Assembly: GCA_900323505.1 (NCBI GenBank)
Contig: OOIN01000043.1
Span: 1,138,501 to 1,202,500 of the forward strand
Source of the DNA: Ustilago trichophora
Lineage: Eukaryota; Basidiomycota; Ustilaginomycetes; Ustilaginales; Ustilaginaceae
DNA length: 64,000 nt
Direction of reading: 5' to 3'
Positions 1 through 64,000 of the stretch are shown here, piece by piece (the first letter of the stretch is position 1; each line of letters starts with the position of its first letter). A program made the translations under genes and the position numbers. Below the pieces are notes generated by a model. The model did not search any database, was not told the origin of the DNA, and saw only the letters and a list, made by a program, of their open reading frames with translations.

Positions 1-1811
1 ATTGGTACGCGGCGACAAATTTGACATGTGTTCACATGAAAAGCTACCCTTGTCGCACAGAGTAGCTTCTTGCGGCCAAGCGCTTCAGCACAGTCCGAGT
101 ATAGGAGGAGAAGCCGCGGTAAAGAACACGACCTCGTGCCGTATCTCATGTCTTTCTCTAGTATACGGTACGAAACAGCAGACAAGTCTTCATCCGCTTT
201 CAGCTGAATGAACGATGACGGGGGAGAAGAAATTGCTCTTTTGAGCAAGGCGCTGTATCCCGTCCGTCTCGCGCAAAAGGTAACGTCGTGTAGCACGGCA
301 ATTTGGACAGAGAGACGAACAGTAAAAAGAGATCTGCAGCGGCGAATCACAGAGATTGAATGAGGTTTAAGAGAGAGCTGGGGTGTGTGTGTGTGTGTGT
401 GGCTTTCCTGTTCTATTCATGTCACAAATTTGGCAGACAGACAGGATAGCCGAGCGAGCCTCTCCGTCGTCCACTTTCAAATTTCCCTTCCTCCCTTTTC
501 TTTTTTCGCGCTTTTTCTCCATCTCGTCCTCGTGTCGCGCTGCTGCTGCTGCTGCTTTCGCTGCTTCTAAACTTGGTCCCTTTTTTTTTAGCTACCCCGG
601 CTTTCGTGGTCTAGTGCCCGTGCCTGTCTGCTTGCCTAGTGGTTCCCTCTGCTGCATCTCCGCTTGCTTCTGCCGCTTAAGTTCGTTAACTTACTCTGAG
701 CTCAGATGTCGCCGCCGCCGCCGCCGCCGTCGCTCGAGCTGATTGTCCACTTTCTAGTGTGTGTGGCTTCATCTATCTTGAAGACTGTTCGGCCTCTTGT
801 TTCTGGAATTAGGTGCCCATCGTTCACAGTCGGGAGCATCTCCATCGCTCGGTCTCTCCACCATCCCAGTCCAACCACAGATCACCTATCCTCGACGCAC
901 TCCCTCTCTTTCTCGTCCTCTCTCTTTCGGCACGCTCCCTACACTCATCCTCCACGCGCACATCGGCACACACCATCAACTCGGACACCCACACTCACCT
1001 TCTCATTCTGACACGCCTCGTGTGCCACCTTGAACCCCCTTGCCTTTGTCGCTTTTCGACAAGTGTCCATCACAGCGTACGACGTTACACCGGATCAGTA
1101 CCCACGGAGGGAGTATTTGACCTCATCTCGACAGCTCGATCTTGTAGCAATTCTGCCTAGTTTCGCTTTTTATCCGCCCATCGCCCTTGGTCCGCCAGTT
1201 GTATGCTGACGACGATCTCACGACCCACCATTCCGCAATTCATTTCGTCGAGTCCAGCTCCAATGAAGAGGTCGACGCGCAGTTGAAGGCTTGAGCTTGT
1301 ACCACCACGCAGTGTTTGCTGTGCACCAGCACACACACCCTCACACACACACGCACGCAACTTAGTGTCCGAGTCGAATCTCGTGCCTGAGGCAACAACC
1401 TGTGACTCGCTTCATCTATTGCACTGCGCAGCCTCGATCCTCCAGCCAACGCTTTGCGTTTTCGCACATCGGTACGCTCGGATTGCCGTCGGTTCGCACG
1501 CTTCCCCAACTCTCTCATTTTGGGGGAGCGCACCCACCATCCCTCTCACAGCTGCAACGCCTCATTCGTGTGCACAAAGCGCCATCCATCTGATCTAAGC
1601 AGTCAAGTCTGCTCGCGCATCTCGTTGCAACTGCCTCGAAAGCTCTGGAGATAAGCGCCGCCAAACCCCCGTCTCGCCGCAGTTCCAAAAGTGACCTTTG
1701 AGGGGCAGGCGTGTCCGCCGAGACGCATCCTCGCACTCTCCCTCCTTTCTTTGCAGTCGACCAGCGTAGCGCTCGCGTTTGAGCTCCTGTGACACATTCT
1801 ACACACTCAAG
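1..1811. other. Upstream non-coding region with microsatellites
   Basis: No convincing gene is visible. Short open frames here are low-complexity Ser/Pro/Arg-rich translations without domains. The stretch holds simple repeats: (GT)n near 383-400, (GCT)n near 541-556 and (CCG)n near 707-729. The pyrimidine-rich part from about 800 to 1800 is typical of a long 5' leader or promoter of the downstream transcription factor gene. A leader intron cannot be excluded. Confidence 0.5.
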
Positions 1812-4800
1812 ATGGCATCGTCTGCCGATTCACCAGCATCGCCAGCTGGCGACATGGAACACGAAGACAAGCCTCGTGTCTTTGTCGATGGTCCTGGAGG
1901 CGCCGATACCAAGCAGGGAGCAAAGATCGCTTGTCTCGAATGCCGTTCAGCCAAGATCAAGTGTTCGGCGCCCACCGATGGTCAGGTTCCATGCAAACGC
2001 TGTGTCAAGCATCAGAGGGAATGTCTATTTGAAAAGCACAAGCGCGGTCGCAAGCCCAACAAACGTTTTTCCGTCCCTTCGGATCTGCGAGCAGGAGGGC
2101 GCAATGGCAGTGACGGCAATTCCTACGAGTCTCCCAATCGACCAACCTCTTCGGGCGGCAGATCCGACACGCATCACGCCCAGCAACATCACAAGTCGCA
2201 AGGCTCGCGCAATGGTCATTGCACACCCGAAAAGGGACAAATGAAGCATGAATCTGGCTTTGCCTCTGGCGACGGAAGTGCCAATCGTCATCATTTTGGG
2301 GAGGCTCCATGGAAAGCGGGCAGCGGTTTCGGCGCATCCAGCCAGCCTCGAGGTGCGCAACCACCTCACTATGCAGACGACCGTTTCCATGGCATCAATG
2401 ACAAATACCAGAATGGAGGCATGTCGACTTCCATGTCGGCTCCTTCCGGTCTTGCTCAGCCAGGTATGCCCTACACTTACGGACAGTCTCACCACCATCC
2501 TCCAACGCTGCATACGCAACCACATCAGCACCATCAACATGCACACCAGCAGCAGCATCAGTTCGCACATCAACATCCGCATCAGCCGCAGCACTCGCAG
2601 CAGCAGTCGGCATCCTATCCTCACGCTCGACATGGCTCGGATCATCCAAGCCCTGGCCGCTGGCGCGATCACGCACCTCCACCTACCACTTCCTCCCCGC
2701 ACAGCTCTCATCCGGTCCCCGCTCCTGCCAAGCCACACGAAGGCTTTGCCCACGGTCGAAACAGACCTTATCCTCACAACGCACCAGCACCGAGCCACAC
2801 CTATGCACACTGGGACAGTCAGCTCGGATCAGAGAGAAACAACAAGGCGAGATTGGACCTGTCGCCCTCCAGACGGAACGATGCAGCCTTGTCTCAAGCT
2901 CAGCAGCAACAGAAAGCTTCTACACACTACCTCGGCAACGATGGCAGCAGCGCCTCACAGAAGCACGCCCCAACAGGAAACCATCGCAGCGCTTCCAAGG
3001 GCCGATCTCAGCGCAGAGATGGCACAGCATCTCATCACCATCGATCATCTAGTCGAGGCAATGCCTATGATCAAGATGCGGACGAAGAGTACGAGGACGA
3101 ACAGGACGAGCTGGAAGACGATGCCGACGCGACGCGCGAGGAGCATGACTATGTGCTCTCCAACCCGCTCAAGTTGCTGGCACAGGCTTCTGATGCAGCT
3201 GCCGCCCGCATCGAGGGTGGAAGAGTGGAAAATGGCAGCCGAAGCTCCCTTGCTGCCGTCGAGACCATGGGTCTGCTGCATCCTACTCTGCCCTCCAACC
3301 GTATGGCTGTCAGTGCTGCCGTCAACTTAACAGGTCTCGGTCGCCAACTATACGGGCGACGCGACGACGACTATGGTCGCAACCAGCGTGGTTGGCCTTC
3401 CAGCCGTGTTCTGCCTCCCCTCCTCAACTCGAACCGGGGCGGTGCTCCAGCGGATGAGGTTGCTCTCGAAGTCACCGGCGGTCGCGCACAGCCTCCGTTC
3501 TTGAAAGACAGCATGCGTTCCAAGTCGTTCCCTGAAGGCGAGCTCCCGAGAATTGAAGGCCCCACTCCCATGAACGAGTCAGAACAGAGCGGCACCGCTG
3601 CACCCGCCTCCACCAGCAGTCATATCTCTACCGCAAAGACCGTCTCCGGTGTGCCCCTTGGTCGCCCCAATGTCCTTACTCCCTCTACCTTGGATCACGA
3701 AGCTTGGGAATACCGTGAAGGAAAAGCACAGGCACGTCGAGGTTACGGATCAGGCGCCAGCCCTGGCGGTGTGAGCGTTGACGCCGTGACAACGGGCAGC
3801 AGCGTCTCTGCTGGTGCTGCCAACGGCCAGAAGCAAGGCGCCATCTCGGGCATCAATGGAACTTCGCCAGGCGAGATCATCGAATCGCCCGCCGACGAGG
3901 TCACCACCGCCATGCTAGGCAAACGCAAGCGCGGCCGTTCACGTGCAGCCCGCGGCGGAGGCTTTCCAACTCGACGACGCAGGATGGCTGAGTGGGACAC
4001 AGATGCAGAGAACGGCGAAGGCGCTGATGAAGACGGCGTGATTGACCCATCCAAAGGCAAGCAGGTCACCATTGCCGCAGTGGCGCAGGCCAAGGAGTCG
4101 AGCGGTGTCACTTCGGGCGGTGAAGGCGAAGCTGGCGCCTCTCGCAAGGGCTACTTCAACCTGAGTCTCTTCCACAGCAAGAACGACGATACCGAAGGTC
4201 TCGACCCGATCGAGCTTGGCTTAGTCGAGCTCAAGGAGCTAGAGCGACTGTTCGACATCTTCTTCGCACGCATCAACCCGGTTCTGGACCTCTTTGACCC
4301 CTTCCTTCACAGCGTCGCCTTCGTCAGGATGCGATCCGCTTTCCTCACCACCGTCATCTCGGCCATGGCAGCCAGATTCTCGGACACGCCGCAAGATGCC
4401 AAGCTAGCCACCATGCTCGACAAGCACTGGCAGGAGAAGCTGCTTCCTATGATTCTGCTGGGCGGTTACAAGAGTGTCGAGATCAGCCAAGCCTTCCTCA
4501 TATTGACCACGTACAGTCGACCTACGAATCGCCTTGTGGATGACCGCTCGTGGCAGTACCTCGGATTTGCTATCCGCACTGCCACGGAGGTCGGTGTCAA
4601 TCGCAAGGTCACGCCTAGCGAGAATCTGCTCGGCAATGAGCAGGTCGCCCGCCGAGTTCGTAACCGAGAGAGGCTCTGGTTCAATCTCTTCCTCTACGAT
4701 CGAACCTTGAGTGCTCAGACCGGTCGACCTTGGACCATCTCGGAGGATCGCATGATCGTCCAGAGCTCCATGTGGCATCGACAGGACTTTGCGCTGCCCG

Positions 4801-6518
4801 AGGATGTGTCTCTGGTCAGCCTGATCAAGCTTCGTCGCATCACAGCTCAGCACACTGAGGCTTTCGACACGTATCTCACGAGTCCAGACCGCTTCGACGA
4901 GACGCAGACGGCCACGGCTCTCGGTGTTGGCGGACAGAGCATGTTCGATCGCCGACTGGCTGGTCTCGAGTTCTTCCGCAAGAACGCCAACGCGGACCTG
5001 GAAAAGTGGAAGGAGACTTGGTGCATCAACACCGAAGACAAGATTAAGGAGGTGGACACGAGCACTGCTGCGGGCAAGTATCTGGTTCGATGGGCGCCCA
5101 CTGCCAAGCTCTTCTACTACCACTCTCGTTTGCTCATTAACTCGTTGGTGCTCGGCGCTACTGAGCAGTATGAGGGCTTCTTGTCTGGATCGTCGGTCTC
5201 GGTGGATTGCTGGACGTCGGCCATTTCGCTCATTGACACGGTGCTCAATGACTTTACCGAGGAAGCACTGGTCACCTGGTCGAACGATCGAGTGGTGATG
5301 GCCGTCTATGCGGCTGTCTCTGCAGTTCGCATGACCAACCTGCAGCACAAATATGCTTTTGCCGACAAGGAGACGCTGCTTGCTCTTGTGCGACGTCTCT
5401 CGACCAGTATGACGAATGCAGGCAAGACCCCGCGCCATCGCAACGGTTCCGCTACCCCCTACGGCCGCTATCTCAAGTCTGTCCTGGCGGCATTTGAACC
5501 TGAGAACCCTGCTGCGACAGCTGGCGTGCAGAGCGGCACGGCTGCAACGGCACAGACACCAGGCAAGGACAGCGAGCAGGCTACATCGATCACTACCAGC
5601 AGTCTCGCACCTGGCGACAGTCGCTCTGCTGCTGCCACTCCTCCCAACGCTACGGCTGCTGCGGTGTCGGCTGCTGTAGATGCCATAGCTTCTGCTGGAT
5701 CGCAAGCCGCCGCCGAGACTGCTTTGGACAAGGTCATCGCTGAGACTGCAAAGGCAGCGGCCAGTGTTGATGCCTCGCAGTCCCAGTCCGCAGCCTCCAA
5801 GAAGGCAGATGGAGCTGCGCAAGCCACTGCCGCAGATACCACAGACAGGGTTGATGCAGCAACTGCAGATACCTCCAGCTTGATGGTTCTCAAGACAGAG
5901 GATCTGTCAGGTGGAGACGGTGTCGGTAAGGCGCTGTCGCAGGTGCCTTTGATCGTCGCCGGCGGTACCAGCATGGATATCGATATGCCCGCCGCCGCTG
6001 CCTCGCAGCTCGCAGTTGCTGACGGCAGTCTCGACATGCAGAGCAATATGGAGAAGCTTTTGACACAGATGCCCATCAATGGTGGGGCTGTAGCGACTGA
6101 TTCAGCTGGTATGCTCACCGCTGCAGGCGGTGCAACAGCAGCTGACGTTGCATGGCCCAACTCTGCCCTGCCAACCGGTACCGTTTCCAGGCCCTCCTCC
6201 TCGTCCCACCCTTCGTCAGCAGGAGCTGCAGATGCAAGCGGACTGCTCACTACTCCCGATTCGAGCATGCTGCTTGGCGCGCCCATCTCGCCTGCCGATG
6301 GCACTACAGGACCAAGAGCAGACGCGGTTGCGGCCGCCGCAGCAGCTGCTGCTGCAGCTGCCATGCCCGATGTAGTCGATGATCCGGAATCGCTCGAACG
6401 CATGTGGAACTACATGACCGCATTCGAGCATACCTCGTTCTGGCAGCCTCAGTCGACTTGGAACCTCGGCGGCGGTCACCCTACTGCCAACCAGCATCAT
6501 CATGGGAATGGGCCGTGA
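1812..6518 (+). CDS. Zn2Cys6 fungal-type transcription factor
   Basis: This is a large nuclear DNA-binding regulator of the Gal4-type class, 1568 residues from the chosen start. Residues about 41-71 form the zinc cluster with spacing C-x2-C-x6-C-x9-C-x2-C-x6-C, followed by a basic stretch (KHKRGRKPNKR). Residues about 200-300 are His/Gln-rich. Residues about 430-450 are acidic. A region at about 790-1170 matches the fungal-specific transcription factor middle-homology domain, with the stretch FDIFFARINPVLDLF near its start. The C-terminal 350 residues are Ala/Thr/Ser-rich and end in a short aromatic segment. I chose the ATG at 1812 because its context (caagATGg) is better than that of the in-frame ATG at 1779, which would add 11 residues. 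The gene converges on the otubain gene. The regulon is not recognisable from sequence. Confidence 0.9.
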   Translation: MASSADSPASPAGDMEHEDKPRVFVDGPGGADTKQGAKIACLECRSAKIKCSAPTDGQVPCKRCVKHQRECLFEKHKRGRKPNKRFSVPSDLRAGGRNGSDGNSYESPNRPTSSGGRSDTHHAQQHHKSQGSRNGHCTPEKGQMKHESGFASGDGSANRHHFGEAPWKAGSGFGASSQPRGAQPPHYADDRFHGINDKYQNGGMSTSMSAPSGLAQPGMPYTYGQSHHHPPTLHTQPHQHHQHAHQQQHQFAHQHPHQPQHSQQQSASYPHARHGSDHPSPGRWRDHAPPPTTSSPHSSHPVPAPAKPHEGFAHGRNRPYPHNAPAPSHTYAHWDSQLGSERNNKARLDLSPSRRNDAALSQAQQQQKASTHYLGNDGSSASQKHAPTGNHRSASKGRSQRRDGTASHHHRSSSRGNAYDQDADEEYEDEQDELEDDADATREEHDYVLSNPLKLLAQASDAAAARIEGGRVENGSRSSLAAVETMGLLHPTLPSNRMAVSAAVNLTGLGRQLYGRRDDDYGRNQRGWPSSRVLPPLLNSNRGGAPADEVALEVTGGRAQPPFLKDSMRSKSFPEGELPRIEGPTPMNESEQSGTAAPASTSSHISTAKTVSGVPLGRPNVLTPSTLDHEAWEYREGKAQARRGYGSGASPGGVSVDAVTTGSSVSAGAANGQKQGAISGINGTSPGEIIESPADEVTTAMLGKRKRGRSRAARGGGFPTRRRRMAEWDTDAENGEGADEDGVIDPSKGKQVTIAAVAQAKESSGVTSGGEGEAGASRKGYFNLSLFHSKNDDTEGLDPIELGLVELKELERLFDIFFARINPVLDLFDPFLHSVAFVRMRSAFLTTVISAMAARFSDTPQDAKLATMLDKHWQEKLLPMILLGGYKSVEISQAFLILTTYSRPTNRLVDDRSWQYLGFAIRTATEVGVNRKVTPSENLLGNEQVARRVRNRERLWFNLFLYDRTLSAQTGRPWTISEDRMIVQSSMWHRQDFALPEDVSLVSLIKLRRITAQHTEAFDTYLTSPDRFDETQTATALGVGGQSMFDRRLAGLEFFRKNANADLEKWKETWCINTEDKIKEVDTSTAAGKYLVRWAPTAKLFYYHSRLLINSLVLGATEQYEGFLSGSSVSVDCWTSAISLIDTVLNDFTEEALVTWSNDRVVMAVYAAVSAVRMTNLQHKYAFADKETLLALVRRLSTSMTNAGKTPRHRNGSATPYGRYLKSVLAAFEPENPAATAGVQSGTAATAQTPGKDSEQATSITTSSLAPGDSRSAAATPPNATAAAVSAAVDAIASAGSQAAAETALDKVIAETAKAAASVDASQSQSAASKKADGAAQATAADTTDRVDAATADTSSLMVLKTEDLSGGDGVGKALSQVPLIVAGGTSMDIDMPAAAASQLAVADGSLDMQSNMEKLLTQMPINGGAVATDSAGMLTAAGGATAADVAWPNSALPTGTVSRPSSSSHPSSAGAADASGLLTTPDSSMLLGAPISPADGTTGPRADAVAAAAAAAAAAAMPDVVDDPESLERMWNYMTAFEHTSFWQPQSTWNLGGGHPTANQHHHGNGP

Positions 6519-6625
6519 TCCGAAACTCACTCTGCTTTGCTGCTGTTATTTCGAGGCGTCGTGCTTTGCATCTTGTTCCCCAATCGCTTCGACAATGTTA
6601 GTTTTCTCGACATCTTGCCTCTCTC

Positions 6626-6695
<70 letters not shown>

Positions 6696-6845
6696 TGTAA
6701 CGGGTTTTCACATGGTCTTACGGCAGCCGATTTGCTGGTTGGTTTGGTTTGGTTTTAAGTTTTTAAAATTTGATTGAAGTGTGTGTGTGTGTGTGGAGCT
6801 AGGACATGGAGCCTTTGTTGTTGTTTTGCAAGGGCATGGAAGAAT
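6519..6845. repeat. Convergent intergenic region with (CT)n microsatellite
   Basis: This is the 3' region between two convergent genes. It contains an almost pure CT dinucleotide run at about 6619-6692 interrupted by one CG, and a GT run near 6778-6795. No coding signal is seen. Confidence 0.9.
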
Positions 6846-7895
6846 TCAGGTGGAGAGAACGGGTGGAATCTCTGGCTCGGGAGAAGCGGGAGCTGGCGCC
6901 TCTACCAAGAGATCATAGTGACCCGGTCTCAGCAACATGGTGCCGATTTCGGTGATCTGACCACCTTCGACTTGGAACCTGACGACGTCGCAACGATGGG
7001 GATGTTGGGTGAGGATTCTTGTGTTTTGGGCTTGGATTCCAGGTACGTGTATTGATTCGGTTGTGGTGCTAGTGTGTTGTTCTGAAGAAGCGTTTTGTGC
7101 GGATTGATGGAGTTGTTCAGCGGGGAATTCTTCATCGAGAGGAGTTTCGGGTGGAGCTTGGTTGGGGGATAGATATGCGACGTCGAGAGACACTTTGAGA
7201 GCGCGGGATAGGGCGGTGATCTGTACGTGATCGGCTTCTTTTCCGATGGCTTCGACTTGGTCTGCGCAAAAAGTGGCCATATCGGGTGGATTTCCATCGG
7301 CGTTCGAGGCATCCAGCGAGAAGAGGAAAGGTGTATATTCGTCGGCGTTGAGCTTGAGGAATGCGCTGGTGAGCAAACGGAGATAGACGACGATCGAGTT
7401 GGATTGTTCCGGATCGTTCATGGCTTCGACCAGAGCCTGTTCGTTGAGTTCCTTTGTTTCGGGATCGGTGCTGTACATTCGGTTGAGCAGATTCTTGAGA
7501 GGCTCGTAGAAGTCGGTATATACCTCTTGGTCGAATCCGGCCTGTTTCAGCAGGCCAAGAGTAGACTCGACATGTTTGACGGTGAAATGATGCATAGGAC
7601 GATCTTTCATCATCATAATCTTGTAGATAAACGCAAAGGCAAATGCACGGTAGAAACAATCTCCATCTCCCTTTGCCCTTCGAATTCCAATGAAGCCAGC
7701 TTGGTTCTTGAGCCAGTTGATCTTGCCCAAAAAGGCATCGTTGGAAGCATACTCGGCTTGAAGCACTTCGATGGGTTCCACCGACGAGATCAACGGTTGA
7801 CCCGAGAGCGATTCGGCACGAAGCTTCTCGGCAAGCTCGAGACGTTGCGTGTCGGAGAGGCTGGAGAGTTTTGTGTCTGCGGTGATGCCTTCCAT
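6846..7895 (-). CDS. OTUB1-like: Otubain-like ubiquitin thioesterase (peptidase C65)
   Basis: This is a deubiquitinating cysteine protease of the OTU/otubain family, 349 residues. The family fold starts with a helical N-terminal segment. The catalytic motif GDGDCFYRA places the catalytic Asp and Cys at residues 77 and 80. The C-terminal catalytic His lies in RPGHYDLL (His326). Otubains cleave polyubiquitin chains (OTUB1 prefers Lys48 linkage) and act in the cytosol and nucleus. Length is slightly above human OTUB1 (271) because of a Ser/Thr/Gln-rich insert before the final His-containing strand. No introns are needed. Its 3' end faces the transcription factor gene. Confidence 0.9.
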   Translation of the reverse strand: MEGITADTKLSSLSDTQRLELAEKLRAESLSGQPLISSVEPIEVLQAEYASNDAFLGKINWLKNQAGFIGIRRAKGDGDCFYRAFAFAFIYKIMMMKDRPMHHFTVKHVESTLGLLKQAGFDQEVYTDFYEPLKNLLNRMYSTDPETKELNEQALVEAMNDPEQSNSIVVYLRLLTSAFLKLNADEYTPFLFSLDASNADGNPPDMATFCADQVEAIGKEADHVQITALSRALKVSLDVAYLSPNQAPPETPLDEEFPAEQLHQSAQNASSEQHTSTTTESIHVPGIQAQNTRILTQHPHRCDVVRFQVEGGQITEIGTMLLRPGHYDLLVEAPAPASPEPEIPPVLST

Positions 7896-8615
7896 TGTGG
7901 TGGTGCGAAGAGATGAGGTGTGTGTGTGTGTGTGTCAAAGACCAGCAAAGTATCAGCGAGGAGTCGTGATCGAGGGATAGAGTTGTGTGTAGGCTCAAAG
8001 GAAAGAGTGTAGATATCGATGGATCAAAGATGGCACGGTTTGATGGTGATGAGAAAGAAGAAAGACGAGTCCTTGACAATCTCACTGTGTGTGTGGAGTC
8101 TGTCGTGTTCCAAACCTCTCGGTCTCTCTCACGGTCTCTCTTAGTCGTGTGTGCGTGAGAAAGTAGTGAGCGTGTGTGGAGCTCTTTTGCTTTGGTCACA
8201 TTTTTTTTTTTTTTTTTTTTTGGTCAAAAGTCAATCAATCGCTCTGCTGTTAGGGATCGGCACTCAACCGCCGAATTTCGTAGAAAAATCCTATCCAAGA
8301 GTTGTGTGGTCCGTGAGTAAGTTTGATTTGGATTGGGTGCTGTCCTGTTCATCTGCATCATCAGGCATGAGGAGCGAGCGGATTTTCAATTCGATCGGGC
8401 CGCTCTTTTTTTTTTTTTTTTCTGGGGTCAAGGGAGAGGATGGCTGCGATCTCACATTTTGAAGTTCTGTTTTTTTTTTTTTTTTTTTTTTTTTGGGGGG
8501 GCTTTAACCGGCCCGCAATGCTGCCTTCCTCAAAGCGCTTGCCTTCGTAGTATCGCAAAAGAGGGTATGGTTGAAGAAAGGTGTATATACAGTATCATCT
8601 ATCAGTGATAGCGTC
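7896..8615. other. Intergenic region with three long poly-T tracts
   Basis: This is the promoter side of the otubain gene and the 3' side of the COQ8-like gene. It contains T homopolymers of about 20 nt (8202-8221), 16 nt (8406-8421) and 25 nt (8470-8494), plus a GT run near 7919-7935. On the minus strand these are poly-A tracts, of the kind that exclude nucleosomes. Homopolymer lengths may be affected by sequencing error. No gene is seen. Confidence 0.7.
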
Positions 8616-11450
8616 TTAGGCCTGCTGCTTGGCTTTCTCACGCTCCTGCTTCTTCAACTTGCGCTCCATCTCCAAAAAGGCCCTCATGGTAGGATCCAAA
8701 TCGCCAATCACGCGATCCACCTCCTTCTGCGCCCTCTCCTTCATATCCTCGTTGTCACCTTCTTCAACATCTTCCGGGAACTCGCCCAGAAGATCACTTC
8801 TCCACTCTTCCCGCTTCACCCGCGGTTCCAGCTGGCTCAGCTGGGTGCGTACAGAGGACAGTCTCGCGTGAAAGTCTTCGAGGTCTTCGGCATAAATATC
8901 GTAGGCACAGTGTGCACAGCCCGACATACAGCATTCTTCCGGTCCCGGAGGTGGTGGCTTGAGCGGGATGATTATGCCCCGAATCAATGTTGGGCCCATG
9001 GTGGTGCTGGGCTCCGAAGAAGTAGCGGTTACTTCGGCAGGAGTTGCTGCTCGGGTGAGGTCGATTCCCGAAAAGCTTTCTGGTTGCGTCGCATCCGAGG
9101 GTGTTTCCTGAATCGAACTAGAGCCAGTGGGGTTTCCAGAGAGCGACTCTACGGCATCCCCCACCTTAAGAGAGGCATCGGACGGTTGAGTTGCTGACAA
9201 GACAATTTTGGACCTTGGGAAGCGGTCCATGAGGTTTCGTCCATGTTTGCGTTGTTCTCGCATCTGTCGAAACGCAGTGTGGAACTGGCGACGCTGTTCG
9301 GGGGAGCTGAAAGGGCTGTTGCTGCTTGCGTTCCCGCTCGATGGAGTCGCAGCAACACTGGCAGCATCCGCAACCTCGGTACCAAATCGGTAATCTGCCT
9401 CCACCCGTTCAAATAGCGTCCGGCATCCAACATGCGCCTTGAGACGGGCACAAAGCAGGAAAGCGCCGCTGAGCTTGCGGTTCAAGCTGTACGTCTCCTG
9501 GGGTGGCGGCGTAAGACGTTCTCGCAGCATCAGCGGGATTTGGGCCTTGACACGATCCGTGATGGTCTGATGTTCGAATGGATACGGATTGGGTGCGTCT
9601 GCTCGGAAGGGCTCTCCCAATGCGATCATGGATTCCACATGTGCTCGTTCCATCGCAGCACTTTCTTCCCCCGTCAAATATCCAACCTTCCTCGACCAGG
9701 TCAGACACTCATCGTAATTGCCTGCAATGGCAGCTTGCAGCATCTGTAGCCAGTTGTCCATAAACTCCTTCGAGTATTCTCGGGTGGCACCGAAATCGAT
9801 GAGTTGGATTTGGCCCGTTTTCTCGTTGTAGAGGAAATTGGACCAGTTCGGATCGGTCTGCATCAGACGGAAGCGGAACAGTTCGCTCAGCGAGAGGTTG
9901 AGGATGGATTGGGCGATGCGATTTCGTGTGTCCTGAGGGTAGCGTGAGGCTTGGCTGAGAGGACGACCGCGCATCATTTCGGTGGTGAGCACTTTGCCCG
10001 TGCACAAACTGTCGACAACTCTAGGTACTTGGAATTCGGAAGAGTCTCGTAGGATTGCACCGAATCGACGACCCATCTCTGCTTCGCGCTGATAGTCGCA
10101 TTCGTCCTTGAGTTCTCGTCCGAGGACTCGCAGTGTATTCTCGAGGAAAAGACCTTTGGGTAGCAATGCCGACGCAGAAACCAGCCAGCGTAGATACGAC
10201 AGATCGGAATCGATTGACTCGAGCACTCCAGGAAATTGGACCTTGACGGCTACCTTCTGACCTGCCAGCTCCGGATCAGGGAAATCGTCACGCAGCACCG
10301 CAGAGTGCACCTGCCCGATAGACGCGCTGGCAAAGGGTATGTCTTGGAACTCTTTGAAATGTCGTTCTCGCCAATCTGCCCCTCGCAATTCCTGGCTCAT
10401 GACCTTGTTCATCTGCCAAACGGGCATGTAGTTGGCGCTGTTCTGTACGCGCAACAGCACCTGCTCTATTTGTGGAGGCAGCAGCTTGGTTTCTTGTATG
10501 GAGAGGAACTGGCCTAGCTTGAGGGCGGCGCCTCGCATGGTGGAGAGCTTGTCTACGAGCCGAGCGACGTTCTGCTCAGACATAAAGAGGCTGTTGGATG
10601 CCGAAGAGTCACCACCTGAAGAGGCGCCACGGAGCAGAGAGCCTGCTGCTCCAAAAGCGAGGCCTGCTCCGAGGCCTCCGTAGTGGAAGAGTCGACCAAG
10701 TCGGGAGGAGGGAACTTTGGCTGCACGGAGAGGAACATGCTTGGACTCTTTGACCGCATCGTACTCTTCAAATTCGGATGGCGGAGACAATGGAGGGTCG
10801 ACTATTGGTGGATTAGACGTTTGAGGCTGGGCTGGTGAAGCGGATTCTACGTTGAGAGGGGCAGAAGGCGCTGAAGCTGATGGGCGCTGGGGAGCTGCAA
10901 AGCGTTTTGTGGTCTCTTGTAGTGAAATTGTGTCTACCTCTGGCGATGGTACAATCGATTCCAGGATAGGTTCGGGCAGAGTTGTTTGTACGGGACGAGC
11001 TTTGACATGGGATACGGTGGACGGCGTTTGCGCAGGTGAAGGGGGATCGAACGGCACTGTTTTCGAAGATGTTGGCTGTGTTGCTTCTGAGGGTTTGGCT
11101 TCTGAAATTGTGTTACTGACGGTAGGAATCGGAGGCGTGTTGGAGGTTGATGCGGCCGCTTCAGCCTTTATACTCTTGCTTGGCCACGGTCTGCTGACGG
11201 CAGGAGCTGCATCCTCGCTCGGCGCAGCACTTTGTGCAACATCTTGCGGTACAGCGTGTGAGTTTGAAGTCGCTACTGCAGCATCGACATCTTGGGCGGA
11301 GTTCGACCTCACCGTCTGGGTTGGCCAAGGTGCTGATGGGCCACGAGATGCAGCTTTGCTCGCACCGTTAGGCGACGCGACGACGCCCTTGGCTATCTGA
11401 CAGAAGGTCGATGCTATCGCAGCAGCATCCCTGAGCGAGGACCAACTCAT
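8616..11450 (-). CDS. COQ8-like: COQ8/ABC1 atypical kinase fused to OXLD1-like domain
   Basis: Single 944-residue reading frame with two modules. The N-terminus (about 1-260) is disordered and may hold a mitochondrial presequence. Residues about 270-690 are an ABC1/UbiB-type kinase. Visible signatures are the KxGQ helix (ALKLGQFLS, about residue 308), the Ala-rich loop (FASASIGQVHSA), the VAIK-like lysine in VAVKVQFPG, the DPNWSNF catalytic loop and the DFG in QLIDFGATREY. COQ8 proteins support the coenzyme Q biosynthetic complex at the mitochondrial inner membrane. After a linker, residues about 825-944 match the oxidoreductase-like (OXLD1) domain: PGPEECCMSGCAHC near 838, then DPTMRAFLEMERKL near the end. 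Normal COQ8 proteins are about 500-650 residues and lack this tail. An internal Met codon at 8997-8999, just before the second domain, could in principle start a separate product. Confidence 0.88.
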   Translation of the reverse strand: MSWSSLRDAAAIASTFCQIAKGVVASPNGASKAASRGPSAPWPTQTVRSNSAQDVDAAVATSNSHAVPQDVAQSAAPSEDAAPAVSRPWPSKSIKAEAAASTSNTPPIPTVSNTISEAKPSEATQPTSSKTVPFDPPSPAQTPSTVSHVKARPVQTTLPEPILESIVPSPEVDTISLQETTKRFAAPQRPSASAPSAPLNVESASPAQPQTSNPPIVDPPLSPPSEFEEYDAVKESKHVPLRAAKVPSSRLGRLFHYGGLGAGLAFGAAGSLLRGASSGGDSSASNSLFMSEQNVARLVDKLSTMRGAALKLGQFLSIQETKLLPPQIEQVLLRVQNSANYMPVWQMNKVMSQELRGADWRERHFKEFQDIPFASASIGQVHSAVLRDDFPDPELAGQKVAVKVQFPGVLESIDSDLSYLRWLVSASALLPKGLFLENTLRVLGRELKDECDYQREAEMGRRFGAILRDSSEFQVPRVVDSLCTGKVLTTEMMRGRPLSQASRYPQDTRNRIAQSILNLSLSELFRFRLMQTDPNWSNFLYNEKTGQIQLIDFGATREYSKEFMDNWLQMLQAAIAGNYDECLTWSRKVGYLTGEESAAMERAHVESMIALGEPFRADAPNPYPFEHQTITDRVKAQIPLMLRERLTPPPQETYSLNRKLSGAFLLCARLKAHVGCRTLFERVEADYRFGTEVADAASVAATPSSGNASSNSPFSSPEQRRQFHTAFRQMREQRKHGRNLMDRFPRSKIVLSATQPSDASLKVGDAVESLSGNPTGSSSIQETPSDATQPESFSGIDLTRAATPAEVTATSSEPSTTMGPTLIRGIIIPLKPPPPGPEECCMSGCAHCAYDIYAEDLEDFHARLSSVRTQLSQLEPRVKREEWRSDLLGEFPEDVEEGDNEDMKERAQKEVDRVIGDLDPTMRAFLEMERKLKKQEREKAKQQA

Positions 11451-11647
11451 GGCCGTGGGGAAGCTGACGGCACGTGCTCTGCTTGTCGCCGACTATCGTT
11501 CGACCAAAGGTACGTACGAAAGGATGGAGATGATAGAGATGATGGAGGTGAGCTAGAAGAAACCCAAGACGATGCTTGGATCAGCGCAACGTTGCTTTGC
11601 CGACATCCGAGAAAAATAGCTTTGCGTGCCTCCACTCTTGTGAAATG
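11451..11647. other. Promoter region of the COQ8-like gene
   Basis: This is a short upstream region between the COQ8-like start codon and the transposon. Open frames on the minus strand here are leader-like and have no domains. Confidence 0.4.
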
Positions 11648-11649
11648 TA

Positions 11650-12720
11650 CAGTACGTGTCCAAAAGTGTGTGAACGGGTCTAAATTGTTGAATTATTTTC
11701 TAATTTTTTCAAGCTTGTACACCATCAATTTTGGTCCATTCTGACCGCAAAGGTGTTACTCAACACATCTATAACTTGGTACAGGCAATGTCAGACAGGC
11801 TGTTCAGCCTACCATGGAGTCATAATGGCAGATTGCAAGAGTAAAGAGGTGATTTGGGCCAGTTGTCTGACATCACTTCATCAACCGTGTTTGAGGCAGG
11901 CTGAATTCACCCCCCACAGCTCCATGGCTGCCCAGGCAGTAATATATGAGTTGATCTGGTCAGCTAAGCCCACAGACAGCTTGCCAATGTGATCCAGTTG
12001 GTGTGCAGATAAGTCATTCAGGACCTGTGCAGCATTGCCCGGTGCTAGGGTCTTTCAAACCAACGGCAGCATATGGATACTGAGAAAGATTGTTGATCCT
12101 GATCAGGCCTCCTGTGCTTTGGCTTCAATTCTGGCTTTGCAAGTGGTCATCTCGATGAAGCAATTGCATTGTGCAAACAACCACCTTCCAAGGTAGCTAC
12201 CATGAGCTTATATCCATTCACAGAGACCATATGGCTGGACAGGGATTCCTGGAAGCCGGTGACACAAAAACAGCTTCAAAGATGGTTTGGTTGTTTGAAC
12301 CTTCACCTTGCTTCCGATGTCTCTGTACTTAGGTTGAGCTTATGAATCAACTTGTGAAGCATGCCAGGATAAGACTGTGGTTCCAACATCCTTAAAAAGC
12401 TGCAGAGAAGCCCAAAGCATGCTTCACAACAAGCCTGAGGCCATGTCCAAGCTCATGGGTAGTGTTTGAGGAAGGCACGGTGGCTGGACAAGAAGATTCA
12501 GCTTCACACCCCATTCTGTGCTGTCAGAATACCCCTGTACAGCAAGCAAGTACATGGAATGTTTCATTGGATGCCTGTCCACAACATCCTTGAGTCTGAC
12601 AGCGGGTTTAGTAGTGATATGATGGGTGTTGAGTCCACTCAAGCTGTTCCCCACAATTTTGAGGTATGGTGAAAAATAGAATTTAATTAGACCCGTTCAC
12701 ACACTTTTGGACACGTACTG
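11650..12720. mobile_element. Tc1/mariner-type TIR element, 1071 bp, apparently non-autonomous
   Basis: Perfect inverted termini of about 35 bp bound the element. The left end runs from 11650 (CAGTACGTGTCCAAAAGTGT, continuing to about 11684) and the right end is its reverse complement at about 12687-12720. The element is bordered by TA on both sides (11648-11649 and 12721-12722), the canonical target duplication of the Tc1/mariner superfamily, and ends in CAGT...ACTG as many Tc1-like elements do. The interior is free of long open frames. The longest (minus strand, 12424-12654) is short, and I could not recognise a DDE transposase motif. It is therefore either a decayed autonomous copy or a non-autonomous derivative. 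It sits between the COQ8-like promoter and MID1. Confidence 0.85.
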
Positions 12721-12877
12721 TACTGTACAGTAAATAAATAAAATTGAAATGTTTTAATGGAGAATGCTGCCTCGGAGTGCCGCAGGGCGAGCCGAAATTT
12801 CAGGGTCTCTGACTTGGAATATAATAAGGCTGTGAAGCTGCATCAGTGTCTTGAATTTGTACATCACCTTGTCTTCT

Positions 12878-12908
12878 TCTTCTTCTTCTTCTTCTTCTTC
12901 TTCTTCAG
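12878..12908 (+). repeat. (CTT)n microsatellite
   Basis: A run of about ten CTT/TTC trinucleotides lies about 120 bp upstream of the MID1 start. It may be part of the leader. Confidence 0.85.
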
Positions 12909-13025
12909 ACTCATCCTCCTTTGGCTGCTACGATCAACGTCGATGCAGTAGATCAGTCGCACTTGGCTCGTGCAACGGATCGCCTTCCATCGCGCTGTCA
13001 GGAGCACATCATAACCAACATAGCC

Positions 13026-14939
13026 ATGCGGCCCTCTATACGAGCCACATGTCGCCTGACAATACTTTTACTTGTTTCCAGCCTCTTCTGTCTTCCAATC
13101 GTAGTGGCACAACAAACTCCGCCTCCATCCTCCTCTGCTTCGTCCAGTATACCCCTCGCCCCTTCGAGCACAAGATCAGCTATCCCGGGCCGAGCAACCT
13201 CCATCTACAACGCTACCATAAATACCGTAGCCCTCAACGACTCGGTCGTCGCACGCTCCCGAATCGCTCTCAATGCCACCGAAGGTGCCTTTTTCAACTT
13301 CACCCTCCCAGCCAGCGCATTCTCCCAAGACTCGAAATCAGTCACAGTGTGGACATCAATATCCATATGCAGCGGCCCCGCTATCCCACCTTACAACACC
13401 TCCAACATCACCCTCCTCGAATCGCTCGACAAGTCAGCCACACAAGCTCGTCGATCGACTCTAGCATCGCTCTACATTTCCCACGACTCCACCCTCCAGA
13501 CGCCCGGCCCCGCCAATGCAAGCTCGTTGAACTCGAGGCACATCGGTTATGCGCTTGGCGGATGGACCTCGATCGAAGTCGATGTGCAGCAGCGTGAAGA
13601 GAACAGCTCCGAAACGCTGTGGATGGGTGTATGGCCGCCAGCAGACAGCCGCAATGTCACGCCCGGGGTGTATCAATTTCAAATTGTAGCCAGCTCTCGT
13701 GCAAAGATGGAGTCGGTCGACTATACTCGCAGGCCCAGGTTGGACGACACTGACCAGTCACGCGCGCTGGTGTCTTCTTTCAACTATACAACCGACTCGC
13801 CGCCGACGTTGGATGCTATCGTGTTACCCACCTTTGGTAGCAACTCGCTTCCTGATGCCGACTACTTTAACTCGAGCTTTTGCGCCATCGCAGATGCCTG
13901 GTTCAACGTTTTGCAAAGCAACCAGCGAGTCGCGATCAACAGCAGTGACACACGGCGTGGAACGGAAGCCAACAAGCTCAACGACACACGTCGTCAATTT
14001 GAGATTGCTGGTCTCGATGCTGGCACCAACTACACGGTCTGGCTCGTCGAGACGACCGAGATCGGAGCCGGCTCGGCGTCGAGCTACTCGACTACGCTTT
14101 TTCCGGCGATCAAGATGCTCACCAAGCGCAGTGACAACTGTCGATTGGTGTTTGACGTGCCCTTTTGCCCGAATGTGGCCTATTCGATTCCGCTCAATCC
14201 GTCGATATCTACCGACTCGGCGCTCTCTGCGATCGAACAATTCGTCACACCTCAGTACTCGAACTTCAGCCTGACCATCGATACCTTCCCCTGTGGAGAT
14301 ACCGACTTTGGCATGTACTCGTACGTCCAGACGTGCGACACCTGCAAGAAATCCTATCAAGACTGGCTCTGCGCTGTTGCCATGCCACGATGTACAGATC
14401 CTTTATCAGACCCGGAATCGCAATCGCGCGCCACCCAAGACGGCACCGAACTCACCGGCGCTCCCACGGGAGAAAACACCCAACTTCTACCCTACATTGT
14501 CAACCGCAATGGTAACGGTACCAACGGCTTGGCTTCACGCGCACCATTCATCGACAAGCAAATGCAGCCTGGCTTCTACGGCGAGCTGTTGCCTTGCATC
14601 TACACGTGCTACTTTGTAGAGCGCACCTGTCCGCCGCTGATCCAGTGGGCTTGTCCCAAGTGGGACATCACCGCCCAGCGCGATTATGGTACCTTTGCAG
14701 ATAGCGGTCCAGAAGGAATCGGTGCAGCTGAAAATGGAGGTGCCGGTAAAGACGGCATGCGTTGGGGTGGATATCAGAGATACATTGCAACAGATGCCTT
14801 TGGTAACGCTTACTGCAACTCGATGGGTGTCGATTTCTTGCTGCGCGAGTCGAACGCTGCTTCGAGAGGCGGTACCGGTGCCATCAGTGTTGGCGTGGTT
14901 GCTGGATTGGTTTCGCTGTTGATCGCCTTTGCTCTTTGA
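13026..14939 (+). CDS. MID1: Mid1-type stretch-activated calcium channel subunit
   Basis: This is a regulatory, cysteine-rich extracellular subunit that works with Cch1 in the high-affinity plasma-membrane calcium influx system. It is 637 residues from the ATG at 13026, which I chose because it directly begins a signal peptide (basic start, then LTILLLVSSLFCLPIVVA). An in-frame ATG at 12921 would add 35 residues before the signal. The ectodomain has many N-glycosylation sequons. The C-terminal half has the conserved cysteine arrangement of the family, including CGDTDFGMYSYVQTCDTC, WLCAVAMPRC and LLPCIYTCYFVERTCPPLIQ split over neighbouring segments. The last 20 residues are hydrophobic, which suits a GPI-anchor signal or a C-terminal membrane segment. 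The 3' end converges on a small secreted-protein gene. Confidence 0.9.
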   Translation: MRPSIRATCRLTILLLVSSLFCLPIVVAQQTPPPSSSASSSIPLAPSSTRSAIPGRATSIYNATINTVALNDSVVARSRIALNATEGAFFNFTLPASAFSQDSKSVTVWTSISICSGPAIPPYNTSNITLLESLDKSATQARRSTLASLYISHDSTLQTPGPANASSLNSRHIGYALGGWTSIEVDVQQREENSSETLWMGVWPPADSRNVTPGVYQFQIVASSRAKMESVDYTRRPRLDDTDQSRALVSSFNYTTDSPPTLDAIVLPTFGSNSLPDADYFNSSFCAIADAWFNVLQSNQRVAINSSDTRRGTEANKLNDTRRQFEIAGLDAGTNYTVWLVETTEIGAGSASSYSTTLFPAIKMLTKRSDNCRLVFDVPFCPNVAYSIPLNPSISTDSALSAIEQFVTPQYSNFSLTIDTFPCGDTDFGMYSYVQTCDTCKKSYQDWLCAVAMPRCTDPLSDPESQSRATQDGTELTGAPTGENTQLLPYIVNRNGNGTNGLASRAPFIDKQMQPGFYGELLPCIYTCYFVERTCPPLIQWACPKWDITAQRDYGTFADSGPEGIGAAENGGAGKDGMRWGGYQRYIATDAFGNAYCNSMGVDFLLRESNAASRGGTGAISVGVVAGLVSLLIAFAL

Positions 14940-15212
14940 GCTGAAGGGCTGTGAGTTTTTTTTTTTTGTCTCGTGGACATTCTTTGCTCGCATTTGCATT
15001 CTCGCATTCTCAGATGATCTCCTCACTCTTGCTCTAGAATTGTCATTCGTCATCAAGCAGAAAAATGGTCTGTTTGGGACAGCATTGAAGAAAGAAAGTG
15101 AACAGTTTGCACTAGTATGAAGCATGGATGTGTGAACGTCGTATGTATTCAGACACTCATGACGTTGGCTCGTAAGTCGGCGGTCGAACGGTTGGATCAG
15201 GGGTCCGGTGGT

Positions 15213-15788
15213 TCAAGTGGGCCTAAATCTACCCCTTCTCCTGTCCTCTGACGTGTAGGCGCGCATTCCGGACCTGTACTTTTGCTTGATCCTCTCGGCT
15301 TGGGACGGTATGACCTCGAGTCGGCGGAACGTGATTCGTCGGTAGAAATCCTTGAGTTTCTGCCACCAGGTGTTGGGTCGAAGATGGTTTGCGATCGCTT
15401 CTTGTACGCGAGGGTTGGTGATGGCTCGTTTGACGTGATGCCTGTGCTGTTCGACTTCGGGGGTGGTATGCCGTTTAAAGAGCTCGAATTTTTTCCCGAC
15501 GTTGGTCCACATTTCCCACGCCCGATCCCATGGTCCACTGTAGAAGAGGTGAGGGAGACTTTCCGAGGGGTTGGTTCGTCGGTAGCTGACTCGGTACCAG
15601 TGGTAACGGTACGGGTAAGTTGAGGTGGGATTCGGATTGAGAGATGGATTTGGGGAGAGAGAGTGAGAGGAAGATGAGGATTGGACCGAGTTCTGAGTGC
15701 CAGATGGGTAGGCGCCAAGGGGTAAACAGGCGACCAGGGAGAGAAACGTCGCTGATACGAGCAAAAAGATGAGGGTTGAGCTGGCCAT
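15213..15788 (-). CDS. Small secreted protein of unknown function (candidate effector)
   Basis: A 191-residue protein. The N-terminus is a clear signal peptide (ASSTLIFLLVSATFLSLVAC, cleavage probably near residue 21). A Ser/Asn/Pro-rich spacer follows to about residue 60, then a basic, tryptophan- and arginine-rich C-terminal half (motifs WDRAWEMWTNVGKKFELFKR and WWQKLKDFYRRITFRRLEV). There are no cysteines in the mature part, so disulphide bridging is not expected. No family is recognised. A TATA box lies about 180 bp upstream of the ATG. Secreted, basic and apparently lineage-specific are features seen in smut effectors, but that role is an inference. Confidence 0.72.
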   Translation of the reverse strand: MASSTLIFLLVSATFLSLVACLPLGAYPSGTQNSVQSSSSSHSLSPNPSLNPNPTSTYPYRYHWYRVSYRRTNPSESLPHLFYSGPWDRAWEMWTNVGKKFELFKRHTTPEVEQHRHHVKRAITNPRVQEAIANHLRPNTWWQKLKDFYRRITFRRLEVIPSQAERIKQKYRSGMRAYTSEDRRRGRFRPT

Positions 15789-18031
15789 TTCAGTTTGTTC
15801 TGCTGGGAAGGTGGTGGGTTGATTTGCTTTGAAGTGGTAGTTGGAAGTGAGGCTGTAATCGAGAGTGAAGATGCCAGAATTGCCTGCTCGTCCAGGTTAA
15901 TTCTGAAGATCCATTAGGGTGATGTGGGGAGGCAAGTTCTGGCCAAAATCTCGTCGCCAGAGTCTTTTTATATCCTGATCAGCCTTACACGACCTTGCTA
16001 CAACGCCTTCATCTCATCCCGAATTTAGAGTTGTCAAGCAACGAGGCAATGCAGGGATACCAGATTCTGCGTTGGCATACTTGCGACATCTTTTTTTTTG
16101 ACAGCACGACACCCCTGTAAATCTACATCAACAACGCATGACCCACACGATCGAGTACGTCTTAGAGCGAGACACCCTACGATGTACCTGCTCTCGAGAC
16201 CCTATCTACTGCATCCTGTGCGTCCGACATGATTCAAAAGGATCAGGAACAAGGTCCGATCCCGAACAAAGCAGTAGTTAGAGCAAGGTTTTTTTTTTTT
16301 TTCTCGTGGTCTGGACGGCGCAACAACCAATGCCAGGGCTCAAATGAAGATGCGGTCCGCTTCTAATATGCTCAATGTTCGGCATTGGTGGTACTTTTGC
16401 TGAGTTGGTGGGGTTTAAAGGTGGCGGTTCGCGCTCGAGTCGTACGGATGGCCGCCATGGTGAGATCGTGAATGGTGATTCGGATGCTACCGTACATTGT
16501 TTTGAGCTCCATGCTTGGGTCTCAAAACGGTCTCTGGATAGATGACGTCTAGCGACGATATGTCAGGCCTAGCAGCTCGAAAACATTGGTTTGGCAGGTG
16601 TCAAACCAAGCCTGGACCCTTTTTTGGTCACGGATTTCTACTCGTTTCGCTGCACGCACGCACGCCAGACGAGAAGATGTGTGCCGCATTCGGCCTTCAG
16701 CAAGCTCCTCCTCTGCACAGCGCAGCGCAGCACCGAGGAATAGGAAGAAATTCAATTTTAATTCGTGCTGCCGTGATCAATTCAATTTTCTTATCGAGCT
16801 CGCTTGGAAGACTGTACTGAAGCTTGTATTTCTGGGAAAAGGTTGGAATTCAAAGATCCCTTTTCGCGAATTGCTCAAATTCAAGCTTGGACTTGAACCC
16901 TCTCGAGAGGCGTTTCTTGAGCCAATTGAAAAAGGCCAGAAATGAATTGAGAGAAGCGCTTCTTTACGGTCTCGCTGGGGGAGCCGATCAGCGGCTTGAA
17001 ATAGGGGAAAAAAAAAAATCTAGGGCAGTGGCGCACGATGGCCCTGCCACACAAATCTCAGCCAAAGCCAAGCCCAAGCCAAAGGGCCAATCAAGGGCAG
17101 CACAGACAGAGAAAAGGAAAAGCCATTTTGCGCAGCTTGCTTGCTGCTCTTAAGTGCGAGAGAGAGAGAAAGGCGCAGGCCAGTTAGGGTGACAAAGGAA
17201 GTGGCCAACGGTGCGTTGCGAGCCAAGCCAATTGTGAATTCACAGTGCTCTGCGCTGCCGACCCTGTCAGTCAATCCGTCAGTCAATCACTTCAGTCAAG
17301 TCGGTCAGTCACACTCTCTCTCTCACTTGAGTCAATTCGTCTTCACTAGAGTGTCTTTCAAGGTCGGCCCGGCTCCATCAAACGCTTTGGTTCGGTTGTC
17401 TTTGACTCTCTTCACTTCAATACCACCTTTCATCGTACTCATCACCGCACTCTCGTATCGACAGCTTTCTCTGTTCTTTCGTCGAGGTATTCAACATTTC
17501 CATCGTCTGTTCGCGTCTCGTCAAAGGCATCCTGGCACACAAGCGCAGCGTGCAAAATCAGCATCTCTCAACCACCACAACGACCTATTCGTCCTTTTGC
17601 TGATCCTGCTGTTGCTGCTGTTGCCGACGCCTCCGCTGCAATCTACATCTGTTCCTCCCTTCGACAAAGCATCAGGATCTCGCTCTGCTCCACCGCGATT
17701 CGTACCTTGAGTCGAGATTTTTCGGTCACACATCAGGGTTGATCAGCACCTCGGAGCATCCGTGTCTTCGGCTTTCTACAAGGAGACAGTCCTATGACGA
17801 CTCGACCGTTTGGAACATCCGAATCTCTCTGATCCGCATCGATCCATCTTGAACTGCGTCGTCGTCCACATCCCATCGACTTGCCCAAATCCGACGCAAG
17901 ACTCAGCCGATTCGCTTCCCGAGGCGCACACTTCGACACTCTGGGATCAGTATCTCGACGCAATTCCCATTTCGAATCGAATCGACTCGGCACGTTCCTA
18001 CTGACCTCGCAACAGGTCCGTTCAGGAGGAT
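15789..18031. other. Long divergent intergenic region
   Basis: 2.2 kb lies between the secreted-protein gene (-) and NST1 (+). It holds poly-T or poly-A tracts near 16092, 16289 and 17008 and a GA-rich run near 17157-17170. A pyrimidine-rich stretch from about 17300 to 18030 looks like an NST1 leader. An open frame at 17141-17710 has no domain and reads as low-complexity leader. No further gene is supported. Confidence 0.5.
15965..15972 (-). promoter_or_regulatory. TATA box upstream of the 191-aa secreted protein gene
   Basis: TATAAAAA reads on the minus strand about 180 bp upstream of the start codon at 15788. The distance allows a leader of about 150 nt. Confidence 0.5.
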
Positions 18032-21000
18032 ATGGCCAAGTCAAAGCTGCCTCGCTCCACGCCAGCGGCGCGCGGTGCAGCCGTTGCCCCACCCAAGCTG
18101 GCCAACGCTGCTCAGCACCAACATCCTTCTCAGCCGTCCACACCAGCTCCCATGCAGCACCCCAAGCAACCCGTCGCCGGCGCATCTACGCCGCCACGAT
18201 CAGTCTCCCCCGTCTCCAATCACGACGCAGACACCGCTGCCCTCTCTTCCGCCAAGAAAAAGAAGAAGAAGTCCAAATCCAAGGCAAAGGATTCAGACTT
18301 TATCGACGATCACGAATACGACCTTCAGTCTGCGGCTGCGCTCGGCCAGCGTCCTCGTTCGCCTGCTTCGCTTGCGGCCAGGGCACAGGCACAGGCTCAG
18401 CTCTTGGCAGCAGCAAGCGAACTCTACCGAAGGATCGAGGGCGACGCGCAAGGGATCCCCGATGACGATGCCTATTGGACATCGCTCCCTGCGCATCTGA
18501 GAACCTTTATTCGCAACGCTTTGCCTCTTGGTCAGTTCCCTCCAGCAGCACAAGCTGCCCTGAACGATAATGCAAACGACCCTGCCAATCGTCACGCTTC
18601 GACCCAAGCCATGATCGCCGTCGCTCAACAGTTGGCACAGGCTGCGCATGCATCCCAGCGCCATCTCCAGCAGTATCCGCCCGGCACTCACCCCTACCCG
18701 CCACTGCCCTTCGATGCATCTATCTTTGCCGACTTGGCACTGCATCCTGACCAGGCGTTGCCCTTGCACCCTCACCCAAATGCCGCCAACAGTGCGCACC
18801 TCGGTTCGACCAACGGCTCCTACGCACAGTACGCCTCCAGCCCGAACCCGCCTCCCACGCAGCCACCCGTCGAGCCACTGCCACCTCCCGTTGTCCTCTA
18901 CGACAACTTCGACGACGAGATCGATCGATTCGACGACGATGGAGACGACGGCGCTCAGTACTATGACGACGGAGAGCTTGACGAGGACGACGAGGTTCTC
19001 GATGCCCAAGGCGGCCTTCTTCGTGCTCGCGAGCGTGTCTGGATGCAGGATGGCGCAGATCACGCGCATAGAGCCAACGGTATGGCTGTCCATCCGGATG
19101 AACTGCGCTCTGCGAGCAAGAACAAAAAGAAGAAGAAGAAGAAGAAAGGTGGCGCTGGAGCCGGAAATGGACATGGCGATGACGAAGCACACGAGATTGA
19201 AGTCGAAGTGCCTCCGCCGCCCAAGCCCGTCCCCAACCACCCGCCTCCCTCGACCAACGTCTCTTCGGTCGCTCGTAACTCGAATCCACCACCTCCCAGT
19301 TCGCGAGCCGCTGGCAAACAGCCAATGACCTTCAACTCAACCGGCAAGACGCCAGCAAGACCCGCCAACGGCGTTCCACCTTCGTCCAACTCGGGCAAGC
19401 GCTCGGTCTCGTCCTCGACCCACGGACAGCAACCCGCAGCTAATCCACCGACCAACAACGCAAAGATCTGGTCGACCAGCTCGGCAGAGGAGCGCGAACG
19501 CATCAAGGAATTCTGGCTCGGTCTCTCAATGAAGGATAGGCAGAAGCTCGTCCAAGTCGAGAAGGAGACGGTCCTCAAGAAGATGAAGGAGCAGCAAAAG
19601 TTCCTCTGCAGCTGTGCTGTCTGTGGCCGCAAGCGTTCCGCTATCGAGGAGGAACTGGAAGTGCTCTACGATGCCTACTACGACGAGCTCGAAGAGTATG
19701 CCAACCATCAACAGCGATGGGCAAGCAGCGGCGGCACGATCCCTCCTCCACCCGGCCCTGGACCGTTCCCCGGCAGCGTTGCACTTGACGCCTCTGGCGC
19801 TGTCATTGGCGGCGACCCTCTCTCGCGCGCAAGGGCGGCTCACGGTGGTCGCGACGCAAGACACACGCATCCCCATCCGCACGGTCGTAAAGCTCCTCTG
19901 CACCCCGAATCGTCGGACGGCTACGACGACGATGAACTCGACGACGATGCCGAGTACGATGATGAGGACGACGATGCCGAGTATGACGACGAAGAGGAGG
20001 AGGATGACATCGAGCTCGACAAGGAGCGAGCGCGCGATGACTACGCCAAGCGCAACCCCGTCCCATCCACTCGACGACGTGGCACCAACGATGCCAACGA
20101 CCTCTTTGGCCTCGGCAGCAGCCTCACTGTCAAAGGCGGCATTCTCACCGTCGCTGACGACATGCTGAAGAACGACGGTCGCAAGTTTCTCGAAATGATG
20201 GAGCAGCTCGCCGAGCGAAGGATGCACCGTGAGGAGCTCACCAATGCCGAGCTCGCCGCCAGCGACGATGAAGACGATGCCGATGGGGCCGATGACGTCG
20301 ATGACGAGGACATCGACGAGGAGGACGAAGAAGAGGAAGACGACATTCTCACCGAAGAGCAGCGCATGGAGGAAGGACGCAAGATGTTCCAAATCTTTGC
20401 TGCTCGCATGTTTGAGCAGCGCGTGCTCGCAGCGTACCGAGAGCGTGTTGCCCAGGAGCGTCAGTTGCAGCTGCTCCGAGAACTCGAGGAGGAGGACACC
20501 AACGAGAAAGCTCGCGAAGCTCGCCGCGTCAAGGAGTCGCAGAAGAAGAAGGACAAGAAGAAGGCACAGCGTGAAGCTAAGGAGGCCGAAAAGATGCGCA
20601 AGGACCAGGAGCGCGCCGCTGCCGAGGCCGAAGTGCGCGCACAGCAGCAAGCGCTCCGCGATGCCGAGCTCAAGAAGCAGGAGGAAATCCGTCTCAAGAG
20701 GGAGGCCGAGCGTAAGGCACGCGAGGATGAGAAGGCCAAGAAGGAAGAAGAACGCCGACGCCGCCAAGCCGAAGAGCGCGAACGCCAGATGGAGGTGGAA
20801 CGCAAGCGCCGCGAAAAGGAGGAGAAGGCTCGTCTCGAGCGCGAGGCTCAGGAGAAGGCCAAGCGCGACCGCGAAGAGGCTCAGCGCAAGGCGAAAGAGG
20901 ACCAGCAACGTCTGCAGCGCGAGAAGGCCGAGAAGGAGCTGAAGGCAAAAGAAGAGCAGGAACGCAAGGTCGAGGCTGCCAAGAAGGAGAAGGAGGCTCG

Positions 21001-23074
21001 CGCTCAGGCGCAGCGCGAATCGAAGCAAGCGGCAGCCGCTGCCTCGCAGACTCGTGGAACATCCTCTGCCCAGGCCGTCCCCAGCTCGCCTTCGACTGCG
21101 CCCAAGGCCGGCTCCAACAAGGCTGCCAATGCCTCTGCTCCTGGTACGCCCGCCCGTGGCCCCAAGAACGGATCGATTCCTGGCTCGCCAGCCGTTGCAC
21201 AAGGTCAAGCACAGGCCCGAGGTGCCAACAATCAGCGCGCCTCCAAGTCTGCTCAACCTGTGGCAAATGCAGCTCCTGGCACAGCTCCTGTTGCTTCCGC
21301 TTCGCCTGCTCCTGCCGCGTCCTCGACCAACGCAGCTGCTGCATCGACTTTGCCAGCTCCACCTCAGGGTCTGCCTCCTCGTCCTTCGACTGCCGTCTTG
21401 ACGCCTGCCGGGTCTTCGTCGCAGAGCTCCTCGGTCTCAGTGGCCGCCAACGCTGGTCTGCCGCGCCCTCCCGTCAACGCTGGCTCCGGTTCAAGCACAA
21501 CGCCATCTCTTGGCTTCGGCTCGATTGCTCCCAACGCAACGGCTACTGTAGCGGCTCCTTCATCCAAGGCACCTGGCTCCAACATCTCGCCCAAGCCCGC
21601 TCAACCTTTCGTACAGTCACAGGACAAGCAACCTTCGCAACCTGGCTATGGTTCGCCCCAGCCTCCCATCGGAGCCAGCTACGGACAGCAGCCAGGTCTC
21701 GAGGGTCTCCGTTCGCCGACGCTTCCCAATGGCCTGCCTTCCAGCGGCGCCTTTGGTAGCAACGGTGGCATGAGCTCGAGTCTACAGTCCCCCAGTCTAG
21801 GCGCACCTGGCATGGGTGGCATGACGAACAACCTCGCTTCGTTGAACCTCAACGCCACTCCCCTCTCGTCCGGTCTCAACATGGGCAACCCCTTGGTTGG
21901 CAGCAAGGCACCTATGCCTGGCATGGAGTCTGGCTCCGCAAGCGGTCACGGTCTTCCTCACGGCGGTTTGGGCGGCAATCTGCAGAGCCCCACACAGACA
22001 CCGTTCTCGCCCATTGGCGGAAACAGCTCTGTCGACCCCATGCGCAGCCGCACCGCTTCCTTTGCCGATTCGGACCCCATGTCTGCCTTTGCAGGCATCC
22101 GACCAGGTTCGTCCCTCTCCCAGCGTGTTCCCGCCTACCGCACCGGTGCACCGACACCCATTGGTCCCATCGGTCGGCCCAAGGCGATGGATCCCATCCA
22201 GCAGCACTTGCACGACGACCATACCGGTGCCATTGGCAACGGTCGATCTTCAAGCAGCGCCAGCGGATCTGGTGCTACGAGTCCCCGACTTCCAGAAGGT
22301 ATCCTCGGAAGCTCAGCCCTTGGCGGTGACGACGACATCATCGATCCCAAGCCTCGCAGGGTTAGTCACACAATCCCGATTGGCGGCGGTGCCAGCGGCA
22401 GCAATATGGGCGGTGGAGGATCCTTCTTTGGTGGGATGGGTGGTGCCGGCGCTGTTGGCGGCGGCTTTGGCGTGAGCTCCTCTTCGCCGTGGAGCTCCTT
22501 TTCGGCTAGCAACCAGACGGCGCCTGGTCCTCTGTCTCCAGGATTCAACAATGGTGCTGCAGGACCCGGGTCCATTGGGTCGAACCTTGCATCGGGCAGC
22601 TTTGGTCTGAATCAGAACGCAGGCACACCTGGATTGGGTTCCAACCCACCCGGCCTGTCGAGCGGTCCACCCTCTGATCCTTGGTCTCGCGTGTCTGCTG
22701 GCTGGGACCGAGCACGCTACGCTTTTGAACAGCCTGGCAGCAACAGCGTTGGTGGAGGTTCCAATGGAGCCATTGGCGGTACGCTTCACGGTGTACCTCA
22801 GGCTCATCACGGACACGGACTCGGTGGTCATCCCAACCATTTGCACCATCAGATGGCGCTCAACGGAGGTCAGGGTAACGGCAACGGTAACGGCAACGGT
22901 AACGGCAACGGCGCCGGTGGCATGCTGAGCCCTTTCAACCTTGGCGCACCCGGCAGTGGATCGAGGAACCTCTTTGGTGCGCCTGGAAGCAATGTGCTGC
23001 ATCCAGGAGCTATTGGGTCGGCTCTCTCGCCCACGTCTCCCGGTGCTCGCCACATCAGCGGTAGCCACGAGTGA
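18032..23074 (+). CDS. NST1: Stress response protein NST1
   Basis: A 1680-residue protein of the fungal NST1 family, which in yeast is linked to salt tolerance and to RNA-processing-body components. The N-terminus has poly-Lys and acidic segments (DDEIDRFDDDGDDG). The family core lies at about residues 483-560, with SSAEERERIKEFWLGLSMKD at its start and a CSCAVCGRKR cysteine motif. A second long acidic block follows at about 630-670. A very charged coiled coil of Lys/Glu/Arg/Ala repeats spans about 790-1000, and the C-terminus is Gly/Ser/Pro/Asn-rich with a short Gly-Asn repeat. The length exceeds the yeast protein (1240) because of the disordered C-terminus. The gene converges on SET5, with about 240 bp between them. 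Confidence 0.88.
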   Translation: MAKSKLPRSTPAARGAAVAPPKLANAAQHQHPSQPSTPAPMQHPKQPVAGASTPPRSVSPVSNHDADTAALSSAKKKKKKSKSKAKDSDFIDDHEYDLQSAAALGQRPRSPASLAARAQAQAQLLAAASELYRRIEGDAQGIPDDDAYWTSLPAHLRTFIRNALPLGQFPPAAQAALNDNANDPANRHASTQAMIAVAQQLAQAAHASQRHLQQYPPGTHPYPPLPFDASIFADLALHPDQALPLHPHPNAANSAHLGSTNGSYAQYASSPNPPPTQPPVEPLPPPVVLYDNFDDEIDRFDDDGDDGAQYYDDGELDEDDEVLDAQGGLLRARERVWMQDGADHAHRANGMAVHPDELRSASKNKKKKKKKKGGAGAGNGHGDDEAHEIEVEVPPPPKPVPNHPPPSTNVSSVARNSNPPPPSSRAAGKQPMTFNSTGKTPARPANGVPPSSNSGKRSVSSSTHGQQPAANPPTNNAKIWSTSSAEERERIKEFWLGLSMKDRQKLVQVEKETVLKKMKEQQKFLCSCAVCGRKRSAIEEELEVLYDAYYDELEEYANHQQRWASSGGTIPPPPGPGPFPGSVALDASGAVIGGDPLSRARAAHGGRDARHTHPHPHGRKAPLHPESSDGYDDDELDDDAEYDDEDDDAEYDDEEEEDDIELDKERARDDYAKRNPVPSTRRRGTNDANDLFGLGSSLTVKGGILTVADDMLKNDGRKFLEMMEQLAERRMHREELTNAELAASDDEDDADGADDVDDEDIDEEDEEEEDDILTEEQRMEEGRKMFQIFAARMFEQRVLAAYRERVAQERQLQLLRELEEEDTNEKAREARRVKESQKKKDKKKAQREAKEAEKMRKDQERAAAEAEVRAQQQALRDAELKKQEEIRLKREAERKAREDEKAKKEEERRRRQAEERERQMEVERKRREKEEKARLEREAQEKAKRDREEAQRKAKEDQQRLQREKAEKELKAKEEQERKVEAAKKEKEARAQAQRESKQAAAAASQTRGTSSAQAVPSSPSTAPKAGSNKAANASAPGTPARGPKNGSIPGSPAVAQGQAQARGANNQRASKSAQPVANAAPGTAPVASASPAPAASSTNAAAASTLPAPPQGLPPRPSTAVLTPAGSSSQSSSVSVAANAGLPRPPVNAGSGSSTTPSLGFGSIAPNATATVAAPSSKAPGSNISPKPAQPFVQSQDKQPSQPGYGSPQPPIGASYGQQPGLEGLRSPTLPNGLPSSGAFGSNGGMSSSLQSPSLGAPGMGGMTNNLASLNLNATPLSSGLNMGNPLVGSKAPMPGMESGSASGHGLPHGGLGGNLQSPTQTPFSPIGGNSSVDPMRSRTASFADSDPMSAFAGIRPGSSLSQRVPAYRTGAPTPIGPIGRPKAMDPIQQHLHDDHTGAIGNGRSSSSASGSGATSPRLPEGILGSSALGGDDDIIDPKPRRVSHTIPIGGGASGSNMGGGGSFFGGMGGAGAVGGGFGVSSSSPWSSFSASNQTAPGPLSPGFNNGAAGPGSIGSNLASGSFGLNQNAGTPGLGSNPPGLSSGPPSDPWSRVSAGWDRARYAFEQPGSNSVGGGSNGAIGGTLHGVPQAHHGHGLGGHPNHLHHQMALNGGQGNGNGNGNGNGNGAGGMLSPFNLGAPGSGSRNLFGAPGSNVLHPGAIGSALSPTSPGARHISGSHE
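22871..22912 (+). repeat. GGCAACGGTAAC-type tandem repeat inside NST1
   Basis: Tandem six-base units (GGCAAC/GGTAAC) encode an alternating Gly-Asn stretch near the NST1 C-terminus. Confidence 0.8.
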
Positions 23075-23315
23075 TTTGCCTTTCATCAACAACAACGCTC
23101 TCTGTTTCTCAGTGGTTTTGTAGCATCAGCGGCAGCGTTTTTGTGATTTTGCTTGTTGTCATGATCATCATCCTCTTCATTTCTTTGCATCCGAATCCAG
23201 ACAGAACCGAGTTTTCATCTCTCTCTCCGCGTTTTGTTGAGTGCCAGAGCAAGACGCAGTGTGTGAATGATGTTTGAGTATGAAGACGTAAAAAAGCATG
23301 ATGTGTTTGTGTGGA

Positions 23316-24836
23316 TCAGAAGCCGAGGGAAGCTCGCAACTCTTCCTCCAAGCTTGCGTCCTCTTGTGGGTTTTGCTTGTTAGTCTCGTGTTCTGCTGTC
23401 TCGCCTGTCTTCTTGGCAACGCTATCCAAGAACCCTCTGACGCCATGTTTGGACGAATCATACTCGAGACCCATCTGCTTCAACTCGTCTTTACACTTGT
23501 CACAGATGCAAGGTCCGAAGCAGTAGTCTCGATACAGCAGCAACTGTCTCCTCCCCAACCGTGTGTTTGGATCAATGTAGCTGATGACGAGCTCTTCGTC
23601 TTTTGCGATCGGACGTAAGGCCAAGGCGGCAACGTGCATCGAGGAGAGGATTCCTCGGCTGGGTACGTGGCGGATCTGAACGTTGGGTGAGCACGAGTGA
23701 TTGAGGAAAGAGTGGAGAGAGTAGAGACCGCCGAATTTCTCCATGTTGATATTGGCTCGACCGAGGAGTTTGAGGAATGTAGGATGGGTGAAGAGGTCTT
23801 TGATGTGGTTTTTGCGGGTAGAGTTGATGTTTTCGATGGCGACCTGGGTTGGTGAAGACGAGGTGTCGTGGGCGACAGCAGTGTTGTTGTCCAAGTATGG
23901 GTCGAGGGCGAGGCGGAGCGCGGAGTGGGCTTGGGCGAGGAGAGGTTCAAAGGAGCTCTTTTCGGTCGCCCATCCTGGGTTGCGAGATCGTCGTTCGAGT
24001 TCAGATACCGTCGCAAAGGATGTCAAGCGTGCGAAGACCGTCTCGAAATCTCCATAGATCTGCAAAAGATCTTCCTCCTCAGCTCCCTTTCCCGAGCGCC
24101 ACGGTGTATTGTTATGCGGAGTCAAAGTCGACATGAGTCGCGCCAACGATCTAGCAACGCAGTGCAAACTCTGCCACTTGTGACCCTGCACCAATGCCAT
24201 GAGATCCCTGGCTCCCGGATTCAAGCCTACGCAGAGCAGGTTGTGATGGGTCGCCATGGCACTTCGCCAACAGGCAGAGGTGCAAAAGCGATACTTGCAG
24301 GCTTTGCAGCTCTTGATTGCCAATTGGACGGGTGCCGAGGAGACGGGGAGGAAGCATTGTCCGCAAAGCTCGCCGCGAGTTACTTGGTCGAGAGCTTCGG
24401 GTGGTGGAGTGGGGATGTAGGCTTCTTCTGTGAAGAGGAGCTCTCCTTCGGCAAAGGGGCGGGTGGAGATGAGACCTTTGCCTCGAACAGGGTCAAAGTA
24501 GACACCTTGGATACCGGGAGGGTATGGGATGCTGCTGTCAATGTAGGATTTAGGGACGCCGGCGTCTGTTTTCGACTTTTTCTTCTTCTTTGAGGAGGAC
24601 GAGGTGGTGTTGGTGGGATTGGAGCTCGGAGCACTGGTTCTCGCGGAATTGGGAGCGAGGATAGAGTGCTTGGTAAGAATGCTGGTGAATCGCTTGAGCG
24701 TGATGTCGGACCAGTCGTTTTCGAGTTCTAGGGTGGCTAGGAGACGAGGGAGGTCCGATTCGGTGAGACTGTTGGTGTCGGATTTGAGATGCGACTTGAC
24801 GGCCTCGACAATCTGAGGCTCAGTCGGAGCAGCCAT
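23316..24836 (-). CDS. SET5: SET5-like protein lysine methyltransferase (SET/MYND type)
   Basis: A 506-residue SET-domain methyltransferase. Yeast Set5 methylates histone H4 on Lys5, Lys8 and Lys12 and has 526 residues. After a Lys-rich N-terminal region, the SET domain starts near GKGLISTRPFAEGELLFTEE. It is interrupted by a MYND-like cysteine cluster (CGQCFLPV, CKACKYRFCTSACW, then HHNLLC). It resumes with the cofactor and catalytic motif SFLNHSCSPNVQIRH at about residue 377, and EELVISYIDP. A post-SET cysteine group (CFGPCICDKC) follows. The C-terminus is acidic. All signature residues expected for an active enzyme are visible. It lies head-to-tail upstream of the RRM gene on the same strand. 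Confidence 0.9.
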   Translation of the reverse strand: MAAPTEPQIVEAVKSHLKSDTNSLTESDLPRLLATLELENDWSDITLKRFTSILTKHSILAPNSARTSAPSSNPTNTTSSSSKKKKKSKTDAGVPKSYIDSSIPYPPGIQGVYFDPVRGKGLISTRPFAEGELLFTEEAYIPTPPPEALDQVTRGELCGQCFLPVSSAPVQLAIKSCKACKYRFCTSACWRSAMATHHNLLCVGLNPGARDLMALVQGHKWQSLHCVARSLARLMSTLTPHNNTPWRSGKGAEEEDLLQIYGDFETVFARLTSFATVSELERRSRNPGWATEKSSFEPLLAQAHSALRLALDPYLDNNTAVAHDTSSSPTQVAIENINSTRKNHIKDLFTHPTFLKLLGRANINMEKFGGLYSLHSFLNHSCSPNVQIRHVPSRGILSSMHVAALALRPIAKDEELVISYIDPNTRLGRRQLLLYRDYCFGPCICDKCKDELKQMGLEYDSSKHGVRGFLDSVAKKTGETAEHETNKQNPQEDASLEEELRASLGF

Positions 24837-25542
24837 TTTGGGAATGTGGGAATGTAGCTATCTCTGCTGAATGGTCGGGAGAGCCGCTAGGGAATAGTGT
24901 CAAGGTGGAAAAGATTGGAAAAAGGTGCCGAGAGTGACGATGAAGGCCAAGATGCAAAACTTGGAGCACTTGCATCGGACTCTGCGAAGTGACGCTCTGG
25001 TGTGTCGTGTGATTTTTGGATCTTCCAACTCTTCCAACTTTTCTTTTTTTTTCCTTTTTTTTTTTTTTTTTTTTTTTTTTTTGGTTGGCAGCAGCTTTCC
25101 GGTATCCGACATTCTCACACGCTTAGAGTCAAGGCTTGGCTCACATTCATCCTCGCAGCGCATTCGAACGATCTCTCTTCCACGCTACAAAGGCCGATGC
25201 CGGAACGTCGTCACAGGCTAGTCATGAGATTTCTAACAACGCAGAGGGTACTTTTACACAAAGGAGAGCAGGACAAAAGAGCATTTGGGAACATTTTGGT
25301 ACGGAGACATGTGGCTCAACGTGAGAGAACGCAGGCTTGAAATGAAGGTTCTCTGCGCGTGCTTTTAGCGTACGGATCGAAAGAGCGATGATTGGGGTAG
25401 GCGTGGATGAGACTTGGTGAAAAGTTCAGTCCTGCAAAGTAGTCTGAACATTGTGACAAGGTCGACGTGGACATTGAGAACGAGGAAAAGTAGCGGATCT
25501 TGAGTTGGCCTTTGAACATTGATTGCTGAAGAGGCAGCCCCA
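24837..25542. other. Intergenic region with long T tract
   Basis: This region separates the SET5 promoter from the 3' end of the next minus-strand gene. It contains T-rich tracts at about 25043-25082, the last of about 28 T. No gene is seen. Confidence 0.5.
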
Positions 25543-26373
25543 TTACTCGTTACTAACCCAACCAGATGCAGCGGCGTCAGCCTCTTCGGGCTTCTTCTCC
25601 TCGGTAGCTTCAGCCTTGTCAGCGGCACCGTTGGTAGCCTCGTCCTTGACCTCGTCCTTGGGCTGATCGTCCTCGGCGCCATTGCCGTTAGCAGCGCTGT
25701 CGCCGTTTTCGCGGCGCTCCTCTCGCTCAGCGTCGTCATCTCGACGCGAGTCATTCCTCCTTCGGTCCTCGGGGTAATCGGCGTCGTCATCACGTCGAGG
25801 CTCGGGCGAACGCTCACGGCGCATGGCAGCACGCTTGCGAGCGCGCTCCTCGGCAGCACGATCAGCCTCCTCCTCTTCCTCCTTGGAGAGTCTGGGGCGC
25901 GGGGGAGGAGGAGGAGGAAGGTCGGAGCGACCGCGATCATCGCGCGGGTCACGACCACCGCGACCACCATACGCAGGAGGAGGGGGAGCGCCACGCGAAG
26001 GGCCGTCAAACCTCCAGTTGGCCGAAGGGGCGTTCTTTGCAAACTGAATCGAGATCTCGTGGCGTCCGAATCGCATACCGTGCATATCACGGAAAGCAGC
26101 ATCAGCATCGCGGGGGTCCTCGTACTCGATAAAGGCGTAAGGTGTGGCGGTGGCAGACTTGAGAGCCGGGATGTCGCATCGGATCAAAGGACCCATGCGC
26201 TCAAACTCGTACGCCAGGTCCTTGGCTCGCATGTTGGAAGGGAAGCCAGCGACGAAGAGTGTGGTGGGAGGAGCACGGTCCCTTCCACCGCCTCGTCCAC
26301 CGCGACCTCCACGAGGGCCACGGTCATCGCGCTCGTCGCGGTCGTAGCCTCGGTCGTATCCTCGTCCGGACAT
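25543..26373 (-). CDS. Single-RRM, SR-like RNA-binding protein
   Basis: A 276-residue protein starting with an Arg/Gly/Asp-rich segment (RGG repeats at about 20-32). One RNA recognition motif spans about 36-110, with RNP2-like TLFVAGF and an RNP1-like strand ending YAFIEYED. A proline-rich linker follows, then an Arg/Glu/Asp-rich tail with RERSPEPRRDDD-type dipeptides and an acidic Glu/Ala/Asp C-terminus. This suits a nuclear SR-like splicing or mRNP factor. The start at 26373 gives MSGRGYD. The frame extends 8 codons upstream, but an AG acceptor just before this ATG suggests a leader intron. The last codons contain GTTAG, so an additional 3' exon cannot be fully excluded. Confidence 0.8.
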   Translation of the reverse strand: MSGRGYDRGYDRDERDDRGPRGGRGGRGGGRDRAPPTTLFVAGFPSNMRAKDLAYEFERMGPLIRCDIPALKSATATPYAFIEYEDPRDADAAFRDMHGMRFGRHEISIQFAKNAPSANWRFDGPSRGAPPPPAYGGRGGRDPRDDRGRSDLPPPPPPRPRLSKEEEEEADRAAEERARKRAAMRRERSPEPRRDDDADYPEDRRRNDSRRDDDAEREERRENGDSAANGNGAEDDQPKDEVKDEATNGAADKAEATEEKKPEEADAAASGWVSNE

Positions 26374-27227
26374 GATGTACAGGTGCTGTGTCCACAAAAT
26401 TGGTTGTCAGGTGTGAAGGAGAGTGAGGTGTATCCAAGCTTGAAGCAAATCAGCGATTGTAGCGTCGGCAGATTCAAAGCTAAGATGAAAACTTGGGCGG
26501 CAAGAAGCTTTGTAGAACGTAGTGTGGTGGATGGAGGCAAGAGAGGTAAACTGCACGTAGACTACCTGCAGCTCGACCGAAGCAACTTCTCGCGTCCGCT
26601 CAGAAGAATTCTCCACAGAGCCTTGAAGCGCGGAACTCAGCTGCAGTCTCAATCAATCCTCTTGATGCGGCTGTAAACCATAGATCATAGCAGGCACAAA
26701 TGATACAAAGGACGCTAAGAGAAAATTGAGGAAGAAATTCACGGTGTGGCACGGGCTTTCCTCATCCCATTTTTCTAAAAAGAAGAAGAAAAAAAAGAGG
26801 CCATTTTTTGGGCAGAGAAATGTATCCCATTTAAACGTGTGATCGAGTTCCGCACTGCACTGCAGGGCACAAAGTGCGGAGATGCGGAACTGCCGAACAC
26901 CGATTTGCGATAGACTAACAGTCTAACATGATGAAATCAGGCGCAAAGGATAGGTTTTCCGAAGATCGAGTTTTTTGGCGCAGACTGCTGTCACTCCACC
27001 TCGTCACAGCGAGCAACGTTGCGGCTTGACTTTGGAACACCACACATACTCATCTGACCATCCACTGAACCCGTCCTCGCTCAGTGTACTCTGTCAGCAT
27101 CGGTCAAGCCGACTCACACACATCCGCACGTTCGACGTCACATTCGACTCGATCTTTTGCGCTCTCTTCTCTCCCACCACTCATCACATTCGACTCGGCA
27201 CTCGTTCCGACTCTCACGCAGCCCAAC
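26374..27227. promoter_or_regulatory. Divergent promoter region of two RNA-binding protein genes
   Basis: An 855-bp region separates the start codons of the SR-like gene (-) and the Tra2-like gene (+). It has an A-rich block near 26776-26796 and pyrimidine-rich leader sequence before 27228. No gene is supported. Confidence 0.5.
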
Positions 27228-29164
27228 ATGGCGGACACCGACGGTACGTGTTTCGACATTATCACTCTGACTCGCGCCCTTGTCTCCGCTACTACACCTT
27301 GCTTGCATCCACCTTGATCGCCCCATCTTGCTGCTCTCTACCTGTATCTCAGTCCGCTGCGCCATCATCGCATTGCGCTCTCTCGCCTCTTTGCATCCAT
27401 CTGCGCCACATCAGCTTCACTCTGTCACAACTGGCACTTTGGCCGTGTCGGACCGTTCCGCTCGCATTCTCTGTCGACTCTGAGAGCTTCAGTTCGCGCC
27501 GCACAACGTTCAGCACAACCTTTCGAGGCGGCGTTGCGGGTTTCAACAAGCTCAGTTGCGTTTGCACATTGGCTTGATGTTGCTTCGGCTTCAGCTTGGT
27601 CTGTCATCGATCTATCCGTAATCTCTCTCGAGCATAGTTATGGCCATCATCTCTCAGCCATGTCCCCAAGCTTTGCAGATCGATATCCCAGCTTGTTCGG
27701 CCAGCTCGTCTGTCAGTTGAACTCCATGCTTGGTAGTCTTGCCGGTCTGTTCTGCTGTCTCATCTATTTCCCTGTCTTGTCTCGTTCCTCTCTACTTGAT
27801 ATCTTCCAACATCTGCCGCCGCTGCTACTGTCCACGACGTAGACGACTAACTTGCCATCCGCCCGCTCTCTTTGTTGCCGTCCCGACCCAACAGCTCAGC
27901 AATGGAACGGCGACGCAGCCCGTGACGCCGCTCGCGAGACCGACAACGCCGCTTGGAACGGTGGCCGAAGCCCCTCGCCAAGGGGCGCTGCCACCCCTCC
28001 CCGCCGTGAGCGTGAGCGATCCCGCTCTCCTATGCGCACCGGCGAAGAAGACCGCGGACGGTACGTTCACACTATACTATTGACACGGTGAATCCCAGCC
28101 GCATTGCTGCTGACACTCATGATCAATCCGACATATTCATGCTGACCTCCATTTTTTGTACAGTGCTGACCGCGGTAACGGCAACGGCAACGGCGGTGAT
28201 AATAACCCAGGAAACAACCTCCACGTCTCGGGTCTCAGCAATAAGACCACCGACCGTGACCTCGAGGAGGCTTTTGGCAAATATGGAGCTGTACGTATCC
28301 GAACCGCATTCTTTCGCGTTGCCAGCATAGCACGTCATTCGCTCAGGCGGCCGGCCGGATAACTGACTTCTATTCCTCATTCTGCACCATGCCCATTCCG
28401 TCGCGCTCCAACAGATTCAGAGGGCGCAAGTCATGTACGACCCCCACAGCCGCGAGCCAAGAGGGTTTGCATTTGTCACTTTTGAAAAGGCCGAAGATGC
28501 CGAGGCTGCCATTACTGCCATGAACGGTACCGAATTCCTCGGACGCAAGATCACTGTCGACAAGGCTCGTCGTGGACGCGCACGTACGCCTACCCCAGGC
28601 CGCTACTTTGGCCCTCCCAAGAAGGGTCGCGAGGGCGGACCTCCCGGCCACTACGGCGGAGGGGGAGGATACGGTCGTGGTCCCCCTCGTGGCGGTTACG
28701 GTGATGACCGATACGGCGGCATGCCCCCGCGTGGTGGAGGTTACCCTCCCGCGTATCCGCCTCGCGATCCCTACGACCGTTACGGCCCTCCTCCTGGCGG
28801 TCGACCCTTCTCGCCACCCCCCATGCGTGGCGACCCCTATGCGGACAGATACGGTCGAGGCCCTCCCCCTATGCGTGGAGATTACCCACCCAGAGGGGAC
28901 CGCGATTACCTTCCTCCTCCCCCTCGCGGAGGACCGGGTATGGACTATCCCCCTCGCGACTTCCCTCCTCGTGGGCCACCCGGCGACTATCCCCCACCCA
29001 GGGGCTACCGCGACATGTCTCCACCCCCTCCCCGTGGCGGAAGGTACGATGATCTGCCCCCTCCCCCTCCTCGCGGTGGCGCTGGTGGACCAGGTGGCAG
29101 ATATCCAGACGCACCGCCCCGTCCTCGATACGACGATGCCGGACCTCCCCCTCGTCGCTACTAG
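27228..29164 (+). CDS. Transformer-2-like splicing regulator (RRM), four exons
   Basis: Spliced product of 352 residues. Exons inferred from reading frame and GT-AG borders are 27228-27243, 27895-28060, 28164-28290 and 28415-29164; all phases join cleanly (1059 nt in total). The first exon encodes only MADTD plus one base. Exon 2 is an RS-type segment (RRERERSRSPMRTG). The RRM is split over exons 3 and 4: NNLHVSGLSNKTTDRDLEEA, then QVMYDPHSREPRGFAFVTFE, which is the Tra2-like RNP1. The C-terminus is a long Gly/Pro/Arg/Tyr-rich domain. Tra2 proteins bind exonic enhancers and recruit the spliceosome. The first intron is 651 nt, unusually long for this genome. The gene is divergent from another RRM gene. 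Confidence 0.85.
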
Positions 29165-29400
29165 ACGCCGTCTTAAGGGTCCACCGTCAGGCTGCGAAAA
29201 AGAAACGTGTTTTGCCAACGATAGTTCCTCTCATGTTACACTAAGAATCGATCCCATTGAAATCAAGTCTCTTGCTCAAACCGCACATTGGTGCAAAGAG
29301 TGAGATCAGAGGGGAGCAGGATCTATCAATTGAGTTGCAAATGCAGAGTAGGGGTACAGATGTGTGACGAAAATGCTTGGGAACAAAGGGTGATACTGAA

Positions 29401-32400
29401 TCAACGGACACGGATCTGGCCGCGCCAACGGGGCAGTTTTTGTTTGGATTCGTGGATCCAATCCGCATCATTCTGGCCAAGGGAACCAAGAGCGGATTCC
29501 ACAAGTTCTCGGACCGCGTGTAGAAAGGCGTCTTTGCTTTCTACTCCTTCCACTGCCTTTGACATCGCTTGGCCTAGGTCAGTGCTGCGGGAGACTTTGA
29601 TCAGAGAGAGAAGTGCAAACAGCGATGTCCAAAACAAGGTCGAGTCGAGTGGTTCTGCCAGCAACAGCCTGAATACCGAGGCAAGAACACTGTGCAATGC
29701 TGCAACGAGCTGTGTAGATGGCTGGCTAAAGTGAATCGAAACAACCTTGCAAAAGGCAACGATCGATTCAAGACCAAGCTGCGCGGTTTCGTTTTCGTCC
29801 ATCTTGATGCAGAGCGAGAGGGCTTGTACGGCTTTGTCGAGCAAAGTTGTGCCGTCGGCAGAGGTCGTGTTGGAAGCGACGAGAATCATGCGGCCCGAGA
29901 AAAGGCCAAACATGGAGGATGTGAGTTTGCCTAGTCCCTGTCGCAGCCTGGGCACGCTGAGCGGCTCAGGGGAGTGCAAAAGGCCGAGGACGTGTTCGAA
30001 GCCGACAAGGCAGACGTCGCTCGTCTTGGAGGATTGCAGCTCAGGAGACTGGTCCGAACCGCCATCGTCTACACCGGCACGAGAAGAGCCTGACAGCTCA
30101 GCCAAAAGCTCGATCAGCAGGCAGAGACCCTCATAGGGCACATCGTCCTCCAATGGTGAGCCAGCCTCGGAAGTGAGCAGCAAGTGCGTCTTCTTCTTGC
30201 CGGCACGATTCTCGCCTTGCAAGGCCTGCATCAATTGCCACACAGCCTGGTTGAGGCCCATGACGACGAATGGCTCGGCACCAAAGTCGAGCTCGAGCGA
30301 GACACTGAGCGTATGGAGCAGACGCAGGATGGAGACGGCAATCTCGGATCGCGTATCGTACACACGACAGAGTTGGGAGAAAGCGCCAAAGAACTTGGAG
30401 ATGAAGCCATAAACAATCTCAGCCGAGTTGGGCTGGATCGAGGAAGCGAGACCCTCGAGCATATCGAGCGATGTCTGAACTGCCGAGATGACATCCGAGT
30501 TTTGCGAGATGGCCGCAAAGTTTGGCTGAGAGAGCAGGGCTCCGAAGCGCGACTCGATCGAAGAGGTGATCTGCTTAAAGTAGAATTCGGCCGATCGTTC
30601 TGAGGGCGCGTCCGTGTGTGTGGCACCAGAGTAGATGCAGCTGACGACGGAAGCGATCAGAGAGCCATGCGTGTTGGCCGGGAGGTGGTCAAGACCGGAA
30701 ACGATGCCAGATACGAGCTGCTCCATCTCAGGAAGCTGGAGCAGGCAGATCATGATACCGCTGGATCGTGTGAATGCAGAGAGTACCTGAGCGAGCTGCA
30801 GAAGCACATCCGAGTCCGACATCCAGAGCTGAAGGTTCTCAGACAGGCGCTGAAGCAAGAAAGTCAGCACCTGTCGACCGGCTTGATCGCCAAAGGCACG
30901 CTGGATAGCAGCATTGGTGGCAAAGCCAGATCGCTCATCGATCAACAGGTATGACGACGTCCAGCGGCCAGTGAACCAAAGAAGCGTCTCGGTCACCTGC
31001 GGACTGGTGGCCTCGACGGATGCAGGGCCAAAGGCCGAAAGATGCTGGAAAAGTTGCATACCGAGCTGCATGATGAGAGCCACTGCGGGGTCTTCGGGTT
31101 CGGCACTAGCTGCGATTTCGGTGGGGACCTCCGGCGTCTCGCCGCGCGCGTCATCGGCAAGAACGTGGCCAGCGATCAAGACAAGCCAGTGAATCTGCTC
31201 CCAGGTCTGACCTAGCTCGACATCGGTGAAGTTGGCTTGTCGCTGCGATTTGGCCATGAGCTTGTCGCAGAGAGGCTGTGCGAGCTGCTGCAACGCGCGC
31301 AAGTTGTCAGCTGCCGAGATTCGTGCCAGATTGGCAATGGTGATGAGCTGATCTAAGTAGACATCTCGATCCTTGGCTGCGACCTCTTCGACTTCGGACA
31401 TGTCGTCTTCTCCATTGACGATGGAGGCTGCTTCGAGACGACCGGTAACGTAGGGAGCAAAGACTTGATCTCGGATGCTGCCGGAGACGGTCCTGGCGAG
31501 CACTTGAACGTGTGCATCTTGAGCATGAGCGGCATCGTTCTGTCGTAGTGATGAGGTGAGAGCTTGCCAGCAAGCCAAGAGGACATCGACAGTGTCTTCG
31601 GTCAGGACGGCAAGGTCATCTTCCTCGTCGGTGTCCTTGGGACGATGGAAGGCGAGGCCAAAGATGGCCTTGCCGAGCATTGAGAGGGACGAGACGAAAG
31701 CAAGACTACCCTGAGCGACGGCGTCACCCGACTGAAGAGATGCGGCCAAGATCTGCATTGGAACCACCGAGACGATGATCTGGAAAGCCTGTGCCAAGAA
31801 AAGCATCGAGTTGCCGCGTGCCGAGAGAAGCTGCGAGGGAGAGGCAGCCTCCTCGTCGACCAGCGATTGAAGGGTGGCACAGAGATGTTTTGTGCGTGAG
31901 ACAAGCACAGGAACATGTTGGGGCTTGTGTGCCTGGGGCGTGAAGCTGCAAGTGGACAAGATGCATTGTCGGAGACGATGGACGGAGAAGGAAATGTCTC
32001 GACTAGCCATGCTAGTTGCTTGCAAACGGAGGCCAAAGCGATAGGCCGTGGTGAGGAGCGAGACGACATCATCGGAGAGCAAGACTGGCACGAAAGCATC
32101 CGGAACATGCTGTGGACGAAGCAACTTCTTGGCCTGAGGAGGGGAAGAAGTAGCATTCGGCTCGTCATCTTGATCGACGCCAGTGGCGAATACTGCATCC
32201 TCGTGTTGAGAGCGGGACTGCTGTTGCCATGCGGTAGAAGTGAACGGTTCGAAACGGGTGAAAGTCCAGCCAAGAAGTTTCTCTGTGGCGGATGCAGCCT
32301 GGAAGAAGAGAGTGTGTCGCCAAGAGCCGGTGGTGGAGGAAGTACTGTCGTCCGAGATGGTATTGTAGAGGAGCTGGAAGACAGCTGTCATGAGACCGGC

Positions 32401-33189
32401 GAGGACGTGATTCTGGATGAGCGACTTGCATTGTCGATGCTGCAGCAGATTGAGACCGACGGCCGATCCGGGTACTGCAGGTTTGGACGCAGATTGAGCA
32501 GGTTGCGATCGACTTGATTCGGCCGAAGCGTCAAAGACGTCGTTGGCGGTGGTGAGGATGAATTCATCGACGACAGCACGTACGAGACCGAGGCCTGTGA
32601 CGATTCGTGCCAGCGCAACGGCGGACTGGGTGGCATCGGTGGGCCATGGAGATGGAAGAGTCAAAAGACTGGAGAGTTGCGTGTTGAGGAGACCGACGTG
32701 TGATTTGATGAGGTCGTCCAAAGCTGAGTTTGTGGCGGTCATCTGACCGACATTTTGAGCCAATTCGAGACCGAGAAGACGCTTTTCGACCGCGATGGCT
32801 GTCTGAAAGGCACGAGATCGAAGATACTGTGGCCAGGTAGCGTTTGCATCGGCAGATCGAGACGAGTGTTCGCTGTGAGAGACGCAAAAGTGAAGTAGAA
32901 AGTCACGCAGCAGCGAGAGTGATGCGACGCCCTGACTTGGCTGTTGTGCGGCTAGAGAGGGAAGCACGAAGAGCACCGCATTGAGTGATTGGAAGAGGAC
33001 GAGCGGATCGTGGGAATGTTGCAATGCAAAACAGGCATAGTCGAGAGCGCCGTCGGATTGGCGAAGAGCGAGAAAAGTGGCTTCACCTTTGGCTCTGAGC
33101 TGCGGATCGGGATTGGTGAATTCGGACGAGGCCTGATGAATCGAAGCAAGCGCCTCTTCCAAGTGTCGGTTCGCAGCAACCAGAGACAT
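29401..33189 (-). CDS. XPO4: Exportin-4-like nuclear export receptor
   Basis: A 1262-residue karyopherin-beta (HEAT-repeat) protein. The strongest family sign is a central block at about residues 660-690, IHWLVLIAGHVLADDARGET followed by PEVPTEI, which I recognise as the conserved segment of exportin-4. A further block (WFTGRWTSSYLLIDERSGF) precedes the C-terminal HEAT repeats. The N-terminus resembles an importin-beta N-terminal domain. Exportin-4 moves cargo such as eIF5A and Smad3 out of the nucleus with RanGTP. The human protein is 1151 residues. No introns are apparent. The gene is divergent from the Mei2-like gene. Confidence 0.85.
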   Translation of the reverse strand: MSLVAANRHLEEALASIHQASSEFTNPDPQLRAKGEATFLALRQSDGALDYACFALQHSHDPLVLFQSLNAVLFVLPSLAAQQPSQGVASLSLLRDFLLHFCVSHSEHSSRSADANATWPQYLRSRAFQTAIAVEKRLLGLELAQNVGQMTATNSALDDLIKSHVGLLNTQLSSLLTLPSPWPTDATQSAVALARIVTGLGLVRAVVDEFILTTANDVFDASAESSRSQPAQSASKPAVPGSAVGLNLLQHRQCKSLIQNHVLAGLMTAVFQLLYNTISDDSTSSTTGSWRHTLFFQAASATEKLLGWTFTRFEPFTSTAWQQQSRSQHEDAVFATGVDQDDEPNATSSPPQAKKLLRPQHVPDAFVPVLLSDDVVSLLTTAYRFGLRLQATSMASRDISFSVHRLRQCILSTCSFTPQAHKPQHVPVLVSRTKHLCATLQSLVDEEAASPSQLLSARGNSMLFLAQAFQIIVSVVPMQILAASLQSGDAVAQGSLAFVSSLSMLGKAIFGLAFHRPKDTDEEDDLAVLTEDTVDVLLACWQALTSSLRQNDAAHAQDAHVQVLARTVSGSIRDQVFAPYVTGRLEAASIVNGEDDMSEVEEVAAKDRDVYLDQLITIANLARISAADNLRALQQLAQPLCDKLMAKSQRQANFTDVELGQTWEQIHWLVLIAGHVLADDARGETPEVPTEIAASAEPEDPAVALIMQLGMQLFQHLSAFGPASVEATSPQVTETLLWFTGRWTSSYLLIDERSGFATNAAIQRAFGDQAGRQVLTFLLQRLSENLQLWMSDSDVLLQLAQVLSAFTRSSGIMICLLQLPEMEQLVSGIVSGLDHLPANTHGSLIASVVSCIYSGATHTDAPSERSAEFYFKQITSSIESRFGALLSQPNFAAISQNSDVISAVQTSLDMLEGLASSIQPNSAEIVYGFISKFFGAFSQLCRVYDTRSEIAVSILRLLHTLSVSLELDFGAEPFVVMGLNQAVWQLMQALQGENRAGKKKTHLLLTSEAGSPLEDDVPYEGLCLLIELLAELSGSSRAGVDDGGSDQSPELQSSKTSDVCLVGFEHVLGLLHSPEPLSVPRLRQGLGKLTSSMFGLFSGRMILVASNTTSADGTTLLDKAVQALSLCIKMDENETAQLGLESIVAFCKVVSIHFSQPSTQLVAALHSVLASVFRLLLAEPLDSTLFWTSLFALLSLIKVSRSTDLGQAMSKAVEGVESKDAFLHAVRELVESALGSLGQNDADWIHESKQKLPRWRGQIRVR

Positions 33190-34000
33190 GACGGCTAGCT
33201 CCGATGAGCCGCACTAGCCACCAGTCGTAGTGTGACGTTGGAAAAAATTGGCTCTAGTATCGATCGGCGACTCCGATCCTACAGGTGAATGCTCGAATGT
33301 GACTGAGTAGAATCGTGATGGTGATGGTGATGGTGATAAGGCAAGCAATGGCTTTTCGTTGGTTTGATGACATCGACTTCTTTTGGTTGTCACCAGTTTT
33401 GCGCTATCTTGACAGGCTTGCAGGTGTCAAGTGAGTGTAGGTCCAACGAGAGAGGTCGCCAGTCCCGAAATCCGCAAAAATCGCGAATCAACCAGAAAAG
33501 AAAAAAAGAAAAAGATTTCATGGTGAGATGAAATAAGCGACCAAGCTCAGTAGTTTACTCGGTGTCTTGCTTCCCAATCCTCCACCACCACCACCCAATC
33601 CCGGATTTCCACACTTCATCTCCCACCGTCCTTCCAAAACATCGTGGCAGTCGCTCCATTGTTTTCCACCATCTTCAATCCCGGACTCACGACTCTTGCT
33701 GAGCAAACCATCTGCGCCTGAGACCATCCACAGCGCATCTCTCTCGCTCTTTCAAGACCTCGGTTTTCATTTGCCAAACACGCACTCGAAGCCAAGCACA
33801 AGCCTTTCTGCTCCTCTTTCGATACTCTGAGACTTTCGCGGCTCTCTGAGTTGATTATCTTCTTTTGCTCTCTCGTCGACGAGTGAGCTTTTGAGCCTTT
33901 GAGCTGCCTTTGCCTCTGAGCTCGTTCTGGATCCCTCCTTTGAAGCCTCGCAACGTCACATGCACTCGCAACCTTTTCGGAGATCCTTCTGATTTGAGTC
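33190..34000. promoter_or_regulatory. Divergent promoter between XPO4 and the Mei2-like gene
   Basis: An 811-bp region contains a (GTGATG)n run at about 33317-33337, an A-rich tract near 33497-33512 and pyrimidine-rich leader sequence. No gene is seen. Confidence 0.5.
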
Positions 34001-35968
34001 ATGAACAATCGCCACCATCCCTACGGTGGCTACGATGAGAGGCCCACTCGCGGTGGTCGCGCCGGCGTCAATCCTTCCATGCGCGCTCGACCTCCTCGTC
34101 CCGCCGGCATTAGCCCCCCTCCTTCTGGCTATTCGCCCACTCAAGCAGCTTACAATCCCGCTGCTTCCAACATGAGTGACGCTTCCGACTCTTATCAGCC
34201 TCAGAACGCATACAGTGGTTCCAATGATTTTGCTGGCGGTCCAGATCGTCGCTATCAGATGCCAATGTCCACTGGTCCACAAAGAGGCGGCATGAGCGCA
34301 CGCGGTGGTCTCCATGGCTCGCGGCCCCCTCCGCCTGCTCAAGGCCAAAACTTGAGCTCCGCCCCGACCTATGGATACACACCTGCTTCTTTTGAGAACG
34401 CCCCCTACTCTGCATCTAATCCTTATGACCAATCATCCACAGCTCCTGCTCCCGGTCAACCTTCGTACGCACAATCTCCTCATCAAGCCACCGGATACTC
34501 GCAAGACTACAACCCTGCTGGCGGCCCTCCTCCTCCTCCACGCCCACCTCCGCCCGGCTTTGAATCTCAAGGCTACGCTCCACCTCCCTCTTTCGCTCAG
34601 CCTCATTACCGACCCGCCCCCCCGCAAAACTCTTACGGCCGACCACCTCCCAACGATGGAGGTCCAGGTTTCAGGGGAGGTCGAGGTGGTGGGCGCGGTG
34701 GACGCGGCGGTGGACGTGGGGGCCGCGGAGGAGGCTTCGGAGGTGGCGGTGGCAGAGGCTTTGACGACGACGAAAAGCCTTGTCGTACCCTTTTCGTCCG
34801 CAGCATCCAATTTGAGACGGACTCACAATTTGTCCAGCAGCAATTTGAGCAGTTTGGCCAGATCAAGACCTTTTTCGACATGGTTAACAAACGTGGAATC
34901 GCTTTCATCACCTACTATGACCTTCGATCCGCCCGAGACGCCATGCTCGCTATGAAGGGCGCTCTTTTTGGTGGCCGTCCCATCAACATTCACTACTCAC
35001 TCCCACGTGAGGAGGACAAAGCACAGCGCTGCGATCGTGAAAAGAACCAGGGAACCCTTTTCACCGTGCTTAAAGGAGCTACTCAAGACCTCACCGATGA
35101 GGCAGTACACCAAGTGTTTGGTGAATTTGGTGACGTGAAAAAAGTCCGCGACTACCCTGGACAGAAGAACAGCCGCTTTGTCGAGTACTTTGACAGCCGT
35201 GCGTGTCAGCTTGCACATGACCAGCTCAACGGTCAAACTTATCTGGATGGCCAGTGGGATCTCAAGTTTGCTTGGGATGTCGTCACCGACGAGGATCTTG
35301 AATGGGCCCAGCAACCCCAGCAAGGTAGTGGCCCAGGCTTCCAAGCCGCTCCTCCTGGTAGTCAACCTGGTGGTTGGGGCCGACCCGGTCCTCACCCACA
35401 TTCAGTCTCGGATCGAGCGCCCCTCCCCACTGACTATCCTAGTTACGATGCATCAGGACCACCTGGCGGAGCACCACCAAGCCTTGGTTACGGTCGACCG
35501 CCCATCCCACCCACTGGTGCACCTGTGGACAACGGATGGGGCAGGCGCGCAGGCTCTGGCTCCGGCCCTGCCTCTTCCACCTCGGCCTCAGCACCTGCTC
35601 CCCCTGCAGATGCAGGAGACGCCAACCGTCTCGAACAGGCTCAAAAGGTGCAGGCGCTGCTTGCCTCTCTCGGCGCAGCCTCAAAGCCCCCTCCAGCAGC
35701 TGCATCGTCCACTCCCCCTGCACCCGCTGCCTCGAGCCCACCAGCTCGCAGCCCACCAACCGCACACACATCAGCTGCACCAGGACTTCCTCCCAACATC
35801 GCTGCCCTCCTCCAATCGGCTGCCGGAGCACCCAAACCCACACAACCGCCCAAACCTCAGTCGCCTCCCACTTCTAACGCCTCAGCTACCGGCCAAGAAG
35901 GAGGACAACAATCTGTCCATCAGCTTCTCAGCATGCTCAACCAGAACCGTCCTCCTCGTCCCTCTTAG
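34001..35968 (+). CDS. Mei2-like tandem-RRM RNA-binding protein
   Basis: A 655-residue protein. Residues 1-220 are disordered and Pro/Gln/Ser/Tyr-rich. An RGG box lies at about 224-255. Two adjacent RRMs follow: RRM1 about 260-335 (RTLFVRSIQFETDSQF, RGIAFITYYDLRSARDAM, then INIHYSLP) and RRM2 about 350-430 (QGTLFTVLKGATQDLTDEAV, RFVEYFDSRACQLA). This pair, with its short linker and the IHYSLP strand, is the RRM1-RRM2 arrangement of Mei2-like proteins. The C-terminal RRM3 that defines canonical Mei2 is absent. The tail has an Ala/Pro-rich region and ends with a short helix (QSVHQLLSMLNQNRPP). A role in mRNA binding is supported. A meiotic role is not shown. Confidence 0.78.
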   Translation: MNNRHHPYGGYDERPTRGGRAGVNPSMRARPPRPAGISPPPSGYSPTQAAYNPAASNMSDASDSYQPQNAYSGSNDFAGGPDRRYQMPMSTGPQRGGMSARGGLHGSRPPPPAQGQNLSSAPTYGYTPASFENAPYSASNPYDQSSTAPAPGQPSYAQSPHQATGYSQDYNPAGGPPPPPRPPPPGFESQGYAPPPSFAQPHYRPAPPQNSYGRPPPNDGGPGFRGGRGGGRGGRGGGRGGRGGGFGGGGGRGFDDDEKPCRTLFVRSIQFETDSQFVQQQFEQFGQIKTFFDMVNKRGIAFITYYDLRSARDAMLAMKGALFGGRPINIHYSLPREEDKAQRCDREKNQGTLFTVLKGATQDLTDEAVHQVFGEFGDVKKVRDYPGQKNSRFVEYFDSRACQLAHDQLNGQTYLDGQWDLKFAWDVVTDEDLEWAQQPQQGSGPGFQAAPPGSQPGGWGRPGPHPHSVSDRAPLPTDYPSYDASGPPGGAPPSLGYGRPPIPPTGAPVDNGWGRRAGSGSGPASSTSASAPAPPADAGDANRLEQAQKVQALLASLGAASKPPPAAASSTPPAPAASSPPARSPPTAHTSAAPGLPPNIAALLQSAAGAPKPTQPPKPQSPPTSNASATGQEGGQQSVHQLLSMLNQNRPPRPS

Positions 35969-36283
35969 GGAAGGTTTCCGTCAATTGTAATTTTTACGCC
36001 CTCTTTTTCACCACTCGCTCACGGAAGAGCATCTTCTTTTTCGCACCGTACCCGGATGTAATCAAGTATGTTAGGAGACGAATCAACTTAGAATTACGCA
36101 TGTACGAATGCATGAATAGCGTATGATCGACTCGACAAGATGGACTAGCGGATGTGTGGAGTGTGAGTGTGAGTGTGTGTGAGACTGAGGACGTTCTGGT
36201 GCGGATGTGTGATGGTGCCTACGTTGCTGGCGACTGAATCTTGTGCGAGACACGTTCGTGTCAGATTAGCTGGTCTGAGGCAG
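35969..36283. other. Convergent 3' intergenic region
   Basis: 315 bp lie between the Mei2-like gene and the first secreted-protein copy. It contains a GT-rich run near 36156-36182. No gene is seen. Confidence 0.6.
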
Positions 36284-36843
36284 CTAAGCATGGCAGACGA
36301 TCCGTTGATTAGCATAGTCGGCGGTGCACTTTCCATCAGGGCTTTTCCATGCAATATTGCCGAAGTCAATGCCTGTGTAGTAGTAAAACACATTATCACC
36401 TTTCATGTTGAAGCAGATGGGACTGATTTGTGGTTATAGAAAGGCCTCAGTCAGCAGCCCGATCGGACAAAGTAGCTACTGAGAGAGTTTCAAAGGGCAC
36501 TTACGTTTGACCATGACACTCATACGTGCCACTAAAGGCAAAACGCTCGACGGAAAAGTTGGTCTTAAAGTCGTCAGGTGCGAGAACGGAATTGATGCCG
36601 TCGTAACAGATACCGACGCTGTAGCCTGGGTTCAGCTTAAGAGGACTCAGCGACGCGGGCTTCGTAACACTCTTTCTTGCTCTGCTTGGGCTTTTTGTGG
36701 AACAAGGACTAAGAATAAAGGCGGAAAGTTAGAAACAAGAGTCGCAGTAGCTGGGCCGAGTATGGTCAGCTTTGAATGGATGTACTCACGGCTTGGACGG
36801 AAGACAGCATCAGAAGGGTAGTAAGAGCGGCAGTGATCTTCAT
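36284..36843 (-). pseudogene. Secreted six-cysteine protein family, copy A (frameshifted)
   Basis: Three exons are inferred from the family pattern: 36843-36790 (54 nt, signal peptide starting MKITAALTTLLML), 36708-36505 and 36422-36284. The introns are GT-AG (GTGAGT...TTAG; GTAAGT...CAG). All six family cysteines are present: ECYE, ICYD, YECHG, ICFNMKG, KCTADY and IVCHA before the stop. The summed exon length is 397 nt, not a multiple of three. The frame entering exon 2 meets a stop directly before the KLNPGYSV block (near 36644), and the rest of the protein continues in another frame. This is a small indel relative to copy B. It is either a true pseudogene or an assembly error. The splice sites and downstream frame are otherwise intact, so the lesion may be recent. 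Confidence 0.75.
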
Positions 36844-37349
36844 TTTGAAGGTATTACCGGGAGAGATCTGAGCAGTTGATTTGGAGGTGAGGAGAGGAAG
36901 GGTAAAGAGGATGCCCCAAATCTCGATCCGTCTTCAAAGGCGTGAAGCACCGTCGCAGTGCTTCATCTGAACGGCGATGGGCGGAGTCACTCCCACCAAT
37001 CCCCACTATATCAGCGGTTGTATGCAGATTATCTTTGTGTGGCAACTTCTCAAACGACCACAACCGACAGCAGAGTTGTTTTGCCACAGGCCTGCTTGCT
37101 GTTCAGTCCAAATCTTGTGGGCTACCAGCTGACACACAGTGCTTAGGAAAAAAAAAACTTGCTTGATTTGCTTTCAGATCTCCCGTCGGGTCCGGCAACC
37201 TTCATCTCGGCAAACTGATACGGCTGGGAGGTGGGTAAGAGGGTACTGCAGTGCATGTCGTCCCTCCCAGATATGCTTTTGAAAAGTTCTCTATTCCCGC
37301 TGCAGTTCGTACGAACCTTCGAATCTCACTTGTTGCGGCATTAAGGCAT
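36844..37349. promoter_or_regulatory. Upstream region of copy A
   Basis: It contains a TATA-like GATATAG on the minus strand near 37006-37012, a hairpin-capable GAAGCAC...GTGCTTC pair at 36944-36964, and the motif TTTCAGATCTCCCG (plus strand, 37172-37185), which recurs upstream of copy B. No gene is seen. Confidence 0.5.
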
Positions 37350-37894
37350 TTAGGGATGGCAGGTGATGCTGTTGTTGTCTTTGGTGCACTTTTGGTCAGG
37401 GGTGCTGAAGGCTACGTGCAAGAAGCCGTTGTGGTAGAAGTGTACCCTGTTATCGCCCTTCATGTTGAAACACATAACACTAGATCAGCAAAGTAGAAAG
37501 TCAGCGAGTGACCGGTGAAAGTAGTAGCAGAGAAAAAGGCTACTTACTCAGCACCATGACACTCGTACGTGCCACCAAAGGCAAAGCGCTCGACGGAAAA
37601 GTTGGTGATGAAAGCATCAGCCACGTTGACGGAAGAGTATCCAGTGTGACAGATTAGGGCGCTGTAGCCCGGATTGAGCTTTCCCGAGTCTTCCATGCGG
37701 GCCCCTATGCACTCTTCCATGGTTTGCTTGTGCTTTCAAGTGTTTTTCCAGCCACGATCATCAAAGATAAGCATCGTGGGTCAGTTCACCCTTGCCTGAT
37801 AGAGTGTGTCAATTTTTGGCTTAACGTAAACAGAACTTACAGCTTGGACGTAAGCCAGCATCAGAAGGGTAGCAAAGGCGGCGATGAACTTCAT
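37350..37894 (-). CDS. Secreted six-cysteine protein family, copy B
   Basis: Exons are 37894-37841 (54 nt; signal peptide MKFIAAFATLLMLAYVQA), 37726-37548 (or from 37732, both in frame) and 37479-37350. Spliced length is 120 or 122 residues. The mature protein has six cysteines in the family spacing: EECIGA, LICHTG, YECHG, MCFNMKGDN, KCTKD and ITCHP. It is closest to copy A (shared NFSVERFAF-GTYECHG block). Intron 1 is phase 0 directly after the signal exon. Intron 2 is phase 2 just before the CFNMKG motif. A TATA-like ACATAAAAGG lies about 85 bp upstream. Function is unknown. Secretion and tandem duplication suggest an effector-type role, by inference only. Confidence 0.78.
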
Positions 37895-38777
37895 GACGAA
37901 ATCTGTCGAAGAAAGATGCCTGAAATGGTTCAATGATGAGGCGAGGAGGAGTCAATGCACTAAAAAGCTGCTCCTTTTATGTTTGAATCGTTACCGGTCC
38001 TCTTGAAGAGCGTTCGATATGAATGCACCTGCTATTTTCAGGCAAGGTCTGGACCAAGCTGGCCGTGGTATCTCCCACGCACCGATATCTACTCTGTCAG
38101 CTTTTGGTACAACCGGGGCATCTTCACGGCAACCTCGGCAACGCTGGTGATAGATGCCTGAAAACTTCCGGTCAGGGGCTCGCTTGTTGTTCAGCTGTTG
38201 AGCCTCGTGGTTGGAAGTGATCTGGCCTGACGTTCCTGTCGAATAAAGTGCTCGATTTTGCTTTCAGATCTCCCGCCGGTCGAGCATCAACTCGATAGTC
38301 TGATGCAGGGTGGGAGGAAAGCATCCCATGTCTCTCATTGATCCGGCGCGCTTTAAGGCTACCTCTTTCCCCACCTTTTCTCCTGCCTTGTCCGCACGAG
38401 ACCATTGATCACACTTGGAAAGGGAAAACTGATCCTTCCCGACCAGTTGCCTTTGGCTTTGAAAAGCGGGCTGATATCTGGAGCTCAGAGTCGGAAGTTC
38501 CATCAAAAGACGCTTTCACTTGGACAGCCGTGTAAAGATATCCAAAGCGATCACACCTCAGACTACTTCCCTGTGTACTGTACAGTGTGTATCACGAGAC
38601 ATCAGCCTCACGCATTCTTGCCTGCACACGTGGCTTTTGAAAACTACGATCCAAAGAAGGGCTGAGAGAAGGACATGGAGTGACAGGATAGGAGTGAGAT
38701 GTTGCAGTATTCTGCGTTGAAGAAGTCGACCAAGCAGCTTGACAGCCAATTCGGTAGGCTGAGCTTGCATCTGATGC
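37895..38777. other. Spacer between copies B and C
   Basis: It carries copy B's promoter, including the TTTCAGATCTCCCG motif at 38262-38275, and the 3' region of copy C. Open frames (for example 38405-38665 +) have no domains. A TACTGTACAG stack lies at 38576-38585. Confidence 0.5.
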
Positions 38778-39394
38778 CTAATTCAAGCAGCTTACTTGAA
38801 CGTTTTGTTTGTCGTACAGACACGTGTGGTTATATGTGTGTATTATTGCTAGGTTGTCCGAGCCAGCGTCCTTGTAGCCTTTCCATTCGTTCTTTCCCAT
38901 CAACCATAAGCAATCCATCCTTATTGAGTTTGGATATAGAATAGAAGAGCATATCACATCAGATCCTAGCCAGCTGGCTGAGCTAAAGTGCCGGAAACAG
39001 ACGAGGAGAAGAGGCAGAAGGCAGAGCGGGATACTTACCCTATCTTATCGCACTTTTTGTAGCCGACATACTTGTAAGCTCCTTCTGTCTTGTTTGTGGT
39101 GAGGCTGTTGGGATCCGAAGCAGAGCTACTGCCATGGTAGCAGATGGACGCGCTGATGTCTATAAACTTAGCCTTGGCCTCGTCCGCGGTTTCCTGGGCT
39201 TTCTGCCGGATGCATTCGGCTCTGGCTTGTTTACGTTTCTCCAATGTAGGGAGCTGAAGGCTCGCATAGAAGCAGCCATCGCTTGGAACTCTGTCAGTCC
39301 ATTGTTCCAGTAGCACAATAGAACGCTTTGTCCGACTTACCGTATAGGCTTCACCGAGTAGGGTGAAGATCGAGAGGAGCTGAAGGACCTGCAT
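38778..39394 (-). CDS. Secreted six-cysteine protein family, copy C
   Basis: Exons are 39394-39341 (signal peptide MQVLQLLSIFTLLGEAYT), 39253-39039 and 38919-38778, giving 136 residues. Intron 1 (phase 0) would otherwise be read through in frame, which hides the gene structure. The acceptor TTCAG before CTCCCT is supported by alignment of the following LPTLEKRKQARAEC with copy D. The six cysteines are AECIRQ, SICYHG, KKCDK, DCLWLMGKN, HTCLYD and SCLN. The exon 3 block GYKDAGSDN is shared with copy D. A TATA-like GCATAAATTGCC lies about 80 bp upstream. Function is unknown; it is a secreted candidate effector. Confidence 0.78.
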
Positions 39395-39724
39395 GGTGAT
39401 CTAGTACTGAAAGGGGGGCTTGCTCGTTGTAGAGATGGGATGTTTTGGGAAGAAGGAAGGTGGGAAGGGGCGGCAATTTATGCTTGGATTCGATCGGTCA
39501 ATGAGATTAGGATCTTCCTCCTATCCCCCACTCTGAACACGTCGGTCCTGACCTCGATTGACCGGTCCGAATGGCTGCTGTGCTTTGAAGGGTTTCCCCA
39601 CCAAGCCTTTACGTACAGTCACATTTCATCAATTTCAGATCTCATGGCGGAACGCGAACCATCTCAGTCAATAGCTGAGGTCCGGTCGAAGAAATGCACA
39701 TCCTATTGCACGACTCCGTGCCGT
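39395..39724. promoter_or_regulatory. Upstream region of copy C
   Basis: It contains the TATA-like element (39473-39484, minus strand) and the motif TTTCAGATCTC at 39633-39643, shared with the upstream regions of copies A and B. Confidence 0.45.
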
Positions 39725-40306
39725 CTAAGTGCATGTGACGCTAATCGTGTCGCGGTGATAGACGCAGTTGCTGCCAATGTACATGGCAATGTTGTCAGAG
39801 CCAGCATCTCCGTATCCCGACCACGCGTTCAAGCCTTTCATCCAGAAACAATCCAGTCTGATCCATTAAGAGAGACAGAGATAGTCAAGAGGGACACAGG
39901 TCAGCAATCAAACTGGCTGAGAAGTATTCGTGTATAAGAGGGAAGGATACGAGACTTACCCGACACCATGGCATTTATAGTAGCCGGAATAGCCATAATG
40001 ACCATCCCTCTTGTCGGTGGTCGAGTCTCCAGCTCTCACGGCAGAATTATCGCCATGGTAGCAAAGGGCGACGCTGTAGTCTATAGGTGCCTTTTCCGCG
40101 GTAAGAGAAGCGTAGTACCGGAGGCATTCGGCTCTGCTACCTCTTTTCTGCAAAGCAGGGACCTAATCAATCGAAATTGCGGCAATGATCGCACGGAGAT
40201 TTGTCAGCTTGATGTCGTAGAGCAGACTGAATCGAGGAAGAATCTGACTTACAGCGTGAGCGGCGCCGAGAAGGACGCAGAGGGGGATGGCTTTGAAGAT
40301 CTGCAT
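39725..40306 (-). CDS. Secreted six-cysteine protein family, copy D
   Basis: Exons are 40306-40253 (signal peptide MQIFKAIPLCVLLGAAHA), 40162-39960 and 39857-39725, giving 129 residues. A dibasic KR near the start of the mature protein (VPALQKRGS) could be a Kex2 site. The mature six cysteines are AECLRYY, LCYHGDN, YKCHGVG, DCFWMKG, NCVYH and VTCT, the last just before the stop. Block YYGY/SGYYKCHG matches copy C's VGYKKC. The intron phases are identical to the other copies. A TATA box in the 12-mer GCATATAAGGGC lies about 80 bp upstream, identical to that of copy E. Secretion is well supported; function is unknown. Confidence 0.82.
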
Positions 40307-40383
40307 GTTGGAGGCGAGAGGGGTAGCTTTGAGGCAGGATCTGAGGCTTGATGTCAAGGTGTATGGAGAAGACGGCTACCAAG

Positions 40384-40395
40384 GCCCTTATATGC
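40384..40395 (-). promoter_or_regulatory. TATA box of copy D (GCATATAAGGGC)
   Basis: The minus-strand 12-mer is identical to that upstream of copy E, at a comparable distance from the ATG. Confidence 0.6.
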
Positions 40396-40685
40396 CTATT
40401 GAGCCATCAACCAGACACACACATCGCCCCGAAAGAATGAGACAGTGATGGAGCACCGCTTGAAGGCATAATCGCAGACCTTGCTCAGGGGAATCTTAAT
40501 CTCATTTCTCCAAGGATGGTTGGCACAGCTATTTCGTCCTGTCTCGTCATGGAAAGCCATGAGAGCAGTTGCTTTGATCCATAGCCTTTGCAGCCGCATC
40601 ACTTCATCAGCTTTGTGTATGTTGGTGCTTGCTGCGCCCTGACACAGCCACATATGAAGAGGACAATGGGTCGAAGCTCATCCTA

Positions 40686-40975
40686 GTTGAAATATGTGAG
40701 CCACGCGCCAACTCAGGACTTGTCGTTTGTTGGTGTAACGGTTCCCCTGAACTGGTTAAGAGTCTGAATGCTCCCGCGATACGCAGGGACCGCATGTTCG
40801 ACCTCCCTTGAGCTGTGCTCTGGTTCACACGATTTCACGTTATTCGACAGCCACTCACGCCGAATTGGTTCATGGCTTGAGGGGGACAGTTGAAACATGC
40901 AAGCCACGCACCAACTCATGACTTGTCGTTTTTTTATTTACTTTTTATTCTTTGGTGTAACGGCGCCCTTTAACT
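40686..40975 (+). repeat. Imperfect direct repeat pair
   Basis: Copy 1 at about 40686-40758 and copy 2 at about 40889-40975 share GTTGAAA-ATG, AGCCACGC-CCAACTCA-GACTTGTCGTTT and TGGTGTAACG. Copy 2 carries a T/A-rich insertion in the middle. The copies are separated by about 130 bp. Confidence 0.75.
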
Positions 40976-41515
40976 ATGCTCAGCCGCGAAATGAAGCCAG
41001 CAATATCAGACAAAGAAGACGATAGAGTGAAACTCAGCTTCACATCGATGTCGACAGAGGCAGAGCAAGCTGCCGAAGCTTGGGGTTGAAATTTTCATTG
41101 GGAGCCTTAGTGTTCAGATCGCTCCACAGGAGATATGCGTCTCGCCTGAAATTGACGTGGGCTTCTTTCAAGACAAAGAGCGTATCAACGTTACAGATAA
41201 GCCTTTGCCGCGCCGTCATACCTCATGACTCAACAGCGGCAGAGAGGGAGAGAGTCATTCATCCAATAATGCAACATGCAAAGCTCCCAACAGGCGTTCA
41301 CACAAAATCTCGAACCTTTCTTGCCTGTCTTCTTGTTCATTCAAACGGATATCGCGCAAGACAAGGCTTGATGAAGCTGGAAACTGCTATTTGGAACTAC
41401 GCGTATGTAACAAAGATACTAGGGAGACCTATGTAGCTGTGTCGGAGGAAGCATGGCGGTTCAAATTCAGAGCACGTAAAAGCAACGCAAAGACTGCAGA
41501 CCGTCTGAGCTAGTC

Positions 41516-42099
41516 TCAGGGCTTTTCTGTGCACTGGACCTGGACTACTTTAGCGTCTCTGGAAGCTTGGCTTTTGTGGCATAGGTCCGGCTTGTTGTAA
41601 TGAACGACGAAGTGGTCGGGCTCGCCGCCTGCGTAGCCTACCCACGTATTCGTCTTGCCCAGACCGAAACAATGAATCCTGTCGAACATGGTGCCAGCAA
41701 TGGAGGTTGTCAATATCTTCAGCAACAAATTACATGAGCACGAATTGGATACAAAAAGCTAGCTATACTTACTGAGCTCCACCACATTGAACTTCGAACA
41801 GGAAAGTGTAGAACCCGTCGTCTTTGTTCTCAACATGGTCCCTGCCAGAGTAGCAGATCGTGACAGAATAATGCTCCATTACGTCTTTCCATCCCTTACT
41901 GAATTCAAGATTGTCGGCAAGGCACTGCGTCTTGGACGGGCCCTGGCTTTGAAGGACCGCAACTCCGTTTTGCTAATCTCTCCCAAAAACAACACGTGTG
42001 AGCATGCTGCAATCGCGTCAGAACAAGATCGAGAGATGTACTTACAGCATAGATTGCACCCAGCAGGAGGAAGACGGGGACTGCTTTGAGGACCTGCAT
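41516..42099 (-). CDS. Secreted six-cysteine protein family, copy E
   Basis: Exons are 42099-42046 (signal peptide MQVLKAVPVFLLLGAIYA), 41972-41773 and 41678-41516, giving 138 residues. The six cysteines are TQCLAD, TICYSGRD, VQCGGA, HCFGLGKTN, LCHKS and QCTEKP before the stop. It is the most diverged copy but keeps the YSVTICYSG block, the phase-0 and phase-2 introns, and the WVGYAGGEPD segment corresponding to GYGDAGSDN of copy D. A TATA box in GCATATAAGGGC lies about 105 bp upstream. Function is unknown; it is a secreted candidate effector. Confidence 0.8.
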
Positions 42100-42981
42100 G
42101 ATAGAGGAAGGTGTCTCGTGGGCTTGTCGAGCCTATAATACTGAATCCTCCAGAGGAAAAAAGTGATGGGAGGAGCGGAGGGCCAACCTGGCCTGAAATC
42201 CTCGCCCTTATATGCTTCTTTGCGACTCAGATTTCTTCGCAGGGCTGACCGCGGGCTCTCGAGCAAAGGACCGATATCGAGATTGCATCACAGCAGTGGC
42301 TCAGCCCGCTTGAAGGACGAGCCCACAAGGAGGCAGTGCACAATAGCGGAGCCACAAGGAGGAACTGAACAATGTGATCAAATGAGCTCAAAGTGCGATC
42401 AGATCCCCGCTGGGCGGGTCCGAACATTGCCCAAGATGAAGCTCGCGAACGTTCACCGCTGAAGCTACATGCCAAATTGCACAGAGGCATCAGTCACATG
42501 GCTACCAGACCCATCAGAATAATGCTTGAGCTTGAGTGAGCCCTCGGCCCACCGGAAAGGGGTCATGACGAGAGGAGAGATTGGAGGCAGGAAGACACTG
42601 AAGGTGCTAACTTACTGTGCAGCTCAGGGACGGAGCAGAAGCAAAAAGAAAAATAAGATTGTGTTGATGTGGGCGTGGTGACGTGGCGTACTTTAATCGC
42701 TCTACCGTTTGGATTGCATTCCTCTCTGGCCGGATGCTTCATACCGAGCTGACTAGGCGTTGCGGTTCAATGACACACAGTGAGAAAAGACAAAAGCTTG
42801 AGTTTGGTGCTGAACGCAAGAGCAGAATGATCAAGACGTGATCCAAGTTAGAGAGGCACGGTTGAGGAAGGCATTCCAATTACAAAGTCGAGAAAATAAC
42901 GAAGGGAACGCTGTGCAGGAAAGAATGCTATGCAAAACCAGCAAAACAACTACGGAACAATCCGGGTCCCCGGGGACTTCG
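42100..42981. other. Spacer between copy E and the sulfatase gene
   Basis: It holds the copy E promoter and the 3' region of the sulfatase gene. No additional coding region with support is seen. Confidence 0.5.
42204..42215 (-). promoter_or_regulatory. TATA box of copy E (GCATATAAGGGC)
   Basis: The minus-strand 12-mer lies about 105 bp upstream of the start codon at 42099 and is identical to the copy D element. Confidence 0.6.
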
Positions 42982-45392
<2,411 letters not shown>

Positions 45393-46808
45393 ATGTCAGA
45401 GCGTGATGCACTGTCTCCAGAGATTCGCACACGGCTGATGATGCAAGAGGGCTACGATGACCAGCTCGTCTGGACTCAAGAGGAAGAGAACAGGATTCGG
45501 CGACGAACCGACTTGCTCGCGCTCATTCCGGCCATGGTCGTCTTTATAACCCTTTCTCTCGACAGGAGCAATGTTGCCAACGCTCTCACCGACAACTTTC
45601 TGCACGATCTCGGCATGAATCAAAACCAGCTCAACAATGCTATCACCATCTTCAACCTCGGAATCGTCATTTTTGAAATCCCTTGGAACATTCTTGCCAA
45701 GAGGTATGGTCCTAATCGCTTCCTGCCCATCACTGTCATATTGTGGGGTGCTGTCACCGTTGGTCAGGCTTGGATCACCAACCATCATCAGCTCTATGTC
45801 ACCAGAGCCCTGGTAGGTACCTTTGAGGCAGGCTTCATCCCTGGCTTCGCCTACTATCTAGGCCGCTTCTATCGTCGGGACGAACTGGCGGCTCGCTACG
45901 CCTTGTTCTGGAGTGCCAACAACGTCGCCAGCTGCATTGCCGGAGTCGCCTCATTGGGCATCCTTAAGCTGCGTGGAACGGCTGGCCTTGCAGGATGGTC
46001 CTGGCTGTTCATCATCGAAGGTATTTTCACCATGGTTGCAGGCATCTTTGCTCTCCTTTGGTTCCCTGATGGGACCGTCGTTCCAAAAGGGTCAAAAATT
46101 CGTCGTGCATGGTACACTGAGCGTCAAGGAAGGATCATGATGACGCGCGTGCTTGTCGACGATCCTACCAAGTGCAACGAAGTACAAAGGGGCAAGATCA
46201 CACTTGCTGACATCGTAGACTCGGTCTCAGACTGGCGTATGCTCTTGATCATCTTGTCGGCTTTTTCTGGCATGATTGCAACCACACCTGTAGCAACCTA
46301 TGTACCTTTTATTATCAAGCAACTCGGCTTTCGCGGATACAGTGCCAACGGACTGGCCGTTCCAGGCTACGTTGCGGGAATTGCCCTCAGCCTCACAGCA
46401 GGAGCATGCGTGTCCAAGTGGCGAAATCACGGATATTGGGTGGCAGCATACATGCTGGGAGGCATCTGCGGCTTCCTTTGGATCTCGCTGCCGCCTCATG
46501 ACACCTTGCGCTCTGTATTGCTGGTCGGAGCTCTGGTTATGACTGCGTTCAGTGCCTCGTATGCTGGCGTCATGGGCTCTTGGATCAGCGGCAGCGTGCA
46601 CTCGCGCCAGCGTCCCATCGTACTTGCTCTATTGGTCATGGCCAACAATGCCGCGGGCTTGGTGGGCGCACAGGTGCTTCGCGCCAGCGATGCACCCCGC
46701 TACAAACGTGGTTTCCTTGCGCTTGTCGGCACCTCGGCCTTCGGTGCCTTGACTGCTTTAGCTGCTGCATTTGCGCTTCGGAGACGTAACGGCCCCTTGC
46801 ACCAATGA
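45393..46808 (+). CDS. MFS transporter, anion:cation symporter (Dal5-like) family
   Basis: A 471-residue membrane transporter. The cytosolic N-terminus (EENRIRRRTDLLALIPAMVV) and the first membrane segment ending LDRSNVANA are hallmarks of the fungal ACS family (allantoate, vitamin, sulfonate and related anion permeases). About twelve hydrophobic segments are present. The MFS loop motif appears as NILAKRYGPNRFLP, and RALVGTFEAGFIPGFAYYLG is typical for the family. Because it is divergent from an arylsulfatase, uptake of a sulfate ester or sulfonate is the most economical inference. Substrate cannot be read from sequence. The upstream frame is closed by a TGA, so the ATG at 45393 is the first available without splicing. 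An upstream exon from 45259 is an alternative. Confidence 0.88.
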   Translation: MSERDALSPEIRTRLMMQEGYDDQLVWTQEEENRIRRRTDLLALIPAMVVFITLSLDRSNVANALTDNFLHDLGMNQNQLNNAITIFNLGIVIFEIPWNILAKRYGPNRFLPITVILWGAVTVGQAWITNHHQLYVTRALVGTFEAGFIPGFAYYLGRFYRRDELAARYALFWSANNVASCIAGVASLGILKLRGTAGLAGWSWLFIIEGIFTMVAGIFALLWFPDGTVVPKGSKIRRAWYTERQGRIMMTRVLVDDPTKCNEVQRGKITLADIVDSVSDWRMLLIILSAFSGMIATTPVATYVPFIIKQLGFRGYSANGLAVPGYVAGIALSLTAGACVSKWRNHGYWVAAYMLGGICGFLWISLPPHDTLRSVLLVGALVMTAFSASYAGVMGSWISGSVHSRQRPIVLALLVMANNAAGLVGAQVLRASDAPRYKRGFLALVGTSAFGALTALAAAFALRRRNGPLHQ

Positions 46809-46877
46809 TTCTGCTTTCGATTCTCCGATTAAATTAGCGAATAGAGCCAGTATGATTAGCGATTGAAGGATTTGCAT
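46758..46877 (-). pseudogene. Possible signal-exon relic of a sixth six-cysteine family member
   Basis: A 39-codon minus-strand frame starts MQILQSLIILALFANLIGES, resembling the family signal exons (MQIFKAIPL..., MQVLKAVPV...). A TATA-like GCATAAAAGAGGG lies at 46961-46973, about 85 bp upstream, as in the real copies. No GT donor follows the 18th codon and no exon 2 or 3 is found; the frame runs antisense into the MFS gene end. Resemblance could be chance, since signal peptides are low-information. Confidence 0.3.
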
Positions 46878-47520
46878 GATAAAGTGAGTTGACGACGTCG
46901 ACGAGGGATGTTCTCAGGAGCTATCGTTGCGGAAAAAAGTACCAGAAAGCTCACATGGTCCCCTCTTTTATGCCGATTTCAATTTCACAATACTGTTTCT
47001 CATCTGAAGTCTGAAGGACTGTATGCACACACAGTCATGCCGTAGCAGGCTAGCTTGGGCTCATCCTGCGGACAGACCTCTTGAAGAGGAGCGAAACGAA
47101 GTCAAGTTAGGCTTCTTAGAGCGACGTACCGAAACCCAGAGGCGAATTAGGAGGTGGGCCTACAACGACGACATCATGTCCCGATCGGCCCTCTTCACAA
47201 ACACGAGATTGACTTTGAGCTACCTTTTTCCAGCTCGTCAGCCTGTTGGTGGGCCGCACCCCTAGCATTTCATCAAAGCTCAGGCAACCGACACTGCAAA
47301 ATCAGCAGCGGTGGGCTTTTGGTGGCATCCGACCCACCGATTCGCTCTCAAAGCTTGATGAAGTCTGACCGGCTGCCGTGGCTCTCTCTTGGTCTTATAT
47401 AAAGGCGAGAGAGAACGAGCCCCCCCTTTTTTTCCCTCCCTCGTTTCTCGCCTTCTGCGACCTTTCTTGAGGCTTTTCGAAACTCCCGCTGAACAAGTTT
47501 CGGCAAAACGATCATTTACG
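46809..47520. other. Intergenic region before the repetitive secreted protein gene
   Basis: It contains the possible signal-exon relic near 46.87 kb and the promoter of the following gene. Other short frames have no support. Confidence 0.5.
47396..47403 (+). promoter_or_regulatory. TATA box of the repetitive secreted protein gene
   Basis: TATATAAA lies 118 bp upstream of the ATG at 47521, followed by a pyrimidine-rich leader. Confidence 0.7.
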
Positions 47521-49348
47521 ATGAGAGGCATGCTTTCCATCAACATGGCCAAGCTGCTCACACTGCTGCTGGTCATCATACCTGTCGTGCTCGCAATCGA
47601 GGTGGAAGGCTCGCAGCCTATGATGCCGCACCACCCACGCATGGTTCGGTAAGTTTCACCTTTTCTCTTTCGCCTTCTCTCATCTTCTGGCCTAGCTGAC
47701 TAACCCTACTCTACCCCTCTCTGTGAAATACTTTGCTCTGGTGGCATCATGCAGGCGCCGCATCGAAGCACGAAGCTTCATGTCGTGGCTGACGCACATT
47801 TCGTCTAAGGCTTCTGACTGGATGTTTGGCCCTGTTCCCGTCCCAGCGCGCGATGAGAGCCACATTCCCAAGGCAGTCACGGGCCCAGTGGGCGTGATGC
47901 CCAAGATGCCGTACCCTTACGCTACCGGTATGATACCTCGTCTTGCAAGTGAAACGCTGGAGGGCAACGGTCTTGTCGGCGGATATGTGTGTCTGCATGT
48001 TACGCCTCCTGATGAGGCTCATCCCACCAGTATCGGTGCTGGTGGTGCTGGTGGTGCTGGTGGTCAGCAGCCCGGTGGTACTGGTACTGGTGCTGGTGCT
48101 GGTGCTGGTGCTGGTGCTGGTGCTGGTGGTGACGTTGCTGGCATGGGCGGTGGCATGAACGGTGGCATGAACGGTGGCGGTGGTAGTGGAGGAGGTATGG
48201 GCGGCGGTGGTATGGGCGGCGGTGGTATGGGCGGCGGTGGTATGGGCGGCGGTGGTATGGGCGGCGGTGGTATGGGCGGCGGTGGTATGGGTGGCGGTGG
48301 TATGGGCGGCGGTGGTATGGGAGGAGGTGGTGGAGGCATGGGAGGTGGCGGTGGGATGTACGGAAGTGGCGGTGGTATGAACGGCGGTGGTGGTATGAAC
48401 GGTGGTAATGGTATGAACGGCGGTAATGGTATGAACGGTGGTAATGGTATGAACGGCGGTAATGGTATGAACGGCGGTAATGGTATGAACGGCGGTAATG
48501 GTATGAACGGCGGTAATGGTATGAACGGCGGTGGTGGTATGAACGGCAGAGGAGGTGTTTCCTACGGTGGCGGTGGTGGAGGAGGTGGTATGGGTGGCGG
48601 TGGTATGGGAGAAGGCGGTGGAGGCATGGGAGGTGGCGGTGGGATGTACAGTGGTGGTATGGGAGGTGGTGGCGGCGAAGATATGTATGGTAATGGTATG
48701 GGACGAGGAGGAGGTGGTGGCGGCGAAAGCATGTACGGCGATGGTATGGGAAGAGGAGGAGGAGGAGGAGGAGGTGGTGGTGGTGGTGGAGGAATGGGCA
48801 GAGGTGGAGGCTCTTACGGTGGTGCCTACAGCCAGCAAGAAGCCGGTGCTGGTATGGGCGGTGGCGATGGCGATGGCATCAATGATGATGAAGGCCAGCA
48901 AGGTGACAGCGTCCCTCCCGGCTACATCCGCTACCAAGGTCGACTAATGACGATTGACCAATACACTCGTGCTATTGCCGGTGGCGGTGGTTCCGGTGGC
49001 AGCGGTCTCTCGCGCCGGGACGTCCTCGAGTCAGACTCCTTGTTGAACAAGCGCCAATCCGGCGATGCTACGGACAATTCCGCCAAGAAGAAGCCCCCCA
49101 AGGTTCTCATGTGCATCAACGGCGACCCCAACGTGCCCCCCATCAAGTTCAATACCATGACCGGTTTGCGCATCCGCGACGACTCGACCCGTGTTGACGG
49201 TGTGGTCGAGATTACCAACTTGCCTAGCTACGAAAAGTCCTGGATGCCTTTCCTCCCCACGGACCAAATGTGGGCCGAGCAGCAAACCTTGATGTTGGCC
49301 CAGGAGGAGATGATCGAGAAGAACATGACCACTGCTCCCCCTCCGTAG
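47521..49348 (+). CDS. Repetitive Gly/Asn/Met-rich secreted protein, two exons
   Basis: Exons are 47521-47648 and 47755-49348 (GTAAGT...GCAG), giving 573 residues. The signal peptide lies in residues about 9-25 (MAKLLTLLLVIIPVVLA). A non-repetitive segment (to about 115) is followed by two tandem repeat blocks: about eight GMGGG-type pentads (15-nt units, about 48197-48320) and about nine GMNGGN hexads (18-nt units, about 48374-48545). More irregular Gly-rich sequence follows. A dibasic KR near LLNKRQSGD could be a Kex2 cleavage site. The final roughly 90 residues are ordinary sequence (PKVLMCINGDPNVPP ... WMPFLPTDQMWAEQQ), conserved-looking but unrecognised. Few cysteines. A cell-surface, wall-associated or matrix role resembling other repetitive smut secreted proteins is an inference. 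Confidence 0.78.
48197..48545 (+). repeat. Coding minisatellites (15-nt and 18-nt units)
   Basis: The 15-nt units GGTATGGGCGGCGGT and then 18-nt units GGTATGAACGGCGGTAAT are nearly identical at DNA level. This points to recent slippage or unequal exchange. Copy number is likely variable between strains. Confidence 0.9.
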
Positions 49349-49643
49349 TCTTTCTCCATCTTGTGAGATTGCCAAATTCGTCGTTTTTGTTTCGTCTCTG
49401 CGAGCGGTTCGTGATGGTCGTCCTCTTTGCTTTCTTCTTTTTCGTTGAAATGACACCTGCTCCGCCCCTTATTGACCATTGTCCGTGCCGTCGAAGTACT
49501 GTACTGCGAAAAAGAGGCTCATGGGCCATGTGTAAGCCGTCCAGTTGCGCCCAGATCTTCATCTCTTTCCTAGAAATTTTGAAGAAACACAACCGCAAAA
49601 AAAGGATGAAAGGGGGTAGCAGAACTGATCAATTTTTTTTTTT
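49349..49643. other. 3' region between the repetitive protein gene and the tRNA
   Basis: It contains a TACTGTACTG stack at 49497-49506 and T-rich tracts near 49629-49643. Together with 49728-50047, this intergenic stretch shows no other gene. Confidence 0.6.
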
Positions 49644-49727
49644 GCTTCAACCCGGAATCGAACCGGGGGCTCGCCCGAAAGTTGAGCTTTTGTGAAGGGC
49701 GTGATTTAACCGTTAATCGATTGAAGC
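49644..49727 (-). tRNA. tRNA-Val(CAC) with a 13-nt intron
   Basis: Minus-strand cloverleaf. The acceptor stem GCTTCAA pairs with TTGAAGC. The D stem is GATT/AATC with AACGGTTA in the loop. The anticodon stem CGCCC/GGGCG encloses loop TTCACA-intron-C, so the anticodon is CAC (valine). The T arm is CCCGG-TTCGATT-CCGGG. The extra 13 nt (49678-49690) lie at the canonical position one base 3' of the anticodon. Yeast tRNA-Val(CAC) has the same TTCACAC loop. B-box GGTTCGATTCC is intact. Confidence 0.92.
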
Positions 49728-50047
49728 TGGAAATGTGCTTATCTAGTCGCGTCAATATGAATACATATACCCTGTTTGGGTATCAAGGCACCAAGCACAG
49801 GCCTCACTCCCTTGTGCCCCTTAGCTCCTTCTCAGTCGTATCGGCTCAACCGGCAGAGTCAGGCGAAGCTGGACAGCGAGAGGCAAATTGAAGCTGTCGT
49901 GACCTGCCAATAGCCTCTCGATCAAGGCACGCGCTCACTTGGGATGGAAGAGATAGAAATGCGTGGTTTATTGTCAAAGGGGTTAGAACAACAAAGAAAT
50001 AAAGTGGGGTGGCATGTGCGTACAAGCACTGTGGTCATCACGCTACA

Positions 50048-51703
50048 CTAGTTGATGACGTAAGTCTCGGCACTGAGCACCGACTGCTGAGAGAATGCAG
50101 TCTTTGCGCTGGTATCCGTAAGCACGACATCGGCGACAGTGACGTTGCAGAGCGTCTTTTCGCAGACGAAATCGACAACGACAGGGAAGAAGACGTCGAC
50201 GTTCTCTGCGCCCTCTGTGACGGAGAACTCGAGGCTGCCAGACTTGTTTGCCGACGAGATTGATTCGAGGCTCCATTCGAGGTTGTTGGTCTCCTCGTTG
50301 ACGGCCCACGAACCATCGGGGCATTCGACGGTGGGCACAGAGCCTTGGGGAAGGGGGATGGCGATGATGACGCTTCGAAGCTCGCCCAAGTCCTCGTTTT
50401 CAAGCTCGTACTCGATGCTTACGTCGCAGCCGCCTTCGCCGTTGGGTGAGGGCCAACAGTTGATGGACAATGGAAGTGCGGTCTCGTCCTTTGTGACCAT
50501 GCGCCATCGCAATACACCGAGCGACTGGTTGACGGGGAAAGGTTTCCTTGCATCACGCGGCGCAATGATGCGATCCGAAGACCAGGCGGCCTTGTCGACC
50601 TGCGGGTTGGTCTTGAACTGCAGATCGCCAGCGGAGAGGACGATGTTGCCGGCCTCTGGTGGTGCGAGTTGGACACGAACCTTGGCGAGGGATGGGTCGG
50701 TGATCTTAAGCAACAGATCACCCTTGATCTCGAGCGATTCGAGTCCACCATCGCGATTACCCGAGATGGAGATGCGCTCCTTGATGACGACGTGTACTGG
50801 CTCCTGGTGGACGGGGTCTAGCAGATCGAGTGGATCGATGGCGGCTGGTGCAGCTGCTGTTGCGGCACGAGCGGCGGGAGCGCTAGACGAAGCAGCAAGA
50901 GAGGCGGAAGCAGCGTTGGCAGCGGCGGTGAGCTCTTGATCCGCAGCAGCAGCAGCAGCAGCGAGATCGCCGTCCATAGCGCCAAGGAGGTCGGCGCCCT
51001 TTGACTTTTTGCCGAGTTGCATACCTTTTGCCTTGAAGGGCTTGGCAGCGGGAGTTGAGCTGGAAGAGAAGCCGGTCTGGACCGGAGCGTGGGTGGGTGG
51101 TGGCTCGAAGCGTTGCTGGACGGCGCTGTATGCACCGGACGATCCGAAACCGCCAGAATTGGCGCCCATCTGGCCACGACGAGCGGCGTCCCTGCGCTGC
51201 ATCTCGAGCTGCTTGGCACGACGCTTGAGCTCTTCCTTTGCCTCCATCTCCTTGTTCCTCTCGATGATCTCTTGAATCTTTTCCTCATGCGACTCCATCT
51301 CGAGGATGGACCTGACCTGGGTCAAGTTGACATTCTCACGGTAGCCTAGCGAGACGATTTCGTCGAATGCGCCCAGAAGCTCGAAGCTGTATCGAAGCAC
51401 GGAGCTTTCGTCGAGTGATCTACAGATGTCGGAAGTGACGCGGGCAAAGAGGTGGAGTGTGTCAATGTCCTGGAGGATATTTGAGTTCTTGTTGGTGATG
51501 AGGATCATGTAAAGGTCCTCGAGGGGCTGGTAGACAAAGCGGACGGCATCGGTCTCGACCGAGGTGTGCTGAGAGCCTGCCGAGATGAGCTTGGGGAAGG
51601 AGGCGAGAAGGCCTTCGATCCTTGATCTTGGCATGTCACGGAACTGGCGGCTAATGACGGGCTTGCCGCCTCGTGTGGAAACGGAAGCTGCGAGGATGAC
51701 CAT
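50048..51703 (-). CDS. RET2: Coatomer subunit delta (delta-COP)
   Basis: A 551-residue delta subunit of the COPI coat, which forms vesicles for Golgi-to-ER retrieval. The N-terminal longin-like domain (about 1-130) starts MVILAASVSTRGGKPVISRQ and continues with the adaptor-small-chain-like DLYMILITNKNSNILQDI. A charged helical linker (residues about 150-190, EIIERNKEMEAKEELKRRAK) and an Ala-rich hinge follow. The C-terminal mu-homology domain (about 280-551) starts near EPVHVVIKERISISGNRDGG. Length equals that of yeast Ret2 (546). No introns are seen. It is divergent from COX6. Confidence 0.95.
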   Translation of the reverse strand: MVILAASVSTRGGKPVISRQFRDMPRSRIEGLLASFPKLISAGSQHTSVETDAVRFVYQPLEDLYMILITNKNSNILQDIDTLHLFARVTSDICRSLDESSVLRYSFELLGAFDEIVSLGYRENVNLTQVRSILEMESHEEKIQEIIERNKEMEAKEELKRRAKQLEMQRRDAARRGQMGANSGGFGSSGAYSAVQQRFEPPPTHAPVQTGFSSSSTPAAKPFKAKGMQLGKKSKGADLLGAMDGDLAAAAAAADQELTAAANAASASLAASSSAPAARAATAAAPAAIDPLDLLDPVHQEPVHVVIKERISISGNRDGGLESLEIKGDLLLKITDPSLAKVRVQLAPPEAGNIVLSAGDLQFKTNPQVDKAAWSSDRIIAPRDARKPFPVNQSLGVLRWRMVTKDETALPLSINCWPSPNGEGGCDVSIEYELENEDLGELRSVIIAIPLPQGSVPTVECPDGSWAVNEETNNLEWSLESISSANKSGSLEFSVTEGAENVDVFFPVVVDFVCEKTLCNVTVADVVLTDTSAKTAFSQQSVLSAETYVIN

Positions 51704-52557
51704 GTTGATTTATGTGGTGCTGTGAGAGATGAGATGCTGGTAGGTAGGGTGACTGTATGAGATGGCAAGATGCAGATGCGCGTAGAGCTGTGTTGGAGCC
51801 GTTGCGAAGCGAAGCAAGAGGTAAGCCGAAATGATAGCACGGCGTATGCAAGACGTGTGTCAAGGTGACAGCCAGAGCACTAGGAACCGGAAGAGATGCG
51901 CTTCGTATATCGAAAAGAATTAGAAGGCGCTGGAAGTGGCTGAGATTGTGATGGCGAGGAGGACGAGTGTGGTGTTGAGAAGAAGGTGTGCCGATCTCGA
52001 ATAGACTGTCTGCAAAGCTCAATCGGCTGTGTTGCGTGTGACACGACAGCGGGACAGGTCAACGCGGGACACGAGCCAAATCACAGACTTGGGTTCAAGC
52101 TGGTTCGAGCGCAGCCCGCACAAGCTCCACGTCTTGTCGACCACGCTGAGATTCAAAATTGATCGATCCAACGAGGTACTGTACAGTACTGTATCTTGTT
52201 TTCGTGCGATACAAAATGGCCAAAATCGCAACGCGCTCTTTGGATTTGGCAGATTTGAAATCCGAAATCAACGGCAAAGTCAGGAGGGCAGAGAGTAGGA
52301 AAAAGGTGGAAATTTCGTCGCTTCCGATGCTGAAAGCTTGACTTTCAAGGCAGCAGATGGCAATGTGATACAGTAGTTTGCTTGTTTTCGGCGGCCAGCG
52401 ACCGGAAGGATCATCATCGACTCCACGCTTGGCCCAAGAATCTTGAGCGACGCTTCTTCCGACGCCCCGTAAATCCAATTCCCAATCCACCTCTGTTGCT
52501 CATTTCGTCACCACCACCTTTCGTCACCCATCCTCATCACACATCACATCTTTCGCC
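51704..52557. promoter_or_regulatory. Divergent promoter of RET2 and COX6
   Basis: 854 bp. It contains a 17-bp stack TACTGTACAGTACTGTA at 52177-52193 (see findings). No other gene is supported. Confidence 0.5.
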
Positions 52558-53887
52558 ATGTCCTTCCTCACCGGAGCCATCCGAACCGCCGCCGTCAGCA
52601 CCTCGGCCCGTGCTGCCCTCCTCGGCCGTGCCGCCCCTGTTGCCGTCGCTCAGCAGCGTAAGTTTTTCTCCGCAATTCATCGCTTCTCTCAACGCTTCCA
52701 TCCATCTCGATCTGGCTCGCATCGCATGCCTTTGGCACATGCCCGACGGTTCAACACCATCAATCCCAGCGTCAGCAGTAGCAGCAGTAGCAGCAGTAGC
52801 AGCAGTAGCAGCAGTAGCAGCAGCAGCAGCAGTATCAACACGAACACCAGTATCAATACCCGCAATCCATCCAACAACAGCAGCATCCGCATCACCCTTG
52901 ACTCTCACAGTCACAAGTTATACGGCGTCTGCTGATTTCACTCCAAACCTGGCGCATTTCTAGCATAGCAAGCATACGTTCCATGGTGTCGCTTTAGTTT
53001 GCCAGCAAGCATCGATTCTGCCAGCCACTATCTTCACAACATCTGCCGTTTCCGACCAGTCTCACACCTTCATCAGCCGGTGCTCAGTGGTCAGCATACC
53101 CCATAGAAGAGCTGCTCAGCTCACCATCCATACCATTATACCCTGCGCCATCAGCCATCACATGCATCAGCCAATGTTCACACAGCAACGCCCCGATTCA
53201 GTTCTACTTTGCCTAGTCGCTATGCCTGGAAAGGTGCATTGTCGCACATTCAAACAGTCGGCATGTCCATCAACAGTCCAGACCGTCATACTCCACATCA
53301 GTCATCGCCACAAACGGCCGTTCAGCTGCACCTATCGACTCTTGGCTCCTGCTGCTTCTGCCGTTTGCTCTCGTTGCTGCCTCTACCATGACCGACCATG
53401 CGCCGCCTGACACTGGATCATTGGCTGCCATCTTGGAAGCGACGACCATTGCTTGATCGCGCAAGCGCTTGCCAAAGCTTCACGCAATAGCATGCTGACC
53501 TTATATTTGCCTTTGCTTTATATCAACTTCACCCTTTCGTCATTCTTTCACGCAGTCCGTGGATACGCCGCCCACCATGAGGAGGAGTCCTTTGACGCCT
53601 TCAACTCCCGCTACGTCGGATTCTTCGACGCTGTTGAGGACCTCTTCGAGCTGCAGCGTGGATTGAACAACTGCTTCGCTTACGACCTCGTCCCCTCGCC
53701 CGAGGTCATCGAGTCGGCCCTCCGTGCCAGCCGTCGTGTCAACGACTACTCGACCGCCGTTCGCATCTTTGAAGGCATCAAGCAGAAGGTCGAGAACGAG
53801 AACCAATACAAGCAGTACGTCGACGCCCTCAAAGGCGTTCGTGAAGAGCTCGGCATCCAGCTCAAGGAGGAGATGTACTCCGCATAA
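52558..53887 (+). CDS. COX6: Cytochrome c oxidase subunit VI (mammalian Va type)
   Basis: Exons are 52558-52657 and 53556-53887, giving 143 residues. Exon 1 encodes a mitochondrial targeting presequence rich in Ala, Arg and Ser. Exon 2 encodes the mature subunit (HEEESFDAFNSRYVGFFDAV, LNNCFAYDLVPSPEVIESAL, RRVNDYSTAVRIFEGIKQKV, ending EELGIQLKEEMYSA), matching the COX6/COX5A family throughout. It is a nuclear-encoded subunit of respiratory complex IV on the matrix side. The intron is 898 nt with a GTAAGT donor and GCAG acceptor, several times longer than most introns here, and contains an AGC/AGT repeat. Confidence 0.95.
52772..52833 (+). repeat. (AGCAGT/AGC)n microsatellite in the COX6 intron
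   Basis: About 20 trinucleotide units, mostly AGC with interspersed AGT, lie inside the long COX6 intron. Confidence 0.9.
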
Positions 53888-54240
53888 GTTTGCTCAGCTG
53901 CACCAATCTTGTCGTCCATTTAGATAGCTTCGACACTGTTGATTCACCATTTTGCTTTAATGGATACTCACCCTTTCGAATCGATTTGTGATTGCGAGTA
54001 AAGAGATTGCAATGGATGCACGACGCTAAGGAGCCGTTGCCGATCAGGGCAGGGATCAAAGGTGTCATCTTCGGGCAGATCGCACACACGCACATGCAAA
54101 AGACAAAAAATGGGTACAAACTGGCAAACTGTTAGCCAAAGCGCCCCCCGCATTTGCGTGGGTGCATGGTCGAAAGACTGCAATTGAGCAAAGCAACACA
54201 TCTACTGCACGCAACAATAGCGCTTCTTTTTGGGAGAGCA
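53888..54240. other. Convergent 3' region of COX6 and the RBM26-like gene
   Basis: 353 bp lie between convergent stop codons. No coding or RNA gene signal is seen. Confidence 0.6.
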
Positions 54241-56628
54241 TTAACGCTTCCAGCTGGAGTCCCTATCTTCATCATACTCCTCATTTCCACCATCAGCACC
54301 TGCGCCTGCCGCTTCGTTACTGAGTGAAGCCTCATCGCCCTCTGCAGCCGCCGCTGCTGCTGCTGCTGCTGCAGGAGCCGATGTGGTGGCGGTGGGCGTG
54401 GGTGGAGGCTGAATCCACGACAGCTTGACAGTGCCTACATCTGGGATCTCTGCGCCGGCCCTCAGGGCCTGCTCGGCGCTATTCCTGGCCTTGTACACCA
54501 CAGTACCTGCGGACGCGTCGAACGTGTCCACCTCGCCAAAACTTGCAAAGTGTTCCTTGACCTTGTTCGCGTCAGCGCCGGTGGGTAGGTCTTCAATCTT
54601 GAGTCGAGTGGTGCGGTTGTCGATGCGAAGCGAGCGGTTAGGGCCCATGGCTCCTCCGCGGGCTGCGTAGGGTGCATATCCGCCTCGTCCACGCGGAACG
54701 TAGCCTCCCCTGCCTCGTCCACGCGAGTTGAATGCGTACGATCCTCCTGCTGCGCCATCGATGCCAAGGGAGGCAGCTTCGGCTTTGAGCGATTCGAGCT
54801 TCTTTTTGAGCTCTTCGGTTGTGGACGACGGTGAAGAGCCTCTGGCATGCAGATCGAGCTCGCGATCGAGTTGTTCTTTCTCCCGCTTCTCTTTCTCAGC
54901 TTTCCAATTACCTGCATCGGCACCTGCACCTGCGGCTGCAGAGGGAGACTCCTTGGGTGCAGCTTGTAGCGCCTCAACGGCGGCCTTGACGGCTTCGGTG
55001 GAGACCCTAATCTCGTCACCGAGCTTTTTGAGCTGCGACATGGTCTGCTTTTTGTCATCGGCGGAAAGGTCCTTATCGCTAAACTTTGCGAGAAGGCTCT
55101 TTTGCTCAGCAAGCTGGGCGTCGAGTGCTGCCTGCTTAGTGCGCTGGTCTTCAAACAACTTTTTGCGCTCTTCCGACATTCCTACAGCCGCTGCTGCGCC
55201 AGGAGCGCTACCTGCCACGACGGGCGGTCGCGCGTGGTAGACGTTGGACGACTTGCCGGGTACGAAGTTGTTCCTCGCTGGTGGTGCAGCTGAAGCGGGA
55301 GGGCGCGGAGTAGGGGCGGAACCAGGAGTAGGGCCGGCAGCTTCGTCGAGACGCTGGAAGTAAACTTTGACGAAACGGTTGCCAAAGATGACATCGGGGC
55401 TCTCGTGTGCTGCTTTGGCTTCGGCCGGTTGCGAGTAGCTGACCAGAGCTTTAGAACCGGGTTTGTCAATGCTGATGTTGGTGATAGTGCCGAATTTTTT
55501 GAAATACTCGTTGACCTTGATCAAGTCGAGGCTATCTGCTGGTACGTTTTCGATGACCAGAGTGGTATTGGATCGGCGAGAAGATTGGAAGGTGCCGGGA
55601 GGTCCTCCTCCACGTCCGCGGCCTCTCCCACCCATGGCGCCGCCACGACCACCTGGACCGACTCCGTTGAACGGACCTGGCTGGTGGCCTGGTTGGTTGG
55701 CAAAGGGAATGACATCGGGTGCCTGCGGTGGCAGTTGGCCGCCCATACGGTTGGCGAGGTTCTGACCTTCTCCGTTCATGTGTGATTGTTGGGACTGAGA
55801 AGCGGCGGAACCACCGTTGGCAGAAGCCATGCCTGGTGCTGGGCCCATGTTGGGGTGCCAGCCTTGTGGAGGCATACCAAAGGGAGCGCCAGCAAACATC
55901 ATAGGTGGCCCGTGCATCGCATTGGGAGCACCATGGCCCATCATGTTGCCCATGTGGAACGGCGGCTGCTGCTGCTGGTGCTGCTGCTGTTGAGGATGGC
56001 TGCGAGGGTTTGCGTCGGACGAGTGCTCAAACTTGCAGCTGGCACCGCGTGGGCAGAAGCCCTTGTTGTGGTAATCTCTGCAGAGCTGCTTGGGTCGATT
56101 GTCTCTGCGACCGGCGTCCCTCTGGTGTGCATTGGCATCGGCACCATCTGCATTGTCGTTCCTTTCTCTAGAGTCGCGCTCGCGAGCTGGGCCGGCTCGC
56201 GAATCTTGGGAGGCAGGCGTTGCGATGTTATGCTGCAAACGTCGAGTCTGCCTAGGTGGAGAGCGGGCTGTGTCGTCGGCATGGTCGTCTGCTCTTCGCT
56301 TTCGTGATGAGTCGGCAGGATGGTTTGATGTGGATGCGTGTGTATGGGTATGGGCGGAGTGGTCAACTTGTTGTGGTTGTGGTTGTGGGAGGTAAGTCTT
56401 GTCTGCTATCGCCTGAAAGGTGTTTGCTACGAAAGGTTGGGTCTCGGCGGCGAGAAAGTCTTCGAGTTGTTCTGTGAGTAGGGTCTGGAGTTCGGCCTCA
56501 GGACCTTCGTGCTTGAGCAAGGCAAGGACGTAGTCGGCGAGCACCTCTGGGTCTGCATCGCATATTGGGCCGAGCTCGGAAGTGAGCCAGGACTTGAGGT
56601 CGTCGGTGTGCACCTCGTCAAATAGCAT
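54241..56628 (-). CDS. RBM26/27-like RNA-binding protein (PWI-like, CCCH, RRM)
   Basis: A 795-residue nuclear RNA-binding protein. The N-terminus (about 1-70, DDLKSWLTSELGPICDADPE) is the PWI-like domain of the RBM26/RBM27 family. A CCCH zinc finger follows at about 183-203 (CRDYHNKGFCPRGASCKFEH). A first RRM lies near 355-430 (NTTLVIENVPADSLDLIKVN), then a coiled-coil region at about 490-600. A second, divergent RRM lies near 690-760. The C-terminus is Ala- and Asp/Glu-rich. Human RBM26/27 and fission yeast Rmn1 work with the MTREC/PAXT machinery that targets polyadenylated nuclear RNA to the exosome. Transfer of that role is inference from domain order. Confidence 0.82.
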   Translation of the reverse strand: MLFDEVHTDDLKSWLTSELGPICDADPEVLADYVLALLKHEGPEAELQTLLTEQLEDFLAAETQPFVANTFQAIADKTYLPQPQPQQVDHSAHTHTHASTSNHPADSSRKRRADDHADDTARSPPRQTRRLQHNIATPASQDSRAGPARERDSRERNDNADGADANAHQRDAGRRDNRPKQLCRDYHNKGFCPRGASCKFEHSSDANPRSHPQQQQHQQQQPPFHMGNMMGHGAPNAMHGPPMMFAGAPFGMPPQGWHPNMGPAPGMASANGGSAASQSQQSHMNGEGQNLANRMGGQLPPQAPDVIPFANQPGHQPGPFNGVGPGGRGGAMGGRGRGRGGGPPGTFQSSRRSNTTLVIENVPADSLDLIKVNEYFKKFGTITNISIDKPGSKALVSYSQPAEAKAAHESPDVIFGNRFVKVYFQRLDEAAGPTPGSAPTPRPPASAAPPARNNFVPGKSSNVYHARPPVVAGSAPGAAAAVGMSEERKKLFEDQRTKQAALDAQLAEQKSLLAKFSDKDLSADDKKQTMSQLKKLGDEIRVSTEAVKAAVEALQAAPKESPSAAAGAGADAGNWKAEKEKREKEQLDRELDLHARGSSPSSTTEELKKKLESLKAEAASLGIDGAAGGSYAFNSRGRGRGGYVPRGRGGYAPYAARGGAMGPNRSLRIDNRTTRLKIEDLPTGADANKVKEHFASFGEVDTFDASAGTVVYKARNSAEQALRAGAEIPDVGTVKLSWIQPPPTPTATTSAPAAAAAAAAAAEGDEASLSNEAAGAGADGGNEEYDEDRDSSWKR

Positions 56629-58522
56629 GGTCGGAGGCAGCCAGGATTGGGCGTCAAAGTCGTTGAGGACGTGGTTGGAAACTGTGAAGAAGCGGGCGAG
56701 CAGATGCTGAGTTGGCGGTGCAACCTGGTTGCTGCTGTATTTGGTTGGTTGCTTTGCCGATTCGCACAGAGACTCGAATAGGGATTTTCCGATGCAACCT
56801 GCTACGTTGCGGTGCTGTCGGTTGTGGCCGACTAGAGTGCGCGTGACTGATTCGAGCCGGGATGTTTCGAATGCTCTGTGCTAAGACGTGTGTGATAGCA
56901 AAGAAGACGAGTATGATGTGCTGTACTGTAGAGTCAACGTGTATGTGTGACAAGTGATTTAAAAAAAAGGTACTCAACACGTCGGCTTGTGCTCCGCTGC
57001 AATTGCCAGATGGAAGCGCGTTGTTGCCTTTCGAACATGCTGTCACGCTCTCGACGTGAGGCGAAATGCAGTCGACGTCCGAATTTCTCCAAGGATGCGA
57101 TCACACAAGAGAGAAACTTCGCAGCCTCTTCTTCTTGTCGCCTCCACCTCTTGTTAGGGCGTAGCTGTATTGACAGAGGTGTCGGTCCAGCTTCGTGCTT
57201 CGTCCTTTGTTGCTACGTTCATATATGTGTCTTTGAGACTCTTGGGTCACTCTCTAATGCTCAGGATGCGACGTATATGTCGATCTGACCAATATGAAAA
57301 CTTGGCATCGGACCGAAAAGCGAAAAGAGATGCTTGATTCGATTGACAGCACTTCTTCAAGCGTCGTATGCCCATAGAGCATGATGGTGAATCACCCGAT
57401 TCAGGACCTTGATCTGTTGAATTAGACGATGGATTGTGTTAGAGTGCCAATGCTAAGCTGTTGCTGCCGAATCTTGTAAGCATTACGTGAAATATAGCCA
57501 CACTTTTTACATCACGTGAGCTATATTGGCCTCGGCCGAGGTACTATCTTTTTTTTGCCAACACGGCCTTTTTCAGCCGAGCTTGCGGCTCTCGCTCTTG
57601 CCCAACCAAGCGCAGGAGACCAGAGTGTACAGCCCTCTACGCATGGGTGGCCGAGGGCTGGGAATGTTAGTTTGACAAGTGAGTTTTTGAGCAAATGCCA
57701 GTTCCACAAAGCAGCGCAGTACTGTACGCCGTTGGTATCCAATTCGAGATCCTTCGTCGCCATCCTTCCCGCTACACCCTACGACCACCCCATCCCCCTC
57801 CGTCGACAAATAACGTAAGTCTCGCAACCTCTTGATCGCATCAGCACAGGCATCATCAATACAACCATTGCCAGCATTACCAGCGTCAACAGCCACGCAT
57901 TCCGCCACCATATTCCACAAAGTCAGCACCTTTTATCGCATCCGGCTGCATTCCAACCGCTACCATCACACATCAATTCCAGTCTTCTTCATCCTCGATC
58001 TTACGCACGTACGTCTTCACCACGCATACTGCATCTGCTCAGCCACTCGATACCTCCATCTCGAACACCACGCGCCATACTCGTCGCCAACTCAAAATAA
58101 CCAGCCAGGAGCGCAATGCACAGCGGGTTGACCTGGGAGGGAGGATCACTTCGGTGACGATGCTACAATTGGATGCGCATCACTTTCCCGATGCGCTGTG
58201 TCACAAAAGGTGACTCGTTTGGGATTGGGACTCTTTCATACAACCATCGGGAAAGGTATCATGCTCAAGTGGATCATCGAGTGTCATGGAGCTCAAGTGA
58301 TACGCGGTTCGAACACGTATAATACAGGTGCGCTCTGGCTTGCCTCGATCAAGCAGACCACATTGACACTGTCTCCAACTTGATACCACACATCCAAGCT
58401 TCGACAGCCTGTACTGATGCGATCATCCAACCGCCAGCCCAACTTTTAATTTCACGCGGCCAAAGTCACTGACCTTTCTTCTCACTACCATCACGTCTAC
58501 AACTGCACCAATAGTCCTCAAG
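56629..58522. other. Long intergenic region upstream of RPL20
   Basis: 1.9 kb. It contains a perfect palindrome CCTCGGCCGAGG near 57531-57542, a TACTGTA at 56924-56930 and TACTGTAC near 57720. A possible mini-exon (57695-57814) ends at a GTAAGT, but no partner exon or domain is recognised. Part of this region may be a leader of the ribosomal protein gene. Confidence 0.4.
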
Positions 58523-59504
58523 ATGACTCGCCTCACTGAGTACATGGTGATTGGACGCCACCTTCCCACCGAGAAGGAGCCCTCTCCCAAGCTCTACCGC
58601 ATGAGGATCTTCGCCGTCAACAAGTCGGTCGCCGAGTCTCGTTTCTGGTACTTCGTTCGTCAGCTCCGAAAGATGAAGAAGGCCACCGGTGAGATCGTTG
58701 CCATCCACGCCGTAAGTATTCCATCAGCATTCGGTCATTGCAAACCGACAACGTCAAAGGGACAGATAGCAGAGCACGTACAAGGTCAGACCCAAGAAGG
58801 CACATGATAGTGTGGCTTCGGACATTCGTCAAAAGGCCCTTCACCGTTGGGTTCAACGTTCGGGATGCAGGCCATAAATGGACATACCGATGTTCTGAAG
58901 GATACTGGAAACACCAAGCACAACGTTCGACAACGACGACGGCAAGCAAGATCGGAAGAACGGCAGCTCATGATTAGGAGGAACACACTGGAGTGCACAT
59001 TGCGTTCAGCACTGGGCCAATCTGCGGGCTTGATTCACCTGGGCTTTTCTGCTCCACAAACACGATGTTGCACGCCCCTCGCAATCGCCTCTTCGTGGCA
59101 GCACACACATGTCATCTCCGCGACTGCAATACTGACCTTCTTCCGCTCTTCATCATCGATTACATCATCCACAGATCCACGAGAAGAAGCCCCTCAAGGT
59201 CAAGAACTTCGCCGTCTGGCTCCGTTACAACTCGCGCTCGGGTACCCACAACATGTACAAGGAGTTCCGCGCACTCTCCCGTGCCGAGGCCGCCGAGTCG
59301 CTCTACCAGGACATGGCCGCCCGCCACCGTGCCCGTTTCGCCTCGATCCACATCCTCAAGATTGCCGAGATCGAGAAGAACGAGGACGTCAAGCGCCCTT
59401 ACATCAAGCAGCTCATGGCCCCTGGTCTCAAGTTCCCCCTCCCCCACCGTCGCCCCCGCCACGTCGGCACTTTCGCCGGCCAGCGCCCCAACACCTTCTA
59501 CTAA
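58523..59504 (+). CDS. RPL20: 60S ribosomal protein eL20 (L18a)
   Basis: Exons are 58523-58711 and 59175-59504, giving 172 residues, the same length as yeast Rpl20. Start [20 protein letters not shown] and the family block [17 protein letters not shown] are characteristic, followed by [12 protein letters not shown] and the C-terminal FPLPHRR...RPNTFY. It is a component of the large ribosomal subunit. The intron is 463 nt (GTAAGT...CACAG), phase 0, falling after codon 63. I looked for a box C/D snoRNA in it and found no convincing pair of boxes. Confidence 0.96.
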
Positions 59505-59860
59505 TCGCATCACCCCCAGCTACGACGTTTGTCGCCATCACGTCCTTGTCGAGCTGGTGCATGACGATTGCAAACAAGGTTTTGCTTCGGTTGTTGCCAG
59601 TCCGGCTTGGAGGTCGATTTGTACCACATACACACATTCATCCGCATCACATCGTGCACATTCCCATCACAAGCATAGCAATCGCTGCTTGGAAGGGTAC
59701 AAAATTTTCTCTTGGCAATCTTCAATTGCTTTCTCGACCTGTCATTCGTTGCGGCGCATCAGTCTGTGAAAGTTCGACTTTGGATGTCATTCCTGAAGCT
59801 TGGGTATTATTTGTTGTCCACATAGGGCAAGGTGTATAAGAGTGAGCTCTGGACTTGGGA
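59505..59860. other. Convergent 3' region of RPL20 and the UBE2S-like gene
   Basis: 356 bp between convergent stop codons. No gene is seen. Confidence 0.6.
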
Positions 59861-60508
59861 TTAGAGTCTACGAAGGCCACGTTTTGGCGCAGCAGTGACC
59901 GCCGGTCTTGTTCGCATCGCTGAGGTCGTGGGTTGTGTAGCTGAAGCCGAGCAAGATGCCAAAGGTTGAGACGATTTTGATGGCCGTGGAGCCGGGCCAA
60001 TCTTCGAAGCCATCTCCTCGGCTTCTTTGAGCTCGAAGCAACTTGGCCTCTTATTTGCATGAACACTCGTCCACAACCTTGCCGTCTCCACAAACTGATC
60101 CCAGTCCTCCTGCATAAGTCTCGACGCCTCTGCGTCCAGTGCGCTATCTGGATTTGGTTCGATCAACAGACACTTGATCGTGACCAGAATGCGTTCAATT
60201 CCATATTCCTTCTTCCAGTCCTTCTTGAGGCTCGAGACGCAGATTTCGCCACTCCGTGAGACGTTTGGATGGAAGATGGGAGTTGCAAATCGGCAGGTGG
60301 GGGGCACATTGGGAAAGTCGATTTCGGCAAAGTCAAAGGTGATTCGGAAATATCCACCTGAATAAGGAGTACCGGGGGGTCCACGGATCCAGCCGGAGAA
60401 AGAAAGGATGTCTGAGTCTGAGGGAGAAATGCGAATGTCTGTTGGTGGACGGCGTTGAAGTTGTGTGAGCTCTCGAACCAGGGTCTTGATTGTCGTTGGC
60501 GAAACCAT
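59861..60508 (-). CDS. UBE2S-like: UBE2S-type ubiquitin-conjugating enzyme E2
   Basis: A 215-residue E2. The UBC fold spans about 1-155. The catalytic cysteine is Cys90 in RSGEICVSSLKKDW. The segment YGIERILVTIKCLLIEPNPD is characteristic of the UBE2S subfamily, as is the N-terminal RELTQLQRRPPTDIR. After a low-complexity linker the protein ends KRGLRRL. Human UBE2S (222 residues) ends with the same Leu-Arg-Arg-Leu tail, which docks on the anaphase-promoting complex for Lys11-chain elongation. This suggests an APC/C-dedicated elongating E2 in this fungus. Budding yeast lacks UBE2S. No introns. Confidence 0.9.
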   Translation of the reverse strand: MVSPTTIKTLVRELTQLQRRPPTDIRISPSDSDILSFSGWIRGPPGTPYSGGYFRITFDFAEIDFPNVPPTCRFATPIFHPNVSRSGEICVSSLKKDWKKEYGIERILVTIKCLLIEPNPDSALDAEASRLMQEDWDQFVETARLWTSVHANKRPSCFELKEAEEMASKIGPAPRPSKSSQPLASCSASATQPTTSAMRTRPAVTAAPKRGLRRL

Positions 60509-60879
60509 GATTTGGGTTAAGCTTAAAAGCGGTAGATGGCTGGTGTGATGGAGAACGAGGGAGCCTGTATGTCCTCGAGACCCGAGTTTATAAGGATTCT
60601 CTTGAGTTCGAGATGGATCGTTGGTTGCTGTCAGGTTGAGATCGGTCTATGACGTATCCACAGGGAGGCCTTGCGTCTTGCTGTGAAATGATAATCCTGG
60701 TGTTGTACTCGACATGTTGTGTTGAACTTCTAGCCGGTGCCCAAATTAGGCTTTTTGGTAGCAGCAATAAAGAAGGAACGCGAACGTGGATATCGCGATT
60801 TATTTATCCCGATGCGGGCAGAATCGGGTAGCGGGACAAATTGACCCTTCTTCCGGACATTTGTGCTTGATAGTGTGAA
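60509..60879. other. Upstream region of the UBE2S-like gene and start of AT-rich DNA
   Basis: It contains the promoter of the E2 gene and a transition to AT-rich sequence near 60.75 kb. No gene is seen. Confidence 0.4.
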
Positions 60880-61418
60880 ACGGCCATAGATCTCCAGGTA
60901 ATGGTGAATGATTTTTGCAGTTGGAATTTTGAGGTGAAATGTGGTGTTTGTCAGGGTGACCCCATGAGCTGCATCTTATATGTTCTTTGCCCTGAAACTC
61001 TACTGGGGGAAATAATGACTTCTGATATTTTTGGTGTTGATACTGAATCAGAAAGTGTTGAGGCCATTACCTGTGCTGATGACACTGTTTTGATTCTCAG
61101 AAAACAGCCTTAAATTGACACAGCAAAGCAAACTCTCTCTGACTTTTGCAACACAACTTGTGCAGAAATTAACTGAGATAAGTTGAGTTTGCTGAAAGTT
61201 GGAGACCCACCCCTGGGTTGCTCCCTGAAGTGTCTTTTATTTCACCAGAAAACCCCTACCTCCATCTTGGAATTCCCATAGGTATCCCTGGAACCATAGA
61301 TAACAAGATCACAAACTTATGGGCGGATATTTGGACCAATATGGAAGCAATTGTGTTGCGTTGGCAAAAGGCTGTTAAGGCCGTAGGATCTGAGTACTGC
61401 TGGGCGGCTACAGTCTAA
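60880..61418 (+). pseudogene. Reverse transcriptase fragment of a non-LTR retrotransposon
   Basis: A 5'-truncated relic of the element family seen downstream. It begins within the RT domain (MVNDFCSWNFEVKCGVCQGD, corresponding to MVNGFASPMFPVMSGVRQGD of the downstream copy). It retains the YADD-type box as CADDTVLIL, then meets a stop at about 61111. After a frame change it continues as a later RT segment (NPYLHLGIPIGIPGTIDNKI) up to a stop at 61418. It is inactive by frameshift, stop codons and truncation. DNA is AT-rich compared with the genes to the left. Confidence 0.8.
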
Positions 61419-61839
61419 AGGTGGGTCGGGTACAGGGGGGTTGTAAAACTTGCCGGAAGGGATGGAGGAGTCAGCAAATTGGCACTCAAGTTAACAAATG
61501 GCAAACTAAGTAATACATGCAATAAGGTTCCAGAGGGAAGCCTTGTTCAGCAGGAGCAAACTCTTAAAAGGGGTTGTTTGTCTCTGGAGGGGCACAACAG
61601 AAAGCTAGTTTGTAGTTTGGCCAAACCCATTGCGCTAACCCTCCAGCGCCACCGTACAGCTGCCAATCGGTCCAGGCCAATTGGCAGAGGGCTCCACCTG
61701 ATCCAATTGGCGACTGTAGCTCCTTGTCAGGGCTTGGGATACGGTCGTGTCCATAACCGTCCCACATCTTGCAAAATCCAAATTGGAATTTCCTACAGCA
61801 CAGCACACAATTACCTTCAAAACACCATGTCACACAAGA
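61419..61839. other. Junction region between the two retroelement copies
   Basis: AT-leaning sequence with no recognised domain. It may be decayed 3' end of the first copy or 5' part of the second. Confidence 0.4.
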
Positions 61840-64000
61840 ATGATCACCACCTTAATGTGAATATTTTGCTAGATCATATCTGACACCTGGATGTGATAGC
61901 TGCTGTCCATAGCTACAACTTCCTCACCAACAGAAAAAAGATTTCATAATTCTGACAGAATGGGGGGTGTCGCTATCATGATAAATCCAAACCAAGTGCA
62001 GATTAATAGTACTTCACCACCAGACGCCTTGGGAAACTTCTTTTTGGAAAACTTTCTCTATGATGAGTCTGGCCGTCTTCTAATTATTAAAATATGCTGG
62101 GAAAATAGACAGCTAAACATCGGTTGTATTTATCTTCCTGCCAATGCTGCCCAAAGGTTGGCCTGGTTAGAATCTACAACGGAATTCTTACTCTCTCTAA
62201 ATACACACATTTTCTGTGATATTGTTGGAGGTGATTGGAACATGGTAATGAATGCTATTGACCAAACCTCCCTTAGAAGACCAAATCTGAGAGAAAGACA
62301 TCGTTTCCTTACTTTTCTTTCTCTACTAAATCCTGAAATTGAGACTCTAATTGATGGTTATAGAACCCTTGCCCCAGACACTATTATGTATACCCACCAT
62401 AGTTCAAATAGTATGGCTCGATTAGATCAAATCTATATCACACCTACTCTCCTACAGGACTCTCGAAATTGGGAAACACAGGTGTTGCCAAATTCTCTCA
62501 ATTTAGACCATCATATGGCCTCTTTTGAGTTAAGACCCCTTATGGCTGCAAAGCGAGGCCCTGGCTGCTTCCGATTTAAATGTAGCCTTCTGAAATGTAA
62601 ATTGGTCCATGAAGCCCTGGTTGGTTTTATGAAAAATCTGAAAGATCTCCCTATCACCCCAAATGTATGGATATCTCTGAAAACTCAGTTAGGAAGCTCC
62701 ATAGCCCGCATTGTTCACACCAAAACTAAGGCATTAAATGTCAAACAGGTTCGTATAAAACAAAAACGTTGAAAGCTGGTCCAATTGCGTAGAACTTCCC
62801 CAAGCCAATCCCTAGAAAGGAGAATTTCAGCTATTATTGCTCAAGAAAGTCAATTAAATGAATTTGCAACTAAGGCATATGCCTATAGTTCCATGGCCAA
62901 AAATTGGCTCTTGGGGGAAAAACCAACCAGATGGTTCTTTTCAAGATGCAAATCCTCTAATTTCTCAAATATTATGGCTCTATTCTCGCCGGAGACAGGT
63001 GATCTTGAGGATGATGTTGAATCTATCCCCAAAATTGCAGCTCATTTCTATGAGTCCCTGTTTGCAAAAAAACCAACTAACTCTGGGCTAGGCCGAGACT
63101 TTATCTCACTAGTCCCCAAAATCCCAGCAATCATAAGGAAATCCATTAAAGGTCCCATTACCCCAAAAGAGGTAAAAGCGAATATTAAAGGGGCGGCTAC
63201 GGGTAAGTCGCCTGGGCCTGATGGATTGCCAATCGAATTGTTTAAGCACATTGAAAAGATGTCCCCGGAAATGTCTCTATTACTATGTACTAAATTGGCA
63301 GAATGTTTTATCTCCATGTTGGATGGGGAAATGGTTTCTCACCAATTTTCAAATGGAGTTCTCTCCTTATTGTACAAGAATAAAGGTCTCCCTACAGACC
63401 TTAGAAACTATCGACCCCTCACTGTAACGAATTCGGACTATAAGCTATTTACAGGTATTATAGCAAAACGGCTTTGCAACGCCCTAGAGGGAGTTATAGG
63501 ACCTCACCAATATGCCTTCTTGCCAGGGAGACTTATTGATGATAATATCCGCTTGGTTCAATCCATTGTTGATGAGTACTCTGATCCAGCTAAGGGAGGG
63601 GCTTATTTACTGTTTATTGACCAAGAAAAAGCGTATGATCGTGTTGATCATAAGTTCTTATGGCGTCTCCTAAAACATGTAGGGCTCCCTAGGGCTTTTA
63701 GAAAGGCAATCAAAATGTTATATTCTGAAATCCATCTGAAGATCATGGTAAACGGCTTTGCCAGTCCAATGTTCCCAGTCATGAGTGGAGTGCGGCAGGG
63801 TGATCCCCTAAGTTGTATCCTTTATGTTCTTTTCTTAGAACCCCTGATCCGGAAATTAAATGCTTCTGAAATTGAAGGAATCTCCTTAGATAACAACACA
63901 TGTATCAAGGCTGTTTGCTATGCAGATGACACGGTTCTAATTCTTAAGAATCAATCTGAGGTTAATATGGCCCAAAAAATATTAGATGATTTTTGTGCCA
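61840..64000 (+). mobile_element. L1/Tx1-like non-LTR retrotransposon, endonuclease and RT, open at the right edge
   Basis: A second, better preserved copy. 61960-62772 encodes most of an apurinic-endonuclease-like domain (GGDWNMVMNAI, ARLDQIYIT, and NLDHHMASFEL near its end). One in-frame TGA at 62770-62772 separates it from a reverse transcriptase that stays open in the same frame to the window end, about 409 codons. RT signs are GKSPGPDGLPIELFK, LRNYRPLTVTNSDYKLF, HQYAFLPGRLIDDN, LLFIDQEKAYDRVD (catalytic Asp), SGVRQGDPLSCILYVL and CYADDTVLIL. The stop sits where CGA or another codon could have mutated to TGA. The endonuclease N-terminus (61840-61960) is interrupted by stops and frame changes. 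The 3' end lies outside the window. AT-rich codon use differs from host genes. Confidence 0.88.

What the first reader, a model, noticed from the sequence alone, without database searches (positions are those of the whole stretch)
36284..42099. Five-member tandem cluster of small secreted six-cysteine proteins with one conserved three-exon design
Splicing by eye gives five minus-strand copies (A-E). Every copy has a 54-nt first exon coding exactly an 18-residue signal segment, a phase-0 intron, an exon with three cysteines including a YS(V/A)-x-ICY-like block, a phase-2 intron, then an exon opening with x-CF-x-(M/L)-x-G and ending close to a final cysteine. Sequence identity is low but structure and spacing are kept, which means old duplication with fast divergence. 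The genes are hidden because no single open frame covers them. Such clusters in smuts often encode host-induced effectors. The five-gene mig2 locus and Mig1 of Ustilago maydis have a similar organisation, but I cannot align them from memory.
Basis: partly seen in the sequence, partly recalled or inferred. Interest (0 to 1): 0.85.

Follow-up and report, generated by a model that had tools for sequence, protein, structure and literature searches.

The report
Mig1-like secreted protein cluster in smut
A grass smut fungus carries five neighbouring, fast-changing copies of a small secreted protein of the kind that related smuts make while growing in their host plant; four copies look intact, one looks broken, and the kind is already known.

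Summary
Five minus-strand copies (A-E, 42099-36284) each begin with a 54-nt exon coding an 18-residue signal-like segment followed by a GTRAGT donor. A-D have six cysteines, three on each side of a phase-2 intron. Held-out profiles, shuffles and profile-profile comparison show real homology. Copy E does not fit: its exon-2 frame is interrupted.

The genes are not hidden. The window matches Ustilago trichophora, and all five copies have deposited models, two named "Mig1 protein" in UniRef. Four of the five models have other exon borders. The family is Pfam DUF7888 or next to it; only C passes the cut-off. It recurs in two further tandem clusters and four single loci of the same genome, and in Moesziomyces.

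AlphaFold gives B and D the same element order (one helix, seven strands), without a convincing match among solved structures. Three related members lacking Cys1 also lack Cys3, which suggests an optional Cys1-Cys3 disulfide on a four-cysteine core; published Mig1 relatives also keep four cysteines.

Best reading: a Mig1-type, probably host-induced effector family, a new member of a known kind. Induction was not tested, and no direct comparison with U. maydis Mig1 or Mig2 was possible.

The parts
42046..42099 (-). copy A exon 1 (18-residue signal-like segment)
41773..41972 (-). copy A exon 2 (Cys1-3); the deposited model P0003 begins this exon 9 residues later
41516..41678 (-). copy A exon 3 (Cys4-6, stop)
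40253..40306 (-). copy B exon 1
39960..40162 (-). copy B exon 2 (KR site, Cys1-3)
   Evidence: deposited P0002 agrees in full
39725..39857 (-). copy B exon 3 (Cys4-6, stop)
   Evidence: DUF7888 match below cut-off
39341..39394 (-). copy C exon 1
39039..39253 (-). copy C exon 2 (KR site, Cys1-3)
38778..38919 (-). copy C exon 3 (Cys4-6, stop); deposited P0001 keeps part of intron 2
37841..37894 (-). copy D exon 1
37548..37732 (-). copy D exon 2 (Cys1-3); acceptor uncertain, deposited P0004 begins 7 residues later
37350..37479 (-). copy D exon 3 (Cys4-6, stop)
36790..36843 (-). copy E exon 1
36505..36708 (-). copy E exon 2, reading frame interrupted
   Evidence: deposited P0009 leaves a stretch out
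36284..36422 (-). copy E exon 3 region (Cys4-6, stop)

Best explanation
The locus is a tandem array of Mig1-type (DUF7888-like) small secreted proteins of the smut Ustilago trichophora: four intact genes (A-D) and one interrupted copy (E). Shown by sequence: shared ancestry, a signal-like first exon, a phase-2 intron ahead of Cys4, six cysteines, and synonymous change exceeding amino-acid change where it could be measured. Supported by modelling: one helix plus seven strands. Inferred: the signal segment is removed near the exon 1/2 border; in B and C a Kex2-type protease trims a short propeptide at Lys-Arg; the domain is locked by three disulfides (Cys1-Cys3 optional, the other two among Cys2, 4, 5, 6) and released during growth in the grass host. 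There its changing surface binds host extracellular or cell-surface targets while the disulfide frame tolerates rapid change. Duplication and divergence create variants, and some copies decay (E).
For: Homology: held-out profiles, shuffles, hhalign of D+E 98.0% and of A 98.4% against an alignment of B, C, P0005, P0006 and P0008. Family: C passes DUF7888 (33.7 bits, cut-off 27) and P0010 from another cluster passes (48.3); UniRef name 'Mig1 protein' for A and E. Two more tandem clusters and four single loci in the same genome. Architecture: phase-2 intron in 9 of 10 other loci read. Cysteines: Cys2, 4, 5, 6 in 16 of 16 members tabulated; Cys1 and Cys3 both present in 13 and both absent in 3 (positions assigned by eye). 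Constraint: dN/dS 0.40 for D/E, 0.25 and 0.31 for two C11/C10 gene pairs. Fold: B mean pLDDT 82, block means 90-96 over residues 31-129 except 74 at 101-110; D mean pLDDT 82; same order of elements. Published parallel: 13 U. maydis Mig1-cluster proteins with four strongly conserved cysteines, identity 0.6-30%, all 13 expressed on infection (PMC12503489, passages).
Against: No expression data. No hit of the three protein searches is named as U. maydis Mig1 (at E <= 0.01, at E <= 1; the source of P0005 is unnamed), so the link to Mig1 rests on database names, the cysteine pattern and published descriptions. A, B, D and E miss the DUF7888 cut-off. Exon 3 of A and D is not significant in the held-out test. 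Between D and E, intron 2 (0.62) is about as alike as exon 3 (0.64). The three members without Cys1 and Cys3 are close relatives, so this is one event, not three. A and D have no dibasic site before Cys1. B and D were modelled with overlapping alignments, so their agreement is not independent; the five D models range from 73 to 82 in mean pLDDT. No solved structural relative suggests a function. Deleting the mig genes in U. maydis is reported not to impair pathogenic development (PMC6988420, passages), so a role in virulence cannot be assumed.
Confidence: 0.74

Rival explanations
1. The proteins are secreted but act on competing microbes (small killer-toxin-like or antimicrobial proteins), not on the plant.
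For: Small, cysteine-rich, signal-like start; a dibasic site ahead of the first cysteine in 11 of 16 members tabulated, as known for killer toxins (recalled). The relatives in Moesziomyces are in a genus often met as yeasts (recalled).
Against: No convincing sequence or fold match to a solved structure or viral protein model, though that is weak evidence. The published parallels are plant-induced genes.
Confidence: 0.13
2. The array is a decaying remnant: one copy is broken and the others may no longer be expressed or secreted.
For: E is interrupted; deposited models of A, C, D, E differ from the family-based borders; no second copy of the locus was found in the genome.
Against: A-D are open with all six cysteines; dN/dS for D/E is 0.40 over 99 codons, and below 1 in each of three pieces (0.66, 0.47, 0.18).
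Confidence: 0.08
3. A DUF7888 lineage that is not orthologous to Mig1: the name Mig1 was passed on loosely and the shared cysteine pattern arose separately.
For: No hit named U. maydis Mig1 in three searches; how the database names were assigned is not known; A and D have no DUF7888 match.
Against: Two of five copies carry the Mig1 name; the four-cysteine core agrees in number with the published Mig1 cluster; PMC5897528 reports Mig1 family members in all smut genomes it compared, U. trichophora among them (passages).
Confidence: 0.15

Closest known systems
Mig1 family of Ustilago maydis (structural cluster 30 of PMC12503489; UMAG_03223)
   Same: Small secreted proteins, very low identity with a kept cysteine frame, members in tandem; UniRef names A and E Mig1 protein.
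   Different: Six cysteines here (published alignment: four strongly conserved). No direct alignment made here. U. maydis has three mig1-related genes clustered on chromosome 8 (PMC4081819).
mig1-related gene families of Sporisorium reilianum and U. hordei (PMC4081819)
   Same: Lineage-specific expansions: eight clustered genes in S. reilianum, 19 dispersed genes in U. hordei.
   Different: Here three tandem clusters plus four single loci in one assembly of about double size.
Pfam DUF7888 (PF25411)
   Same: C and P0010 pass its cut-off of 27; B (26.4) and deposited E (23.8) fall below.
   Different: A and D give no match.
Moesziomyces antarcticus proteins P0006-P0008, and P0005 (unnamed source)
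   Same: 36-48% identical to B in the alignments shown, with Cys2-Cys6 in place.
   Different: Deposited P0007 and P0008 lack the Cys1 region.
mig2 cluster of U. maydis
   Same: Five genes in one cluster (PMC6988420).
   Different: No sequence link tested; the count of five may be coincidence.

Membership tests
Mig1 family (U. maydis type) | small protein with N-terminal signal segment | tested here: met
   18-residue hydrophobic exon 1 in 5 of 5 copies; no signal-peptide predictor was available
Mig1 family (U. maydis type) | clustered tandem genes | tested here: met
   five copies in 5.8 kb
Mig1 family (U. maydis type) | four strongly conserved cysteines forming two disulfides | tested here: inconclusive
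   Cys2, 4, 5, 6 in 16 of 16 members tabulated, but not aligned to U. maydis Mig1 and bonds not measured
Mig1 family (U. maydis type) | sequence or structural similarity to UMAG_03223 | tested here: inconclusive
   no hit so named in three protein searches; no Mig1 sequence or structure at hand
Mig1 family (U. maydis type) | induction in the host plant | not testable with these tools
   no transcript data
DUF7888 (PF25411) | score at or above the curated cut-off of 27 bits, copy C | tested here: met
   33.7 bits on the deposited model P0001
DUF7888 (PF25411) | score at or above the curated cut-off, copies A, B, D, E | tested here: not met
   B 26.4, deposited E 23.8, A and D no match; they are homologues of a member, not members by cut-off
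Mig2 family | sequence similarity to Mig2 proteins | not tested
   no Mig2 sequence was retrieved

The most novel reading that the evidence does not exclude
The Mig1/DUF7888 family is an effector fold without a solved relative, built on a four-cysteine core to which an optional helix-pinning Cys1-Cys3 disulfide is added. In this fungus, whose assembly holds two diverged genome copies, the family spreads by tandem duplication and also through an RNA intermediate, and the window array is kept on one genome copy only.
Probability: 0.3. Interest if true: 0.45.

Novelty: new member of a known kind. Interest (0 to 1): 0.3.

Why it matters
It adds a clear, exon-resolved cluster to a family known to me from published work mainly on U. 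maydis, S. reilianum and U. hordei, and shows that four of its five deposited gene models have other or doubtful borders. The paired absence of Cys1 and Cys3 gives a directly testable disulfide assignment. The fairly confident model without a solved relative makes B or C a reasonable target for a first structure of the family.

Tried and rejected

dN/dS script: it stopped with an error at the third C11/C10 gene pair, for which there is no result. In one search I tabulated 16 members: A-D (E left out as interrupted), 10 of 13 other loci of this genome with exon-3 matches at E <= 0.03 (three left out because I had not set their exon borders; one of them, C10:565.1k, shows no clean exon 2; a fourteenth match at E 0.046 was not counted), and 2 of 4 proteins from outside this genome (P0007 and P0008 left out as their deposited models lack the N-terminal part). 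One tabulated member, C10:567.5k, has an extra cysteine in exon 3.
Full report
What is there. Read on the minus strand, the region 42099-36284 holds five units A-E in the same direction. Each begins ATG and runs 54 nt to a GTRAGT donor (GTAAGT in A-D, GTGAGT in E). Counting ATG + open 54 nt + GTRAGT over both strands of the 64 kb gives seven cases, five of them A-E; the other lengths tried (multiples of three, 45-75 nt) give 0-2 hydrophobic cases each. Exon 2 of A-D is 200, 203, 215 and 185 nt, all ending in phase 2; exon 3 carries Cys4-6 and the stop. E has the same kind of exon 1 and an exon-3 region with three cysteines, but its exon 2 contains stops and continues in another frame. I treat it as an interrupted copy or an assembly error and have not mended it.

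Is it more than chance. Profiles built from three copies and run against 1727 six-frame peptides find the fourth: exon 2 at E = 1.6e-3, 1e-16, 1.7e-15 and 3.3e-6 for A, B, C, D; exon 3 at 0.47, 7e-11, 2e-12 and 0.7. Exon 3 of A and D is thus not significant on its own there, and one unrelated peptide outscores that of D. Against a profile that also holds relatives, no shuffle of 1000, plain or with cysteines fixed, reaches exon 2 of A or D or exon 3 of D; 2 of 1000 plain and 0 of 1000 cysteine-fixed shuffles reach exon 3 of A. Profile-profile comparison with an alignment of B, C, P0005, P0006 and P0008 gives 98.0% probability for D+E and 98.4% for A. Between D and E, nucleotide identity is 0.83, 0.78 and 0.64 in the exon pieces against 0.49 and 0.62 in the introns, so exon 3 and intron 2 hardly differ by that measure; dN/dS is 0.40 over 99 codons counted piece by piece (0.66, 0.47, 0.18; the third has near-saturated dS). 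The direct repeats found between D and E lie mostly in exons.

Where it comes from. Protein search returns deposited proteins of Ustilago trichophora: B with all borders as read here (P0002), A as P0003 (UTRI_02986), C as P0001, D as P0004 (UTRI_02983) and E as P0009 (UTRI_02982); UniRef calls A and E "Mig1 protein". So the genes are already predicted. Borders differ: the models of A and D start exon 2 nine and seven residues later, C keeps part of intron 2 as a 21-residue insert, and E leaves out a stretch including Cys1. P0010-P0012 lie on contigs whose lengths equal C11, C20 and C10 of the held genome, which ties it to U. trichophora. For the window's contig the lengths differ: 1,202,500 in the held genome, 1,222,527 in the protein database.

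The family. Pfam DUF7888 matches C above the cut-off, B and deposited E below it, A and D not. In the same genome DUF7888 gives 20 exon-level matches at E <= 10, 10 of them above the cut-off on their own. They fall into the window array, two further arrays (C11 about 335-343 kb, C10 about 565-571 kb) and single loci on C16, C4, C3 and C20. Exon profiles give 13 loci outside the window with exon-3 matches at E <= 0.03 in the eight stretches fetched, which had been chosen from those DUF7888 matches. Of 10 of these read in detail, 9 have a phase-2 intron ahead of Cys4 and 4 have the intron after the signal segment (exon 1 of 57 nt); six read straight through. The three-exon design is therefore one of two arrangements; the second intron is the more constant one.

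Cysteines and processing. Over 16 members tabulated, Cys2, 4, 5 and 6 are always present; Cys1 and Cys3 are both present in 13 and both absent in 3 (C16, C4, C3, which are closely related and not independent) (positions assigned by eye). I infer a Cys1-Cys3 bond added to a four-cysteine core. The published U. maydis Mig1 cluster keeps four cysteines in two bonds (PMC12503489, passages and abstract). A KR or RR pair lies before the first cysteine in 11 of 16, including B and C but not A or D; trimming by a Kex2-type protease is inferred from this.

Fold. AlphaFold for B (9 sequences): mean pLDDT 82.3, pTM 0.71, with block means of 90-96 over residues 31-129 except 74 at 101-110; helix 28-42, then seven strands. 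D: mean pLDDT 82.1 (five models 73.1-82.1), pTM 0.73; a helix 3-30 that runs together with the signal segment, then seven strands in the same order. The two alignments overlap, so this shows compatibility, not independent proof. No solved structure matches convincingly; VIA-align looked only at Foldseek's own list, so a missed relative is possible.

What it probably does. The published picture of mig1-related genes is of secreted, fast-diverging proteins: three clustered on U. maydis chromosome 8, eight clustered in S. reilianum, 19 dispersed in U. hordei, and the review calls mig1 an avirulence effector (PMC4081819, passages and section 4). Mig1-related genes of S. scitamineum lie in an island of genes expressed particularly in the plant (PMC4466345, passages). 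mig1 is very strongly expressed in the plant, yet deleting the mig genes is reported not to impair pathogenic development (PMC6988420, passages). I therefore commit to host-phase secreted proteins whose frame is held by disulfides and whose surface changes quickly; the target is unknown and a virulence role is unproven.

Genome setting. The held assembly is 38.8 Mb; another strain of the species has 20.7 Mb (PMC8951962, passages). The C10/C11 and C3/C4 stretches fetched are collinear at 72-90% identity and one gene is labelled UTRI_03104 and UTRI_03104_B, so two diverged genome copies seem to be present. For the window I found one copy only: two flanking DNA stretches, most of the array, an exportin-like gene, the sulfatase and an adaptor subunit each returned only themselves or remote relatives (27-28% identity), apart from the D/E similarity inside the array. 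Whether the second copy is lost or merely absent from the assembly cannot be told.

Verdict. A real, well-defined cluster of a known kind. Interest is moderate to low; the most useful new points are the exon picture, the interrupted copy, the paired cysteines and the unmatched fold.

Noticed in passing
L031 3202-3753 (C16) versus L028 2325-2735 and 2809-2949 (C4): A family member on C16 is 99.3% identical to the exons of the C4 member but lacks its intron exactly, with unrelated flanks; no poly(A) tract and no shared word over 6 bases was seen in the short flanks compared. It looks like a recent processed copy.
   Followed up: partly
L024-L027 (C11 332-348 kb, C10 561-577 kb): Two collinear arrays of the same family, 72-90% identical in aligned pieces and in opposite orientation, apparently the same locus on two diverged genome copies.
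   Followed up: partly
window 29401-33189, 33000-36000, 42900-46900, 50048-51703: These stretches were found only once (apart from remote relatives) in a genome of about double size, unlike the C10/C11 and C3/C4 loci.
   Followed up: partly
window 42208-42213, 40388-40393, 39477-39482, 37976-37981: TATA-like words upstream: ATATAA at -114 (A) and -87 (B), CATAAA at -88 (C) and -87 (D), none of the three words tried in E.
   Followed up: no
window 40685-40975: Two short direct repeats (47 nt at 87%, 36 nt at 75%) between A and B, outside the exons.
   Followed up: no
window 15213-15788: A 191-residue frame with a signal-like start and no Pfam match at E <= 0.001.
   Followed up: no
window 61960-62772: A 270-residue frame resembling a LINE-type endonuclease by eye (motif recalled); no Pfam match at E <= 0.001.
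   Followed up: no
window 47723-49348: A 541-residue frame with long glycine/methionine-rich repeats.
   Followed up: no
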